Of a stretch of DNA of 50,660 nt, positions 1 through 50,660 are shown one piece after another. Source of the stretch: a virus; the IMG/VR virus record IMGVR_UViG_3300032304_000549, positions 1 through 50,660 of that record; one strand, given 5' to 3'. Made by a program: the position numbers and the translations under genes. The notes under the pieces were generated by a model, which searched no databases, was not told the DNA's origin, and worked only from the letters and a program-made list of their open reading frames with translations. The first letter of the stretch is position 1, and the number at the start of each line of letters is the position of its first letter.

Positions 1-681
1 AAAGAATGTAGCTGTACCAGATACAGCAGCTTGGTCGTATGTCTGTGTAGCAGTACCAGATAAAGTACGTAAAGAAGCTAGAACTTATTGGTCGAATTCA
101 GCTGTAATTTCTTGTGCTAGAGCAGCCATGATTTCTGCTTCGATGTCAATACCTTGTTGGGCTTGTGCATCTTGAGCAGCTTCAAATGTCCAGCGAGCAG
201 ACAATTTACGTGTCTTAGCTTCAACTGTTTGTTTCAAAATTTGGATGCTCATCTTACGACCAGCAACGCCTTCTAAAGCAGCAGTAGAAACAGATTTACC
301 ATTTGGATCAGTACCGCCACCTGAGTAGCTAGTAGCGATTTTGAATGGGCTTAGAGCCTCTTCACCAGCAGTAACGTTGTCGTTAGTTTCTGAATAACGA
401 ACACGTAATGTGTGGATTTGACCAACTGGGCCAGTCATTGGTTGTACACCAACTAATTCGTTAGCAATAACGGTTGGCATTACACGTCTGATCACTGGAA
501 GGATCACACGATTTAGTGTTGCGACATTACCGGCAGAAGTTGCACCAGCAGTAGCACTCTCCGACAAATACTTGCGGGTATTTTCAAGAGTAGTAGCCAT
601 TACTGACTTGCGAGTTCCTTGAAGGCCTTCTAAAAGTGCCTCTTTGGTTTCCTGCCAGCGTGACTCGAGTAGTTCTGACAT
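1..681 (-). CDS. 23: Major capsid protein gp23, 5' part, interrupted by an in-frame TAA; runs off left edge
   Basis: This is the N-terminal part of the T4-type major capsid protein, which forms the hexameric shell of the head. The ATG at 679-681 has a strong Shine-Dalgarno (AAGGAG) just upstream. Recognisable gp23 features are the GVQPMTGPVGQIHTLR segment (T4 has CGVQPMNSPTGQVFALR) and ALAQEITAEFDQ (T4 LATEIMLEINRE). A likely gp21 processing site, LSE followed by SAT, lies near residues 39-42, matching the (L/I)-x-E rule. The frame hits TAA at 85-87 (codon 199), directly after DQ, where T4 has Glu. The same frame then stays open to the window edge for 28 codons that still look like gp23 (VLASLRTLSGTATQ). 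So this is either a nonsense change GAA to TAA, a sequence error, or a recoded stop. Identity is very sure; integrity is not. Confidence 0.93.
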
Positions 682-692
682 ATTAGTTCTCC

Positions 693-1784
693 TTAAACTT
701 TAAGTCCCGCGAGCTTGCGGATGTGTAGAATATCAGCAGTTTTTTCCCCACTGCTGAGCTGTTGTGCCTCTTTATTGCCTGTTACTTCCTTGCCTTCTGT
801 CAATGCCTTCTTTTTAGGAGCGTCGCCGGCCATAACGGCTGGAAGATACTTGTCAAATGCCATATCCAACTTTTCAGTCTGTACAGACTCAAGTAGTTGG
901 CTCATAACTGTTTTCTTATCTCCAGTCAATGGATTCAACAATTCACTCATGATCTTATCACGTTGTGCCACGCCTTTTACCACGCGGATTTCACGATCTT
1001 TAGATTCTAAAATTTGTTCTTTCTCTTGAACTGCCTTAACGGCTTCTTCAAGTTGTGCTTCTGTTTGCTTAACTAGTTTTAATAGTTTAGCTGTCTCTGA
1101 TTTCTCGTTGAGATGGCTTGAAGCATATTCGCTAGCGAAGCTTTCAAAAATTCTGCGACCAAAATCATTCTTACGGGCGGCTTCGATGTCTTCTTTTAAC
1201 TGAGTCATTTCTGCTGTTAGTTTTGATGTAACAACATTTTCAACTAGTTTAGAAGCTTTAGAAATAAATTCTGCTTTTACTGCTTCAAATTTTTCTTTGT
1301 TTTCACGTACAAGTTTTACCTTGGTATCAACAAGATCTTTCTTATCAGTGTGGAACTCAGAAATTTCTTTTGCTAGTGCGTTTACAATGAAACTTTCTAG
1401 TTTAGAAACATTCTCAGCAACAGATTTACGGTCTTCGTGTAGTTCTTTCAGTTCTGTAGCTAGTTGACGTAGAACGAATTCCTTCATTTTCTCGGAATCG
1501 CCTTTCATCTTCTTAGCATACTTGGCTTTGGCTTCAATTAATTGATTGCGATCTTCGGCAAGTTCAGCAAGCTCAACTTGTAGGCGGTCACCAACCATTG
1601 TATCTAAAGCTTCTACCAATGCAGATTTGTCATGTTCGTACTTTTGTGCAAACTCTTCACGAAGTTCTGCCGTCATTTGGTCACGGGTTTCTTGAATTTT
1701 GCTATTCCAGCTTGATTCAATTTCCGATTTGATTTCTTCGGAAATCACATTGTTTTCAAATAATTGCTTAACGATATCTAGCAT
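693..1784 (-). CDS. 22: Prohead core scaffold protein gp22
   Basis: The protein has 363 residues, is highly charged (Lys/Glu-rich) and is predicted to be almost entirely alpha-helical and coiled coil, as expected of the T4 gp22 scaffold that fills the prohead and is later degraded by gp21. It opens with MLDIVKQLFENNVISEEIKSEIE and contains the conserved C-terminal block around VAQRDKIMSELLNPLTGDKKTVM (each piece typical of gp22 in marine T4-type phages). Several (L/I)-x-E tripeptides (for example ISE and LLE) could be gp21 cleavage sites. An AGGAGAA Shine-Dalgarno precedes the ATG. It sits between gp21 and gp23, the T4 order. It is somewhat longer than T4 gp22 (about 270 residues). Confidence 0.9.
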   Translation of the reverse strand: MLDIVKQLFENNVISEEIKSEIESSWNSKIQETRDQMTAELREEFAQKYEHDKSALVEALDTMVGDRLQVELAELAEDRNQLIEAKAKYAKKMKGDSEKMKEFVLRQLATELKELHEDRKSVAENVSKLESFIVNALAKEISEFHTDKKDLVDTKVKLVRENKEKFEAVKAEFISKASKLVENVVTSKLTAEMTQLKEDIEAARKNDFGRRIFESFASEYASSHLNEKSETAKLLKLVKQTEAQLEEAVKAVQEKEQILESKDREIRVVKGVAQRDKIMSELLNPLTGDKKTVMSQLLESVQTEKLDMAFDKYLPAVMAGDAPKKKALTEGKEVTGNKEAQQLSSGEKTADILHIRKLAGLKV

Positions 1785-1799
1785 GTGATTCTCCTACTG

Positions 1800-2429
1800 T
1801 TATTTAAGGCCTGAAATGATTTTTTTCAGACTCTCTGCTATGTATTGCTGTGCCTTTGGATCGCCTTGTACTTCCTGTGCTATTCTAAATGCCTGGTAGC
1901 CTCCCTTGGTATTCATGAGGCCTTCGTAAACTGGTGTTGGATAAGCACCTGGAGCAGAAGGTTGGGCGACAACGTCAACTGTAATAATTTCAAAACCTTT
2001 GACTTTGCCGTCACCATCAACATCTCCGGACCCTCTCGAACTTACGCCTAATTTAACTCCGCTCTCCAACATGGTTTGAATTAATTGTCCCATAGGAGTA
2101 GGAAGTAGTTTTAACTTGCCGTAACCATTAGGACCGTCCATCCACATTTTTGTAATCATGTGGCTGACGCGGTCTAGGTTAATGCGTAGGTCTTCTGGAT
2201 GATCAACTTCTCCGAGAACTGAGTAACCACCTGCAATTTGGTCATTGACAGTTTTGACAGCCCTAGCGATTTCAGAGGAGGGGTAAACTCTTTGATTTTG
2301 GTTTTTAATATCGCCTTGGATACAAATACCATTCAAGTGTAGAGTTTTACCGCCCTTATCATCTTCGGTACTTTCAAGGACCAATTGTGCTTGGTCAAAA
2401 CTCAGATTTTCTCTTAGATAGTTTTTCAC
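1800..2429 (-). CDS. 21: Prohead maturation protease gp21
   Basis: This is the 209-residue serine protease that matures the prohead by cutting scaffold and capsid proteins after (L/I)-x-E. Family-typical segments are GDIKNQNQRVYP near residue 40, the VLGEVDHPEDLRINL block carrying the candidate catalytic His (near residue 77), and GVKLGVSSRGSGDV, whose Ser is the likely nucleophile, followed by the EIITVDVVAQPSAPGA strand. T4-type gp21 proteases (MEROPS S80) show the same His...SSRG arrangement. Translation appears to start at GTG (2427-2429); the frame offers no ATG nearby and GGAA lies about 8 bases upstream. It is followed closely by gp22 and preceded by the acidic core protein, so the whole head block is probably co-transcribed. 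Confidence 0.92.
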   Translation of the reverse strand: MKNYLRENLSFDQAQLVLESTEDDKGGKTLHLNGICIQGDIKNQNQRVYPSSEIARAVKTVNDQIAGGYSVLGEVDHPEDLRINLDRVSHMITKMWMDGPNGYGKLKLLPTPMGQLIQTMLESGVKLGVSSRGSGDVDGDGKVKGFEIITVDVVAQPSAPGAYPTPVYEGLMNTKGGYQAFRIAQEVQGDPKAQQYIAESLKKIISGLK

Positions 2430-2443
2430 CTGGGTAGTTCCGA

Positions 2444-3346
2444 TTATCTGCTACCGCGAATGATTGATGTAGCATCTACACCAGTTTCAGCGGTACCCTT
2501 CTTTTCAGCTCCATGGCCTTGGCTATTCTTACTATAGAAAGCTTTAGCATTGGTGCCTCCAACTACGTTGACATTGCCGGTATTCATGTCTTGTGGCTTT
2601 TGCTTGGTTAGACCGTTACCTTTGATAGTACCGCCTGCTCCTGCGTAAGCTACGCTGTCTTCTTTGCTGCTTAGAATGTTAGCAGTTGTACCGCCCATGT
2701 CGTTTTTATTAGCTACTGTTGACTTTGTGTTGTCAGCTTTTTCAGCAGCACCTTTTTTTTCTGCGCCGTGACCTGCTGGAACTTTCTCAACATATTCACG
2801 TACTGTTTCTAGATCACCTAGGTCATCTTTCATCATACCTGGCATGCTTGGCATTCCGCCCATGTTGTCAGCGTCCATGTCGCTTGGTCCGCCCATGTTG
2901 TCTGCGTCTGGCTCTTCGTGGTCGCCTGATGAATACTTGGCAAACGCTGCTTCTAATTCGTCAACGATATCACGTAGATCGCCTTTAGTTGCTGGCTCAT
3001 CTTCGTCGCCCTCTTCTTCACCTTCTTCGTCGCCCATTTCGTCTTCTTCACCTTCTTCATCAGAAGCTTCGATATCGCCAATTAGGTCGTCGGTTTCGTC
3101 GTCGCCTTCGCCAATTTCGTCAAAGTTTTCGTCAAGATCTGCGTTTGACTCGTCTTCATCTTTTTCAGCTGCTTCGTCGACTTCTTCGTCGTCTTTTGTT
3201 TCTTCATCGATTTCAGCATCGATTAGATTTTCGTAGATATCACGAGACTTACTTACTACATACTCGTGAAATAATTCTTCAGCTTTTTGCTGTTCATTGT
3301 TCAGCAAATGCTCTAGCACTGCTGCGATTTGATTCTTATCTGCCAT
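2444..3346 (-). CDS. Acidic prohead core protein (gp67/gp68-like)
   Basis: The start is placed at the ATG at 3344-3346, because GGAGGAAA lies 6-12 bases upstream; an in-frame TTG at 3361 would fall on that ribosome-binding site. The first 40 residues (IAAVLEHLLNNEQQKAEELF, then HEYVVSKSRDIYENLIDAE) resemble the short helical head of T4-type prohead core proteins. A long Asp/Glu tract follows (about residues 50-125), rich in EEGEEDE-type runs. The C-terminal half is low-complexity and contains two copies of GHGAEKKG(A/T)AE and two of DADNMGG. Its position between portal gp20 and protease gp21 is where T4 has genes 67 and 68. The likely role is an internal scaffold component removed or cleaved by gp21. 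The exact correspondence to gp67 or gp68 cannot be settled by eye. Confidence 0.75.
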   Translation of the reverse strand: MADKNQIAAVLEHLLNNEQQKAEELFHEYVVSKSRDIYENLIDAEIDEETKDDEEVDEAAEKDEDESNADLDENFDEIGEGDDETDDLIGDIEASDEEGEEDEMGDEEGEEEGDEDEPATKGDLRDIVDELEAAFAKYSSGDHEEPDADNMGGPSDMDADNMGGMPSMPGMMKDDLGDLETVREYVEKVPAGHGAEKKGAAEKADNTKSTVANKNDMGGTTANILSSKEDSVAYAGAGGTIKGNGLTKQKPQDMNTGNVNVVGGTNAKAFYSKNSQGHGAEKKGTAETGVDATSIIRGSR

Positions 3347-3439
3347 GATTGTTTCCTCCAAAATGGTTAGGCTGTCAAATTATATTTAACTATTATTACA
3401 AAGACCGGGATTAAATGGTAGTTTTTTGATGAATTTTGA

Positions 3440-4072
3440 TTATTTAAATACAGCCTTGTGTAAATCTTCTTTTAATTCGTCATAGGTTACATGACGTAAA
3501 TTTCCAGAAATACCAGCTAGAGCAGGAGGAACAAAATCAGTTTTGTCTGTTACTACTCTATGATATTTAATGTTTCGAAACTCTTTTATGACCTTTTCAG
3601 TCTGATTTACCCAGTTTCCGAAGTAAGTTGCTGTTTCGTAACTGCGTCTATAGTTAGGTGTATCGGCGTAGATGTTGTTTAGTTTTCCTTCAGTTCCTTG
3701 GAAATCAAAACCACAAAAATAGATTTCATCGTAGCCATGACTGCTAGCTAACCACAATGCTGTGGGTCCTGAACTCCATCCTTTATGCGGATTAAAAAAC
3801 TGAAATCCTTCTAATTTTAAAACATTTTTATTAGGATTAGTCCACACTTGTTTACCCAGTTGCCAACGAGAATTGGCAATTTCTCTAATCATTTTTTCGT
3901 CTACTGCTATTAGATAGTCGGGTTCGAACTCTCTGTAAAGAGCATTACACCCATAGATTTTGCCGTATTTTTTTAATTCAGGTAGGTTTAGACGCAGTCT
4001 ACTGCGGCCGTTTCCTAGTACGAATGCTATTTTTTTAGGCGGTTTGTTCGTCTGCGTTTGGTGGCTGTCCAT
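3440..4072 (-). CDS. Rossmann-like protein resembling MptE/DUF115 or family-42 sialyltransferase
   Basis: The protein has about 210 residues. The N-terminal strand-loop KKIAFVLGNGRSRLRLNLPE followed by YGCNALYREFEPDYLIAVD, and the later GWSSGPTALWLASSHGYDEI plus YFCGFDFQG, parallel the GNGPSL...RCN and SG...A...GYKEIYLSGIDF segments of Campylobacter CstII-type (GT42) sialyltransferases and the MptE/DUF115 fold. The His-containing active-site stretch of CstII is not evident, so enzymatic activity is uncertain. The ATG at 4070-4072 is preferred; a TTG at 4085-4087 is possible. Either way the start lies inside the upstream 82-residue gene (38-base overlap with the ATG), implying coupled translation. 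It lies between portal gp20 and the prohead core gene, an odd place for a sugar- or nucleotide-binding protein. Function unknown. Confidence 0.7.
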   Translation of the reverse strand: MDSHQTQTNKPPKKIAFVLGNGRSRLRLNLPELKKYGKIYGCNALYREFEPDYLIAVDEKMIREIANSRWQLGKQVWTNPNKNVLKLEGFQFFNPHKGWSSGPTALWLASSHGYDEIYFCGFDFQGTEGKLNNIYADTPNYRRSYETATYFGNWVNQTEKVIKEFRNIKYHRVVTDKTDFVPPALAGISGNLRHVTYDELKEDLHKAVFK

Positions 4073-4283
4073 ACATCTGTTGTACAAATTCTAATTCCGC
4101 AGCCTGCTCGAACTGATGTGCTTCGCTTTGCTTTCTGAGTTGGTTGATCTGTTTAAGAGTTAGCCGTATCTTTCGAGTATCGCCCTTCTCTAACACAGAC
4201 GAATCACGCTGATTCTCGTAGCGTTTGTCGTCTACGTACTCAGTTTGTTTGTCGTTAAAATAAAAAAATTCTAGAAGCTTCAT
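4035..4283 (-). CDS. Small conserved protein downstream of gp20, unknown function
   Basis: The product is an 82-residue charged protein starting at ATG 4281-4283, 11 bases after the gp20 stop codon. It opens with MKLLEFFYFNDKQTEY and contains DTRKIRLTLKQINQLRKQSE, a basic, helical segment of a kind I associate with small proteins encoded next to gp20 in marine T4-type phages; that association is from memory. Its place between portal and core genes suggests a role in prohead initiation, possibly as a short core component, but no domain is recognised. Its 3' end overlaps the next gene by 38 bases in another frame. It is a real gene judging by operon position, codon pattern and tight spacing. 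Confidence 0.65.
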   Translation of the reverse strand: MKLLEFFYFNDKQTEYVDDKRYENQRDSSVLEKGDTRKIRLTLKQINQLRKQSEAHQFEQAAELEFVQQMYGQPPNADEQTA

Positions 4284-4294
4284 TCTATTATTTA

Positions 4295-6016
4295 TTAAAT
4301 TGCCGGCGAAGTCGATGGAGCTGCTGCGGGGTCTGCTCCGCCTGCTTCAGGTGATGGATTTTCTGCCTGAGCTGCTAGGTCGTCTGGTGCTTCAGCATCT
4401 TGTGCGTCCATGTCGCTGGATATGCCAGCTGGTGTTACACCTACAGATCGCATTTCGCTAGCAGCATTCATAGCTGCTGACACAAGTGTACCGTTTTCTT
4501 CTTTCCATAGTTTTTCGTTTTCGGTAATTTCTTCTTGACTTAAACCTAGGAATCGTTTTAGAGCAAAACGTTTGCTCATAAACTGAACTTCTTGTAATGC
4601 CGCAAATGTCTGTACACGAGCATTGTCGAGCTCACTTTGACGGTAAGCAGCAAAGTTTTGTGGCGGATTAAATTTTAATTCAAACAATGAATTATCAATG
4701 TTAATACCAGTTTCAATCAACCACTCTTTGAATTCTAAATCAAAATTAGCAATTAAGTTTGTCTGTAGTCGTTTGCAGTATTCATTAAAACGTAGCTCTT
4801 GAATATATGCTGTGCCTACTTTACCATCAGTGTGAGCAGCTTGGCTGTCATCAGGCATGGTTGGCAAATAGCTGCTTGGAATACGTAGGGCACGGAATAA
4901 TTTATTAGTAAAATAACGTAGGTCATCAATTTCACCTAGGTTAGTACCGCCTGGCAATGTATCAACCTTAGATCCACGACCTTCTGCTGTCTGCGGAAAG
5001 AAGTAGTCTTCTGAGATGCTCAGTGGATTGTAACTGGCATCAATCATGTTTTGACCACCACCTGACTGACTAGGTATTCTACGTTGATTGATTTCGTTTT
5101 TAACACGCTCAACAAAGCTCATAGCCATGTGTGCTGGCATATTACCTACGTCGATGTAAAACACTCTACGCTCAGGAGCACGTTGTACACGATAGATAAT
5201 GATAGCATCTTCCAGCAGTTCTTTCTGTTTGTAGACTTTGAACACACTTTCCAACAATGAATTACCAAATGGATAATTGTTGTCTAAGCCTTCTGATAAA
5301 CTTAGGTGTACAATGTGCTTGGCATCAATGGCTAGTTCTTCTTGCGTGGTACTAAAACGTGTGCCAGTCTGCTGAGGAGCAGCACCAACCATACCTCGAC
5401 CAAATCCGCCACCACTAACATATGAACCAGACCCTGCCGGTGTTTTGTTTGTGTTGGCCAATATTGAAGTTGCTACTAGATCTCTAAAATTAAAGTTTAT
5501 ATCGCGAACTACGTACTGTTCGGGCTTTTTGCCTTCTGATTCGTTGACAATAATTTTTACAATTTTACTAGGATCAACGTAGTACCATTTTTGTGTTTCT
5601 GGATCTTTAATAAAAAACACGTCGCCGTATTTGAAAACGTTACGCACAATGCGGAACATTCTTGTTTCAAACTGTTGTGAGCGTGTCCACTTTTGGAGAC
5701 CGTCTTTGAGGATCTTAACTTCTGTCGACGTTGGTTGACCTTTGAAATTAATTTGAAACGCTGTGTTATTTTCCCTATTGGTCTGTGTACAAAACTCTGC
5801 TAGAATATCCAAGGCAGCATTGACTTCACTGTCCATGTCCATTGTTTCGTACTGCATGTATCGTTCAACACGGTTAGGTGTTCCGGCATAGACATCTGGT
5901 AAGAATGACGAATAGTTTGAACGTGCAGGCCCTGGCCGACTACCATTGCCCAATGGGCTCATAGTTCCTGCTTGTTTACCTACCGGTACGGGCGTAAAAT
6001 ATTTTTTCCAACTCAA
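4295..6016 (-). CDS. 20: Portal vertex protein gp20
   Basis: The protein has 573 residues (T4 gp20 has 524) and forms the dodecameric portal through which DNA is packaged and the tail attaches. Diagnostic stretches are MDMDSEVNAALDILAEFCTQ near residue 58, RNVFKYGDVFFIKDPE, HLSLSEGLDNNYPFGNSLLE, KELLEDAIIIYRVQRAPERR, FYIDVGNMPAHMA, and the LGEIDDLRYFTNKLFRALRI region. The C-terminal 40 residues are an Ala/Pro/Asp-rich tail. The start appears to be TTG (6014-6016) with GGAG 7 bases upstream; the next in-frame Met is about 18 residues in and would remove conserved N-terminal sequence. It follows the second tape-measure-like gene by 20 bases. Confidence 0.95.
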   Translation of the reverse strand: MSWKKYFTPVPVGKQAGTMSPLGNGSRPGPARSNYSSFLPDVYAGTPNRVERYMQYETMDMDSEVNAALDILAEFCTQTNRENNTAFQINFKGQPTSTEVKILKDGLQKWTRSQQFETRMFRIVRNVFKYGDVFFIKDPETQKWYYVDPSKIVKIIVNESEGKKPEQYVVRDINFNFRDLVATSILANTNKTPAGSGSYVSGGGFGRGMVGAAPQQTGTRFSTTQEELAIDAKHIVHLSLSEGLDNNYPFGNSLLESVFKVYKQKELLEDAIIIYRVQRAPERRVFYIDVGNMPAHMAMSFVERVKNEINQRRIPSQSGGGQNMIDASYNPLSISEDYFFPQTAEGRGSKVDTLPGGTNLGEIDDLRYFTNKLFRALRIPSSYLPTMPDDSQAAHTDGKVGTAYIQELRFNEYCKRLQTNLIANFDLEFKEWLIETGINIDNSLFELKFNPPQNFAAYRQSELDNARVQTFAALQEVQFMSKRFALKRFLGLSQEEITENEKLWKEENGTLVSAAMNAASEMRSVGVTPAGISSDMDAQDAEAPDDLAAQAENPSPEAGGADPAAAPSTSPAI

Positions 6017-6036
6017 TTTATTCTCCAGTGCTTGAC

Positions 6037-8547
6037 TTAGGTCATTGCCATCAGTTTAGAACGTTCCAATCTAACATCTTCTTTAGCCACAGATATCATT
6101 AGATTAATGTTAGTATTTAAACGATTTACTACATCTCTCACTGATATCTGAGTACCAGCTCCTATGACAGATTGCAATTGTTTTGGTGTAACAATAGCTT
6201 CCTTGCCATGTAGTGTTGCTCGTGTTCCTTTGCCAAAGTTGGCAAACAATGATCCAAATCTGCCCAATGTTCCAGTGTTCATTCCTAGATACGTATTTGG
6301 AAATTCTATTCGAAGTCTTTGTAATTCACTTTCGTACTCTGGTCGTTTTTTTAACTGATTAATTCTATAAGAATTTCTAGCTCCTGCTGTTTCAAACAGG
6401 GCAGGATCTGATATTACTCGCTTTAATGGAAAATAACTCATGCCAACCCCGGGCAGATTCATATCAATCACATTTAGTAGTGCTTCACGTTCTAATAAAG
6501 ATAAACCACCAAATTTTTCAGGACCTGGATCTAACGGTGCTTTGCCGTCTTTAGCTCTTAGTTCTCTTTCTGCTAAAATCTTTTCAATAACACCGGGGTC
6601 TTTGACATCTGATGCTGATGAGCTAGCTGCAAACTCGCTATCCAAATATTGAAAATGTCCTGAAGCACCCCTTTTTAGACTTTCAATAAAATAATTTTTA
6701 TCGTTGGTAGCAATCTTTAGAGGCTCTGCTGTGGTATCTTGTGTATTTGTACCTGATTCAGTAACACTTTTCATTCCAGGCTCGATTGTACTTCTAAGAT
6801 TTTTCTGAATTTGTTCTCCAGTTTTCTCTGCTCGTTCTTTATATTTTTTTGAATCTTCGATCCAACCAAATCGTTTAGCTATTCTTACAGCCAAGTCTGG
6901 AGCTAGATCTTCTAATGATGATCTAATAAAGTAGTTAATTTGATACTTCAACCAATCCATCATTAAGAAAAATGTGTCACCCATCATTGTAATTCCTTCT
7001 GGAGAAGTTATATTAGCAAAGAAGTTTTGTATGTACGGTAATGAATCTCTAGCAATTATTTGTAATTGTTTACCAAAGTCATTGATCATTTGAGGGATCA
7101 TCGCTATTTTAAATTCTTTAGCTAGATCTTTGAACACAGGCAGCAACGTTCTCATAAACGACAAGTGCACTTTCATAACAGCACGTTGAAACTTTCTTAG
7201 CACATCAGCAAACGCATCAGCATCCTTTTGTTCGTTTTTAATAGCTTCGATCTGTTTTATAAATTGTCCTCGAACATCATCAGACAGTTTTCCTTGCCGC
7301 ACTAGGTATTCCATTACTGGCGTTAGAGCTTTAGTTGTTTTTTTAGCCTGCTCATTGCCAGCAGCGGCAGCTTTTAGTAACGGATTTAACCGATCAACTG
7401 CTCTTTTGGCATTAGCTAATTGATCTCCCAACATACTATTAACTGCTTTGTTGAATACATCAGGGTTGATGTCTTTAGTTTTAGCTAGTCGTTGGATTTC
7501 ACCAAGCGCCTTATCAAAGTCTGGCCCTAATGCTATAGACAAAGCTAAAGCAGTATCATTCATTGTTGTTACATTTAAGTGTCTGGCCTTAAACAACTCC
7601 GCTCCTTCTGCTCCAAAAATCATAGCAAATCCGTTAAGAGCAGTTTCCATTCTTATTTGTTGTTGGTCGCCTAACTTACCAACACTTAGTTGATAGGATA
7701 TATCTTGACTAGCAGCAGCGGCAGCTTTCATTCTATCAACTCGACTCTTACCTGTGAGTTTTGTATACACATCTAACTGACTAGCATAGGCTAGAAACTG
7801 TTTACTAGTAGTGTTAAATTCATGTTCTTGAAATGCTTTTCCTCTTCTAGAACTCCAATTAAAATCAAGCAGTAGTTCGTTTTGTTGTTGCGAACTATAT
7901 CCCATTCTATCAAGAATGTCAGAAACCGCAGAGTTTTCCATAAACATTACTTCTGACATTCTTGAAAAATTTCTCATGCCAGAAGTAACAGTACCTCCTC
8001 CAAATGCTACTATCTTTTCGCTGTTTTCAGCAATTAAACTTATCAGCTCGTCGGTGCTTAATCCCATACGTAGAGCAGATTCTTTAAACTCAAACATGTC
8101 ATTGCCAAAGGTTGCTCCGTATTTGGTTGCTTGTTTAAGATCATCATTCCATGATTCAAGGATTGATATAGAAGTAGTAATAATTGACGCAAACCCTCCT
8201 AGAGCATCTCCTACTACTGGAAGTTTTTTAATTACGTCTTGTTCTAAAAATCTACTGTACGCACTGAGTTTATCTTCACCTCGTGCTAGCATTGAGGTAA
8301 AGTTTTTACCGGCAGTAACTGTGTTAACTAGACCAGCAGCCAGTGATGAAAATGCTTTTGATGCCGATGTTAAAACTTTATTAGTAGCTTTTATAGTATC
8401 GTCTGTATCACTAATAGTATTGTTGTCGCCACCGGACATATTGTTATATGCTAATACTATCTCGCGAAGAGTTGCTTCAGAAGCAGCATTGTTTATAACG
8501 CCAGATCCTAGACTGCTGCTGTAATATTCTACTGTATTTTTTGCCAT
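6037..8547 (-). CDS. Second tape-measure-like tail protein (paralogue of the upstream gene, no peptidase domain)
   Basis: The 836-residue protein is clearly homologous to the gene immediately upstream (8547-11075). Both begin MAK(N/T)TVE, carry NNxASEATxRE near residue 20, share a KLSAYxRxLxxxVIxKLPxxGxxLGG block, GATFGN, FSRMS and GAELFKA motifs, and end with a GTLGxxGSLFxxFGxGT...EAxxTPxQ(L/M)xSVI segment of the type common near the C-terminus of tape-measure proteins. It lacks the M23 peptidase present in its twin; that interval (about residues 600-760) holds unrelated sequence. Alternating hydrophobic/Gly stretches near residues 60-150 are typical of tape-measure proteins. The start overlaps the stop of the upstream gene (TAATG), so the two are translationally coupled. 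Probably part of the tail interior or tape-measure complex; T4 uses gp29. Confidence 0.65.
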   Translation of the reverse strand: MAKNTVEYYSSSLGSGVINNAASEATLREIVLAYNNMSGGDNNTISDTDDTIKATNKVLTSASKAFSSLAAGLVNTVTAGKNFTSMLARGEDKLSAYSRFLEQDVIKKLPVVGDALGGFASIITTSISILESWNDDLKQATKYGATFGNDMFEFKESALRMGLSTDELISLIAENSEKIVAFGGGTVTSGMRNFSRMSEVMFMENSAVSDILDRMGYSSQQQNELLLDFNWSSRRGKAFQEHEFNTTSKQFLAYASQLDVYTKLTGKSRVDRMKAAAAASQDISYQLSVGKLGDQQQIRMETALNGFAMIFGAEGAELFKARHLNVTTMNDTALALSIALGPDFDKALGEIQRLAKTKDINPDVFNKAVNSMLGDQLANAKRAVDRLNPLLKAAAAGNEQAKKTTKALTPVMEYLVRQGKLSDDVRGQFIKQIEAIKNEQKDADAFADVLRKFQRAVMKVHLSFMRTLLPVFKDLAKEFKIAMIPQMINDFGKQLQIIARDSLPYIQNFFANITSPEGITMMGDTFFLMMDWLKYQINYFIRSSLEDLAPDLAVRIAKRFGWIEDSKKYKERAEKTGEQIQKNLRSTIEPGMKSVTESGTNTQDTTAEPLKIATNDKNYFIESLKRGASGHFQYLDSEFAASSSASDVKDPGVIEKILAERELRAKDGKAPLDPGPEKFGGLSLLEREALLNVIDMNLPGVGMSYFPLKRVISDPALFETAGARNSYRINQLKKRPEYESELQRLRIEFPNTYLGMNTGTLGRFGSLFANFGKGTRATLHGKEAIVTPKQLQSVIGAGTQISVRDVVNRLNTNINLMISVAKEDVRLERSKLMAMT

Positions 8548-11075
8548 TATGCTATGTTAACCTGATTTTTTTCTATATACGACAATTGCGATCTAGATAA
8601 ATTTGTTCGTTCTGCCATAATGCTTGCTAATCTTTGAAAATTTCTATCTAACGATTCTAACATCTCTGTAGTAGCAATGTTACCAGCACCAGCTATCACT
8701 GAATTCATCTGTCCAGGAGTCATTACTGCTTCTATATCATCTAGTATTACATCAGTACCTGCTCCAAAATCTTTAAACAGCGAACCGTATTGCCCTAATG
8801 TTCCTGTTGAATGTGATTTCATATACTGATTAGGATCTACAAACTGGTCGTTATATTTGGTTTGCCAATGAAGATGGGGTCCTGAAGAACGACCAGTATT
8901 GCCGGTATAGCCCACATGTGTTCCGGGGTTGATAATAGCATTTTTAGGAAAAGATTTTTGTAATTTAAAAAGTTCGTCGCCTGCTGGATCCATGTGAGCT
9001 AATACACTGACTATTTTATTTTTTTCGTCCGATATTTGTACAAAATGTCCGGATCGTTTGTCATGTCCATAAAATATCTTGCCTCCATGCGGCGCAAGAA
9101 TTTTTTCTCCAATTGCTGCTTCATAGTCAGTGCCAGCATGAGGACCATCTGGTCGATTTGCTCCAAACGGACTAGTTATTCTTCTGCTTGCCATGCCTTC
9201 TAGAGGAGCACCAAATCTTGGAATATTAGCTGCTGTCATTTGTTTAATAGCTGCTTGAGATCGTGTAATTGCGTCTGATGATACGCCTTTGCTAGATTTG
9301 TCAGTACCGGGTTTTTTTAATTCGTATGGTGCTGGAAGTCCCTTTTCTCTTACTCTACTCTGTTTTTTCTCGTAAGCATCAAGTGCTTCACCTAATTCTT
9401 TATTCATGTCAGCTGCAAGATTTTCTGAACTTTGTAGTCCTAGAATATCTTTCATATAATATTTGAATTTGATGCCCATGGTATCGAAAAAATATGCTAC
9501 TTCATTCCATATAAAATCTCTACCGTTTTCATCTCCTAAATATTTGAAAAAAGTAATAACACCAGGCAGATATTTTTCCACCGAATCTTTTAAGAAAACA
9601 CCAAATTGTTTAACTTTACCCGCTAAGTCTTGCTTATCTAAGTATTCTCCTAGCTGGTTTAACAGTGGGTATAACATCTCCATCAACTGAAATTTTAAAT
9701 TCTGCATGGCCATTTCAAAGTCGTTAAGGAACTTTGTCAACGCTTCTCGTTGTTGCGTTTCTACTCTGGCCTGGGCAAACATTTCTCGCAGTTTAGGTTC
9801 AGTTAGTTTTGTAATGTCACCATGTTTGTTCAGCTGTTCTAATATTGGTTGAATTGCACGTCTAAATTTATCAGCATCGCCATAGCCAACAGCAGCGGCG
9901 TTGAGCATGTTCTGTATGCCGTTGGCAGTTTTGGCCGAAGCAAGCATAGATTTAATTAGTTTATTTTCAGTTTGAGCAGTATACTGTTCAACACTAGCTG
10001 TGCCATGTTTAGCAGATGATATAGATTCCCTCATATTCTTAGTCAGCTGTGGCATTAATACCATTAAATTTTGAGCATCTTCGTTGCCTGGAGGCATGCC
10101 TAGGAACAACGCTTTAAATAATTCAGCACCTGATTCACCATACATAGTAACATAGCTAGCTAACGCAGTTTGAATCTTGTCTCGTTGAGTGTTGCCTAAC
10201 TTAGCCATTTCCATTTTAAAGACAATGTCTTGATTTGCCACAGCCATTTGACTTTCAAGTTGTTTAACTGTCTTTCCGGTCAAATATCCCATTTGAGTCA
10301 GATGTAGTTGAAATCTTTCAAATGAAATTAGCAAAGCTGCGTCTGACCGTCTATCGTCACGTAGGCCCATACCAGCAATATCGATATATTTTATAAATGC
10401 TTCGTTAACGTCCTTGGCACTGTAGCCTATTTGTCTTAGACTTTGTGTTGCTAGTCCCCCTTCGCGATTTAATAATTTTGACATCCTACTAAATCGTTCA
10501 GCACCTTCTGTAACAGTTTTGCCAAGATTTAACATCACCGGCGAATTTGCAGACACCATCCGCATAAATTCATCTAGATCCATTGCTGATGCTGTAGCAG
10601 CTTTTGATGCTCTTAGAATACTGTTACCAAAAGTGGCACCAGTTGCTGTTCCTAATTTTAGACTTTCGTTCCATTCTTCTAAAACTTCAATACCATCATT
10701 TAGTAGTCCGCCAACACCGCCAAGTAGTCCGCCAAAAATTGGAAGTTTAGATATTACTTGATCGTTGAGCGTCCGTGTGTAAGCACTTAGTTTAGTATTA
10801 CCAGTAAGTAGCATAGCACCCATGCTGCCTACCGCACCAATAGCATTGCCAATTTGATTGCCTAGCCCGTCTGCTAGCTTAGACATAGTACTAGAACTTT
10901 TACGCAATTTAGCAGCGGGAGATGCTCCAGCGGTTTGAGCCCCGCTACCTCCTCCGCTACCACTGTTCTGTTTTACTGCCGCCAACAGTTCACGCATGGT
11001 AGCTTCGCTGGCCATGTTGTTAAGTACTGTGCCGTCTAATTGACCGCCAAGAATTTCTACTGTTGTTTTTGCCAT
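8547..11075 (-). CDS. Tape-measure-like tail protein with C-terminal M23 metallopeptidase domain
   Basis: The protein has 842 residues. The C-terminal third holds a complete lysostaphin-type M23 peptidase core: ITSPFGANRPDGPHAGTDYE with the zinc ligands His646 and Asp650 (HxxxD), then AHMDP and GYTGNTGRSSGPHLHWQ with His734 and His736 (HxH). M23 enzymes cut peptide cross-links in peptidoglycan, so this end probably helps the tail through the host wall. After it comes the GTLGQYGSLFKDFGAGT...EAVMTPGQ segment seen in tape-measure proteins. The rest is long, helical and Ala/Gly/Met-rich. It is the first gene of the leftward head block and lies back to back with the gp26-like chaperone, with a TATAAATA late promoter at 11138-11145 about 63 bases upstream. 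T4 gp29 (590 residues) has no peptidase. Confidence 0.75.
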   Translation of the reverse strand: MAKTTVEILGGQLDGTVLNNMASEATMRELLAAVKQNSGSGGGSGAQTAGASPAAKLRKSSSTMSKLADGLGNQIGNAIGAVGSMGAMLLTGNTKLSAYTRTLNDQVISKLPIFGGLLGGVGGLLNDGIEVLEEWNESLKLGTATGATFGNSILRASKAATASAMDLDEFMRMVSANSPVMLNLGKTVTEGAERFSRMSKLLNREGGLATQSLRQIGYSAKDVNEAFIKYIDIAGMGLRDDRRSDAALLISFERFQLHLTQMGYLTGKTVKQLESQMAVANQDIVFKMEMAKLGNTQRDKIQTALASYVTMYGESGAELFKALFLGMPPGNEDAQNLMVLMPQLTKNMRESISSAKHGTASVEQYTAQTENKLIKSMLASAKTANGIQNMLNAAAVGYGDADKFRRAIQPILEQLNKHGDITKLTEPKLREMFAQARVETQQREALTKFLNDFEMAMQNLKFQLMEMLYPLLNQLGEYLDKQDLAGKVKQFGVFLKDSVEKYLPGVITFFKYLGDENGRDFIWNEVAYFFDTMGIKFKYYMKDILGLQSSENLAADMNKELGEALDAYEKKQSRVREKGLPAPYELKKPGTDKSSKGVSSDAITRSQAAIKQMTAANIPRFGAPLEGMASRRITSPFGANRPDGPHAGTDYEAAIGEKILAPHGGKIFYGHDKRSGHFVQISDEKNKIVSVLAHMDPAGDELFKLQKSFPKNAIINPGTHVGYTGNTGRSSGPHLHWQTKYNDQFVDPNQYMKSHSTGTLGQYGSLFKDFGAGTDVILDDIEAVMTPGQMNSVIAGAGNIATTEMLESLDRNFQRLASIMAERTNLSRSQLSYIEKNQVNIA

Positions 11076-11117
11076 GTTGTTTGATTACCGGAATTGAAAT
11101 ACCATAAAATCTGCGTA

Positions 11118-11125
11118 TATAAATA
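11118..11125 (+). promoter_or_regulatory. T4-type late promoter for the gp26-like gene
   Basis: A perfect TATAAATA octamer, the sequence read by the T4 late sigma factor gp55, lies about 30 bases before the ATG at 11156. Transcription would start near 11131, leaving room for the ribosome-binding site AGGTGG at 11145-11150. It faces the oppositely oriented octamer at 11138-11145. Confidence 0.75.
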
Positions 11126-11137
11126 TCATGCTACATA

Positions 11138-11145
11138 TATTTATA
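11138..11145 (-). promoter_or_regulatory. T4-type late promoter for the leftward tail/head block
   Basis: TATTTATA on the plus strand is TATAAATA on the minus strand, so a perfect late octamer drives leftward toward the tape-measure-like gene starting at 11075. Together with the octamer at 11118-11125 it forms a face-to-face pair whose predicted transcripts cross each other's promoter. It is the best candidate for late expression of the run of genes down to gp23. Confidence 0.65.
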
Positions 11146-11155
11146 GGTGGAAAAC

Positions 11156-12058
11156 ATGACAGATTTTGATTCAAACAAATTTCAAGGGCAGGCTCCTGCT
11201 CCTCAACAACCAGCTACAGCGAACCCGCTAGCTAGCTTTTTTAGGCAACCAAAGATTTATGTGTCGCTGCCTTCCAAAGGAGAATTTTACACAGAAGGAT
11301 CATTAGTAAAAACTCCTAACAACGAATATCCTGTGTTTGCTATGACAGCCAGAGATGAACTGTTGTTTAAAACTCCTGATGCGTTAATGAACGGAGTTGC
11401 TACTAGAGAAGTTATTACTAGTTGCATTCCTAACATTTTAGACCCGTGGAAAATTCCTAGTTTAGATGTTGATGCTATATTGTCAGCAATCCGCATTGCT
11501 ACCTACGGTGAAGAAATGGAAGTAACTGTACGTTGTCCAAAATGTGAAAATGTCAACGATGCTGTTGTTGACCTACGATCTGTTTTAGATAGACTTAACA
11601 AAATACAATTTGATACTAAAGTTGAAATCGGTAATGAAATGGTTGTACATCTTCGCCCAATGACCTATGAAGAAATTACCAAGACAGCACTTAAAGCATT
11701 TGAGCATCAACGTATCTTTACAGTGATCAACGATGACTCAATTGACGAACAAGAAAAATTAAAAATGTTCCAAGAAAGTTTTATCAAACTTACCGACCTT
11801 ACTATTGACACAGCAGTAAGATGTATTACCAAGGTCGAAAGTGCTGCTGGTACTACAGATAATCCAGAATTTATCAAAGAATTTTTACAAAAGACCGACA
11901 AAGGTGTGTTTGATCAAATTAACATTGCTGTTAGCAAGACTAGAGAAACAGGTAACCTCAGCAGTTTCCACAGCAAGTGTCAAAAATGTGAACACGAATG
12001 GGAAGTGGAGTTGACCATGGACCAATCGGATTTTTTCGACAAAGGCTTTCGACGTTAA
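11156..12058 (+). CDS. 26: gp26-like baseplate hub / tail assembly chaperone, zero-frame product
   Basis: The 300-residue protein starts at ATG 11156-11158, preceded by AGGTGG; an in-frame GTG at 11147 overlaps that ribosome-binding site and is not favoured. Family features of the T4-type baseplate protein gp26 in marine phages are the IYVSLPSKGEFYTEGSLVKT strand near residue 33, the TARDELLFKTPDALMNG segment, and two Cys-x-x-Cys knuckles, CPKCEN near residue 124 and CQKCEHEWE near residue 276, which probably bind one zinc ion. gp26 in T4 is needed for hub and tail-core assembly. The last 10 codons contain a canonical -1 slippery site followed by a stem-loop, so a fraction of ribosomes should extend it into the overlapping frame ending at 12267. 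Confidence 0.8.
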   Translation: MTDFDSNKFQGQAPAPQQPATANPLASFFRQPKIYVSLPSKGEFYTEGSLVKTPNNEYPVFAMTARDELLFKTPDALMNGVATREVITSCIPNILDPWKIPSLDVDAILSAIRIATYGEEMEVTVRCPKCENVNDAVVDLRSVLDRLNKIQFDTKVEIGNEMVVHLRPMTYEEITKTALKAFEHQRIFTVINDDSIDEQEKLKMFQESFIKLTDLTIDTAVRCITKVESAAGTTDNPEFIKEFLQKTDKGVFDQINIAVSKTRETGNLSSFHSKCQKCEHEWEVELTMDQSDFFDKGFRR

Positions 12059-12090
12059 GTATCCCTGAGATATTAGCCGAGTCGAAAGCC
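12031..12090 (+). promoter_or_regulatory. Programmed -1 ribosomal frameshift signal
   Basis: The zero-frame codons GAT TTT TTC give the heptamer T TTT TTC at 12031-12037, a standard X XXY YYZ slippery site where both tRNAs can re-pair one base back. A 6-base spacer (GACAAA, 12038-12043) leads into a perfect 10-bp stem, GGCTTTCGAC (12044-12053) with GTCGAAAGCC (12081-12090), and a 27-base loop that contains the zero-frame TAA (12056-12058). A second small hairpin follows (CTTGA/TCAAG, from 12091). The -1 frame is open and codes for conserved-looking protein. All three components of a classical frameshift element are present with correct phase and spacing. Confidence 0.85.
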
Positions 12091-12267
12091 CTTGACGATC
12101 AAGCAAGGCAAATTAAATTAGAAGCCATGCGGTCAGTTTGGTACATGCGTGGAGGATTGTCTTTTGCTGAAGCTATGAATCTCAGTTGGGACGAAAGAGA
12201 ACTGGTCCTTGAGATAGTCAAAGACAACATGGATGTTACTAAAACTTCTGGATTGCCGTTCTTTTAA
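12038..12267 (+). CDS. Frameshift extension of the gp26-like protein (tail chaperone 'GT'-like product)
   Basis: This is the -1 frame after the slippery site; translation would continue ...DQSDFF then RQRLSTLSIPEILAESK and on to LPFF, adding about 76 residues. The segment AMRSVWYMRGGLSFAEAMNL followed by WDERELVLEIVKDNM looks like a compact helical domain and is not an out-of-frame shadow, because it extends 209 bases beyond the zero-frame stop. The only in-frame ATG is at 11998, deep inside the gp26-like coding sequence and without a Shine-Dalgarno, so independent initiation is unlikely. In lambda-like and Mu-like phages the analogous G/GT pair chaperones the tape-measure protein. Its stop shares the TTAA at 12264-12267 with the convergent gene. 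The alternative is a separate small protein from 11998. Confidence 0.75.
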
Positions 12268-13334
12268 CGAGCACTCATAGCTTTGAGGATCTGTAGCACC
12301 TGAGTTTTTTGTGCGGGATCCATCTTTAATATTTCACCAAACGCACTAGACATCACTCCCATATGCTCACGAGTTAATGGAGTTCCGGACATGTATCCTG
12401 TGATAGCTTTCTTTAATTGATTAGGATCTACACCGGGCAACATGTCAGTTAGCTTACCGTAATTGAGATTACCTTTGGTCTGTGTCTTAGCATCATCCTT
12501 ACCACCAGCTAGTCCTCGTTTTAATCCAGCAATAAATCCCTGTGGTGAATCATCGCCACCATCTGCGTTGTCGGCAGCATTACCACCTGCTTTGTTGATA
12601 GCCTGTGTAGTAGCAGCACCTTGACCGCTGATCATAGCATCTAATTTTTGACCCATATTGGCTTTAAGAATATCTTGAACAGCAGCTTTAATAATAGAAT
12701 CCACAGTGGAATTTTTAAGATCAACTTCATCAATTACAACTTCTTGTACAGGTCTATATGTTGTACCTGCTAGATGAGCAATACGACTTAGTTCATCAAT
12801 ACTCTCTGCTGGATTTTTTATGCCTTTGCGTTTGTAAGCAGGTTCTTCATAGTCGTCCCAATTTTTTTCATCGCTGTTAGTTTTTGGAACGTCAGCATCG
12901 TCTTGCTGATCAGCTGCTTGGTCTGCTGGCTGCTCTGGATCATCTAGAGTAGGCTCAACTCGGCCAGATGGATTAGGAGTTGCCATTGGCTCGCCTGCGT
13001 TTTTACCAATGCCTAAAGTATCTCTCATGTCTTTAGCTGGCATAGTTCCAGCTGCCATTGCTGCTTGTTTGATAGCAGCTTCAGCACCAGCAGTTGGAAA
13101 TCCGTTAGCACCTAAGAACGCAATAATAGCATCTGAATTAGGCTTTTGTCCGCTTTGACCTAGGTAATAATCAAATTGTTTACGTAGCCCATTAGCCATA
13201 GTTGCTGTATTAAGAGCACCTTTAGCGGTTTGACTTCCAAGTTTAGAAGCAATACCTAGACCAGCCCTTTTTAACATACCTACAGGTGCTTCATCTACTT
13301 GCTGTTTTTGAGATACAATATCAGTAATTTTCAT
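12264..13334 (-). CDS. Late protein of unknown function, 356 residues
   Basis: I do not recognise a domain. The protein starts MKITDIVSQKQQVDEAPVGM, has an Ala/Gly-rich helical first third, an acidic Pro/Asp/Gln linker near residues 120-160 (PEQPADQAADQQDDAD), a helical middle (VIDEVDLKNSTVDSIIKAAV) and a C-terminal helix ending QVLQILKAMSAR. A late promoter (13365-13372) and AGGA ribosome-binding site precede it, so it is made with the structural proteins and is probably a virion or assembly protein. It is convergent with the gp26-like frameshift product and their stop codons share TTAA, leaving no room for a terminator. The upstream side is the structured RNA region. Confidence 0.7.
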   Translation of the reverse strand: MKITDIVSQKQQVDEAPVGMLKRAGLGIASKLGSQTAKGALNTATMANGLRKQFDYYLGQSGQKPNSDAIIAFLGANGFPTAGAEAAIKQAAMAAGTMPAKDMRDTLGIGKNAGEPMATPNPSGRVEPTLDDPEQPADQAADQQDDADVPKTNSDEKNWDDYEEPAYKRKGIKNPAESIDELSRIAHLAGTTYRPVQEVVIDEVDLKNSTVDSIIKAAVQDILKANMGQKLDAMISGQGAATTQAINKAGGNAADNADGGDDSPQGFIAGLKRGLAGGKDDAKTQTKGNLNYGKLTDMLPGVDPNQLKKAITGYMSGTPLTREHMGVMSSAFGEILKMDPAQKTQVLQILKAMSAR

Positions 13335-13364
13335 TTAGAGATAATCCTAAGAACTTAATGTAAT

Positions 13365-13372
13365 TATTTATA
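13365..13372 (-). promoter_or_regulatory. T4-type late promoter for the 356-residue gene
   Basis: The minus strand reads TATAAATAATT, a perfect late octamer 31 bases upstream of the ATG at 13332-13334. It lies just beyond the last hairpin of the adjoining folded region, so the folded RNA and the downstream mRNA can be separate transcripts. Confidence 0.7.
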
Positions 13373-13379
13373 TGTTTGA

Positions 13380-13802
13380 AAGCGAGCATTGCTCGCTTGT
13401 GTCTATCGCTAACGCTCAGACACATTTTTACTAGAATTAACTGCGAAGCAGTTTAAATATTATCCAGATCGTTCAGTCACACTTTGCCCTGGCCGGGCAA
13501 AGATAAAAACATTATCCGAGTCGAACAATATCACTTAGCGTTGCAGCATTACAGTGGCGGTCATCCTGTACCACGAGCTGCGTCTTTATATGACGGCAAT
13601 TATTAAATCAACGCTAACTGATCTAATAATCTGGGGTGTCTCCCCCCTCATTTTAGCCTATATTAACTCTATTCAAACAGCAAAACCGCAGGCATTTTGC
13701 GATCGTGGTCCTGTTAAGGATACTTGCTGAGCCGTCTGCTACCAAACAGACTTACCTTACCGCCACACATCAGAGCGGATTTTGGACACTATAACAGTCG
13801 CC
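13380..13802 (-). ncRNA. Candidate large structured non-coding RNA, no known family assigned
   Basis: The only gene-free stretch over 300 bases (13335-13822) is dense in inverted repeats. Stems, by plus-strand position: 13380-13387/13391-13398; 13398-13404/13418-13424; 13439-13444/13448-13453; 13482-13489/13495-13502; 13502-13506/13512-13516; 13543-13547/13577-13581 enclosing 13550-13554/13566-13570; 13581-13584/13592-13595; 13598-13610/13619-13631 (13 bp); 13680-13685/13695-13700; and a nested junction 13705-13711/13784-13789 holding 13715-13719/13755-13759, 13734-13738/13747-13751 and 13760-13763/13775-13778. The 8-base loop of the 13-bp hairpin can pair with 13535-13542, a pseudoknot. In four pairs the minus strand gives G-U where the plus strand gives A-C, so the RNA is read leftward like its neighbours. 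Its exact ends and promoter are not visible. The first hairpin could serve as its terminator. Confidence 0.6.
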
Positions 13803-13822
13803 AGTGCGGGCTTATTTGGCAG

Positions 13823-14257
13823 TTATTTTGCCTTTTTATGTTCTTCTAGACGCTGTCTAAGTATGTTTGATCCGCCAACTCTGACATTTATAATGCCATT
13901 ATAATAGTCATCTGTTTCTAAAACTCTGCGTTCAAACTGCTCTCTAGCTTCTAAATAACTCATTTCTGCCTTAGATTTACAAAGATAAAGTATTTCTCTA
14001 GTGAAGTTTTCCGGACCTAGTGCTTGGACGTCTGCGTTGAGCCTATCAGAAGAACCAAAGTAGTCACGCCAATCGCTTTCTACAACTGATCTTCTTTTAA
14101 GTTTTTTGCCTTTGAGTGGGGGTTTAGTACGTTTGAATTGTGCTAGTTTCTTGCCTATGTACTTCTGTCCGGTGTGTAGATTCGTAATAAGATACACGAA
14201 GCCAATGTAGCCTTCAGGTAGTTCTTCTACGATTTGATTTTGATATGTCCACAGCAC
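13823..14257 (-). CDS. GIY-YIG nuclease-like protein
   Basis: The 144-residue protein has an N-terminal GFVYLITNLHTGQKYIGKK segment that fits the GIY...YIG signature (G-F-V-Y-L-I in place of GIY, then YIGKK). A basic stretch with candidate catalytic Arg (RRSVVESDWRDYFGSSD), the Glu-rich SYLEAREQFERRVLE helix and a terminal YYNGIINVRVGG strand complete the expected layout of the small catalytic domain. No separate DNA-binding domain is visible, unlike typical homing endonucleases. It is the last gene of the gp55-gp47-gp46 group, starting directly after the 76-residue gene, and its stop is followed by the folded RNA region. It could be a free-standing mobile endonuclease or a resident repair/recombination nuclease; the compact operon position favours the latter slightly. 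Confidence 0.75.
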   Translation of the reverse strand: MLWTYQNQIVEELPEGYIGFVYLITNLHTGQKYIGKKLAQFKRTKPPLKGKKLKRRSVVESDWRDYFGSSDRLNADVQALGPENFTREILYLCKSKAEMSYLEAREQFERRVLETDDYYNGIINVRVGGSNILRQRLEEHKKAK

Positions 14258-14488
14258 TCACTTAGTTATTTTTGGAGGTCTGCCTAACATGCCTTTTCTG
14301 GCTGCTTTACGTTGTTGCCTTTTTTCTTGTATTTCTACTCGCCTAATTGATGCTTCGTTGCGTATTTCTGATAGCCAATATCGTGCCTTTATGCCTGCTT
14401 CATCGGAGCCTTTGTATTCAAAGCGGTCTTGCCACTTGAAATATTCTTGAAACGCTTTGATCATGCGATCATGTGCTTCTGTACTCAT
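14258..14488 (-). CDS. Small conserved protein next to gp46, unknown function
   Basis: The 76-residue protein begins MSTEAHDRMIKAFQEYFKWQ, contains a helical AGIKARYWLSEIRNEASIRR segment and ends in a very basic tail (RQQRKAARKGMLGRPPK) suited to nucleic-acid binding. It overlaps the gp46 stop by 4 bases (ATGA type) and abuts the GIY-YIG gene, so it belongs to the recombination operon. No known domain is recognised; a DNA-binding accessory role is only an inference from charge and neighbours. Confidence 0.65.
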   Translation of the reverse strand: MSTEAHDRMIKAFQEYFKWQDRFEYKGSDEAGIKARYWLSEIRNEASIRRVEIQEKRQQRKAARKGMLGRPPKITK

Positions 14489-16266
14489 TCTACTATTTCT
14501 ATATCCGTTGAGTAACTGGTAAATCCGTTTTCTTTAATGACCTTGAGCACGTGGTTTACACGACTGGTTAGATCATCTCTGTGTGAGATCAGGAACACAT
14601 TCTTGTTGCGTTCACGGGTCATCTTCTTAAGTACCGCAATACTTGATTCAACACCACTAGAGTCCATGCCGCTGTCTACTAGTTCGTCAATGAACAACAG
14701 GTTGATAGGATGGTATAGGTTCTCCCACACGTCACGGAACGCCCATGACATAGAAAGGATCAGTCTATTACGCTCGCCTCTAGACAGATTATCAAAGTCT
14801 AGGTCCTGACCCAGCTGTGTAATCAATACACTTAGATCGTTTTGGAACTCAACAATGTGCGGCAAGCCAATCTTATCAAGATAATAAGTTAGTCTTTGAT
14901 TTAAGAATGATAAGTTTTGATCAATAATACGTTTTCTTACAAAACTATCTTTGTTTGTTAATAGTTTGTACAAGAACTCTTGATGGTCTTTAACTCTTGT
15001 AAGGTCGTTAACAGCTTCCCAGTTGATTTCTTGGACAGCAGTGTTCTTTAGTTCTTCAATTTGTTCACTATAGGGATTGACTTCTACTTCTTTGACAGCA
15101 ATTTCTTTTTCTAATCCAGACAACGTGTTCTTGTGATTAAGTGCTTCTTCTAAATTGTCATAGCTGACCTGCGGACATGCGTTCAATTCACCTAGCATGG
15201 TCAGCGCCTCTTTAAGAGAATTGAGTTCGTTTTGATGATCAGTGACAGCTACCAAACTATCTGCTACTTGTTTTGATTTAGTAGATACCATTGTTTCATG
15301 TTTGTCGTCATGAATCTCTTGTCCACAGCTATGACACTTGTGTTCGGCAAGCAATACCAGTTCTTTCTCAAGTTTATCAAGAGTCTTTTGTTCTTTTTCT
15401 AAACTAGAAACCTGTTTGGCAACCATCGCTGTGAGATTGTTATGCTCTTTCTTATTCTTTGTCCACTCTACTAGGGCACGTTGGTTGCTGATCTCGTGAT
15501 CAATATCAATAGTGCTGAGCACGTCAATGCTCTTTCTAAGATTCTCGAGAGCTTTTTCTTTTTGATCTTCCCACATCTTCTGTTTGCGTTCGATGCTTTC
15601 AATACTTTGCTGTATCTTTTCGTTGGATACTTTAACAGTTTCGATTCTGGTGTTTTCAGTAGCAATGGCATCTTTGGTAATCTTAATTTGATTTTTAAGA
15701 TTCTCAGCTTTTTCACTTAATTGAGTAATACCTAGCAACTGTTCAATGATGTTACGCTGATCTGCTGCCTTCATAGACAGGAACGGTTCAGTGTAGGTGT
15801 TTAGTGCCACAAGATGTTTAAACATATCGTGACTCATTGACATCATTTCTTCAATGGCTTTTTGTGTTTCTCTAGAATCGCCTTGACTTTCGTCTAGGTC
15901 TTCAAGTGCTTGTTCTTGACCATTAATACTAAACTTTAAAAGATTAGGTTTACGGCCTCGTTCAATATGATATTCAGTACCATCTTTTTCAAACGTAACC
16001 GTACACAGCATGCCTTTGCCGTTGATCTTGTTAACTAGGTTGTCTTTCTTAATGTTAGTCAAGGCCTGTCCGTAGATAGCATAGCTGAGACCGTTGATAA
16101 TAGTAGTCTTGCCAGTGCCATTACGAGCTCCACTGTCGTCTCCACCGAGATCCATATTCTCGCCAAGTACCAATGTTAGTTGGCCTTTATCAAAATCAAT
16201 AGCTTGGGTTTGATTACCCACACTCATAAAGTTTTTAACTGTTAGATTCTTAATTTTAATTGTCAT
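14485..16266 (-). CDS. 46: Recombination endonuclease subunit gp46 (Rad50/SbcC-like ATPase)
   Basis: The 593-residue SMC-type ATPase pairs with gp47 to resect DNA ends for T4-type recombination-dependent replication. The Walker A region spans residues 35-55 and carries an extra loop (GENMDLGGDDSG) before ARNGTGKTT. Long coiled coils flank a zinc hook, C-H-S-C with Cys311 and Cys314. The ABC signature LSRGERNRL lies near residue 493, Walker B NLLFIDEL near residue 522, and the H-loop ISHRDD near the C-terminus. The start overlaps the gp47 stop by 4 bases, so both subunits are translationally coupled. Confidence 0.96.
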   Translation of the reverse strand: MTIKIKNLTVKNFMSVGNQTQAIDFDKGQLTLVLGENMDLGGDDSGARNGTGKTTIINGLSYAIYGQALTNIKKDNLVNKINGKGMLCTVTFEKDGTEYHIERGRKPNLLKFSINGQEQALEDLDESQGDSRETQKAIEEMMSMSHDMFKHLVALNTYTEPFLSMKAADQRNIIEQLLGITQLSEKAENLKNQIKITKDAIATENTRIETVKVSNEKIQQSIESIERKQKMWEDQKEKALENLRKSIDVLSTIDIDHEISNQRALVEWTKNKKEHNNLTAMVAKQVSSLEKEQKTLDKLEKELVLLAEHKCHSCGQEIHDDKHETMVSTKSKQVADSLVAVTDHQNELNSLKEALTMLGELNACPQVSYDNLEEALNHKNTLSGLEKEIAVKEVEVNPYSEQIEELKNTAVQEINWEAVNDLTRVKDHQEFLYKLLTNKDSFVRKRIIDQNLSFLNQRLTYYLDKIGLPHIVEFQNDLSVLITQLGQDLDFDNLSRGERNRLILSMSWAFRDVWENLYHPINLLFIDELVDSGMDSSGVESSIAVLKKMTRERNKNVFLISHRDDLTSRVNHVLKVIKENGFTSYSTDIEIVE

Positions 16267-17273
16267 AGTTCTCTATAAATGTTCAGCAAAAGTTTTTTGT
16301 CGTAGGAGTCGCTTTCAATAGCATCAATTTGATTCATAACAATAGTATCAACTGATTCAAAGTTGATATCAATGGGCACTGCTGACCCTTCAACTTCTAC
16401 TTTTTCCGGGATTAACATTAGTTCTCGCAGTTTATATTCCGGAATAAATTGTTCTTTGATAAAATTAGCTTCTTCAAATGTAATAGGCAAGTCGATAGTG
16501 ACTCGACAGTGCATTTTTTCTCGCAGTAACTCTTTCGGAGAATCAATAATTTGACTTAACTTGTAAGTTCTAAACGTAGGTTGACCAGGCCAAGTATGAT
16601 ACTCTGGCTTACCACCCCATTCTAAAATCATCATACCGCGATCGTCGTCACTAGCATCGGCATAGTTGTGCGGAAAAGCATTACCAATATAGGTGATATT
16701 GCGTCCTGTTTGACGCTTGTGGAAGTGGCCACTAAACACATACTCTTGATTAACGAAGTGTGTGCTTTGTAACTGTCCGTGATCAGGCATCTGAACCATA
16801 GCGTTCATATAAAAGTTAGGCAATTCAAGATGCCCAAAGATATATCGACTTTTAATTTTAGAAACTTTAGTCCATTCGTCCCCCACAAGCCACGGCAAGA
16901 TAGTTACATCGCCTTCTGTAAGTGGTTCTTTAATAGGCACAACGTTAGGAAACAATCGCATAAACTCAATGGAGTTAATTTCACGCTTGTCTTTATAAAA
17001 TAAATCGTGATTGCCTAATATAAAATAGACTTTTTCAAAACTGGCACTGAGTTTTTCTAAATTACTAACGGTATAGTTCATAGTACTAACATCAGTCGTT
17101 GAACGATTGTGATGCCAGTCGCCTAGAAAGATTGCTGTTTCACAACCTTCTGCCCGTGCGGTATCGCAGAACCAATTTACAAATTCTTCACAATCTTGAT
17201 TGTGTGTACGACTACCGCTTTTAAGTCCAAAATGTATGTCTGTGAAACAAGCTACTTTTTTAAATAGATTCAT
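16263..17273 (-). CDS. 47: Recombination endonuclease subunit gp47 (Mre11/SbcD-like nuclease)
   Basis: The 336-residue metallophosphoesterase is the nuclease partner of gp46. The phosphodiesterase motifs appear in order: FTDIHFG (Asp11, His13), FLGDWHHN near residue 48, LGNHDLF near residue 92, then FGHLELP and FSGHFHKRQ near residues 145 and 180, supplying the metal ligands. Length matches T4 gp47 (339 residues). There is no Shine-Dalgarno before the ATG, and a sigma70-like -10 element sits almost on the start codon. It lies 31 bases after gp55 and overlaps gp46 by 4 bases. Confidence 0.96.
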   Translation of the reverse strand: MNLFKKVACFTDIHFGLKSGSRTHNQDCEEFVNWFCDTARAEGCETAIFLGDWHHNRSTTDVSTMNYTVSNLEKLSASFEKVYFILGNHDLFYKDKREINSIEFMRLFPNVVPIKEPLTEGDVTILPWLVGDEWTKVSKIKSRYIFGHLELPNFYMNAMVQMPDHGQLQSTHFVNQEYVFSGHFHKRQTGRNITYIGNAFPHNYADASDDDRGMMILEWGGKPEYHTWPGQPTFRTYKLSQIIDSPKELLREKMHCRVTIDLPITFEEANFIKEQFIPEYKLRELMLIPEKVEVEGSAVPIDINFESVDTIVMNQIDAIESDSYDKKLLLNIYREL

Positions 17274-17279
17274 AGATAT

Positions 17280-17308
17280 ATTATACTATAGTTAATAGAA
17301 TAGATCAA
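17280..17308 (-). promoter_or_regulatory. Possible sigma70-type promoter for gp47-gp46
   Basis: On the minus strand TTGATC (17303-17308) and a perfect TATAAT (17280-17285) are separated by 17 bases. The predicted start site falls at or within one or two bases of the gp47 ATG (17271-17273), so the transcript would be nearly leaderless. The -35 match is only partial and overlaps the gp55 stop, so this is tentative. Confidence 0.4.
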
Positions 17309-18153
17309 TCCCAATCGCCGCCTTCGGTGACTACAGGACCAGATACTGCCCCACCGCCCCCACCGCTGTTTTGTCTAGTCCAACTTGGATTCATTCCGTT
17401 CATTTCCAGAATATCATCTCGAATGTTTTGATTGCGTTTTTCAATGTTGATAATTCTAACGAATGAATTAGTGACAGCGGCAGTATAGTAGGCAAAAGGA
17501 TTATTAGATTTGCTTTCATCAAACTGTAGACCAATTTGTGTTAATTGTAGAATAGCCTGCCCACGCATTTCGTCGTTGTAGGTGTAACCACGGACGTTGC
17601 CCCTAGTGGCATACCTTTCGCAGAGTTTGATAAACATCCTAGCAAGATCGTTGGTCATTTGTCCGTGTTCTTTACAAAACTCTCCAGTAGTTAAATCGCC
17701 CTTCCAGTGGCTTTTGCCCACACAAATTAAGTTGTCGTTGTCGTCAAACTTCCAATGCTGGAACGGAGGAAAGTTTACCTTCTCGTGGCTGTCAGCCGTA
17801 GACTTCACAGTTTTTTTTCTTCCTGGTGCCAACGGAATATGATCAAAAGTCATAATTCGAAATACCAGATCGTGTTTTGATATTTTTTTATAATCTATTT
17901 CTGAATCTTTAGCAGATGCTTTTTTATTAGTTCTTTGAGCAATTTCGTGTGCTTTTTTGCTTTCTTTGGTAGCACGAAAGCGTTTGGCTTCTGCGATAGT
18001 TCTTACATTAAGTTTGGCAAGATTAGGTAGAATTAAATCATAATCTTGATACTCGGGTTGCGTATACGAGCAAAATGTATTTTTACTTCTGTGTATTTCT
18101 GCTAGTAAGTCCTTGTTTGTTAAGTACTTTACTTTTGGTGGTTGTTGTATCAT
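17305..18153 (-). CDS. 55: RNA polymerase sigma factor for late transcription, gp55
   Basis: The 282-residue protein matches the T4-type late sigma factor, which recruits host RNA polymerase to TATAAATA promoters. The sigma region-2-like core is at about residues 165-250: KLCERYATRGNVRGYTYNDE, then MRGQAILQLTQIGLQFDESK, SNNPFAYYTAAVTNSFVRII and EKRNQNIRDD. It is longer than T4 gp55 (185 residues) through an N-terminal extension with a Lys-rich stretch. The C-terminus is a Gly linker followed by an acidic/aromatic end (GGDWD), in the place where T4 gp55 carries its sliding-clamp-binding tail. GAGGA precedes the ATG. The late octamers elsewhere in this window are its expected targets. Confidence 0.92.
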   Translation of the reverse strand: MIQQPPKVKYLTNKDLLAEIHRSKNTFCSYTQPEYQDYDLILPNLAKLNVRTIAEAKRFRATKESKKAHEIAQRTNKKASAKDSEIDYKKISKHDLVFRIMTFDHIPLAPGRKKTVKSTADSHEKVNFPPFQHWKFDDNDNLICVGKSHWKGDLTTGEFCKEHGQMTNDLARMFIKLCERYATRGNVRGYTYNDEMRGQAILQLTQIGLQFDESKSNNPFAYYTAAVTNSFVRIINIEKRNQNIRDDILEMNGMNPSWTRQNSGGGGGAVSGPVVTEGGDWD

Positions 18154-18170
18154 CTAATGAGTCCTCTGTA

Positions 18171-18198
18171 AATATAATAATAGCACATTTTTAATCAA
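18171..18198 (-). promoter_or_regulatory. Possible early promoter for gp55
   Basis: On the minus strand TTGATT (18193-18198) and TATATT (18171-18176) are spaced by 16 bases upstream of the gp55 start. Both hexamers are imperfect and the sequence is AT-rich, so chance resemblance is quite possible. Confidence 0.25.
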
Positions 18199-18205
18199 AT
18201 AAATA
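18198..18205 (+). promoter_or_regulatory. Late promoter variant for the rightward baseplate block
   Basis: AATAAATA differs from the T4 late octamer only at the first base and lies 20 bases before the gp48 ATG. The flank TCAAATAAATA is repeated in front of gp6 (23937-23944), which supports a functional element. Confidence 0.6.
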
Positions 18206-18224
18206 GTCTAAAGGATACCAAATT

Positions 18225-19202
18225 ATGCCATTGCCTCTGAATACAGAAACTACGATAGGCGGAGTTTCCGTTGTAGTTAGATCTGCACCGGAGAAAGCCT
18301 CCGGAAATAATTCTAGAACAAATGATCGAGCACCGTCGGGTGCTGACCTAGCAGTGAGTTCTTACACTGGCCCCGGCGGTAGTAGTAATTTATCCAAGAA
18401 AAGTCGAGGCAGAAAGATTCCTGACTTTAGCGGCCTAGACAAAGCTCTAGGCGTGCTAGGAGCGGCTATTGCTCTTAGCGATGGTATTCAAGGTCTGTGG
18501 AATGCTGGCAAAAGTATTTTTCAACGAGCACCAACACTAACAAATATTAGCAACATACAAGACAATGCTAAAAAAGCCCAAACAAGGGAACAATTACAGC
18601 CTAACGTAGTTTCGAACTCTGATGATTATAGAGTAAAAATTACCACAAACTTTGCTGTGTTTGGCAATAACTCATACTTTGAACTTTTAGAAAACACTAA
18701 CGGTGTTGTATTTCCTTACACACCAACAATCAGTATAACACACAAAGCAAACTATACAGCATCTGAAGGCATTGTTCACAGTAATTTTCCTTTTCAGTCT
18801 TACAAAAATAGTCAAGTTGAAGATATCACAATACAAGCAGATTTCACAGTACAGAATAATCAAGAAGGGTTGTATTGGCTAGCTGTTATGAACTTTTTTA
18901 GATCAGCAACAAAAATGTTTTACGGAGCATCAACACCTCAGGGATATCCACCAGTGGTCTGCTATTTGTCAGGTTACGGAAATATGATATTGCCCAATGT
19001 TCCTGTTATCATAAAATCGTTTCAAACAGATTTTAAAGACAGTGTTCAATACATTGAAGTAGGCTCTTACGATGGTTCTACTCAGTTTGTGCCAACAGTA
19101 AGTACTATTACAGTAACGGTTAGTCCAATATACAACAGAGAGTTGACTCGCACATTTGATCTAAACAGATTCGCCAAAGGCGGATTACTAGGATATCTAT
19201 AA
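18225..19202 (+). CDS. 48: Baseplate tail-tube cap protein gp48-like
   Basis: The 325-residue protein has a Ser/Gly-rich first 70 residues, a hydrophobic helix near 78-90 (LDKALGVLGAAIALSDGIQ), then a beta-rich domain with VFPYTPTISITHKANYTA, NSQVEDITIQADFTVQNNQE, LYWLAVMNFFRSATKMFYG and the ending FVPTVSTITVTVSPIYNREL. These are the hallmarks of the T4-type gp48/gp54 tube-junction proteins that cap the baseplate and start tube polymerisation; gp48 is the usual label in marine relatives. The helix resembles the inner segment that threads the tube. It is the first gene of the rightward baseplate block, behind a late promoter, and its stop overlaps the gp53 start (TAATG). Confidence 0.78.
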   Translation: MPLPLNTETTIGGVSVVVRSAPEKASGNNSRTNDRAPSGADLAVSSYTGPGGSSNLSKKSRGRKIPDFSGLDKALGVLGAAIALSDGIQGLWNAGKSIFQRAPTLTNISNIQDNAKKAQTREQLQPNVVSNSDDYRVKITTNFAVFGNNSYFELLENTNGVVFPYTPTISITHKANYTASEGIVHSNFPFQSYKNSQVEDITIQADFTVQNNQEGLYWLAVMNFFRSATKMFYGASTPQGYPPVVCYLSGYGNMILPNVPVIIKSFQTDFKDSVQYIEVGSYDGSTQFVPTVSTITVTVSPIYNRELTRTFDLNRFAKGGLLGYL

Positions 19203-19501
19203 TGGCCACATATCAAAATACTTCCCCATGGTATTTAACGGAACAAAATTCTTTATACCTAGACATTTTAAAAATACGTCCGGTACCAGCCGACTCCCGT
19301 GACACTAATTACATTATAGAAACCAAATACAAAAACCGTCCAGATTTATTATCGTACGATCTCTATGGTACACCAAAACTATGGTGGGTGTTTGCTCAAA
19401 GAAATATGACAATAATAAAAGATCCAATATATGATTTTGAACCGGGCGTTGAAATAAAAATTCCCCAACAAAATTTTTTAATATCATATCTAGGAATTTA
19501 A
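19202..19501 (+). CDS. 53: Baseplate wedge protein gp53
   Basis: The 99-residue protein contains YKNRPDLLSYDLYGTPKLWW followed by VFAQRN and DPIYDFEPGVEIKIP. This matches the conserved core of T4 gp53, a wedge subunit needed for wedges to join around the hub. It is shorter than T4 gp53 (196 residues), as is usual in marine T4-type phages. Its start overlaps the gp48 stop. Confidence 0.88.
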   Translation: MATYQNTSPWYLTEQNSLYLDILKIRPVPADSRDTNYIIETKYKNRPDLLSYDLYGTPKLWWVFAQRNMTIIKDPIYDFEPGVEIKIPQQNFLISYLGI

Positions 19502-19502
19502 T

Positions 19503-21812
19503 ATGACTACATCAAGTAATGTTTATATTCGAGGCCTAGCGAACAAAAGCGATCAAGCTGCTATAAACATTAGCAGTGTGCGAACTGAAAATCAAAAAAT
19601 TGCGTTTAGTGCCTGTGAAGACAACATTTTAAAATCTTACTCAAATGTTACCTACAGATGGACCATGGCGCCGCTCACTCCAAAACAAGTAACACAGCTT
19701 CAGACAGGCATCGGTATTGGCAGTTTAAGTCCTAGATTAGCTAATATTGTAATATGTTCTGGGGGCGGCAGAGATACTGATCGAGCAGCAACATTTTATG
19801 GATCACCAGAATATTTTATCGACAACGTTGAAATCAATACTCTAGCCACGCCAACTAAGGAATCTGGATTGTCTGGCAATCTTACTATGAATTTTGATGT
19901 AATTGAACCATACAGTCTTGGATTGTTTATTCAAAGTTTACAAGCCGCTGCCCTTAGATCAACTTACGATAATTATCTTGAATGTACGTGGTTAATGCAG
20001 GTTGATTTTATTGGCGTAGATGTAGATGGAAAGCAACAACTAATACCTGATGCAACCCGACTCTATACACAAAAATTACAACAAATATCTTTTGTTGCCA
20101 CAGAAGCCGGCAGCAAATATCAAGTTAAAACTTTAGATTTTAATCTTGAAGCGTTTAATAATGTCTATGGAACATTTCCAAATGCTGCTAATTTTCAAGG
20201 AGCTACCGTTCAGGAAGCATTATCGGGACTTGCCAAAGTGTTAAATGATGCCCAGGAGCTAGCTGTGAAACAAGGGCTTATAAAAATAGCAGACGAGTAC
20301 GAGATCGTTGTTAAGGCACCATTTACCTTTGATGTAAAACGTGGCCAAGCGATTGATAATACAGAAATTCAAAATAAAATGGCAAACTCAAAGTTTCCAG
20401 CAGGATCATCAAGTGATAAATCTTCCGGTACAGCAAAAGCTCCCGCTAAAAGCCCAGACGGAAGAGGAGCACCTGAATATAGTATTAGAAAATTTGCGTT
20501 CCCTCCCAAGGACGATACACGTATTGTTGATATGATTAGAGAAGTGATGATTTCCTCAGAATTTATTACAAATGCTACTAAACCAGAAAACGTTTCAAAA
20601 GATGACGGAATGATTACATGGTACAGAATCAGTGTAGTAACAGAATACAAAGGTACAAATACAGTACAAGTTGATACTATTCAAAATAGACCTGCGTACA
20701 AATTTACTTTTGTGGTTGGTCCGTATCGAGTGCATCATAGTGTGGCAAAAATACCATTAGGGCCAACTCTTGGCATGACTGATACAGGATTAAAATCTAC
20801 AATTAAAAAGCAATACAATTATCTATATACTGGTCTAAATGACGATATAATTAGATGGGAATTGAAGTTTGACAATACATTTTATACATCAATGCCTTTC
20901 TCGCCCGCAGTTGCAGATAGAGACATCGACGGCATTATAGGAGAGCAGCCATCAAACACTAACGCCACACCAGCCAGCTCCGGCAGTACGTTAATAACAC
21001 ATGCTGGACGATTAATGAGGGACAAATCTGGATCGTATATAAAACCCATGGGAGGCAGTACTGTCGATAAAGATGATATTAGAACCGCTAGAGCATTTGA
21101 ACGAGCAATAATGTTAGGCACAGAAATGATAACACTAAACATGACAATTTTAGGTGATCCCTACTACCTATCACGATCTGGAGCATTTTTAGAACAAGTT
21201 GGTGCTACTCCCGGCTCTCAAATTAACAACGATAAAACAATGGCATCAGAATCGGGAGAAGTTAGACTGTTCTTAAGATTTAGGACTCCGATTGATGCTC
21301 CAACTCCGGGCAGCTCATTGTTTATTTTTCCTGCGTCCGGGTATTCCGACAGCCCGTTCAGCGGATTATACAGGGTTAGATCAGTAAAGAGTAAATTCCA
21401 TGAAGGGGTATTTACACAAGATTTAGATTTGTTTAGAGATAGAGGACAACAACCTGAAGAAATAACTTCTCTTAGATCTGATCCAAGTTTGTTGTTTAAT
21501 TCTGATATTGGAGTTGATCAACGTATCAACGGATATAATGGAAAAGCCGCCGAATCAGCACCGCCCGCCGCTTCTACTATAGTTAACAGCGATATTCCAG
21601 AAAAGTCGTCAGTTGCACCATCAGCCACTGTTGAAACATTTCCGGTATCAAATCCATACGCAGGCATACAAGGAAGAAGCCTTAATCCTGGTATGGAACT
21701 ACCTCCTCCGCCACATCAATCTTTTAATAATAAAACAAGCCCGTCAGGAGAGAGACTACCATGGGCTAAAGAATTAGAAAATCAATTAAACAATTTGTAT
21801 GGCGACAAATAA
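19503..21812 (+). CDS. Baseplate hub structural protein (gp27 position)
   Basis: The 769-residue protein lies between gp53 and gp5, two bases after the gp53 stop. Beta-rich sequence dominates, with NLTMNFDVIEPYSLGLFIQS, YLECTWLMQVDFIGVDVDGK and GSKYQVKTLDFNLEAFNNVYG in the first 230 residues, a low-complexity linker near 300-320, and FLRFRTPIDAPTPGSSLFIF followed by SGLYRVRSVKSKFHEGVFTQ near residue 590-640, a layout seen in hub proteins that ring the spike. The last 100 residues are Pro/Ser-rich. T4 gp27 (391 residues) binds the gp5 spike, and the adjacent gp5 supports an equivalent role here, but sequence similarity to T4 gp27 is not obvious. Confidence 0.65.
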   Translation: MTTSSNVYIRGLANKSDQAAINISSVRTENQKIAFSACEDNILKSYSNVTYRWTMAPLTPKQVTQLQTGIGIGSLSPRLANIVICSGGGRDTDRAATFYGSPEYFIDNVEINTLATPTKESGLSGNLTMNFDVIEPYSLGLFIQSLQAAALRSTYDNYLECTWLMQVDFIGVDVDGKQQLIPDATRLYTQKLQQISFVATEAGSKYQVKTLDFNLEAFNNVYGTFPNAANFQGATVQEALSGLAKVLNDAQELAVKQGLIKIADEYEIVVKAPFTFDVKRGQAIDNTEIQNKMANSKFPAGSSSDKSSGTAKAPAKSPDGRGAPEYSIRKFAFPPKDDTRIVDMIREVMISSEFITNATKPENVSKDDGMITWYRISVVTEYKGTNTVQVDTIQNRPAYKFTFVVGPYRVHHSVAKIPLGPTLGMTDTGLKSTIKKQYNYLYTGLNDDIIRWELKFDNTFYTSMPFSPAVADRDIDGIIGEQPSNTNATPASSGSTLITHAGRLMRDKSGSYIKPMGGSTVDKDDIRTARAFERAIMLGTEMITLNMTILGDPYYLSRSGAFLEQVGATPGSQINNDKTMASESGEVRLFLRFRTPIDAPTPGSSLFIFPASGYSDSPFSGLYRVRSVKSKFHEGVFTQDLDLFRDRGQQPEEITSLRSDPSLLFNSDIGVDQRINGYNGKAAESAPPAASTIVNSDIPEKSSVAPSATVETFPVSNPYAGIQGRSLNPGMELPPPPHQSFNNKTSPSGERLPWAKELENQLNNLYGDK

Positions 21813-21823
21813 AAGGGATATAA

Positions 21824-23452
21824 ATGTCAACAACGCATAGAAAGAGTCAAGACGCTCATCAAGCAGGATTATCGCTAGGCCCCAGATTGGCCAAAGTTGT
21901 AGGACACAACGACGGCAACGATTTTATGGGAGGCCTATTGGTATCGCTGATCACAGCAGACCCTGCTGCAATAGGCGAAACTTCAAATGTTATTCCTGTA
22001 AAATATTGCCCGCCATTCTTTGGAGCTACTGGTGGATTGTACAATGGCCTCAACACCGGTAATGATCAAGCCTACAATGACACACAAAAATCTTATGGTA
22101 TGTGCTTTGTTCCACCGGATGTTGGTGTTACAGTGTTGGTAATATTTGAACAAGAAACAGGTGAAGGATTTTGGATCGGGTGTGTACCAGACACCAACAT
22201 GAATCATATGGTGCCAGCTATCGCAGCATCGTCTGCCACTGACATATCGCCAACGCAAAAAAGTGATTATGGTGATATTCCGCTGCCTGTAGCGGAGTAC
22301 AATCAAGTACTGGCTGCTAAAAATAAAAAATCATCAAGCCCAGAAGAAATTAAAAAGCCAGTTCACCCTATCGCAGGTTTCATGTTAGAACAAGGATTGC
22401 TGGAGGATGATATCCGCGGAAGAACAACCTCTACAATGCGTAGAAATCAAACACCGTCAGTGTTTGGAATTCTAACTCCAGGACCGCTCGATAAACGACC
22501 AGGTGCCAAGCGAGCTACCCAAGGAACGTCAAACGATAAAACTGATCCCCTACCAGTAAGTCGTGTTGGCGGTACACAGTTAGTAATGGATGATGGTGAT
22601 GATCGATTTATAAGAAAAACTCCGGCTAGTGAAGGCCCGCCAGAGTATGCCAACGCACTTAAAAAAGAAGCAGGAGATGTTCGAATTCCTATCAGCGAAT
22701 ACTTCCGTGTAAGAACACGCACAGGACATCAGCTACTATTACATAATTCTGAAGATTTAATCTACATTGGCAACAGTAGAGGCACTGCTTGGATAGAATT
22801 AAGCAGTGATGGAAAGATAGATATTTTTGCCGCAGACTCTGTAAGCATTCACACTCAAGGTGATTTTAATTTCCGTGCTGATAGAGATATAAATCTTGAA
22901 GCTGGAAGAAACATCAATGTAAGAGCCGAAGGCGAATATAGACAAGATATTGAAAAAGATTTTACATCATATATCAACGGCAAAGTAACAGGCTATGTTG
23001 ATGGCGATATACAAAATATTTTTAACGGCAACGTTGTAGAAACAATAGCACAGAATCTTGAAATAAAGGTGGGAGCTAACCACAAAATTAAAGTAGCCGC
23101 CAGCAGTCATTTAACAGCTGGCGTTAGTGTATTTTCTACAGCAGGAGTTGACAGTCACTTTTTAAGCGGCAGTAAACATGTAGAATATGCTGAACGTATT
23201 GAAATAAAATGTGATCCAGCAACCCCGGCATTGCCGCCATCACTAGCAGAAGCAGCAGCTAAACAAGAACGAATTTCTTTAATTGATATTGATCTTGTCG
23301 ACGCTTCGCAAAACTATGTTGATACTCGATATCAATCAAACGAAACAATAAAAAGTATTATGAAACGGGTTCCTATGCATGAACCTTGGTATCAGCATGA
23401 AAACGTTGATCCTCAAAAGTATAAGTTTGATATGACTGACAGAGATGCGTGA
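21824..23452 (+). CDS. 5: Baseplate hub spike protein gp5, without lysozyme domain
   Basis: The 542-residue protein has an N-terminal OB-fold-like region (GPRLAKVVGHNDGNDFMGGL, then YGMCFVPPDVGVTVLVIFEQ and GFWIGCVPDTNMNHM), a linker, then FRVRTRTGHQLLLHNSEDLI and a C-terminal repeat-rich stretch (GDFNFRADRDINLEAGRNIN, GKVTGYVDGDIQNIFNGNVV) that should form the triple-stranded beta-helix needle. In T4 a lysozyme domain sits between these parts; none is visible here. The likely role is to puncture the outer membrane. A GGGATA-type ribosome-binding site precedes the ATG; the stop TGA is followed at once by the gp25 ribosome-binding site. Confidence 0.87.
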   Translation: MSTTHRKSQDAHQAGLSLGPRLAKVVGHNDGNDFMGGLLVSLITADPAAIGETSNVIPVKYCPPFFGATGGLYNGLNTGNDQAYNDTQKSYGMCFVPPDVGVTVLVIFEQETGEGFWIGCVPDTNMNHMVPAIAASSATDISPTQKSDYGDIPLPVAEYNQVLAAKNKKSSSPEEIKKPVHPIAGFMLEQGLLEDDIRGRTTSTMRRNQTPSVFGILTPGPLDKRPGAKRATQGTSNDKTDPLPVSRVGGTQLVMDDGDDRFIRKTPASEGPPEYANALKKEAGDVRIPISEYFRVRTRTGHQLLLHNSEDLIYIGNSRGTAWIELSSDGKIDIFAADSVSIHTQGDFNFRADRDINLEAGRNINVRAEGEYRQDIEKDFTSYINGKVTGYVDGDIQNIFNGNVVETIAQNLEIKVGANHKIKVAASSHLTAGVSVFSTAGVDSHFLSGSKHVEYAERIEIKCDPATPALPPSLAEAAAKQERISLIDIDLVDASQNYVDTRYQSNETIKSIMKRVPMHEPWYQHENVDPQKYKFDMTDRDA

Positions 23453-23463
23453 GGAGAATAACT

Positions 23464-23916
23464 ATGGCCAATAAAATTTATAATGTAACACGGATTGAAT
23501 CTTCAACAGCATCTGTTGGTGATAATAGACTTGACGGGCTGTTTGCCTACAAAGGATTCAACAGTAGGAATATTAAACAACGATTCAAGCTCTACGATAT
23601 TGATTTGATTAAACAAGATTTATTAAATCACTTTAATATTAAAAAAGGCGAAAAATTAGAAAATCCAGATTTTGGAACTATAATCTGGTCAATGATTTAC
23701 GAACCAATGGATGATGCTGCTATACGAATGGTGTCAGACGATGTACAACGAATTGTCAATTCTGATCCACGTACAGCAGTTGAAACTCTCAAAGTTGATG
23801 CTACTGAACAAGGGCTAAGGATAGAAGTAGGGCTGCGATATGTTGATTTTAATCAAGTAGAAACAATGTACTTAAACTTTGATAAATCCAGCGTTCCTAA
23901 CAGTACTCCTAGATAA
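23464..23916 (+). CDS. 25: Baseplate wedge protein gp25
   Basis: The 150-residue protein is the small wedge subunit that joins the sheath to the baseplate. It carries YDIDLIKQDLLNHFNIKKGE, then PDFGTIIWSMIYEPMDDAA, the conserved gp25 core. The start is the ATG at 23464-23466, with GAGGAG at 23451-23456; an in-frame GTG at 23449 would overlap both the gp5 stop and this site and adds only five residues. Confidence 0.93.
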   Translation: MANKIYNVTRIESSTASVGDNRLDGLFAYKGFNSRNIKQRFKLYDIDLIKQDLLNHFNIKKGEKLENPDFGTIIWSMIYEPMDDAAIRMVSDDVQRIVNSDPRTAVETLKVDATEQGLRIEVGLRYVDFNQVETMYLNFDKSSVPNSTPR

Positions 23917-23936
23917 TATGCGTACATTTTTATTCA

Positions 23937-23944
23937 AATAAATA
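23937..23944 (+). promoter_or_regulatory. Late promoter variant before gp6
   Basis: AATAAATA lies 18 bases before the gp6 ATG in the same TCAAATAAATA context as the copy before gp48, and is followed by an AGGA ribosome-binding site. Confidence 0.6.
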
Positions 23945-23961
23945 CTGTACAGGACACGTTA

Positions 23962-26900
23962 ATGACAACTACTACTAGACAAAATAATTTAATTCTTGCT
24001 GAAGATTGGACAAGAATTTACCAAACCTTTAAAAATGCTGACTTTAAATCTTACGATTTTGAGAATCTTCGTAGGGTTATGGTTGCGTACATTAAAGAAA
24101 ACTATCCCGAAGATTTCAATGATTTTATTGAAAGTTCTGAATTTATTGCGTTAATTGACCTAATAGCATTCCTCGGTCAAAGCCTAGCATTCCGCATCGA
24201 TTTAAACAGTCGCGAAAACTTTATTGAACTAGCTGACAGAAAAGAAAGTGTTCTGCGATTAGCTAGAATGCTGGCCTACAATGCCAAGCGAAATCAATCA
24301 GCATCTGGATTATTAAAGTTTGAAAGTGTAAGCACCACCGAGGACTTGGTCGATAGTAACGGTACTAATCTAGCAAGACAATCAATTGTTTGGAATGATC
24401 CTTCGAACTCAAATTGGTATGAGCAATTTATACAAGTACTAAACGCCGCTATGATTGAAAACGTTGAGTTCGGCAAAGACCAAGCTAACAAAACTATAGA
24501 TGGTATTAGAACAGAACAGTACAGATTAAATTCTTTATCTACAGCAGTTCCTGTGTTTTCATTTAGTAAAATTGCTGGTGGAAGAAACACCTCATTTGAA
24601 ATATTAAGTACAGGCATCGGCTCAGCAGAGTTTATTTTTGAAGAAGCTCCTTTACCGGGTCGTCAAGTGGGATTTGTCTACAGACAAGACGGTAAAGGAA
24701 CTGCAAGTATCAACACTGGCTTCTTTATGATCTTTAAACAAGGATCACTAGAGAGTGCTGAATTTTCTATAACAGCACCGACGCCTAATGAAATAGTTTC
24801 AATTGCTACTCAAAATATCAATAATTCAGATGTATGGCTATATTCGTTAGACGCATCAAAATCGTTGACTAATTATTGGACCCCAGTTGGATCTGTAGTC
24901 GGTAACAACATAGTTTACAATAGTTTAAACAGCAATCAACGAAACGTATATTCTATTATAACTCAATCCAATGATGCGATTGATCTACAATTTTCAGATG
25001 GGGTTTACGGTAATCTACCTCAAGGCAATTTTAGGGTTTATTACCGAGTGAGCAACGGTTTTTCGTATGTAATTCCGCCTAACGACATGAAGAACATTTC
25101 AGTCAGTGTGCCGTATATTAATGATAGAGGCATTCAACACACCCTAACTATTTCGTTAGGATTAGAATATACTGTTGAAAACAGTGCTCCGTCGGAGACC
25201 ATTGATTCTATTAGATCAAAAGCTCCTGCGGTATATTACACACAAAATAGAATGATTACCGGAGAAGACTATAATCTTGCTCCTTTATCTTCATCACAGG
25301 AAGTATTAAAAGTCAAAGCTATTAACAGAACCAGCAGCGGTATTAGCAGAAGTTTTGATATTATTGATGCGTCTGGAAAATATTCTAAAATTAATGTTTT
25401 TGCTGATGACGGTCTTGTTTATAGAAAAGACGAAGAACGAAATTATTCGTTCAAATATTCCAACAAGAATGTTGTATTAAATTTTATTAGAAATACTATA
25501 CAGCCAGCACTGTCGTCATTTCAAACTTATAATTTTTATCTAACAAACTTTGATAAAATTTTTACAGCTGACGTTAATGTTAAATGGATTAAATCGACCA
25601 CTGAAGAAAACGCATCGACCGGTTTCTTTGGTAATGTATTTGACAGTTTTCCTATTAAAGTAGGCACATATACAACAAGCAATTTGCGTTATATTGAAAT
25701 TGGCGGATTGGTTAAATTTATTCCGCCGAGTGCTAGTCAAGCATTTTATAGAGGCGAATTAGTTAACTATGATCCTGCGAACAAAGACCATAAAAAATTC
25801 GTATGGACTAAGGTAGTAAAATTAGTAGGAGACGGCACTAACGCAGGCAAAGGCAATTTAAACTCCGGCAAAGGACCTATCACATTTAGTGAAGTAATTC
25901 CAACAGGGTCGCTACCATCACAAGTTGTATCTAAATTTGTTTCAACTATACCGACTGATATTGAAAATGAAATTTTAAATCTTACTTTTAGCAATGAAAC
26001 ATTTGGCCTACGTTACGATGTACTAGCAGGCGAGTGGAAAGTCATTAGTTCAACAAATATTGATTTAGAAAACGATTTCAATCTAGGACAAGCAGGTGAT
26101 TCGTTGAATGCCAACGTTGATAGCTCTTGGTTAGTTGCGTTTGTCTATGACGGCGACGAATATAGAGTACGAGTTCGTGGCACAGAATATATTTTTTCAA
26201 GTGTATCTCAAAATAGATTTTATTTTGATCGAGGTGAAAAAGTCTACGACAGTCGTGCTAGAACACTAATAAAAGATCAAATTAAAGTGTTAGGTATTAA
26301 TGAGTCACCACAGAGTTCTATTGCTTCAAATATAGAACTTGCTGACGCAATACTAGCACTAAGGAATTCAAATCCTTTGTTTACAGCATCAGACGTTTTA
26401 AGTATTGTTGATAGACAACAAACATTAAAAGATAATATCTCTTTTGAAATTGCTGATTCAGTAAGATTTCAAGACGGGTATAAGAGCGCGGATTCTATTA
26501 AACTTTCTTTTTACGACAGCGACGATGACGGAGTTATTGACAACCCGGATTCTTTCGATGAGATTGTGGGCACTGATCTGTTAACAAAATATATTTTCTT
26601 CCAACAAGTACAGGATGAAAACGGATTTGATGTGTTTAACTATGTCCCAAATATTAACAATCGTTTTGTAATCAAAGACAAAGAAATTAATGCCAACGTT
26701 AACGAATACGATCACAACCAGTTGATTTATTTTTATGATCAAGACGAAAACATTATTAAGCGTGTTGATCTAATTACTAGATCGTTTATACTAGAGCCAA
26801 GCTATGTTGCTTATGTAGGCAGAGATAATTTAAAGTTTCAGTACATTCATAATGCTAGCGAAAGTCGTAGAATTGATCCTAGCGTTAGTAATATTATTGA

Positions 26901-27471
26901 CGTATATCTCTTGACAAGATCCTACGATACATCTTATAGACGATGGTTAACTGGCGGCCAACTATCAAAACCAGAAACACCAACATCAGAATCGTTAAAC
27001 ACACAATTTGGAGCTAACCTTACTGCTATTAAATCTATCAGCGATGAAATAGTATACCACCCTGTAAAATATTTTCCATTATTTGGTGATAAGGCTGCGT
27101 CAGACTTTCAAGCAGTCTTTAAAGTGGTAAAAAATCCAAATCGGGTGTTAAATGACAATGACCTAAAGGTGAGAATTGTCAACAGTATTAATGAATTTTT
27201 CTCTGTAGAGAATTGGGACTTTGGTGATAGATTTTATACAGGTGAATTGATTACGTATATCATATCACAAAATTCTCCAGATATTAGTAATATGGTATTG
27301 GTTCCAAAACAGGAAAATCAAGCCTACGGAAGTTTGGTTGAAATTAAAGCACAGCCAGACGAAATTTTAGTAAGTGCTGCTACTGTTGATAACATTGAAA
27401 TTTTATATAATATCACAGCAACAGAATTAAATCTATTGAATAGTCAAGTTGTAACTAGGACGGGTCAGTAA
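23962..27471 (+). CDS. 6: Baseplate wedge protein gp6, long form
   Basis: The 1169-residue protein begins with the gp6/J-like signature region: NADFKSYDFENLRRVMVAYI, FIESSEFIALIDLIAFLGQS, LAFRIDLNSRENFIELADRK, ESVLRLARMLAYNAKRNQSA. Later GEDYNLAPLSSSQEVLKVKA (near residue 433) and the C-terminal NRVLNDNDLKVRIVNSINEF, NWDFGDRFYTGELITYIISQ match gp6-type proteins, which dimerise into the inner iris of the baseplate. T4 gp6 has 660 residues; the extra 500 residues here are mostly an insertion between about residues 540 and 960, beta-rich and containing DSDDDGVIDNPDSFDE, a calcium-binding-like Asp loop. The stop overlaps the gp7 start (TAATG). Confidence 0.88.
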   Translation: MTTTTRQNNLILAEDWTRIYQTFKNADFKSYDFENLRRVMVAYIKENYPEDFNDFIESSEFIALIDLIAFLGQSLAFRIDLNSRENFIELADRKESVLRLARMLAYNAKRNQSASGLLKFESVSTTEDLVDSNGTNLARQSIVWNDPSNSNWYEQFIQVLNAAMIENVEFGKDQANKTIDGIRTEQYRLNSLSTAVPVFSFSKIAGGRNTSFEILSTGIGSAEFIFEEAPLPGRQVGFVYRQDGKGTASINTGFFMIFKQGSLESAEFSITAPTPNEIVSIATQNINNSDVWLYSLDASKSLTNYWTPVGSVVGNNIVYNSLNSNQRNVYSIITQSNDAIDLQFSDGVYGNLPQGNFRVYYRVSNGFSYVIPPNDMKNISVSVPYINDRGIQHTLTISLGLEYTVENSAPSETIDSIRSKAPAVYYTQNRMITGEDYNLAPLSSSQEVLKVKAINRTSSGISRSFDIIDASGKYSKINVFADDGLVYRKDEERNYSFKYSNKNVVLNFIRNTIQPALSSFQTYNFYLTNFDKIFTADVNVKWIKSTTEENASTGFFGNVFDSFPIKVGTYTTSNLRYIEIGGLVKFIPPSASQAFYRGELVNYDPANKDHKKFVWTKVVKLVGDGTNAGKGNLNSGKGPITFSEVIPTGSLPSQVVSKFVSTIPTDIENEILNLTFSNETFGLRYDVLAGEWKVISSTNIDLENDFNLGQAGDSLNANVDSSWLVAFVYDGDEYRVRVRGTEYIFSSVSQNRFYFDRGEKVYDSRARTLIKDQIKVLGINESPQSSIASNIELADAILALRNSNPLFTASDVLSIVDRQQTLKDNISFEIADSVRFQDGYKSADSIKLSFYDSDDDGVIDNPDSFDEIVGTDLLTKYIFFQQVQDENGFDVFNYVPNINNRFVIKDKEINANVNEYDHNQLIYFYDQDENIIKRVDLITRSFILEPSYVAYVGRDNLKFQYIHNASESRRIDPSVSNIIDVYLLTRSYDTSYRRWLTGGQLSKPETPTSESLNTQFGANLTAIKSISDEIVYHPVKYFPLFGDKAASDFQAVFKVVKNPNRVLNDNDLKVRIVNSINEFFSVENWDFGDRFYTGELITYIISQNSPDISNMVLVPKQENQAYGSLVEIKAQPDEILVSAATVDNIEILYNITATELNLLNSQVVTRTGQ

Positions 27472-30400
27472 TGTCAAATAAAATTTTTAAGAAAAGCGAG
27501 CTTCCGTTAAGAAGAACGGTTGAGTTACTTCCTGATACATTTAAAACTAGTACCAATGATAAATTTTTATCAGCTACTTTAGATGCCCTAGTACAACCAG
27601 GAACACTTGATAGACTATCGGGATTTGTTGGCAGAAAATACGGAAAGACTTACAATAGTCAAGACATCTACGTTGATGTCGAAGCATCGTTGAGATCTGC
27701 CTATCAACTAGAACCATCTGTTGTAGTTGAAGCCAACGGCAAAGTTAAAAAATCTTATGACTACATAGATTTTAAAAACCAATTAAAGTTTTTTAGCAAT
27801 ATCTCAGAAAGAGATGATACTGTAACAAACCAAAAACAATATACATGGAGTCCGCCTGTTGACTGGGACAAGTTTGTAAATTACAGAGAATACTACTGGT
27901 TGCCAGTTGGGCCCGAAACGTTGTCTGTAGCAGGACAAACAGAAGAAGTAGAGTCAAAATACAGAGTTAGATCCGACGGGCAAAATGAGTGGATTTTTTA
28001 TCCAGACGGATTAAAGCGTAATCCACAATTAACACTGTATCGAGGCCAAACCTACAGCTTTGATGTGAATAGCCCGGGTGATCCTTTCTTTATTAGAACG
28101 GGAAATCTGTTAGGCGAGCAGTTAAATTATAACAAAGGGGTCACAAACAACGGAACAGAAGTAGGCACAGTTACGTTTCAAATTCCGCTCGATGCTCCTG
28201 ATATGCTTTACTACCAAAGCGGGACAAACATCAATCGTGTAGGTAGTTTTGTCATTGCTTCCGTTACTGACAATTCTTTTATCAATGTTGAACAAGAAGT
28301 TTTAGGAAAAATAAATTACACTAGTTCTAATAACGTAGTGTTTACCAACGGTTTAAAAATTCAGTTCATTGGAAAAGTTGAACCAGCAATTTACAAAGGC
28401 ACTACTTGGGTAGTTGAGGGTGTTGGCGAATCTATTAAACTGGTTAACTTTGCTGAATTAGAAATTCCACCTATCGAAGTATCGGATATAGAAATAACAT
28501 TTGATGACGGAGGTTTTGACACACAACCTTTTGACGATGCTAGTTCTTACCCAACACAAAAAGATTATATCACGATAAACAGAGCAAGCAAGGACAAAAA
28601 TCCATGGAGCCGCTATAATAGGTGGTTCCACAGATCAGTAATTGAATACGCAGCAGCCAAGAACGGTGTTCCTCCTGCGATAACAGAAATTGACAGAGCA
28701 AAACGGCCAATTGTAGAATTTCAACCAAATCTTCAATTGTTCAATCACGGATCAGTTTCTAAAAAATCAATAGATCTAATCGATGATTTTACATCAGATG
28801 TATTTTCAACAATTGAAGGATCAGCGGGTTACAATATTGACGGGCAGCAATTAAATGATGGCGACCGAGTGTTGTTTGTTAACGATCCTGATCCGTTTGT
28901 TAAAAATAAAATTTTTGTAGTTAACTTTATTAGAGTACAAACAAGTGCCAATATTCTTAATAGAATACAAATAAGTCTTGTTGAAGCTGAAGATTCAAAT
29001 CCTGTATTCGGTGAGTCGGTGATTGTGTCAAAAGGCAGCCCGTCGAATAAAGGAAGAATGTTTCACTTTGACGGGGATAACTGGGTAAAAAGTCAGCTCA
29101 AAACAAAATTAAATCAATCACCGTTATTTGATTTATACGACAGTGACGGAGTTTCGTTCTCAGATAGTCAGCGTTATGAAACTTCTACATTTTTTGGATC
29201 GGAGCTTTTAAGCTACAAAATAGGAACCGGTCCGATAGATACAGAACTTGGTTTTCCTTTGAGTTATCTAAACATCAATAATTCGGGAGACATTGTTTTT
29301 GAAGTTGATTTTGAAATTGATAAGTTTGTTTACCAATCGTTTGGTCAAACAGTTGTAGGTATAACCGCATCAGGATTTTTTAAAAATACAGAATCTAACG
29401 AATTTTCAAATAGCTGGATAGATTATAATTCTACACTATATCAACCAATCGTCGAAACTACAGTAGTATCGACTAATACTAATACCATAGAATCAAAAGC
29501 ATGTCTATGGAGCACAGACGCAACAGAGCATATTTTATTTTACATTAACGGTGAAAAATTTAATGGAACATTTACTGATTCTATAGGAGTTGAGTCTAGA
29601 ACATTTGTATTTGACCAAACCTTTAACAGCGGTGATGCTGTTACAATTAAAATCTATACCAATGCCGAACCTAATCTAGGATACTACGAGATTCCGTTAT
29701 CACTAGAAAAAAATCCGTTAAACCAAAATCTAACTCAGTTTACATTAGGTCAGGCTAATGATCATGTAAGATCGATGATTGAAGTTGATACAGACTTCCA
29801 AGGCATATTTCCCGGATCAAGCAACATTAGAGATATTTCCAACTACCGTCAAAACGGTCGTAGATTTATTAAGCACTCGGGATTGAGTATAGCAGCCTAT
29901 CCGTTGATGTGTGACAAAGATATTAATCTAGTAAAGTCATTAAGATACGCTGCCAGCGAATATGAAAAATTTAAAAATAATTTCATTAAGCTAGCAGGCG
30001 ATCTTAACTTTGATCAACGAAGCACAATTGAATTCGTCGATGTAATTTTAGAAAAAATGTCTAAGACTAATGTAATTGAGTTTCCATTCTCAACATCGGA
30101 CATGATAGGTAGCGGAGCATTTAGAGCAATAAATTACACAGTCGAAGATGAAGGAATAACAACTTTTGCTCTTAGTCAAAAATTTGATCTTGAAACAATA
30201 TCACAGCAGGCCGTGTATGTTTACGTTAATGATTCGCAATTATTATACAAATTTGATTATGAATTTGATTCAACCTTTGGTTTTGTGAAATTATTAGTTG
30301 AATTAAACGAAGGCGATCGAATTGAAATTAGAGAGTACTTATCAACTTCGTATAACTTTATTCCCGAAACTCCTACTAAGCTAGGGCTTTATAAAAAGTT

Positions 30401-33400
30401 TACTCCTAGAATTTATCTCGACGATACATTTATTGAGCCAGCCGAAGTTATTCAAGGGCACGACGGAAGTATTATTATTGCGTTTGGGGATTTTCGAGAT
30501 CAAGTAATTTTAGAATTAGAAAAGAGAATTTATAATAATATTAAAATTAATTATGATTCTTCAATTTATGATATTGACAGCCTTTCTGGCGGATATCAAT
30601 CAAATGCGTTATTTGAAATTAGTGTTGTTAATGCGGTTATTGAACCAGAATTTTTAAAATGGGCTAATAATTTAGGTATTGACATTTATAAAAATGATGT
30701 GTATCAAGCTGAAAATCCATTTACTTACACATACTTTAGAGCATCGGACAAACAAAAACGTGTAAAATTGCCACAAGCATGGCGTGGAATATACGATTAC
30801 CTATACGACACCGATAGACCTCATATTTGTCCATGGGAAATGTTAGGATTTTCTGAGCAGCCTGTTTGGTGGGAAGATGAATACGGTCCTGCTCCGTACA
30901 CCAACGGCAACTTACTATTATGGGAAGATCTAGAACAAGGATTAATTAGACAAGGACCCACTGCTGGCATTAATTTGAGATATGCTAGACCCGGCTTGTT
31001 GACCTATTTGCCAGTCAATGATATCGGGCAGATAATATCGCCCCAAGAAGCAACAGCAATTATCGATTATTCATTGAATCGAATCAACGAAGACTATCAA
31101 TTTGGTGACCATGGTCCTGTAGAAAATGCTTGGAGACGCAGTTCGTTATATCCGTTCTCTCTAATGATAGCTGCCGCTATTTTAACGCCGTTTGATTTTA
31201 TTTCATCAAACTTTGATAAGACTAAAATTACTAAAAATATATTAGGTCAATTGGTTGATAAAAGTACTGGTACATTTATAAACAAAGACTCGCTAATTTA
31301 TAGTTTAGAAAATTCCCCTGCTGGATTGTTCACTTACGTACAAAATTATCTAAAATCTAATTCTATGAATCTGTCGGTACTAACTGACATTTTTAAAAAC
31401 ATTGATATTAAATTAACGCATAGAATTGGTGGATTTGTTGAAAAAGACAGACAAAGATATATTTTAGAAAGCAAGAGTCCCACTTCAAAGTCGGCTGCGG
31501 TGTTTATCCCGCCCGAAGATTATCAAATCATATTCAACACCAGTACACCTGTTAAGTCGATTAGTTATTCGGGTGTGGTTGTAGAAAAAGTTGACGGGGG
31601 TTTTAAACTATTCGGCTACGATAGACTAAATTCTTTCTTTACCTGCTACGAGTTTTATCAACAAATAACCGACCCGATTATAACAGTTGGAGGCGCCAGC
31701 GAAAAGTATCTTGATTGGACAGCTGAAAGATTTTACGGAAAAGGCACAGTAGTGAGATATCAATCGTTGTACTATAGATGTATAACAAATCATACATCTG
31801 GATCAACGTTTATTTTTGAAAACTTTGTACGTCTTCCTGCGTTGCCTTTAACTGGAGCAATTGAAGCAATTAAACGAACTAAGTTTAATAAAACTTCGTT
31901 AAAAAGAGTAGCCTATAATACTGTGTTTACCACAGTCCAAGAAGTAGTTGATATTATTTTAGGCTATAGTGAATGGTTGAAAGATCAAGGTTTATTATTT
32001 GATGAATTTAATAAAGAGCTAGCATCGCCAAATGATTGGGAATTGTCAGCAAAAGAATTCATGTTCTGGACATCGCATAACTGGGCAATAGGGGCGTTAA
32101 TAACACTTAGTCCTGCCGCCGCAATGTTAAAAATTGCCAATGTTGGCAGTGTGGCTGAAAATATTTTAGATAATTTTTACGATTATAATATTTTTAGAAA
32201 TGACGGTACTAAAATTCCAGCATCGGATATACAAGTTTATAGAAGTTACAACGAATTTATTCTAACTCCGTTAGATACAACTGCTGAAGGAATTTATTTT
32301 GCAAAAATAAATTTTGTACAAAAAGAACACGTTGCGGTTTTTAACGATAAAACAATGTTTGGCGATGTTATATTTGATAAAGGACCAGGATATAGACAAG
32401 AGCGTATGAAGCTAGTTGGCTTTAGAACCACTGACTGGGACGGCGATTATACTAGCCCGGGATTTATCTACGACGAAGCTAATATTGATCCGTGGGAATC
32501 ATTTAAAGATTACAAGTTAGGTGATATTGTACAGTACAGACAATACTATTATGTAACTAAAAAGTCTCACACAGGTACATCAGAATTCGATGCTAATAAC
32601 TGGGAACGATTAGATTCTTACCCTACTGCTGGATTAGTCGCAAACTTTGATTACAAAATTAATCAAATTGAAGATTATTTTGAATTGGGTTATCAAGGAA
32701 TAGACGACACTGAAAAACAATTAGCAAGACATACTATTGGTTATCAAAAGCGAAACTATCTTGAGGAACTAGCCGAAGATGAAGTTACACAATTTAGAAT
32801 TTATCAAGGGTTTATTAGAGAAAAAGGAACTCAAAATTCTATAACAAAAATATTTGACAAACTAAGCAAATTAGATCAAGATGCTATTGAACTAAAAGAA
32901 GAGTGGGCATTTTTGCTAGGTTCGTTTGGCGGGTCGGCACAATTTAAAGAACTTGAATTATTAATAGACCAAAAAGATATTAAACTAAATCCTCAACCAA
33001 TTATTATCGATAGTAGAGGATTGTCAAAAGTTAACTATCAGAATTATATTCTAACATCACCAAATGATTTTACTATCGGTAATGCCGATTACAAGTTCCC
33101 AACCAAAGCCTATCCAGTTGCTGAATCGTCAGCTGGCTATGTCTATTCTGGCGATGTTGATTTTATTGTTAAGACACGAGATAATCTATATGCTCTTGAT
33201 ATTAATCAGCTAAAAGACGGGTCAACTGTTTGGGTAACATTTGACAATACCGGCTGGACTGCATTGCGATACACTATTACTGATGTGATTATCGGAGCAG
33301 TTGCGGTAGTTGATACAACATCAGTGACTATGGAAACCAACAAACCCCATGGAATAAAAGTTGGTGAAATTATTGGAATTAACAATGTTAGATTCTTAGA

Positions 33401-36400
33401 AGGATTTTGGAAAGTTAAACTAGTTGCTCCAACAACTATAATAATTGAAATTGCTGGCTATGACGAAGAGCCTGTTATTGATGAAAGTTCCTTTGCTACT
33501 ATTTCAATATTTGAACCATTGCGAGTTGGTTCTTATGACAGTCTAGTATCTGACAGATTTGCGGCATATCGTGAAGGCACTAAAGCATGGTTAGATGACA
33601 ATGGTAGCGGAAACTGGGAAGTTTTAGAAAAACGAAGAGTTTATAGACCTATTGCTGTAGCAAACTACGGTGTTGCGTTCCCAACAGGAACTGGTAAAAG
33701 CGTACTATTCATTGAGAGTAGAAATCAAACTGTATCAGCGAATCCTGGACAGGTTGTTCCAACAGGAGAAGTTATTAGAGAATCTGCTGTTGTTGTTTAC
33801 GGGCAGAGTCAAGAGGGATTAATACCTTTACAAATTCTCAATCCTAATTCTAATCTAAGACCAACGTTCTTGGGAACATACGGCGAAGTGTTATCGGCTA
33901 GCAAAGACGGTCGATGGCTAATGGTAGGATCGCCTAAGGTTTCGAATATTCCGAGTAATTATAAAGAAACATTTAGTCCTACAGCAACATATAATCCTGG
34001 AGACACTGTTCTCTATGCCGGAAAGTTATGGCAAGCACAGAGAACTGTAATTGGTGATGGCTCGACAATAGACATAGCTAGTGATGATTGGACCCCAGCA
34101 ACCGAACACCTAGCCAATCCGCTAGGTATTGGTCTATACGATGTTAATCAGGGATATAGACAGCAGGGTGCTTTAGAAATTTTTGAATATGACGAAATAT
34201 TCAGTCAGTATCAATTACGTCATACAATTATAAGTCCCCGCCCTGCTCACGGCGAGCTTTTTGCGTCAACGATCACTTTGGGTAAACGTGAAGGCATTGA
34301 GGGAACTAGCGGAGATGTTACCTTAACAATATCTGCCATTGATGAAGTTGGCGGAATCTTAGCAGTTTCAGCTCAAGGCGAAAGCGGACTTGTTGATGCT
34401 AGATTTTCAAACGTTAGTGGAGTTGATATCAGTCTTCCTGGATCAAACGCTACGTTTGATGTTTTAAAGTCTAACAACACCTACAATGTTTTAGTTAGAA
34501 CCGGTGGAACAAGATATGCTGTTGGGGATAGAATTAAAATTACCGGAAGTAATTTACTAGGACTAACACCGTTTAATGATTTAATTATAACAGTTACCGC
34601 TGTAACGTCAAGCGGTGAAATTGTTGGCTCGGCCACTTATAATAATATTTCTGGTATTAACTCAATACTGCCAACTGTAGCGGCTACTTTCCGCGTAGCA
34701 AAATCAGGCACCAGATATTCGGTGACAAAAATTAGCGGCGGCGAAGGCTATACTTCGAGAAGTATTGTTAGATATTCTGGCCGTTTATATGGCTGTATTA
34801 AAGATACAAGAGTAGACTTTGGTGTTTGGGATCCTAACAGAACTTATCAAATTGGCGACGTAGTAAAATATCCAGCAAATTCTACAGCATATTATGCAGC
34901 ACTAGGGCTGAACACAGGAGTATTACCTACTAATGAAACAACTTGGGAAGTAGCAGAACCGATATTTCCAACTAATCAAGAATATTGGGAACAAGTATCA
35001 GGAGCAATTTTTGCTGAAACTGCTGTTGACTGGTCTGACTTAAATTTACAAGGCAATAGAGTTAATTATACTGCTGGAACAATCATAGTTATTCCGGGCA
35101 GTCAATTAGGTGGCATTGACGGCGAACACAATATCACAATTCGTGTAAATTCTGTAACTGAAGAAACAGCCATTGATAATTACTCATTTAGAGGAACCGC
35201 GTCATCTGGAATTATATGGTCTGGGCTTGCTACACCAGGAGAGCGACAATTTAACGATCTTCAGGGTGAAGATATTAGCGATGCTGGCCAAGGCGCAATT
35301 TTTGATGTAATACGTGAAAATGGAAATTATTCGGCTGTAGTTAATGTTGCTGGAACACGTTACAATGTCGGAGATCAAATACGCCTACTGGGAACTACAT
35401 TAGGCGGAGTTGAAGAATCGTATTATATGCTTGTAGGAGCCCCTGGTTCAAGAGATGAATCGGGCAGATCTTATTTGTATAAGTTCGATGGTCTAGGTTG
35501 GAAACACCTTGACGATCCTAATTTTGTAGGAGTGTATACATCATCTAAAAATTATCCAGTTGGATCTCGGGTGTGGTATAACACTTCGTACTGGCAAGCA
35601 ATTGAAAACGTTCCAGCATTACCTAACAATCAACCGGGAGTTGGTAGTTGGGAAGAAGTTGCTGAAATAAACATTGGAATAATGCCAGCATCGGTAGCTT
35701 ATGCCGACGACGGGTCAACAATACAACAAGGGTTACTTGGTGATGTTGAATTCTTAAATATCGGTAGCAATTTTGGAACTTCGTCAGCATTCAACAAAGA
35801 TGCTTCATTATTAGTAGTATCTGCTCCTAAAAACGATACTGCTGATTTTGAAAATTTTAGGGGAGTTTGGAAAAACAATATCAGCTACTCTGCTGGTCAA
35901 GTAGTTAGGAAAGGAATCTTTTACTACAACTGTTTAATTGACAACATTAATACAGCACCAGAAACAGCACAGTTAGTGTGGCAAGAAAACACAGATTCGA
36001 CTCTTGGAAAAACAGGCGCAGTGTTTATCTATGAACGCGACGAGGTTGACACATACAATTTGATTCAAACAATTGATGCTGATCAGGTAGAATTAGAAGC
36101 AGGCGATGAGTTTGGTCACAAAGCAATACTCACAGAATCTGGAACTAGACTTTTTGTCTCAGCACCGAACTTTGATTATCTAGGAAAAGATCAAGGTAGT
36201 GTTTTTGTATTTGATAAAGTTGCTGGACAATTTGTATTAACACAAAAGCTCAACGGTATTGTCATGGAGCCAGGTGAACGATTTGGCGCTAACATATCAG
36301 TATCTCCAGACGAGAAAACATTAGCAATATCAGCTGAAGGTGCTAGAACTTATAAAACAACAATTTTTGATAGCGGACAAACAGCATTTGACAGATTTGT

Positions 36401-39400
36401 AACTAACTTTAGAGATTCTCAAGGTATTACGGGCAAAGTTTATGTATACAATAATTTTACAGGAGCATTTGTCCTTTCAGAAATATTAGATCAAGGACTT
36501 AACACCAACGAAGACTTTGGCCAAGGGTTGGCAGTGGCCAACAGTTCTATAATTGTTGGATCGCCGGCCTACGTATCAGATGACCCTGCCTTCAACACCG
36601 TTCGTATTGGTCGCTTACAAAAGTTTGATAAAATCCCCGGAGTTAAACCTTGGTATACTATTAGAAAACAAGCTAATCAAGTTAATATTGATTTGTTAAA
36701 AACATTATCGTTGTACGATAAATTTAACAATGTAAAGATTGCTGATATAGATATATTGGACCCGTACAAAGGAAAAATATTATCGGAAGCAGATCAACAT
36801 ATTAATTTTAAAACTTCGTATGATCCGGCTGTTTATTCTGTAGGCAACGATTTATCAGCAGTTGATATAGATCAATCATGGCAGTCGGATAAGGTCGGAT
36901 TAATTTGGTGGGATCTATCCGCTATAAAGTGGAATCTCAGCGAACAAGATTCTCTAGCATTTAGAAATGGTAATTGGGGATCGTCGGCTGTTGGTAGCTC
37001 GGTTGATGTCTACGAATGGGTCGAGTCATCACTAAGACCCAGCGAGTGGAACCAGATTACAGGAACTTCGGAAGCGTTTGTTGAAGGCATAAGTGGCACC
37101 GCGTTGTACGGAGATAATTCAAATTATTCTGTGAGAGTTATATTAGATACAACAACAGGCCTACCGTTGAACACAATTTATTATTACTGGGTAAAGAATA
37201 AATCTACTATTCCGTCAACAGTTAATAGAACATTTAGTGCTCAACAAATTGCCAGTTATATTTCATCTCCGACGTCGTCCGGGTTGCCATACGCAATATT
37301 AACTTCTGAAAACACTCTGAGTTTGGTTAATACTTCATCAGTTGTTGATCAAGACGAGTTTTTAGTTAATATTCAATTTTACGAAGAAGAAAAAGACATT
37401 AATCTAGTACACACTGAGTATCAACTATTATCAGAAGGCGCATTGACGCTGCCTAATACTGAGTTAGAAAATAAATGGATTGACAGTTTAATTGGTGAAG
37501 ACATTGCTGGACAGGCTGTTCCTGATAGAAAATTATCTTCTAAATTAAGATATGGAATATCAGCAAGACCAAGACAAACTATGTTTGTTAATAGAAACAA
37601 TGCTGTTAATCTAACAATTGAATATATCAACAATATTCTTAAGAACAAACCGTTCGCAGAAAATATTGATTATACCAATTTAAACTTAATAGATAACGCA
37701 CCTTCAAACATTAAAAATCTATACGATCAAGTGTTAGAAACCGAAGCTGAATTAAGATTTATCGCAACGTCTAAAATTAAAACTGCTGTGCTAAAAGCAA
37801 ATATTGTTAATGGACACATCAACACTGTTGATGTCATTGACGGCGGATACGGATACAAACTTCCACCTAATATAAAAATTGTTGGATCGGGTACTGGTGC
37901 GGTGTTACGTACAGTATTAAATCAAAATGGTTCAATCACTTCAGTTACAGTAGTAAATCAAGGCAAGAAATATCTAACAGCATCGTTGATTGTAAGACCG
38001 TTTGCTGTATTAGTTAACACAGATTCTACTGTAAATAATTTTTGGAGTATCTACTCCTTAGATGAAAAGAACAAAGAATTTTACAGATCAGCAACACAGT
38101 CGTTCGACACTACTAAATTTTGGAATAAAGTTGACTGGTGGTTATCACCGTTTAATGAAACATCTAAAATTAGAAAATCAATAGCTGGCTTATACGAAGA
38201 GCCGGGTTTAGAGTTGGCTCTTGGCGAATTAGTTCGTTTAGACAACTACGGTGCTGGCGGATGGGCAGTGCTTGAAAGAGTAACTGCTGATCAAGCTGAC
38301 ATCGCCGACAAATATAGATTAGTGGGAAGAAAATTAGGAACTATACAGATTATCAACAAGTTCTATAATACTGACACTGAGTCAACTGGTTACGATTTAA
38401 CTCAAGCATTTGACAGCAACAAGTACGATACTTCTGCTTCAATTGAATTTAGAAATATTCTTAGAGCTGTTAAAGAGGATATTTTTGTTGACGAACTAGC
38501 GGTCGAATGGAATAAACTATTCTTTGCCTGTGTTCGATACGTGTTTTCAGAACAACTATATGTTGACTGGGCATTTAAAACAAGTTTTGTAAATGCCACA
38601 CATAATGTGGGATATTTAGAAAAGAAATTAAATTACAAAAATGATAATTTATCTAGCTATCAGTCTTATATTGAAGAAGTTAAACCGTATAGAACTAAAA
38701 TTAGAAATTATGTTAGCAAATATTTTAATATTGAAAACGCAAATCAAGTAACTACTGATTTTGATTTACCTCCGGTATGGGACGCCAATACTAATTCTGT
38801 TAAAATAATTAACAATAATTCTTTAGAAACAGATCAATACCCGTGGAAATTATGGAAAGATAATAATCATTATTCAGTTGTTGAAATTAAACTAGTCAGT
38901 GTTGGCACAGGATACTCGTCTGTACCTCAAATTGTGTTTGCGGGTGGAGGTGGCAGCGGCGCTACTGCTCAAGCATATATTTCTAATGGTAAAATTTCTA
39001 AGATTTTATTAACTAATTCCGGATCTGGATATACGTCTGCTCCAACAGTGAGTGTTGTTGGCGGTGTCGGCAGCAACTTACAAAATGCTGCTAAGGCAAT
39101 TGCTGTAATTGGTGATTCAAAAGTTAGAACGTTTGATATGAAAATTAAATTTGATAGGATTTCTAAAACTCCTAAATTTAAATCATATAGCTTTGACGAA
39201 AAATTTAAAGAAACAGAAAATTTTGTAGCCGGCAATAAGCAAACAGCCTATCGATTAAAATATGCTCCGTCATTAGATCAATCTACAATATCTGTGTTAG
39301 TAAACGGCAGTAGATTATTAGCAAGTCAATACACAATCACACTTTCAGAGGAGCGTATTAACGGAGTTACAGAATTAGTTGGTAATCTTATTTTAAATGT

Positions 39401-42140
39401 AGCGGCCGAGTTAAATGGTGCCGTGACTATTACCTATCAAAAGAACGATGAAATTTTAGATAGTCTTAATAGAATAGACAAATACTATACTCCAAAAGAT
39501 GGCTATTTAGGAGTAGAAAAAAATAGAATTGACCCTAACGATAATTTGAGTGAAATTGTATCAGATTATTCTCAACTTGTAACAGGCATCGATTATGGCG
39601 GCACTATTGTTCAAGGTGCTACATTTGATGTTGGAGCAGGCTGGGATGCTCTTCCATGGTTTACAGAAGGCTGGGACAGTGCTGAATTAAACCAATCAGA
39701 CTTTTATGTACTAGTTGACGGAAGCACTACATCGGTCGTGTTGCCAGAAATTCCAGCACAAGGCAATAATATCAACGTCTATGTCAAACGATCTACTACC
39801 GGTAAAACTGTTAGATTAGATTATCACACATTCGACGAGTACCAACTGAACAATTCAATTGAAGATGTTCCGCCAGAAAGTGCTGTTATGAATACATTTA
39901 CCGGAGACGGATCAACTGCGTCAATCTTATTGCCACAAACAGCTAACCTCGAGTCTGGAGATTTATTAATATTCCGTCCAGACACCAGTGATGGCAGTTT
40001 AACAATCGGCGGAAGAAACAGCATTGACGCTTACATTTCTGGTGGTTCGTTATCTGGAATGTCGCCGTATTCAACAGCTACTGGAACTACAGCTGCAGAA
40101 ATATTACTTGACGGCGATAGATTCATTAGTCCTGAACAAGTTCCAGCACCGGAAGAAAATGTTCCGGGTCAGGTATTAGAAACTTTAAGTTTCAAAGTAT
40201 TTCATACATTAAGAAGCGGCTCAGCATCAGTGTTGTCAAGAATTTATATTGCTGATGGAACATCGATATTGTTTAATATTGGTCAATCTATTATCGATAA
40301 TTCTAATGTAATTGTGTTTGTTGACAAAGTTAAAAAACTATTAAACACTGATTTTATTATTGATCCGCTGACCAATGACATTCGATTTATTGGCACCGCA
40401 CCAGTCGATAACGCAATTATTGAAATCTTCAGTATGGGCGGCGGCGGCCAGGGTATATTAGATTATATTGAATTCGTTGGTGACGGAAATACTCGATATT
40501 TCTTAACAGGAGCAAGTTTTAGCGAAACAACAAGAATATTTGCCAGTGTGGATAATCAAGAAGTAGATGTTGGATTTGTTAACAGTAGTCAGTTAACAGA
40601 AACTAAAAACAACACATTAGTTGAGTTTGGTGTTGCTCCTGCAATTGGAACAAAAATCATACTTATACCACTATCTAATGATAATAGACCGTTGGTCAAA
40701 ATAAATCATTTTGACATTGTGGTAGATAGTAACACAGCAGAATATGCTATTCCAATGTTCAGCGGATTAGACATCGACCCTGCCGGGGATATGTTAGTTG
40801 AACTTAACGGAGAATTGTTACGCACTGTTGAAACAACATATAAAGTATATGATGGAAATAATAGAATACCGATTGGATTGGATATTCCGAGAGCTTCTGG
40901 AACTGTTATCTTTACAGATCTTCGTGTGTTTATTGATAATGTTTTAAAAACATTTGGTATAGATTATATATTCACATCCGAAGACAATACTGTAACTTTG
41001 ATTAGACCAGTTAACATTGGAGCAGTTATCCGTATCGAGGATTCTTCTGGTAGACAATATAGTATAGTAGGTACATCCATTGTACTAGAACAAACTGCTG
41101 CTTTCTCTACAGGTGATACGTTGTCTGTAACGTGGTTTGATCGTTATACTGAATTAGACATAATTAAAGATGAGTTTACTGGCGGAAAAGTTAGCTACTC
41201 TTTACAAAGACCGTTGCTGGGATTATCTTATGTTTGGGTATATCTAAATGGCGAAAGATTAATTCCTGATATAGACTTTTATGTAGAATTACCGAGAACT
41301 GTATATCTACGTAATTCTACTACAGATACCGATATAATCGAGACTGTTAGTTTTGGTGATGTATTATATAACGCACCGTTATCTTTTGAAATTTTTAAAG
41401 ATGTGTTGAATAGAAATCATTACAATAGATATCGAATTACTGAGTTAAATCTTTCTAAAGATTTGTATTATTACGATAATGATCTTTCTTTAGATGACGC
41501 AAGTTCGTTACCAACTCCTAGCAAGGGACAGCCTGGAATTATAACTATCCAAGGTGAAAAAATACAGTATCTTTCTAAAGAAGGAAATGTTCTTAAAAAT
41601 ATTAGACGCGGTATGTTTGGAACATCAATTAAATCTGTATATGCCCGCGGCACCACAGTTGTTGATACTGGATATTTAGAATTCATGCCGTATCAAGAAT
41701 CTCAAGAAAAGGAAGATTTTGTGTCTGACGGCACATCTAATTTAATTGGACCGTTATCATTTGTGCCTGAAAAAACAGTAGTTTCTAACTGGTACAGAGA
41801 TACGATTCCTGCGAGTTTCGGCCGCTGCGATCATATCGAAGTCTTTGTTGGCGGCCGTCGTCTAAGAAAAGATGCTATTCAAGTTTACGATTCAACTGTT
41901 GGAGCATACAGTCCTGCTGGGGATGTAACCGTAGAAGCAGAATTCTCTGTAGACGGAATTACAGAAACTATTAGATTGACTACTGCTGTAGCAGCAGGTA
42001 CAAGAATTACAGTTATTCGCAGACAGGGTAGATTGTGGTATGATCGCGGTGCTACAACCGCTACAACAGGTCAAGGATTAAGCTATAGCAACACCGCTAA
42101 TGCTAAGTTCTTACAAAATAGCAGTACAAAATTAACATAA
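27471..42140 (+). CDS. 7: Giant baseplate wedge protein, gp7-type, 4889 residues
   Basis: A single uninterrupted 14.7-kb frame follows gp6, the position of gp7. The N-terminus (ELPLRRTVELLPDTFKTSTN, TLDRLSGFVGRKYGKTYNSQ, DKFVNYREYYWLPVGPETLS) is the form found in marine T4-type wedge proteins. T4 gp7 has 1032 residues, so this is nearly five times longer. The middle holds six short carbohydrate-binding-like modules (GDxVxYxxxxYxA type) at about residues 1419, 1679, 2171, 2459, 2693 and 2804, interleaved with FG-GAP-like propeller strands (DGRWLMVGSPK near 2142, GTRLFVSAPNF near 2889, SSIIVGSPAY near 3023). Two Gly-rich repeats (VGTGYSSVPQIVFAGGG near 3809) follow. The last 1000 residues hold several VxVFVxGxxL...DY modules. 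It probably forms the wedge arm plus a large peripheral, sugar-binding extension. Confidence 0.75.
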   Translation: MSNKIFKKSELPLRRTVELLPDTFKTSTNDKFLSATLDALVQPGTLDRLSGFVGRKYGKTYNSQDIYVDVEASLRSAYQLEPSVVVEANGKVKKSYDYIDFKNQLKFFSNISERDDTVTNQKQYTWSPPVDWDKFVNYREYYWLPVGPETLSVAGQTEEVESKYRVRSDGQNEWIFYPDGLKRNPQLTLYRGQTYSFDVNSPGDPFFIRTGNLLGEQLNYNKGVTNNGTEVGTVTFQIPLDAPDMLYYQSGTNINRVGSFVIASVTDNSFINVEQEVLGKINYTSSNNVVFTNGLKIQFIGKVEPAIYKGTTWVVEGVGESIKLVNFAELEIPPIEVSDIEITFDDGGFDTQPFDDASSYPTQKDYITINRASKDKNPWSRYNRWFHRSVIEYAAAKNGVPPAITEIDRAKRPIVEFQPNLQLFNHGSVSKKSIDLIDDFTSDVFSTIEGSAGYNIDGQQLNDGDRVLFVNDPDPFVKNKIFVVNFIRVQTSANILNRIQISLVEAEDSNPVFGESVIVSKGSPSNKGRMFHFDGDNWVKSQLKTKLNQSPLFDLYDSDGVSFSDSQRYETSTFFGSELLSYKIGTGPIDTELGFPLSYLNINNSGDIVFEVDFEIDKFVYQSFGQTVVGITASGFFKNTESNEFSNSWIDYNSTLYQPIVETTVVSTNTNTIESKACLWSTDATEHILFYINGEKFNGTFTDSIGVESRTFVFDQTFNSGDAVTIKIYTNAEPNLGYYEIPLSLEKNPLNQNLTQFTLGQANDHVRSMIEVDTDFQGIFPGSSNIRDISNYRQNGRRFIKHSGLSIAAYPLMCDKDINLVKSLRYAASEYEKFKNNFIKLAGDLNFDQRSTIEFVDVILEKMSKTNVIEFPFSTSDMIGSGAFRAINYTVEDEGITTFALSQKFDLETISQQAVYVYVNDSQLLYKFDYEFDSTFGFVKLLVELNEGDRIEIREYLSTSYNFIPETPTKLGLYKKFTPRIYLDDTFIEPAEVIQGHDGSIIIAFGDFRDQVILELEKRIYNNIKINYDSSIYDIDSLSGGYQSNALFEISVVNAVIEPEFLKWANNLGIDIYKNDVYQAENPFTYTYFRASDKQKRVKLPQAWRGIYDYLYDTDRPHICPWEMLGFSEQPVWWEDEYGPAPYTNGNLLLWEDLEQGLIRQGPTAGINLRYARPGLLTYLPVNDIGQIISPQEATAIIDYSLNRINEDYQFGDHGPVENAWRRSSLYPFSLMIAAAILTPFDFISSNFDKTKITKNILGQLVDKSTGTFINKDSLIYSLENSPAGLFTYVQNYLKSNSMNLSVLTDIFKNIDIKLTHRIGGFVEKDRQRYILESKSPTSKSAAVFIPPEDYQIIFNTSTPVKSISYSGVVVEKVDGGFKLFGYDRLNSFFTCYEFYQQITDPIITVGGASEKYLDWTAERFYGKGTVVRYQSLYYRCITNHTSGSTFIFENFVRLPALPLTGAIEAIKRTKFNKTSLKRVAYNTVFTTVQEVVDIILGYSEWLKDQGLLFDEFNKELASPNDWELSAKEFMFWTSHNWAIGALITLSPAAAMLKIANVGSVAENILDNFYDYNIFRNDGTKIPASDIQVYRSYNEFILTPLDTTAEGIYFAKINFVQKEHVAVFNDKTMFGDVIFDKGPGYRQERMKLVGFRTTDWDGDYTSPGFIYDEANIDPWESFKDYKLGDIVQYRQYYYVTKKSHTGTSEFDANNWERLDSYPTAGLVANFDYKINQIEDYFELGYQGIDDTEKQLARHTIGYQKRNYLEELAEDEVTQFRIYQGFIREKGTQNSITKIFDKLSKLDQDAIELKEEWAFLLGSFGGSAQFKELELLIDQKDIKLNPQPIIIDSRGLSKVNYQNYILTSPNDFTIGNADYKFPTKAYPVAESSAGYVYSGDVDFIVKTRDNLYALDINQLKDGSTVWVTFDNTGWTALRYTITDVIIGAVAVVDTTSVTMETNKPHGIKVGEIIGINNVRFLEGFWKVKLVAPTTIIIEIAGYDEEPVIDESSFATISIFEPLRVGSYDSLVSDRFAAYREGTKAWLDDNGSGNWEVLEKRRVYRPIAVANYGVAFPTGTGKSVLFIESRNQTVSANPGQVVPTGEVIRESAVVVYGQSQEGLIPLQILNPNSNLRPTFLGTYGEVLSASKDGRWLMVGSPKVSNIPSNYKETFSPTATYNPGDTVLYAGKLWQAQRTVIGDGSTIDIASDDWTPATEHLANPLGIGLYDVNQGYRQQGALEIFEYDEIFSQYQLRHTIISPRPAHGELFASTITLGKREGIEGTSGDVTLTISAIDEVGGILAVSAQGESGLVDARFSNVSGVDISLPGSNATFDVLKSNNTYNVLVRTGGTRYAVGDRIKITGSNLLGLTPFNDLIITVTAVTSSGEIVGSATYNNISGINSILPTVAATFRVAKSGTRYSVTKISGGEGYTSRSIVRYSGRLYGCIKDTRVDFGVWDPNRTYQIGDVVKYPANSTAYYAALGLNTGVLPTNETTWEVAEPIFPTNQEYWEQVSGAIFAETAVDWSDLNLQGNRVNYTAGTIIVIPGSQLGGIDGEHNITIRVNSVTEETAIDNYSFRGTASSGIIWSGLATPGERQFNDLQGEDISDAGQGAIFDVIRENGNYSAVVNVAGTRYNVGDQIRLLGTTLGGVEESYYMLVGAPGSRDESGRSYLYKFDGLGWKHLDDPNFVGVYTSSKNYPVGSRVWYNTSYWQAIENVPALPNNQPGVGSWEEVAEINIGIMPASVAYADDGSTIQQGLLGDVEFLNIGSNFGTSSAFNKDASLLVVSAPKNDTADFENFRGVWKNNISYSAGQVVRKGIFYYNCLIDNINTAPETAQLVWQENTDSTLGKTGAVFIYERDEVDTYNLIQTIDADQVELEAGDEFGHKAILTESGTRLFVSAPNFDYLGKDQGSVFVFDKVAGQFVLTQKLNGIVMEPGERFGANISVSPDEKTLAISAEGARTYKTTIFDSGQTAFDRFVTNFRDSQGITGKVYVYNNFTGAFVLSEILDQGLNTNEDFGQGLAVANSSIIVGSPAYVSDDPAFNTVRIGRLQKFDKIPGVKPWYTIRKQANQVNIDLLKTLSLYDKFNNVKIADIDILDPYKGKILSEADQHINFKTSYDPAVYSVGNDLSAVDIDQSWQSDKVGLIWWDLSAIKWNLSEQDSLAFRNGNWGSSAVGSSVDVYEWVESSLRPSEWNQITGTSEAFVEGISGTALYGDNSNYSVRVILDTTTGLPLNTIYYYWVKNKSTIPSTVNRTFSAQQIASYISSPTSSGLPYAILTSENTLSLVNTSSVVDQDEFLVNIQFYEEEKDINLVHTEYQLLSEGALTLPNTELENKWIDSLIGEDIAGQAVPDRKLSSKLRYGISARPRQTMFVNRNNAVNLTIEYINNILKNKPFAENIDYTNLNLIDNAPSNIKNLYDQVLETEAELRFIATSKIKTAVLKANIVNGHINTVDVIDGGYGYKLPPNIKIVGSGTGAVLRTVLNQNGSITSVTVVNQGKKYLTASLIVRPFAVLVNTDSTVNNFWSIYSLDEKNKEFYRSATQSFDTTKFWNKVDWWLSPFNETSKIRKSIAGLYEEPGLELALGELVRLDNYGAGGWAVLERVTADQADIADKYRLVGRKLGTIQIINKFYNTDTESTGYDLTQAFDSNKYDTSASIEFRNILRAVKEDIFVDELAVEWNKLFFACVRYVFSEQLYVDWAFKTSFVNATHNVGYLEKKLNYKNDNLSSYQSYIEEVKPYRTKIRNYVSKYFNIENANQVTTDFDLPPVWDANTNSVKIINNNSLETDQYPWKLWKDNNHYSVVEIKLVSVGTGYSSVPQIVFAGGGGSGATAQAYISNGKISKILLTNSGSGYTSAPTVSVVGGVGSNLQNAAKAIAVIGDSKVRTFDMKIKFDRISKTPKFKSYSFDEKFKETENFVAGNKQTAYRLKYAPSLDQSTISVLVNGSRLLASQYTITLSEERINGVTELVGNLILNVAAELNGAVTITYQKNDEILDSLNRIDKYYTPKDGYLGVEKNRIDPNDNLSEIVSDYSQLVTGIDYGGTIVQGATFDVGAGWDALPWFTEGWDSAELNQSDFYVLVDGSTTSVVLPEIPAQGNNINVYVKRSTTGKTVRLDYHTFDEYQLNNSIEDVPPESAVMNTFTGDGSTASILLPQTANLESGDLLIFRPDTSDGSLTIGGRNSIDAYISGGSLSGMSPYSTATGTTAAEILLDGDRFISPEQVPAPEENVPGQVLETLSFKVFHTLRSGSASVLSRIYIADGTSILFNIGQSIIDNSNVIVFVDKVKKLLNTDFIIDPLTNDIRFIGTAPVDNAIIEIFSMGGGGQGILDYIEFVGDGNTRYFLTGASFSETTRIFASVDNQEVDVGFVNSSQLTETKNNTLVEFGVAPAIGTKIILIPLSNDNRPLVKINHFDIVVDSNTAEYAIPMFSGLDIDPAGDMLVELNGELLRTVETTYKVYDGNNRIPIGLDIPRASGTVIFTDLRVFIDNVLKTFGIDYIFTSEDNTVTLIRPVNIGAVIRIEDSSGRQYSIVGTSIVLEQTAAFSTGDTLSVTWFDRYTELDIIKDEFTGGKVSYSLQRPLLGLSYVWVYLNGERLIPDIDFYVELPRTVYLRNSTTDTDIIETVSFGDVLYNAPLSFEIFKDVLNRNHYNRYRITELNLSKDLYYYDNDLSLDDASSLPTPSKGQPGIITIQGEKIQYLSKEGNVLKNIRRGMFGTSIKSVYARGTTVVDTGYLEFMPYQESQEKEDFVSDGTSNLIGPLSFVPEKTVVSNWYRDTIPASFGRCDHIEVFVGGRRLRKDAIQVYDSTVGAYSPAGDVTVEAEFSVDGITETIRLTTAVAAGTRITVIRRQGRLWYDRGATTATTGQGLSYSNTANAKFLQNSSTKLT
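31728..35945 (+). repeat. Dispersed carbohydrate-binding-like protein repeats within gp7
   Basis: Six copies of a short module share a hydrophobic-Gly-Asp/Thr-x-Val-x-Tyr start and an aromatic second half: GKGTVVRYQSLYYRCI, KLGDIVQYRQYYYVTK, NPGDTVLYAGKLWQAQ, QIGDVVKYPANSTAYYAA, PVGSRVWYNTSYWQAI, SAGQVVRKGIFYYNCL. Most are followed by an x-W-E/x-W-x acidic strand. The pattern resembles chitin-type CBM5/12 modules. FG-GAP-like strands lie between the later copies. Assignment to a named family is by eye only. Confidence 0.6.
39250..42060 (+). repeat. Beta-module repeats in the C-terminal part of gp7
   Basis: At least five related segments recur: ISVLVNGSRLLASQYTI, VIVFVDKVKKLLNTDFII, LRVFIDNVLKTFGIDYIF, VWVYLNGERLIPDIDFYV and IEVFVGGRRLRKDAIQVY. 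Each is followed by a strand that ends in a G/A-x-x-I-x-I-type turn. An earlier relative is at about residue 915 (VYVYVNDSQLLYKFDYEF). Such tandem beta modules are typical of extended phage tail appendages. Confidence 0.6.
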
Positions 42141-42146
42141 TAAATA
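42139..42146 (+). promoter_or_regulatory. Late promoter variant before the 220-residue gene
   Basis: AATAAATA overlaps the gp7 stop codon region and lies 6 bases before the first ATG (42153), so transcription would begin at about that ATG. This favours the second in-frame ATG at 42177 as the start used by this transcript. Confidence 0.5.
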
Positions 42147-42152
42147 CATGAT

Positions 42153-42815
42153 ATGAATAAAGATGAGTCTAAAACTATGCTAGAACAACCTACACAGCAA
42201 CAAATTACTGAAAAGAAACCTGACGAAAAAGGTGGGTTTCACGTTGAAGGTCATATAAAGATATTTGATCCAGAAACCAACGAAGTCTTAATTGACAAAA
42301 GAAACGCCATTCACTACGAAAATATGTCGGTGGCCATGGCACAAAGTTTATCAAATCAAGGACAGGGGTGGATTTCAGCAATGGTATTTGGTAATGGAGG
42401 AACGGTTGTAGATCCTACAGGATTAATCACCTACCTTACACCGAACACTAACGGCACAAACTCTAGTCTTTATTCGCAAACATACAGTAAAGTAGTAGAT
42501 CAAAATTCTGCTACTAATAACGATCCAATTAGAAATAAGATGGAAATTAGACACATAACTGGAGCAACTTATACAGATATTGTTGTTAGTTGCTTACTAG
42601 ATTACGGAGAGCCAAGTTCACAGGAAGCATTTGATAATTCTGTCGATATGGCAGGCGAGTTTGTATTTGATGAACTTGGCCTTAAAGCTGCTGGCACAGA
42701 CAAATTATTAACACACGTTATTTTTCATCCTGTACAGAAGTCGTTAAACAGACTTATTCAGATTGATTATACAATTAGAATACAGAGCTTAACTGGTTTT
42801 ACTGAGGTACAATAA
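42153..42815 (+). CDS. Structural protein of unknown function between gp7 and the fibres
   Basis: The 220-residue protein contains VEGHIKIFDPETNEVLIDKR, NAIHYENMSVAMAQSLSNQG, QGWISAMVFGNGGT and the ending LIQIDYTIRIQSLTGF. This looks like a compact beta-rich virion protein; it sits where T4 has gp8 but shows no resemblance to T4 gp8 that I can see. The first ATG (42153) lacks a Shine-Dalgarno; ATG 42177 (MLEQPTQ) is better placed relative to the late octamer, giving 212 residues. Its stop overlaps the next start (TAATG). A role linking the wedge to the fibre array is inferred from position only. Confidence 0.7.
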   Translation: MNKDESKTMLEQPTQQQITEKKPDEKGGFHVEGHIKIFDPETNEVLIDKRNAIHYENMSVAMAQSLSNQGQGWISAMVFGNGGTVVDPTGLITYLTPNTNGTNSSLYSQTYSKVVDQNSATNNDPIRNKMEIRHITGATYTDIVVSCLLDYGEPSSQEAFDNSVDMAGEFVFDELGLKAAGTDKLLTHVIFHPVQKSLNRLIQIDYTIRIQSLTGFTEVQ

Positions 42816-45010
42816 TGGCATATAACGTAAATTTTACCGATAGTACATTACATCCAGAACCGTTGACGGTTCCTGATAATTTTCCTAATACATCAACCAG
42901 TCTTTCTTTACCTGGTAGAAATCAAACCGGATATGGTAAATCGATTGCTGAAAACTTCATTCATCTTTTAGAAAATTTTGCCAGCGGAACCCCCCCATCG
43001 TCGGCAGAGTCAATAGTTGGGCAACTTTGGTTTAATTCTGATGAAAATAAACTTTATGTATTTGACGGAATTGATTATAAAACAACCAGTAACATCAGTA
43101 CAGGAGTTAACGAACCGGACGGTGTTAGCCTTGGAGATCTGTGGGTCAACTCAAGTACTCAACAGTTATATCTGTGGTCTGGCACTAACTGGGTTTTAAT
43201 TGGACCACAATTTAGCGAAGGTACAAAATCGGGCCCGTTAGTTGAAACAATTTTAGATATTGATAACGTTGAGCGTACTGTAATTATATTATATACGAGA
43301 GATGTACCAGTTTCAATTGTTAGTAAAGATAATTTTATTCCTAAAGTAGTAATACAAGGATTCCCTTCAATTGGCGCTGGTATCAACATAACAGCCAGAA
43401 CTGATATTTCTGAGGCAGTTGTATCTCCACGATTAGTGGGAGTAGCAAGGGCAGCAGATAATCTGGTTGTAGGCACAGATGAAATACCGTCGTCTAGTTT
43501 TATCAGAACAGACACGATCGGTACTATTCAGGCACAGCTTAACGTTCGAGACGATGCTGGTCTGTTTGTAGGAACCAACGGAAATATTAATTTAGGTGTT
43601 AGATCATCTAGCGGAATTCTTTATAATTCTACTCCGGGTGCTGCTATTGACTTACAGACAACACGAACAGGCGCTGCTGGATTGCCAACAACTGTTGTTA
43701 GAATTGTTGAAGAGCGTGTTGGCATTAACAACACCAATCCCCAACAACCTTTAGACGTAGGCGGAAATGTCAAAGTAGCCGGTGAGTTCATTAATACTTC
43801 TGAACAACAGTCTTCAAATCTAAGTAACGGTGCTATACAAACTGCCGGCGGACTAGCTGTTGCTAAAAATATAAACGTTGGCGGTGACTTATCTGTACTA
43901 AATGGTAATATTTTTTCTAAGTCAATTAAACCATTAACAGCATCAGAAACTATTGGTGATGCTGCTAATAGATACAGCACCATTTATGCTAATACTATTG
44001 ATGCTTCAACAATCAAAGGCAATTTGAGCGGAAACATTGCTGGTAACGCACAAACAGCCACTTCATTACAATCTGCTACTAATTTTAAGTTAGAAGGCGA
44101 CGTATCAAGTAACGTTGTTGTTTTCAACGGTACAGGCAACTTAACAAAAACGTTTGTAACAACCTTAACTTCGGATATTATTTCAACTAAAACAGCATTA
44201 GGTAATGTTAGAGATACTGACGAAGTGCTAGTTTATCGAAGCACACTAGGTCTAAGAAAAATGACCCGAGAAACATTTATCGACGATGCCGGAGTACCGA
44301 TTGGAGCAGTGTTGCCGTATGCTGGATCTATTGCTCCAGTAGGATACGTACTATGCGATGGGTCCGAATACGAAGCTTATCGATTTAGAGATCTGTATGA
44401 CGTGATCGGTTCTAATGTCAATTACAAAAACTTAGGAAGAACAGCAAACCTTGATCTTAAAGGATCAGACAAAGGAGCAACCTTCCGTGTGCCGGATCTA
44501 AGAGGAAGGTTTGTCTTAGGCAAGCAAGACATGGATGCAGATACCACTATTCCATTTCCGGGCGGCAATAGCAGTCCTGCTGCAGGAATCCCATTATCTG
44601 AAATTGGTGGAAATAGGGTGTCAGATACATCATCAGCAAATAATTTAGGACGTGCTGGAGGTGCTGATCAATATACGCTACAAACAGCTAACGTTCCTGA
44701 TCACGAACATGATATGTATGGCAGAAGTTCTGCTAATTCACGAGCAACACAATATTATGCTATTACAGAATCCCCAACATCTAATTTAGACTATCAACCA
44801 GGTGGTGCTGTATCAAATATAAGAATAGAAGGTGGCACCGTAGCAAACGGTGCTCAAGCAATGGCATCATCTGGATTAGTTAAAGTTTCAGATGAAAATA
44901 AAAGAAGACCAGGATTTGCTGATTCGCAAACCGGTAAGCCTTTCACAGTAATGAATCCGTTTATCACGTTGAACTACATTATTAGAAGTGGAAGACCAAA
45001 CAATGACTAA
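42815..45010 (+). CDS. Tail fibre protein with C-terminal tail-collar domain
   Basis: The 731-residue protein starts with a roughly 130-residue module shared with the next fibre proteins (GRNQTGYGKSIAENFIHLLE, NFASG, VGQLWFNSDENKLYVFDG, GDLWVNSSTQQLYLWSGTNW). The middle has LxxxGN-type fibre repeats (TIKGNLSGNIAGNAQTATSL). The C-terminus has a phage tail collar domain: GAVLPYAGSIAPVGYVLCDG near residue 497, then FRVPDLRGRFVLGKQ, and a His-rich VPDHEHDMYG. T4 gp12 and related short fibres use this collar fold for trimeric receptor contact. It is the only one of the four fibre paralogues with a visible collar domain. GAGGT precedes the ATG. Confidence 0.85.
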   Translation: MAYNVNFTDSTLHPEPLTVPDNFPNTSTSLSLPGRNQTGYGKSIAENFIHLLENFASGTPPSSAESIVGQLWFNSDENKLYVFDGIDYKTTSNISTGVNEPDGVSLGDLWVNSSTQQLYLWSGTNWVLIGPQFSEGTKSGPLVETILDIDNVERTVIILYTRDVPVSIVSKDNFIPKVVIQGFPSIGAGINITARTDISEAVVSPRLVGVARAADNLVVGTDEIPSSSFIRTDTIGTIQAQLNVRDDAGLFVGTNGNINLGVRSSSGILYNSTPGAAIDLQTTRTGAAGLPTTVVRIVEERVGINNTNPQQPLDVGGNVKVAGEFINTSEQQSSNLSNGAIQTAGGLAVAKNINVGGDLSVLNGNIFSKSIKPLTASETIGDAANRYSTIYANTIDASTIKGNLSGNIAGNAQTATSLQSATNFKLEGDVSSNVVVFNGTGNLTKTFVTTLTSDIISTKTALGNVRDTDEVLVYRSTLGLRKMTRETFIDDAGVPIGAVLPYAGSIAPVGYVLCDGSEYEAYRFRDLYDVIGSNVNYKNLGRTANLDLKGSDKGATFRVPDLRGRFVLGKQDMDADTTIPFPGGNSSPAAGIPLSEIGGNRVSDTSSANNLGRAGGADQYTLQTANVPDHEHDMYGRSSANSRATQYYAITESPTSNLDYQPGGAVSNIRIEGGTVANGAQAMASSGLVKVSDENKRRPGFADSQTGKPFTVMNPFITLNYIIRSGRPNND

Positions 45011-45022
45011 TGGAGCGAGTTA

Positions 45023-47086
45023 ATGGCGTATACCGTAAATAAAACAGATGGGTCGATAGTAGCCACTGTATCCGATGGACAAATTGATCAAGGTTCAACT
45101 GACTTAACATTAATTGGTAAAAATTTTAGTGGATTCGGTGATTACCTTAATGAAAATTTTGTTCACCTGCTAGAAAACTTTGCCGGTCAATCACAACCTG
45201 GTCAACCTATTGTTGGACAATTATGGTTTGACACTTCAGAAAATAGAATTAAAGTATATTCTGGCAGCGAATGGAAATCAGTAGGAACATCATCACTATC
45301 GGTATCTAGGCCATTAGACATTAGTACTGGTGACTTTTGGTACAATACTTCAACTGCTCAATTATTTTTCTTTGATGGGACTAGAGATGTACTAGTAGCA
45401 CCTCTGTATAGTTCGGCACAGGGATTCAGCGGGGTTAAAGTTGAATCTGTTGAAGACTCGGATAGACGAAATAAAGTTATTACAGGGGTTTATTCCGGTG
45501 GAATTTTAATGGGCTACTATAGTGCTCAAGAATTCCAATTAAGAAATCCAATTACTGACTATAATACAGTCAATCAAAATTTAGAAGTTATTCCTAACAC
45601 TTTAATAAAAATAGGTTTTAACACAGCAGACCCGACATTTAAATGGCAGGGCACAACAGTTAATTCAGACAGATTGGGTGATGTCGATGCCATTTCTTAT
45701 GTCCGAAAAGATCTGCCTACTGTACTAACTGAATCGTTGACTATTCAACGAAATGACGGTTTATTCTTCGGTACTGGTCCACAAGGTCAGTTAGGTGTTG
45801 AAAATTCAAGAGATGTTACTTTACGAAACACTACAGAAGACGGAAAGATAACGTTAAGAGCAACTCGAGCAGGTAGTTTATTAAATTATTTTGTTATAAC
45901 TCCAAATTCGTCTGGCACAGATCTAATACAAATTGCTCCAACAAATCCTTTAAGTACAACAACTATCGGTGGCAGTTTAGAAATTACCGGTGATCTAAAA
46001 GTACTAGGCAACACAGTAAGTGTTGATGTTTCGACACTACGAGTTGAAGATAAAAACATTGAGTTAGGAAGAAAATCCGACGGATCGAATATTACTGATG
46101 CTCAGGCATATAATGGTGGTGTTGTTTTAAAAGGAACAACAGATCATTACATGATATGGAATGAAGCAGAGTCAACAGTGGCCGATGAACAAGATTGGGA
46201 CTTTAGTGAGAACATTGATATTCCTGCTACTAGATCGTATAAGATTGGCGGAGTTGAGGTTCTTAGAAGCAACGGAGTGACCATTGAGTTAACCTCGGCG
46301 GTTACAACAGCCCCAGGGCTTATCAGCTTTGGATCTCAAACTAGTCTTACCGCTGACAACATTATTATTGATGATAACAGAATTTCTAATAATGCTAGAA
46401 ATACTGCCTATGTAAACGGTGATCCTCCTAACCCAACAAACATAGTAATTGAACCATTAGGTGACGTGGTGTTTTTAGGTTTACCAAGACTATTGGGAAT
46501 AACAACCACAGGCGAGGGTGCTCCTGATCAAACACAAGAAGGGTATACATATCTTTCAGCTAATGATCCTGATCAGTTAGAGCAAGCAACTTCAAAAAAA
46601 TATGTTACTAATTTAGTTAGAACACGTAGTATTCCTTTATCTTTAGATATTACAAAAAACACCAACAGCGGCCAGGGCACACAAGCAGAACAGCCGTTAA
46701 CTAACGCTGAAATTATTGCGATAGTTACAGAAATATGTCCACCGAATGAATACGAAGAAAATACACTCTGCCGTATAGCAACAACACGATACTATCAAGA
46801 AGATATTCAGCAACAAACATTCACCGTCAATTATTCTACATTGTATGAAGTAGATGGATCAGAAACACCTGGCGGAGTTGAAACACCACATGGTGTTGTA
46901 TTAGACATAGAAAATCCAGTAGTTATTCCACAAAAAGCACCACCGTTGCTGTTTGTAAGACGAGGATTAATTGTCTTAAGATTAGAAAATGTTTCTTCAA
47001 TATTAACATGGGTAGTGTTCACTGCGTTGTCTGAAGATCCGTCACCATATCAAATTCCGTATAGTTCATACGGCACACGATTATAA
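45023..47086 (+). CDS. Tail fibre protein, second member of the fibre family
   Basis: The 687-residue protein shares the N-terminal module of its neighbours: STDLTLIGKNFSGFGDYLNE, NFVHLLENFAG, IVGQLWFDTSENRIKVYSGS and GDFWYNTSTAQLFFFDGT. The centre is beta-rich with a GGSLEITGDLKVLGNTVSVD segment typical of chaperoned fibre shafts, and ATSKKYVTNLVRT near residue 525. The C-terminal 150 residues (PPNEYEENTLCRIATTRYYQ onward) are unlike the other three. It has GGAGCGAG upstream and lies 12 bases after the previous stop. Likely part of the distal fibre or an adhesin with its own tip. Confidence 0.78.
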   Translation: MAYTVNKTDGSIVATVSDGQIDQGSTDLTLIGKNFSGFGDYLNENFVHLLENFAGQSQPGQPIVGQLWFDTSENRIKVYSGSEWKSVGTSSLSVSRPLDISTGDFWYNTSTAQLFFFDGTRDVLVAPLYSSAQGFSGVKVESVEDSDRRNKVITGVYSGGILMGYYSAQEFQLRNPITDYNTVNQNLEVIPNTLIKIGFNTADPTFKWQGTTVNSDRLGDVDAISYVRKDLPTVLTESLTIQRNDGLFFGTGPQGQLGVENSRDVTLRNTTEDGKITLRATRAGSLLNYFVITPNSSGTDLIQIAPTNPLSTTTIGGSLEITGDLKVLGNTVSVDVSTLRVEDKNIELGRKSDGSNITDAQAYNGGVVLKGTTDHYMIWNEAESTVADEQDWDFSENIDIPATRSYKIGGVEVLRSNGVTIELTSAVTTAPGLISFGSQTSLTADNIIIDDNRISNNARNTAYVNGDPPNPTNIVIEPLGDVVFLGLPRLLGITTTGEGAPDQTQEGYTYLSANDPDQLEQATSKKYVTNLVRTRSIPLSLDITKNTNSGQGTQAEQPLTNAEIIAIVTEICPPNEYEENTLCRIATTRYYQEDIQQQTFTVNYSTLYEVDGSETPGGVETPHGVVLDIENPVVIPQKAPPLLFVRRGLIVLRLENVSSILTWVVFTALSEDPSPYQIPYSSYGTRL

Positions 47087-47101
47087 TAATGGAAGAGCGA
47101 A

Positions 47102-48724
47102 ATGCCATATCAAATTAACAAATTTAGCGGAGACCGACTAGTAATACTAGAAGATGGTACACTAGACTCTACTACAAATATCAATCTAGTAGGCAAGAAT
47201 TTTGCTGGCTACGGCGAAACACAAAACGAAAACTTTGTGTGGATGTTAGAAAATTTTGCTGGCGGAATTGCTCCTGGAAAACCCTTATCGGGCCAACTGT
47301 GGTACGATTCTACTACAAAAAGAATCAACGTTTACACAGGTTCTTCGTGGAATGTAGTAGGCGGAACAAAAATTTCTAGTACAGAACCTCTTGATCCGGC
47401 TCCGGGCGACGGGTGGTACGAGTCTGATAGCGGGAAATTTTATGTCTATGACGGCACTGATTTTCAGTTTGTTGGCCCAGAAACTGTACTAGGTTTCGGC
47501 GATACAAGACATATCTCGACAACTATTACCGATTCAACAGGTAACAACATTCCGGTCATTAAGACTACTATTAATGATACAATTATTTCAATTACTGCTG
47601 ACAGAGCATTTACGCCGTTAACAGCAATTACTGGATTTACAACATTTGTCAAAGGTGTTAATCTTTCAACATCGTCAACAATTAATGGTAACATTACGGG
47701 CGGTGCTAATACAGCAAATCAATTAGCCACGGCAAGAAATATCAACGGTGTTGGATTTAATGGTACCTCAAATATTACAATTACAGCAGCAACCCCGGAA
47801 GATTTGATAGCTGGCAATTATATAACAGGTGCTGCGTTTGATGGTTCAACCCCAGTTACATGGAGTGTTAATGCGTCATCAAATAATATTCAAAACACTG
47901 TAGTTGCTCGAGACGGTTCTGGAAATTTTGCTGCTAATACTGTAGTAGCTAATCTCACAGGCAATACTATTGGAACACACACTGGTCCAGTTGTTGGCGG
48001 AGTAACTGGTAATGTGCTCGGTAATGTTACTGGTAATGTGCTTGGTAATCTCACAGGAGATGTTGTTGGTAATCTTACAGGCTCAGTAGTAGGTAATGTC
48101 CAGGGCAATATTAAAGGTAGTTTAGTTGCCGGTGATAACTCTGTTGCCTATGACGGCACAACAAAAATATTTACAGGAACATTTACTGGTAATGCTACCT
48201 CAGCTACTAGACTTCAAAATGAAATATTAATTAATAATGTTCCGTTTACTGGCCAGTCTAGCTTAACTATATTTGACAATACAAAATTTCCTACAACTGG
48301 CGGAGCACTAACTGGTCCGTTAATACTAAACAACGATCCTACTACAGGATTTGGCGCTGCTACAAAACAATATGTTGACTCTCGTGATCAGATAATTAAA
48401 TCTGAAGTTATCGCATTGTTCCCTACAAATTATGTAGTAACTTATGGTAATACTCAATATAGTCAAGCAGGATTTACTAATCAAGTAGGTTCGTTTAATT
48501 TTGGTGCGAACTTTTTTGACGTTTTTCCTCCTATGGGAAAAACAATAGGAGATCTCGAAGCATTTATTCCTAGTATTGCTGTTATTCACTACGCAGGTCG
48601 AGTTGACGGAAACGATTCATTAGTTTGTACTTGGAGTAATTTAGGCGATAGGATTAGAGTTTATGTACAGAATACAGAACAACGATCAACCCCAGCTGCC
48701 AACTGGTTAGCTATTTGGAGATAA
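47102..48724 (+). CDS. Tail fibre protein with eight-residue beta-helix repeats
   Basis: The 540-residue protein opens with the family module (STTNINLVGKNFAGYGETQN, ENFVWMLENFAGG, LSGQLWYDSTTKRINVYTGS). Around residues 287-342 it has seven tandem 8-residue units (GNVLGNVT, GNVLGNLT, GDVVGNLT, GSVVGNVQ and relatives) that should form a trimeric beta-helical shaft. GAATKQYVDSRDQI near residue 420 is followed by a globular tip ending RVYVQNTEQRSTPAANWLAI, with aromatic and charged residues suited to receptor contact. AGAGCGA precedes the ATG. Confidence 0.8.
   Translation: MPYQINKFSGDRLVILEDGTLDSTTNINLVGKNFAGYGETQNENFVWMLENFAGGIAPGKPLSGQLWYDSTTKRINVYTGSSWNVVGGTKISSTEPLDPAPGDGWYESDSGKFYVYDGTDFQFVGPETVLGFGDTRHISTTITDSTGNNIPVIKTTINDTIISITADRAFTPLTAITGFTTFVKGVNLSTSSTINGNITGGANTANQLATARNINGVGFNGTSNITITAATPEDLIAGNYITGAAFDGSTPVTWSVNASSNNIQNTVVARDGSGNFAANTVVANLTGNTIGTHTGPVVGGVTGNVLGNVTGNVLGNLTGDVVGNLTGSVVGNVQGNIKGSLVAGDNSVAYDGTTKIFTGTFTGNATSATRLQNEILINNVPFTGQSSLTIFDNTKFPTTGGALTGPLILNNDPTTGFGAATKQYVDSRDQIIKSEVIALFPTNYVVTYGNTQYSQAGFTNQVGSFNFGANFFDVFPPMGKTIGDLEAFIPSIAVIHYAGRVDGNDSLVCTWSNLGDRIRVYVQNTEQRSTPAANWLAIWR
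47960..48127 (+). repeat. 24-bp tandem repeat encoding eight-residue fibre units
   Basis: Seven degenerate 24-base units run in frame. The best matched are GGTAATGTGCTCGGTAATGT and GGTAATGTGCTTGGTAATCT (each then three or four bases of Thr codon). Translation gives GNTIGTHT, GPVVGGVT, GNVLGNVT, GNVLGNLT, GDVVGNLT, GSVVGNVQ, GNIKGSLV. The two central units are nearly identical at DNA level, pointing to recent duplication or unequal crossing-over. Confidence 0.85.
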
Positions 48725-48725
48725 C

Positions 48726-49085
48726 ATGTACTACGTTTGTATAGAAAATAATCAAATCACAACAATATTAAATTATCAGCCTAATGTTCCTAGCACTGTG
48801 TTAGTGACTGCGATCACCAATGAACAATATGATCAGCTTGTTAACAACACACATTTTTTTAATGTGGTAACTAACGCAGTTGAGCCGCTGACTAATGAAC
48901 AAATACTTGCCAAGTCAACATTTAATGAAAATAGTGTACATAGAGAATTTTTAAACACCACTGATTGGAAAGTACTAAGACACATGAGACAAAAGGCATT
49001 GGCGGTGCCTACGACATTAACAGACGCTGAGTATTTAGAATTAGAACAGCAAAGACAAACTGCTGCTGACAGTATAACAGAATAA
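48726..49085 (+). CDS. Small tail-fibre-assembly-like protein
   Basis: The 119-residue protein starts one base after the preceding fibre stop. It has an N-terminal strand pattern MYYVCIENNQITTILNYQPN, a helical middle, and VHREFLNTTDWKVLRHMRQK followed by LTDAEYLELEQQRQTAADSI. The FLNxTDWKVxRHxxQ...LTxAEYxxLxxxRQxAxDS layout recurs in small proteins encoded beside phage tail fibres and annotated as fibre assembly chaperones. Placement between two fibre genes agrees. The function is inferred. Confidence 0.65.
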   Translation: MYYVCIENNQITTILNYQPNVPSTVLVTAITNEQYDQLVNNTHFFNVVTNAVEPLTNEQILAKSTFNENSVHREFLNTTDWKVLRHMRQKALAVPTTLTDAEYLELEQQRQTAADSITE

Positions 49086-49097
49086 TAGGAGCAAGTA

Positions 49098-50660
49098 ATG
49101 CCATACCAGATTGATAGATATAACGGGTCGTTCTTTATAGAAGTACCTGATCAAACGGTCGACAGTTCTAGTTGCGACTTGAAATTAATCGGCAAAAACT
49201 ATGCCGGGTATGGTGAAGTCACTAACGAAAATGTACTACATTTATTAGAAAACTTTAGAGGATTCAGTGCTCCGAGAAGACCGCTCACTGGTCAAATATG
49301 GTACGATGAGTTATCTAACAAAATTAAATTCTATGATGACACCCAACAATGGAAAACAGTCTCAGTAACAGACGTAGCATTGTTAGCACCTACTGGATTA
49401 TCTGTAAAAGACAAGGGTAATCTATGGTATAACGATACACTAAAACAATTGAATGTGTGGGACGGTGCTGACTATGTTATTATTGGGCCCGAGCTATCTG
49501 TAGGGTTCGGGGAAACTAAACTTAGTTCAACTACTATTCGTGATAATGGAAACGTCGAACATGCTCTTATAAAAGTTTTCAATAACGAAAAAGTTGTAGC
49601 AACAATTAGCTCAACCGAATTTGACATTGGTGTTATTGACACCATTGTCGGCTTTACAACAATTAAACAAGGCTTTACCTTAGTTGACACACCGTCTACT
49701 GGTGTTACAACTTCTAATTACAAATATTGGGGCACTGCAAGCAACACAGAAAAATTTAGTGGATTTACCACTGCTGATTTTGTAATGCGAGGGATGAACG
49801 GATCAACATTTGGCGATACTGGTGTAACACTAGGCGATGACAATGATTTAAAAATATTTGTTGAAGACTTTAATAAAGTAGTAATATCAAGTCAGTTAAA
49901 TGGCCCGTTAAAAATCCGTGTTAAGAATGGAAATATTAACAATGATGTTGCTATTTTTACAGAAGCTGGTATGGAGCCTAACACCACTGAAATATATAAT
50001 TTAGGCTCAAATAGTAAAAAGTGGAATGAGATACACTCTAAAGATTTATTTGGTAATGTACGAGGAACTCTACAAGGTGACTTGCTGGCAGAAGATGACC
50101 AAGTAATGTTTGACGCTAGCCTTAAAGAATTTTACGGAACACACGTAGGCACCCAACAAGGAGATATTAGAGCAGCAGATAATTCTCTTTGCTTTGACTC
50201 TTCCGCTAGAGCATTTATCGGTGCCCAGGGAACATTTACTAATGTTACTACAGATTTATTAACATTAATAGACAAAGTAATTGGCGACCTTAAAGGTGAT
50301 ATCTATGCCAGCGATGATACTATTGCTTACAACGCAGGTACAAAAACCTTTACCGGTACATTAACAGGCAATGCTGCTACTGCGTCTAAATTTCAGTCTC
50401 CAAAATTTATCAACGGTGTTGCGTTTGATGGGTCAGAGAATATCAATGTAGTTGACGAAACAAGAGTTGCCAAGACTGGTAGCGTTATGTCAGGTTATTT
50501 GACGTTAGTTGACGACCCAATTAATGAAAAACATGCTGCTACCAAAAAATACGTTGATGATCAAATTGCTAATAAAACTTTATATTTTAGTTTAGATACT
50601 AAGGGGTTATCAACGACAGGCGCCGGTGTTGGATCAGTTGCTGGATTATTAAATCAACTA
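49098..50660 (+). CDS. Tail fibre protein, fourth family member, cut by the right edge
   Basis: AGGAG (49087-49091) precedes the ATG at 49098-49100, and the frame is open for 521 codons to the window end. The family module is present: LKLIGKNYAGYGEVTNENVL, HLLENFRGFSAPRRPLTGQI, WYDELSNKIKFYDD, GNLWYNDTLKQLNVWDGADY. Shaft-type repeats follow (TLQGDLLAEDDQVMFDASLK, TQQGDIRAADNSLCFDSSAR, LKGDIYASDDTIAYNAGTKT), three copies of a GD-(I/L)-x-A-x-D unit about 30-45 residues apart, then HAATKKYVDDQI near residue 485, which in the neighbours comes shortly before the tip domain. The receptor-binding end is outside the window. Confidence 0.85.
   Translation, partial: MPYQIDRYNGSFFIEVPDQTVDSSSCDLKLIGKNYAGYGEVTNENVLHLLENFRGFSAPRRPLTGQIWYDELSNKIKFYDDTQQWKTVSVTDVALLAPTGLSVKDKGNLWYNDTLKQLNVWDGADYVIIGPELSVGFGETKLSSTTIRDNGNVEHALIKVFNNEKVVATISSTEFDIGVIDTIVGFTTIKQGFTLVDTPSTGVTTSNYKYWGTASNTEKFSGFTTADFVMRGMNGSTFGDTGVTLGDDNDLKIFVEDFNKVVISSQLNGPLKIRVKNGNINNDVAIFTEAGMEPNTTEIYNLGSNSKKWNEIHSKDLFGNVRGTLQGDLLAEDDQVMFDASLKEFYGTHVGTQQGDIRAADNSLCFDSSARAFIGAQGTFTNVTTDLLTLIDKVIGDLKGDIYASDDTIAYNAGTKTFTGTLTGNAATASKFQSPKFINGVAFDGSENINVVDETRVAKTGSVMSGYLTLVDDPINEKHAATKKYVDDQIANKTLYFSLDTKGLSTTGAGVGSVAGLLNQL

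Follow-up and report, generated by a model that had tools for sequence, protein, structure and literature searches.

The gp26-like gene at positions 11156 to 12058 (+ strand) of the window very probably gives rise to both a short and a frameshifted long form of a tail assembly chaperone, following the logic of the lambda G/GT pair; this reading is drawn from nucleotide sequence and from analogy. By window we mean the whole stretch of DNA analyzed, an IMG/VR virus record of 50,660 bases. A preliminary description of this DNA had proposed a programmed -1 frameshift and a longer fusion protein in this gene, and such an event is supported by the slip site, its phase, the coding -1 frame and their conservation.

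Most ribosomes would translate the zero frame up to the TAA at 12056 and release a short form of 300 aa. Some ribosomes, with their P and A sites on TTT TTC, would slip back one base and re-pair on TTT TTT, presumably at a rate that leaves the majority in the zero frame, and the hairpin at 12044 to 12090 may aid this slippage. The slipped ribosomes would then read on to 12267. Their product would be a fusion of about 370 aa that is predicted to end in a helical T-like domain of 76 residues. If the pair works as lambda G/GT does, the short form may serve as a coat for the tape-measure protein, and the long form may in addition bring in tail-tube subunits, neither form remaining in the particle.

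Slip site, stem and reading frames in the window

The short form (11156 to 12058, 300 aa) matched PF12322 (T4_baseplate) with 56.6 bits (E 3.9e-15), the curated cut-off being 24.5, and its best PHROG match was phrog_150, "baseplate hub" (E 7e-21). The gp26-like identity that had been assigned to it was thus borne out. PF12322 also matches in 22 of 23 related records, SCTP-2 being the exception. When the structure predicted for this short form (mean pLDDT 79.0) was compared by fold, it matched predicted structures of viral proteins that carry the names baseplate hub assembly protein, T4-like, and gp26; searches of the PDB with the short form yielded no fold match with E ≤ 0.001 and nothing credible by sequence.

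Close to the 3′ end of the gene, the zero-frame codons read GAT TTT TTC GAC AAA GGC TTT CGA CGT TAA. They include the slippery heptamer T TTT TTC at 12031 to 12037, a heptamer of the form X_XXY_YYZ in zero-frame phase as in G/GT-type genes. It is followed on the same strand by a 6-nt spacer (12038 to 12043) and by a stem made of the 5′ arm GGCTTTCGAC (12044 to 12053) and the 3′ arm GTCGAAAGCC (12081 to 12090). The two arms are perfectly complementary over 10 bp and enclose a loop of 27 nt, within which lies the zero-frame TAA (12056 to 12058). For the heptamer, its phase, the 6-nt spacer, the 10-bp stem and the stop in the loop, the coordinates proposed in the preliminary description were exact.

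From the slip site, the -1 frame extends on the + strand from 12031 to 12267 (stop at 12265 to 12267) and constitutes a C-terminal T-like extension of 78 aa, corresponding to 78 codons including the shared FF and 76 after it. The long form, i.e., this frame fused to the upstream zero frame, would count about 370 aa. The earlier claim of about 76 open codons with no usable start of their own holds for the open frame; concerning the start, an ATG is in fact present at 11998, 33 nt 5′ of the heptamer, but a scan found no Shine-Dalgarno-like motif for it. Between the preceding stop and +96, the only starts of the -1 frame in the window are this ATG at -33 and an ATG at +96, which falls within the conserved extension domain.

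Conservation of the slip site and of the -1 extension

Relatives of the window were compared among IMG/VR records (n = 44, identity down to 40%), many of which are near-duplicates, so that the number of independent lineages is lower. TTTTTTC was found in phase in the window and in 44/44 relatives (45/45 sequences), 10, 19 or 25 nt before the zero-frame stop. In all of them the -1 frame is open for 69 to 74 codons past this stop, and the C-terminus of the extension often resembles TKKSGLPFF. Protein matches pointed to 63 phage records, of which the loci of nine cultured jumbo phages, eight of them annotated, were opened. The slip site and the -1 extension are present in all nine, with TTTTTTC in eight and TTTTTTT in Stenotrophomonas phage CM1. 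A sequencing or assembly error could in principle have split one gene, as a single-base change would join both frames, but the arrangement recurs in 44/44 further contigs and in cultured phages that were sequenced separately, which makes the probability of such an error practically negligible, and this candidate was ruled out on those grounds.

None of the eight annotated records (Atu_ph07, Phosso, 121Q, Vibrio phage 2.275.O, MIJ3, RaK2, SCTP-2, XaC1) joins both frames, and the putative frameshift has thus so far gone unannotated in cultured jumbo phages. The extension is unannotated in MIJ3 and RaK2; in the six others, it or its 3′ part is annotated as a separate hypothetical gene.

In a wider set of 140 loci (Vi01-type, T4-type, HTVC008M and KVP40 loci are outside it), TTTTTTC or TTTTTTT occurs in phase in every locus (140/140). 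Among 34 representatives drawn from this set, the FF codons at the site are TTT TTC in 32 and TTT TTT in two; elsewhere in the 34 genes, one FF pair out of 13 is written TTT TTC. The slip-site arrangement is more than a product of chance.

Past the zero-frame stop, dN/dS ranged between 0.03 and 0.23 in nine of 12 pairs, the other three being saturated. As expected of a G/GT-type gene, the open -1 frame is under purifying selection and would be read as a C-terminal extension. The 25 extensions compared align over their length, and the resulting profile finds the extension of CM1, which was outside the profile, with an E-value of 6.5e-11. The AlphaFold2 model of the extension is helical and confident (mean pLDDT 87.9). 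Searched against T4-type phages, the extension profile gave a weak match in HTVC008M (E 0.0025) and no match in T4, KVP40, S-PM2, P-SSM2, phiM12 or Vi01.

Such a conserved frame could also be a small gene in its own right, expressed from a start that belongs to it or through stop-start coupling, no fusion being made. The separate annotation in six of the eight jumbo records goes in this direction, and 12 of the 34 representatives (121Q, Atu_ph07, Phosso, L032, L034 and seven of cyanophage/phiM12 type) possess an ATG 9 to 15 nt after the heptamer start, so that a free T domain may additionally arise in these phages by stop-start coupling. However, in five representatives (L008, L016, L023, L035, L050) the -1 frame lacks any ATG, GTG or TTG between the preceding stop and +96, which makes it unlikely that they produce the complete extension as a free protein from a usual start. 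The starts of the window offer little more: the ATG at -33, besides its missing Shine-Dalgarno motif, is GTG in L014 and L015, and any -1-frame start 5′ of the slip site is missing from L003, L008 and L013, while the ATG at +96 would begin inside the domain. Also, a separate gene would leave the in-phase heptamer of the 140 loci unexplained. We therefore consider a separate gene very unlikely and retain the frameshifted fusion.

The hairpin downstream of the slip site

Folding of positions 12038 to 12100 gave -22.4 kcal/mol (z = -4.44), and none of 200 shuffles was as stable. The stem was also compared with the rest of its own gene: the best unbroken stem with its 5′ arm 4 to 10 nt after the heptamer was ranked against 650 own-gene positions, the stacking energies being approximate. 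In the window, none of the 650 other positions equals the stem at that spacing. Of the 34 representatives, 25 exceed 95% of their own-gene positions and 18 exceed all of them. The remaining nine show no outstanding simple stem, and the hairpin is thus not universal.

The preliminary description had named conservation of the heptamer, the stem and the overlapping frame among relatives as a check. Conservation was observed for the heptamer (44/44) and the -1 frame; the stem is kept by its position, but its sequence differs between groups (GGCUUUCGAC, UAGGAUCUU, GCUUUUGACUCU, UGUUCUAUAAUAAU). Such differing sequences point to selection for structure, bearing in mind that the members of a group are not independent. 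In the window's group, eight of the ten stem pairs are invariant and one changes from A-U to U-A; in a second group, one pair changes from G-C to A-U. These double changes, one per group, were matched by 172 of 500 and 90 of 500 shuffles. As such counts are not rare in shuffles, covariation supports the hairpin without proving it, and the case for the hairpin rests on the position-matched stems since covariation is too weak.

Suppression of synonymous changes, also part of that check, was observed in the arms in the window's group. The four- and six-fold degenerate codons with an invariant amino acid that lie wholly in the arms (L at +15, S at +18, A at +57) keep the same codon throughout, whereas 19 of the 20 such codons outside the arms vary in the -1 frame of the same group (R at +12, at the arm edge, was set aside). 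In two other groups, codon constancy in the arms is less clear. A search of Rfam with positions 11900 to 12300 returned a single miRNA match, far below the cut-off.

The position of the stem also bears on the level at which the frames would be joined. The site is a run of six to seven T, on which RNA polymerase rather than the ribosome might slip. However, bacterial polymerase slippage usually needs longer runs, and the single fixed phase, followed in many groups by a stem at the spacing typical of ribosomal slippage, fits tandem tRNA slippage. Transcriptional slippage thus appears extremely unlikely to us, and slippage of the ribosome, probably favored by the hairpin, is the mechanism that we propose.

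Relation to T4 genes 26 and 51 and to lambda G/GT

The slip site is kept across relatives, with Vi01-type loci and T4 as exceptions. Seven further T4-type genomes were checked: TTTTTTC is present in P-SSM2, S-PM2 and KVP40, TTTTTTT in phiM12 and HTVC008M, and the canonical heptamer is absent from Vi01 and T4, as it is from 18/18 Vi01-type contigs. Among IMG/VR contigs, TTTTTTC was in phase in 80/80 of cyanophage type (the best 80 of 532) and in 3/3 of 121Q type. The Vi01-type loci (L181-L198 and L090, Ackermannviridae) have an open -1 T-like extension after the gp26-like gene without the canonical heptamer, which suggests another route in some T4-type phages.

In T4, gp26 and gp51 both match PF12322, and in 4/4 complete T4-type contigs (a count that omits two truncated loci) the heptamer is absent and a separate, neighboring gp51 gene is present. 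Thus, the link to the T4 hub-assembly proteins gp26 and gp51 that the preliminary description had drawn finds support in the shared family and in the contigs with a separate gene 51 and no slip site. T4 gp26 belongs to the same Pfam family as the window protein and has the same FF end, encoded TTC TTT with no slip site. The FF pair would thus be a feature of the protein, the feature of the slip being TTT TTC preceded by a codon whose last base is T. T4 differs from the window in having two separate genes; gp51, with a C-terminal part similar to the cyanophage extension, reads like a fused form.

In profile comparisons, the alignment of the jumbo and cyanophage fusions spans columns 110-391 of 399 (E 1.2e-12); that of the cyanophage fusion and T4 gp51 extends to residue 245 of 249 (E 2e-5, probability 77%). 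Against single T4 gp26 and gp51, the jumbo fusion scored weakly (probability 19% and 11%), and the jumbo extension alone gave no match to the gp51 tail. The link of the jumbo fusion to gp26 and gp51 therefore rests on PF12322 and on the cyanophages. A review (PMC3004832) lists gp26 and gp51 of T4 as hub assembly chaperones, describes gp51 as required for assembly and missing from the final particle, and cites genetic evidence for gp26 in the T4 hub. By analogy with these two proteins, the window protein would act as a chaperone.

On balance, we lean toward an ancestral origin, within the T4-type superfamily (jumbo phages, cyanophages, pelagiphage, KVP40), of a frameshift at TTTTTTC yielding short and long gp26-type chaperones. 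In many lineages the hairpin would have kept its position while its sequence was replaced, with the stop in the loop in the window's group, and genes 26 and 51 of T4 would be a later product, a duplication having given one short and one fused gene while the slip site was lost. This would offer a reason for the presence of two related "hub assembly" proteins in T4: 26 and 51 would be equivalent to the short and long forms of relatives with a single gene.

Xu, Hendrix and Duda (2004) is a reference for the lambda gpG/gpGT -1 frameshift. The slip site of lambda is GGGAAAG. The window differs from lambda by its TTTTTTC site, by a gene divergent from the tape-measure-like genes, and by a different and larger short form with CxxC pairs. 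The two systems are alike in a short form, a -1 frameshift near the 3′ end (predicted in the window) and a longer fusion with a T domain, as given for lambda in a published description (PMC5009743).

Such a frameshift had been thought undescribed in T4-type phages. This does not hold, as Vladimirov, Gautam and Davidson reportedly identified T4-type tail assembly chaperone genes in 2022 and are cited for genes of this kind; the novelty of the window is thus limited to that of a well-supported additional member. The phage Adele paper cites Vladimirov et al. 2022 for poly-T slip sites in short-form genes of T4-like phages (PMC12846349), and the PRFect paper cites the same work for T4-like phages that instead have a gene for the short form and another for the fused long form (PMC10274946, PMC10885494). 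The chaperone locus of Adele belongs to other families (Vandenendeviridae/Andersonviridae) than that of the window and lies upstream of the tape-measure gene (PMC12846349). Also, peptides suggesting frameshifts are the content of a supplementary table named in a paper of 2026 on T4-like Klebsiella phages (PMC13119998). Among the literature entries listed, with most subscription journals outside the search, none was recognized as a description of the frameshift of the jumbo lineage or of its hairpin. Apparently new here are this jumbo/aquatic lineage and its replaced hairpin.

G/GT genes usually, though not by definition, lie on the same strand as the tape-measure gene and just upstream of it, a layout given in the preliminary description. 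This is not what the window presents: the tape-measure-like genes (6037 to 11075) run in the opposite direction, with 5′ ends facing that of the chaperone gene. The nearer one (8547 to 11075, - strand) encodes a protein with an M23 peptidase domain, found by domain search, and the second (6037 to 8547, - strand) its paralogue (28% identity, E 3e-76); both are putative tape-measure proteins. The two adjacent proteins (842 and 836 aa) are full-length paralogues, with the M23 domain match in the first only. Elsewhere in the window, an ORF of 144 aa (13823 to 14257, - strand) may encode a GIY-YIG endonuclease, judging by motif only, and an open reading frame of 4889 aa (27471 to 42140, + strand) occupies about 29% of the record.
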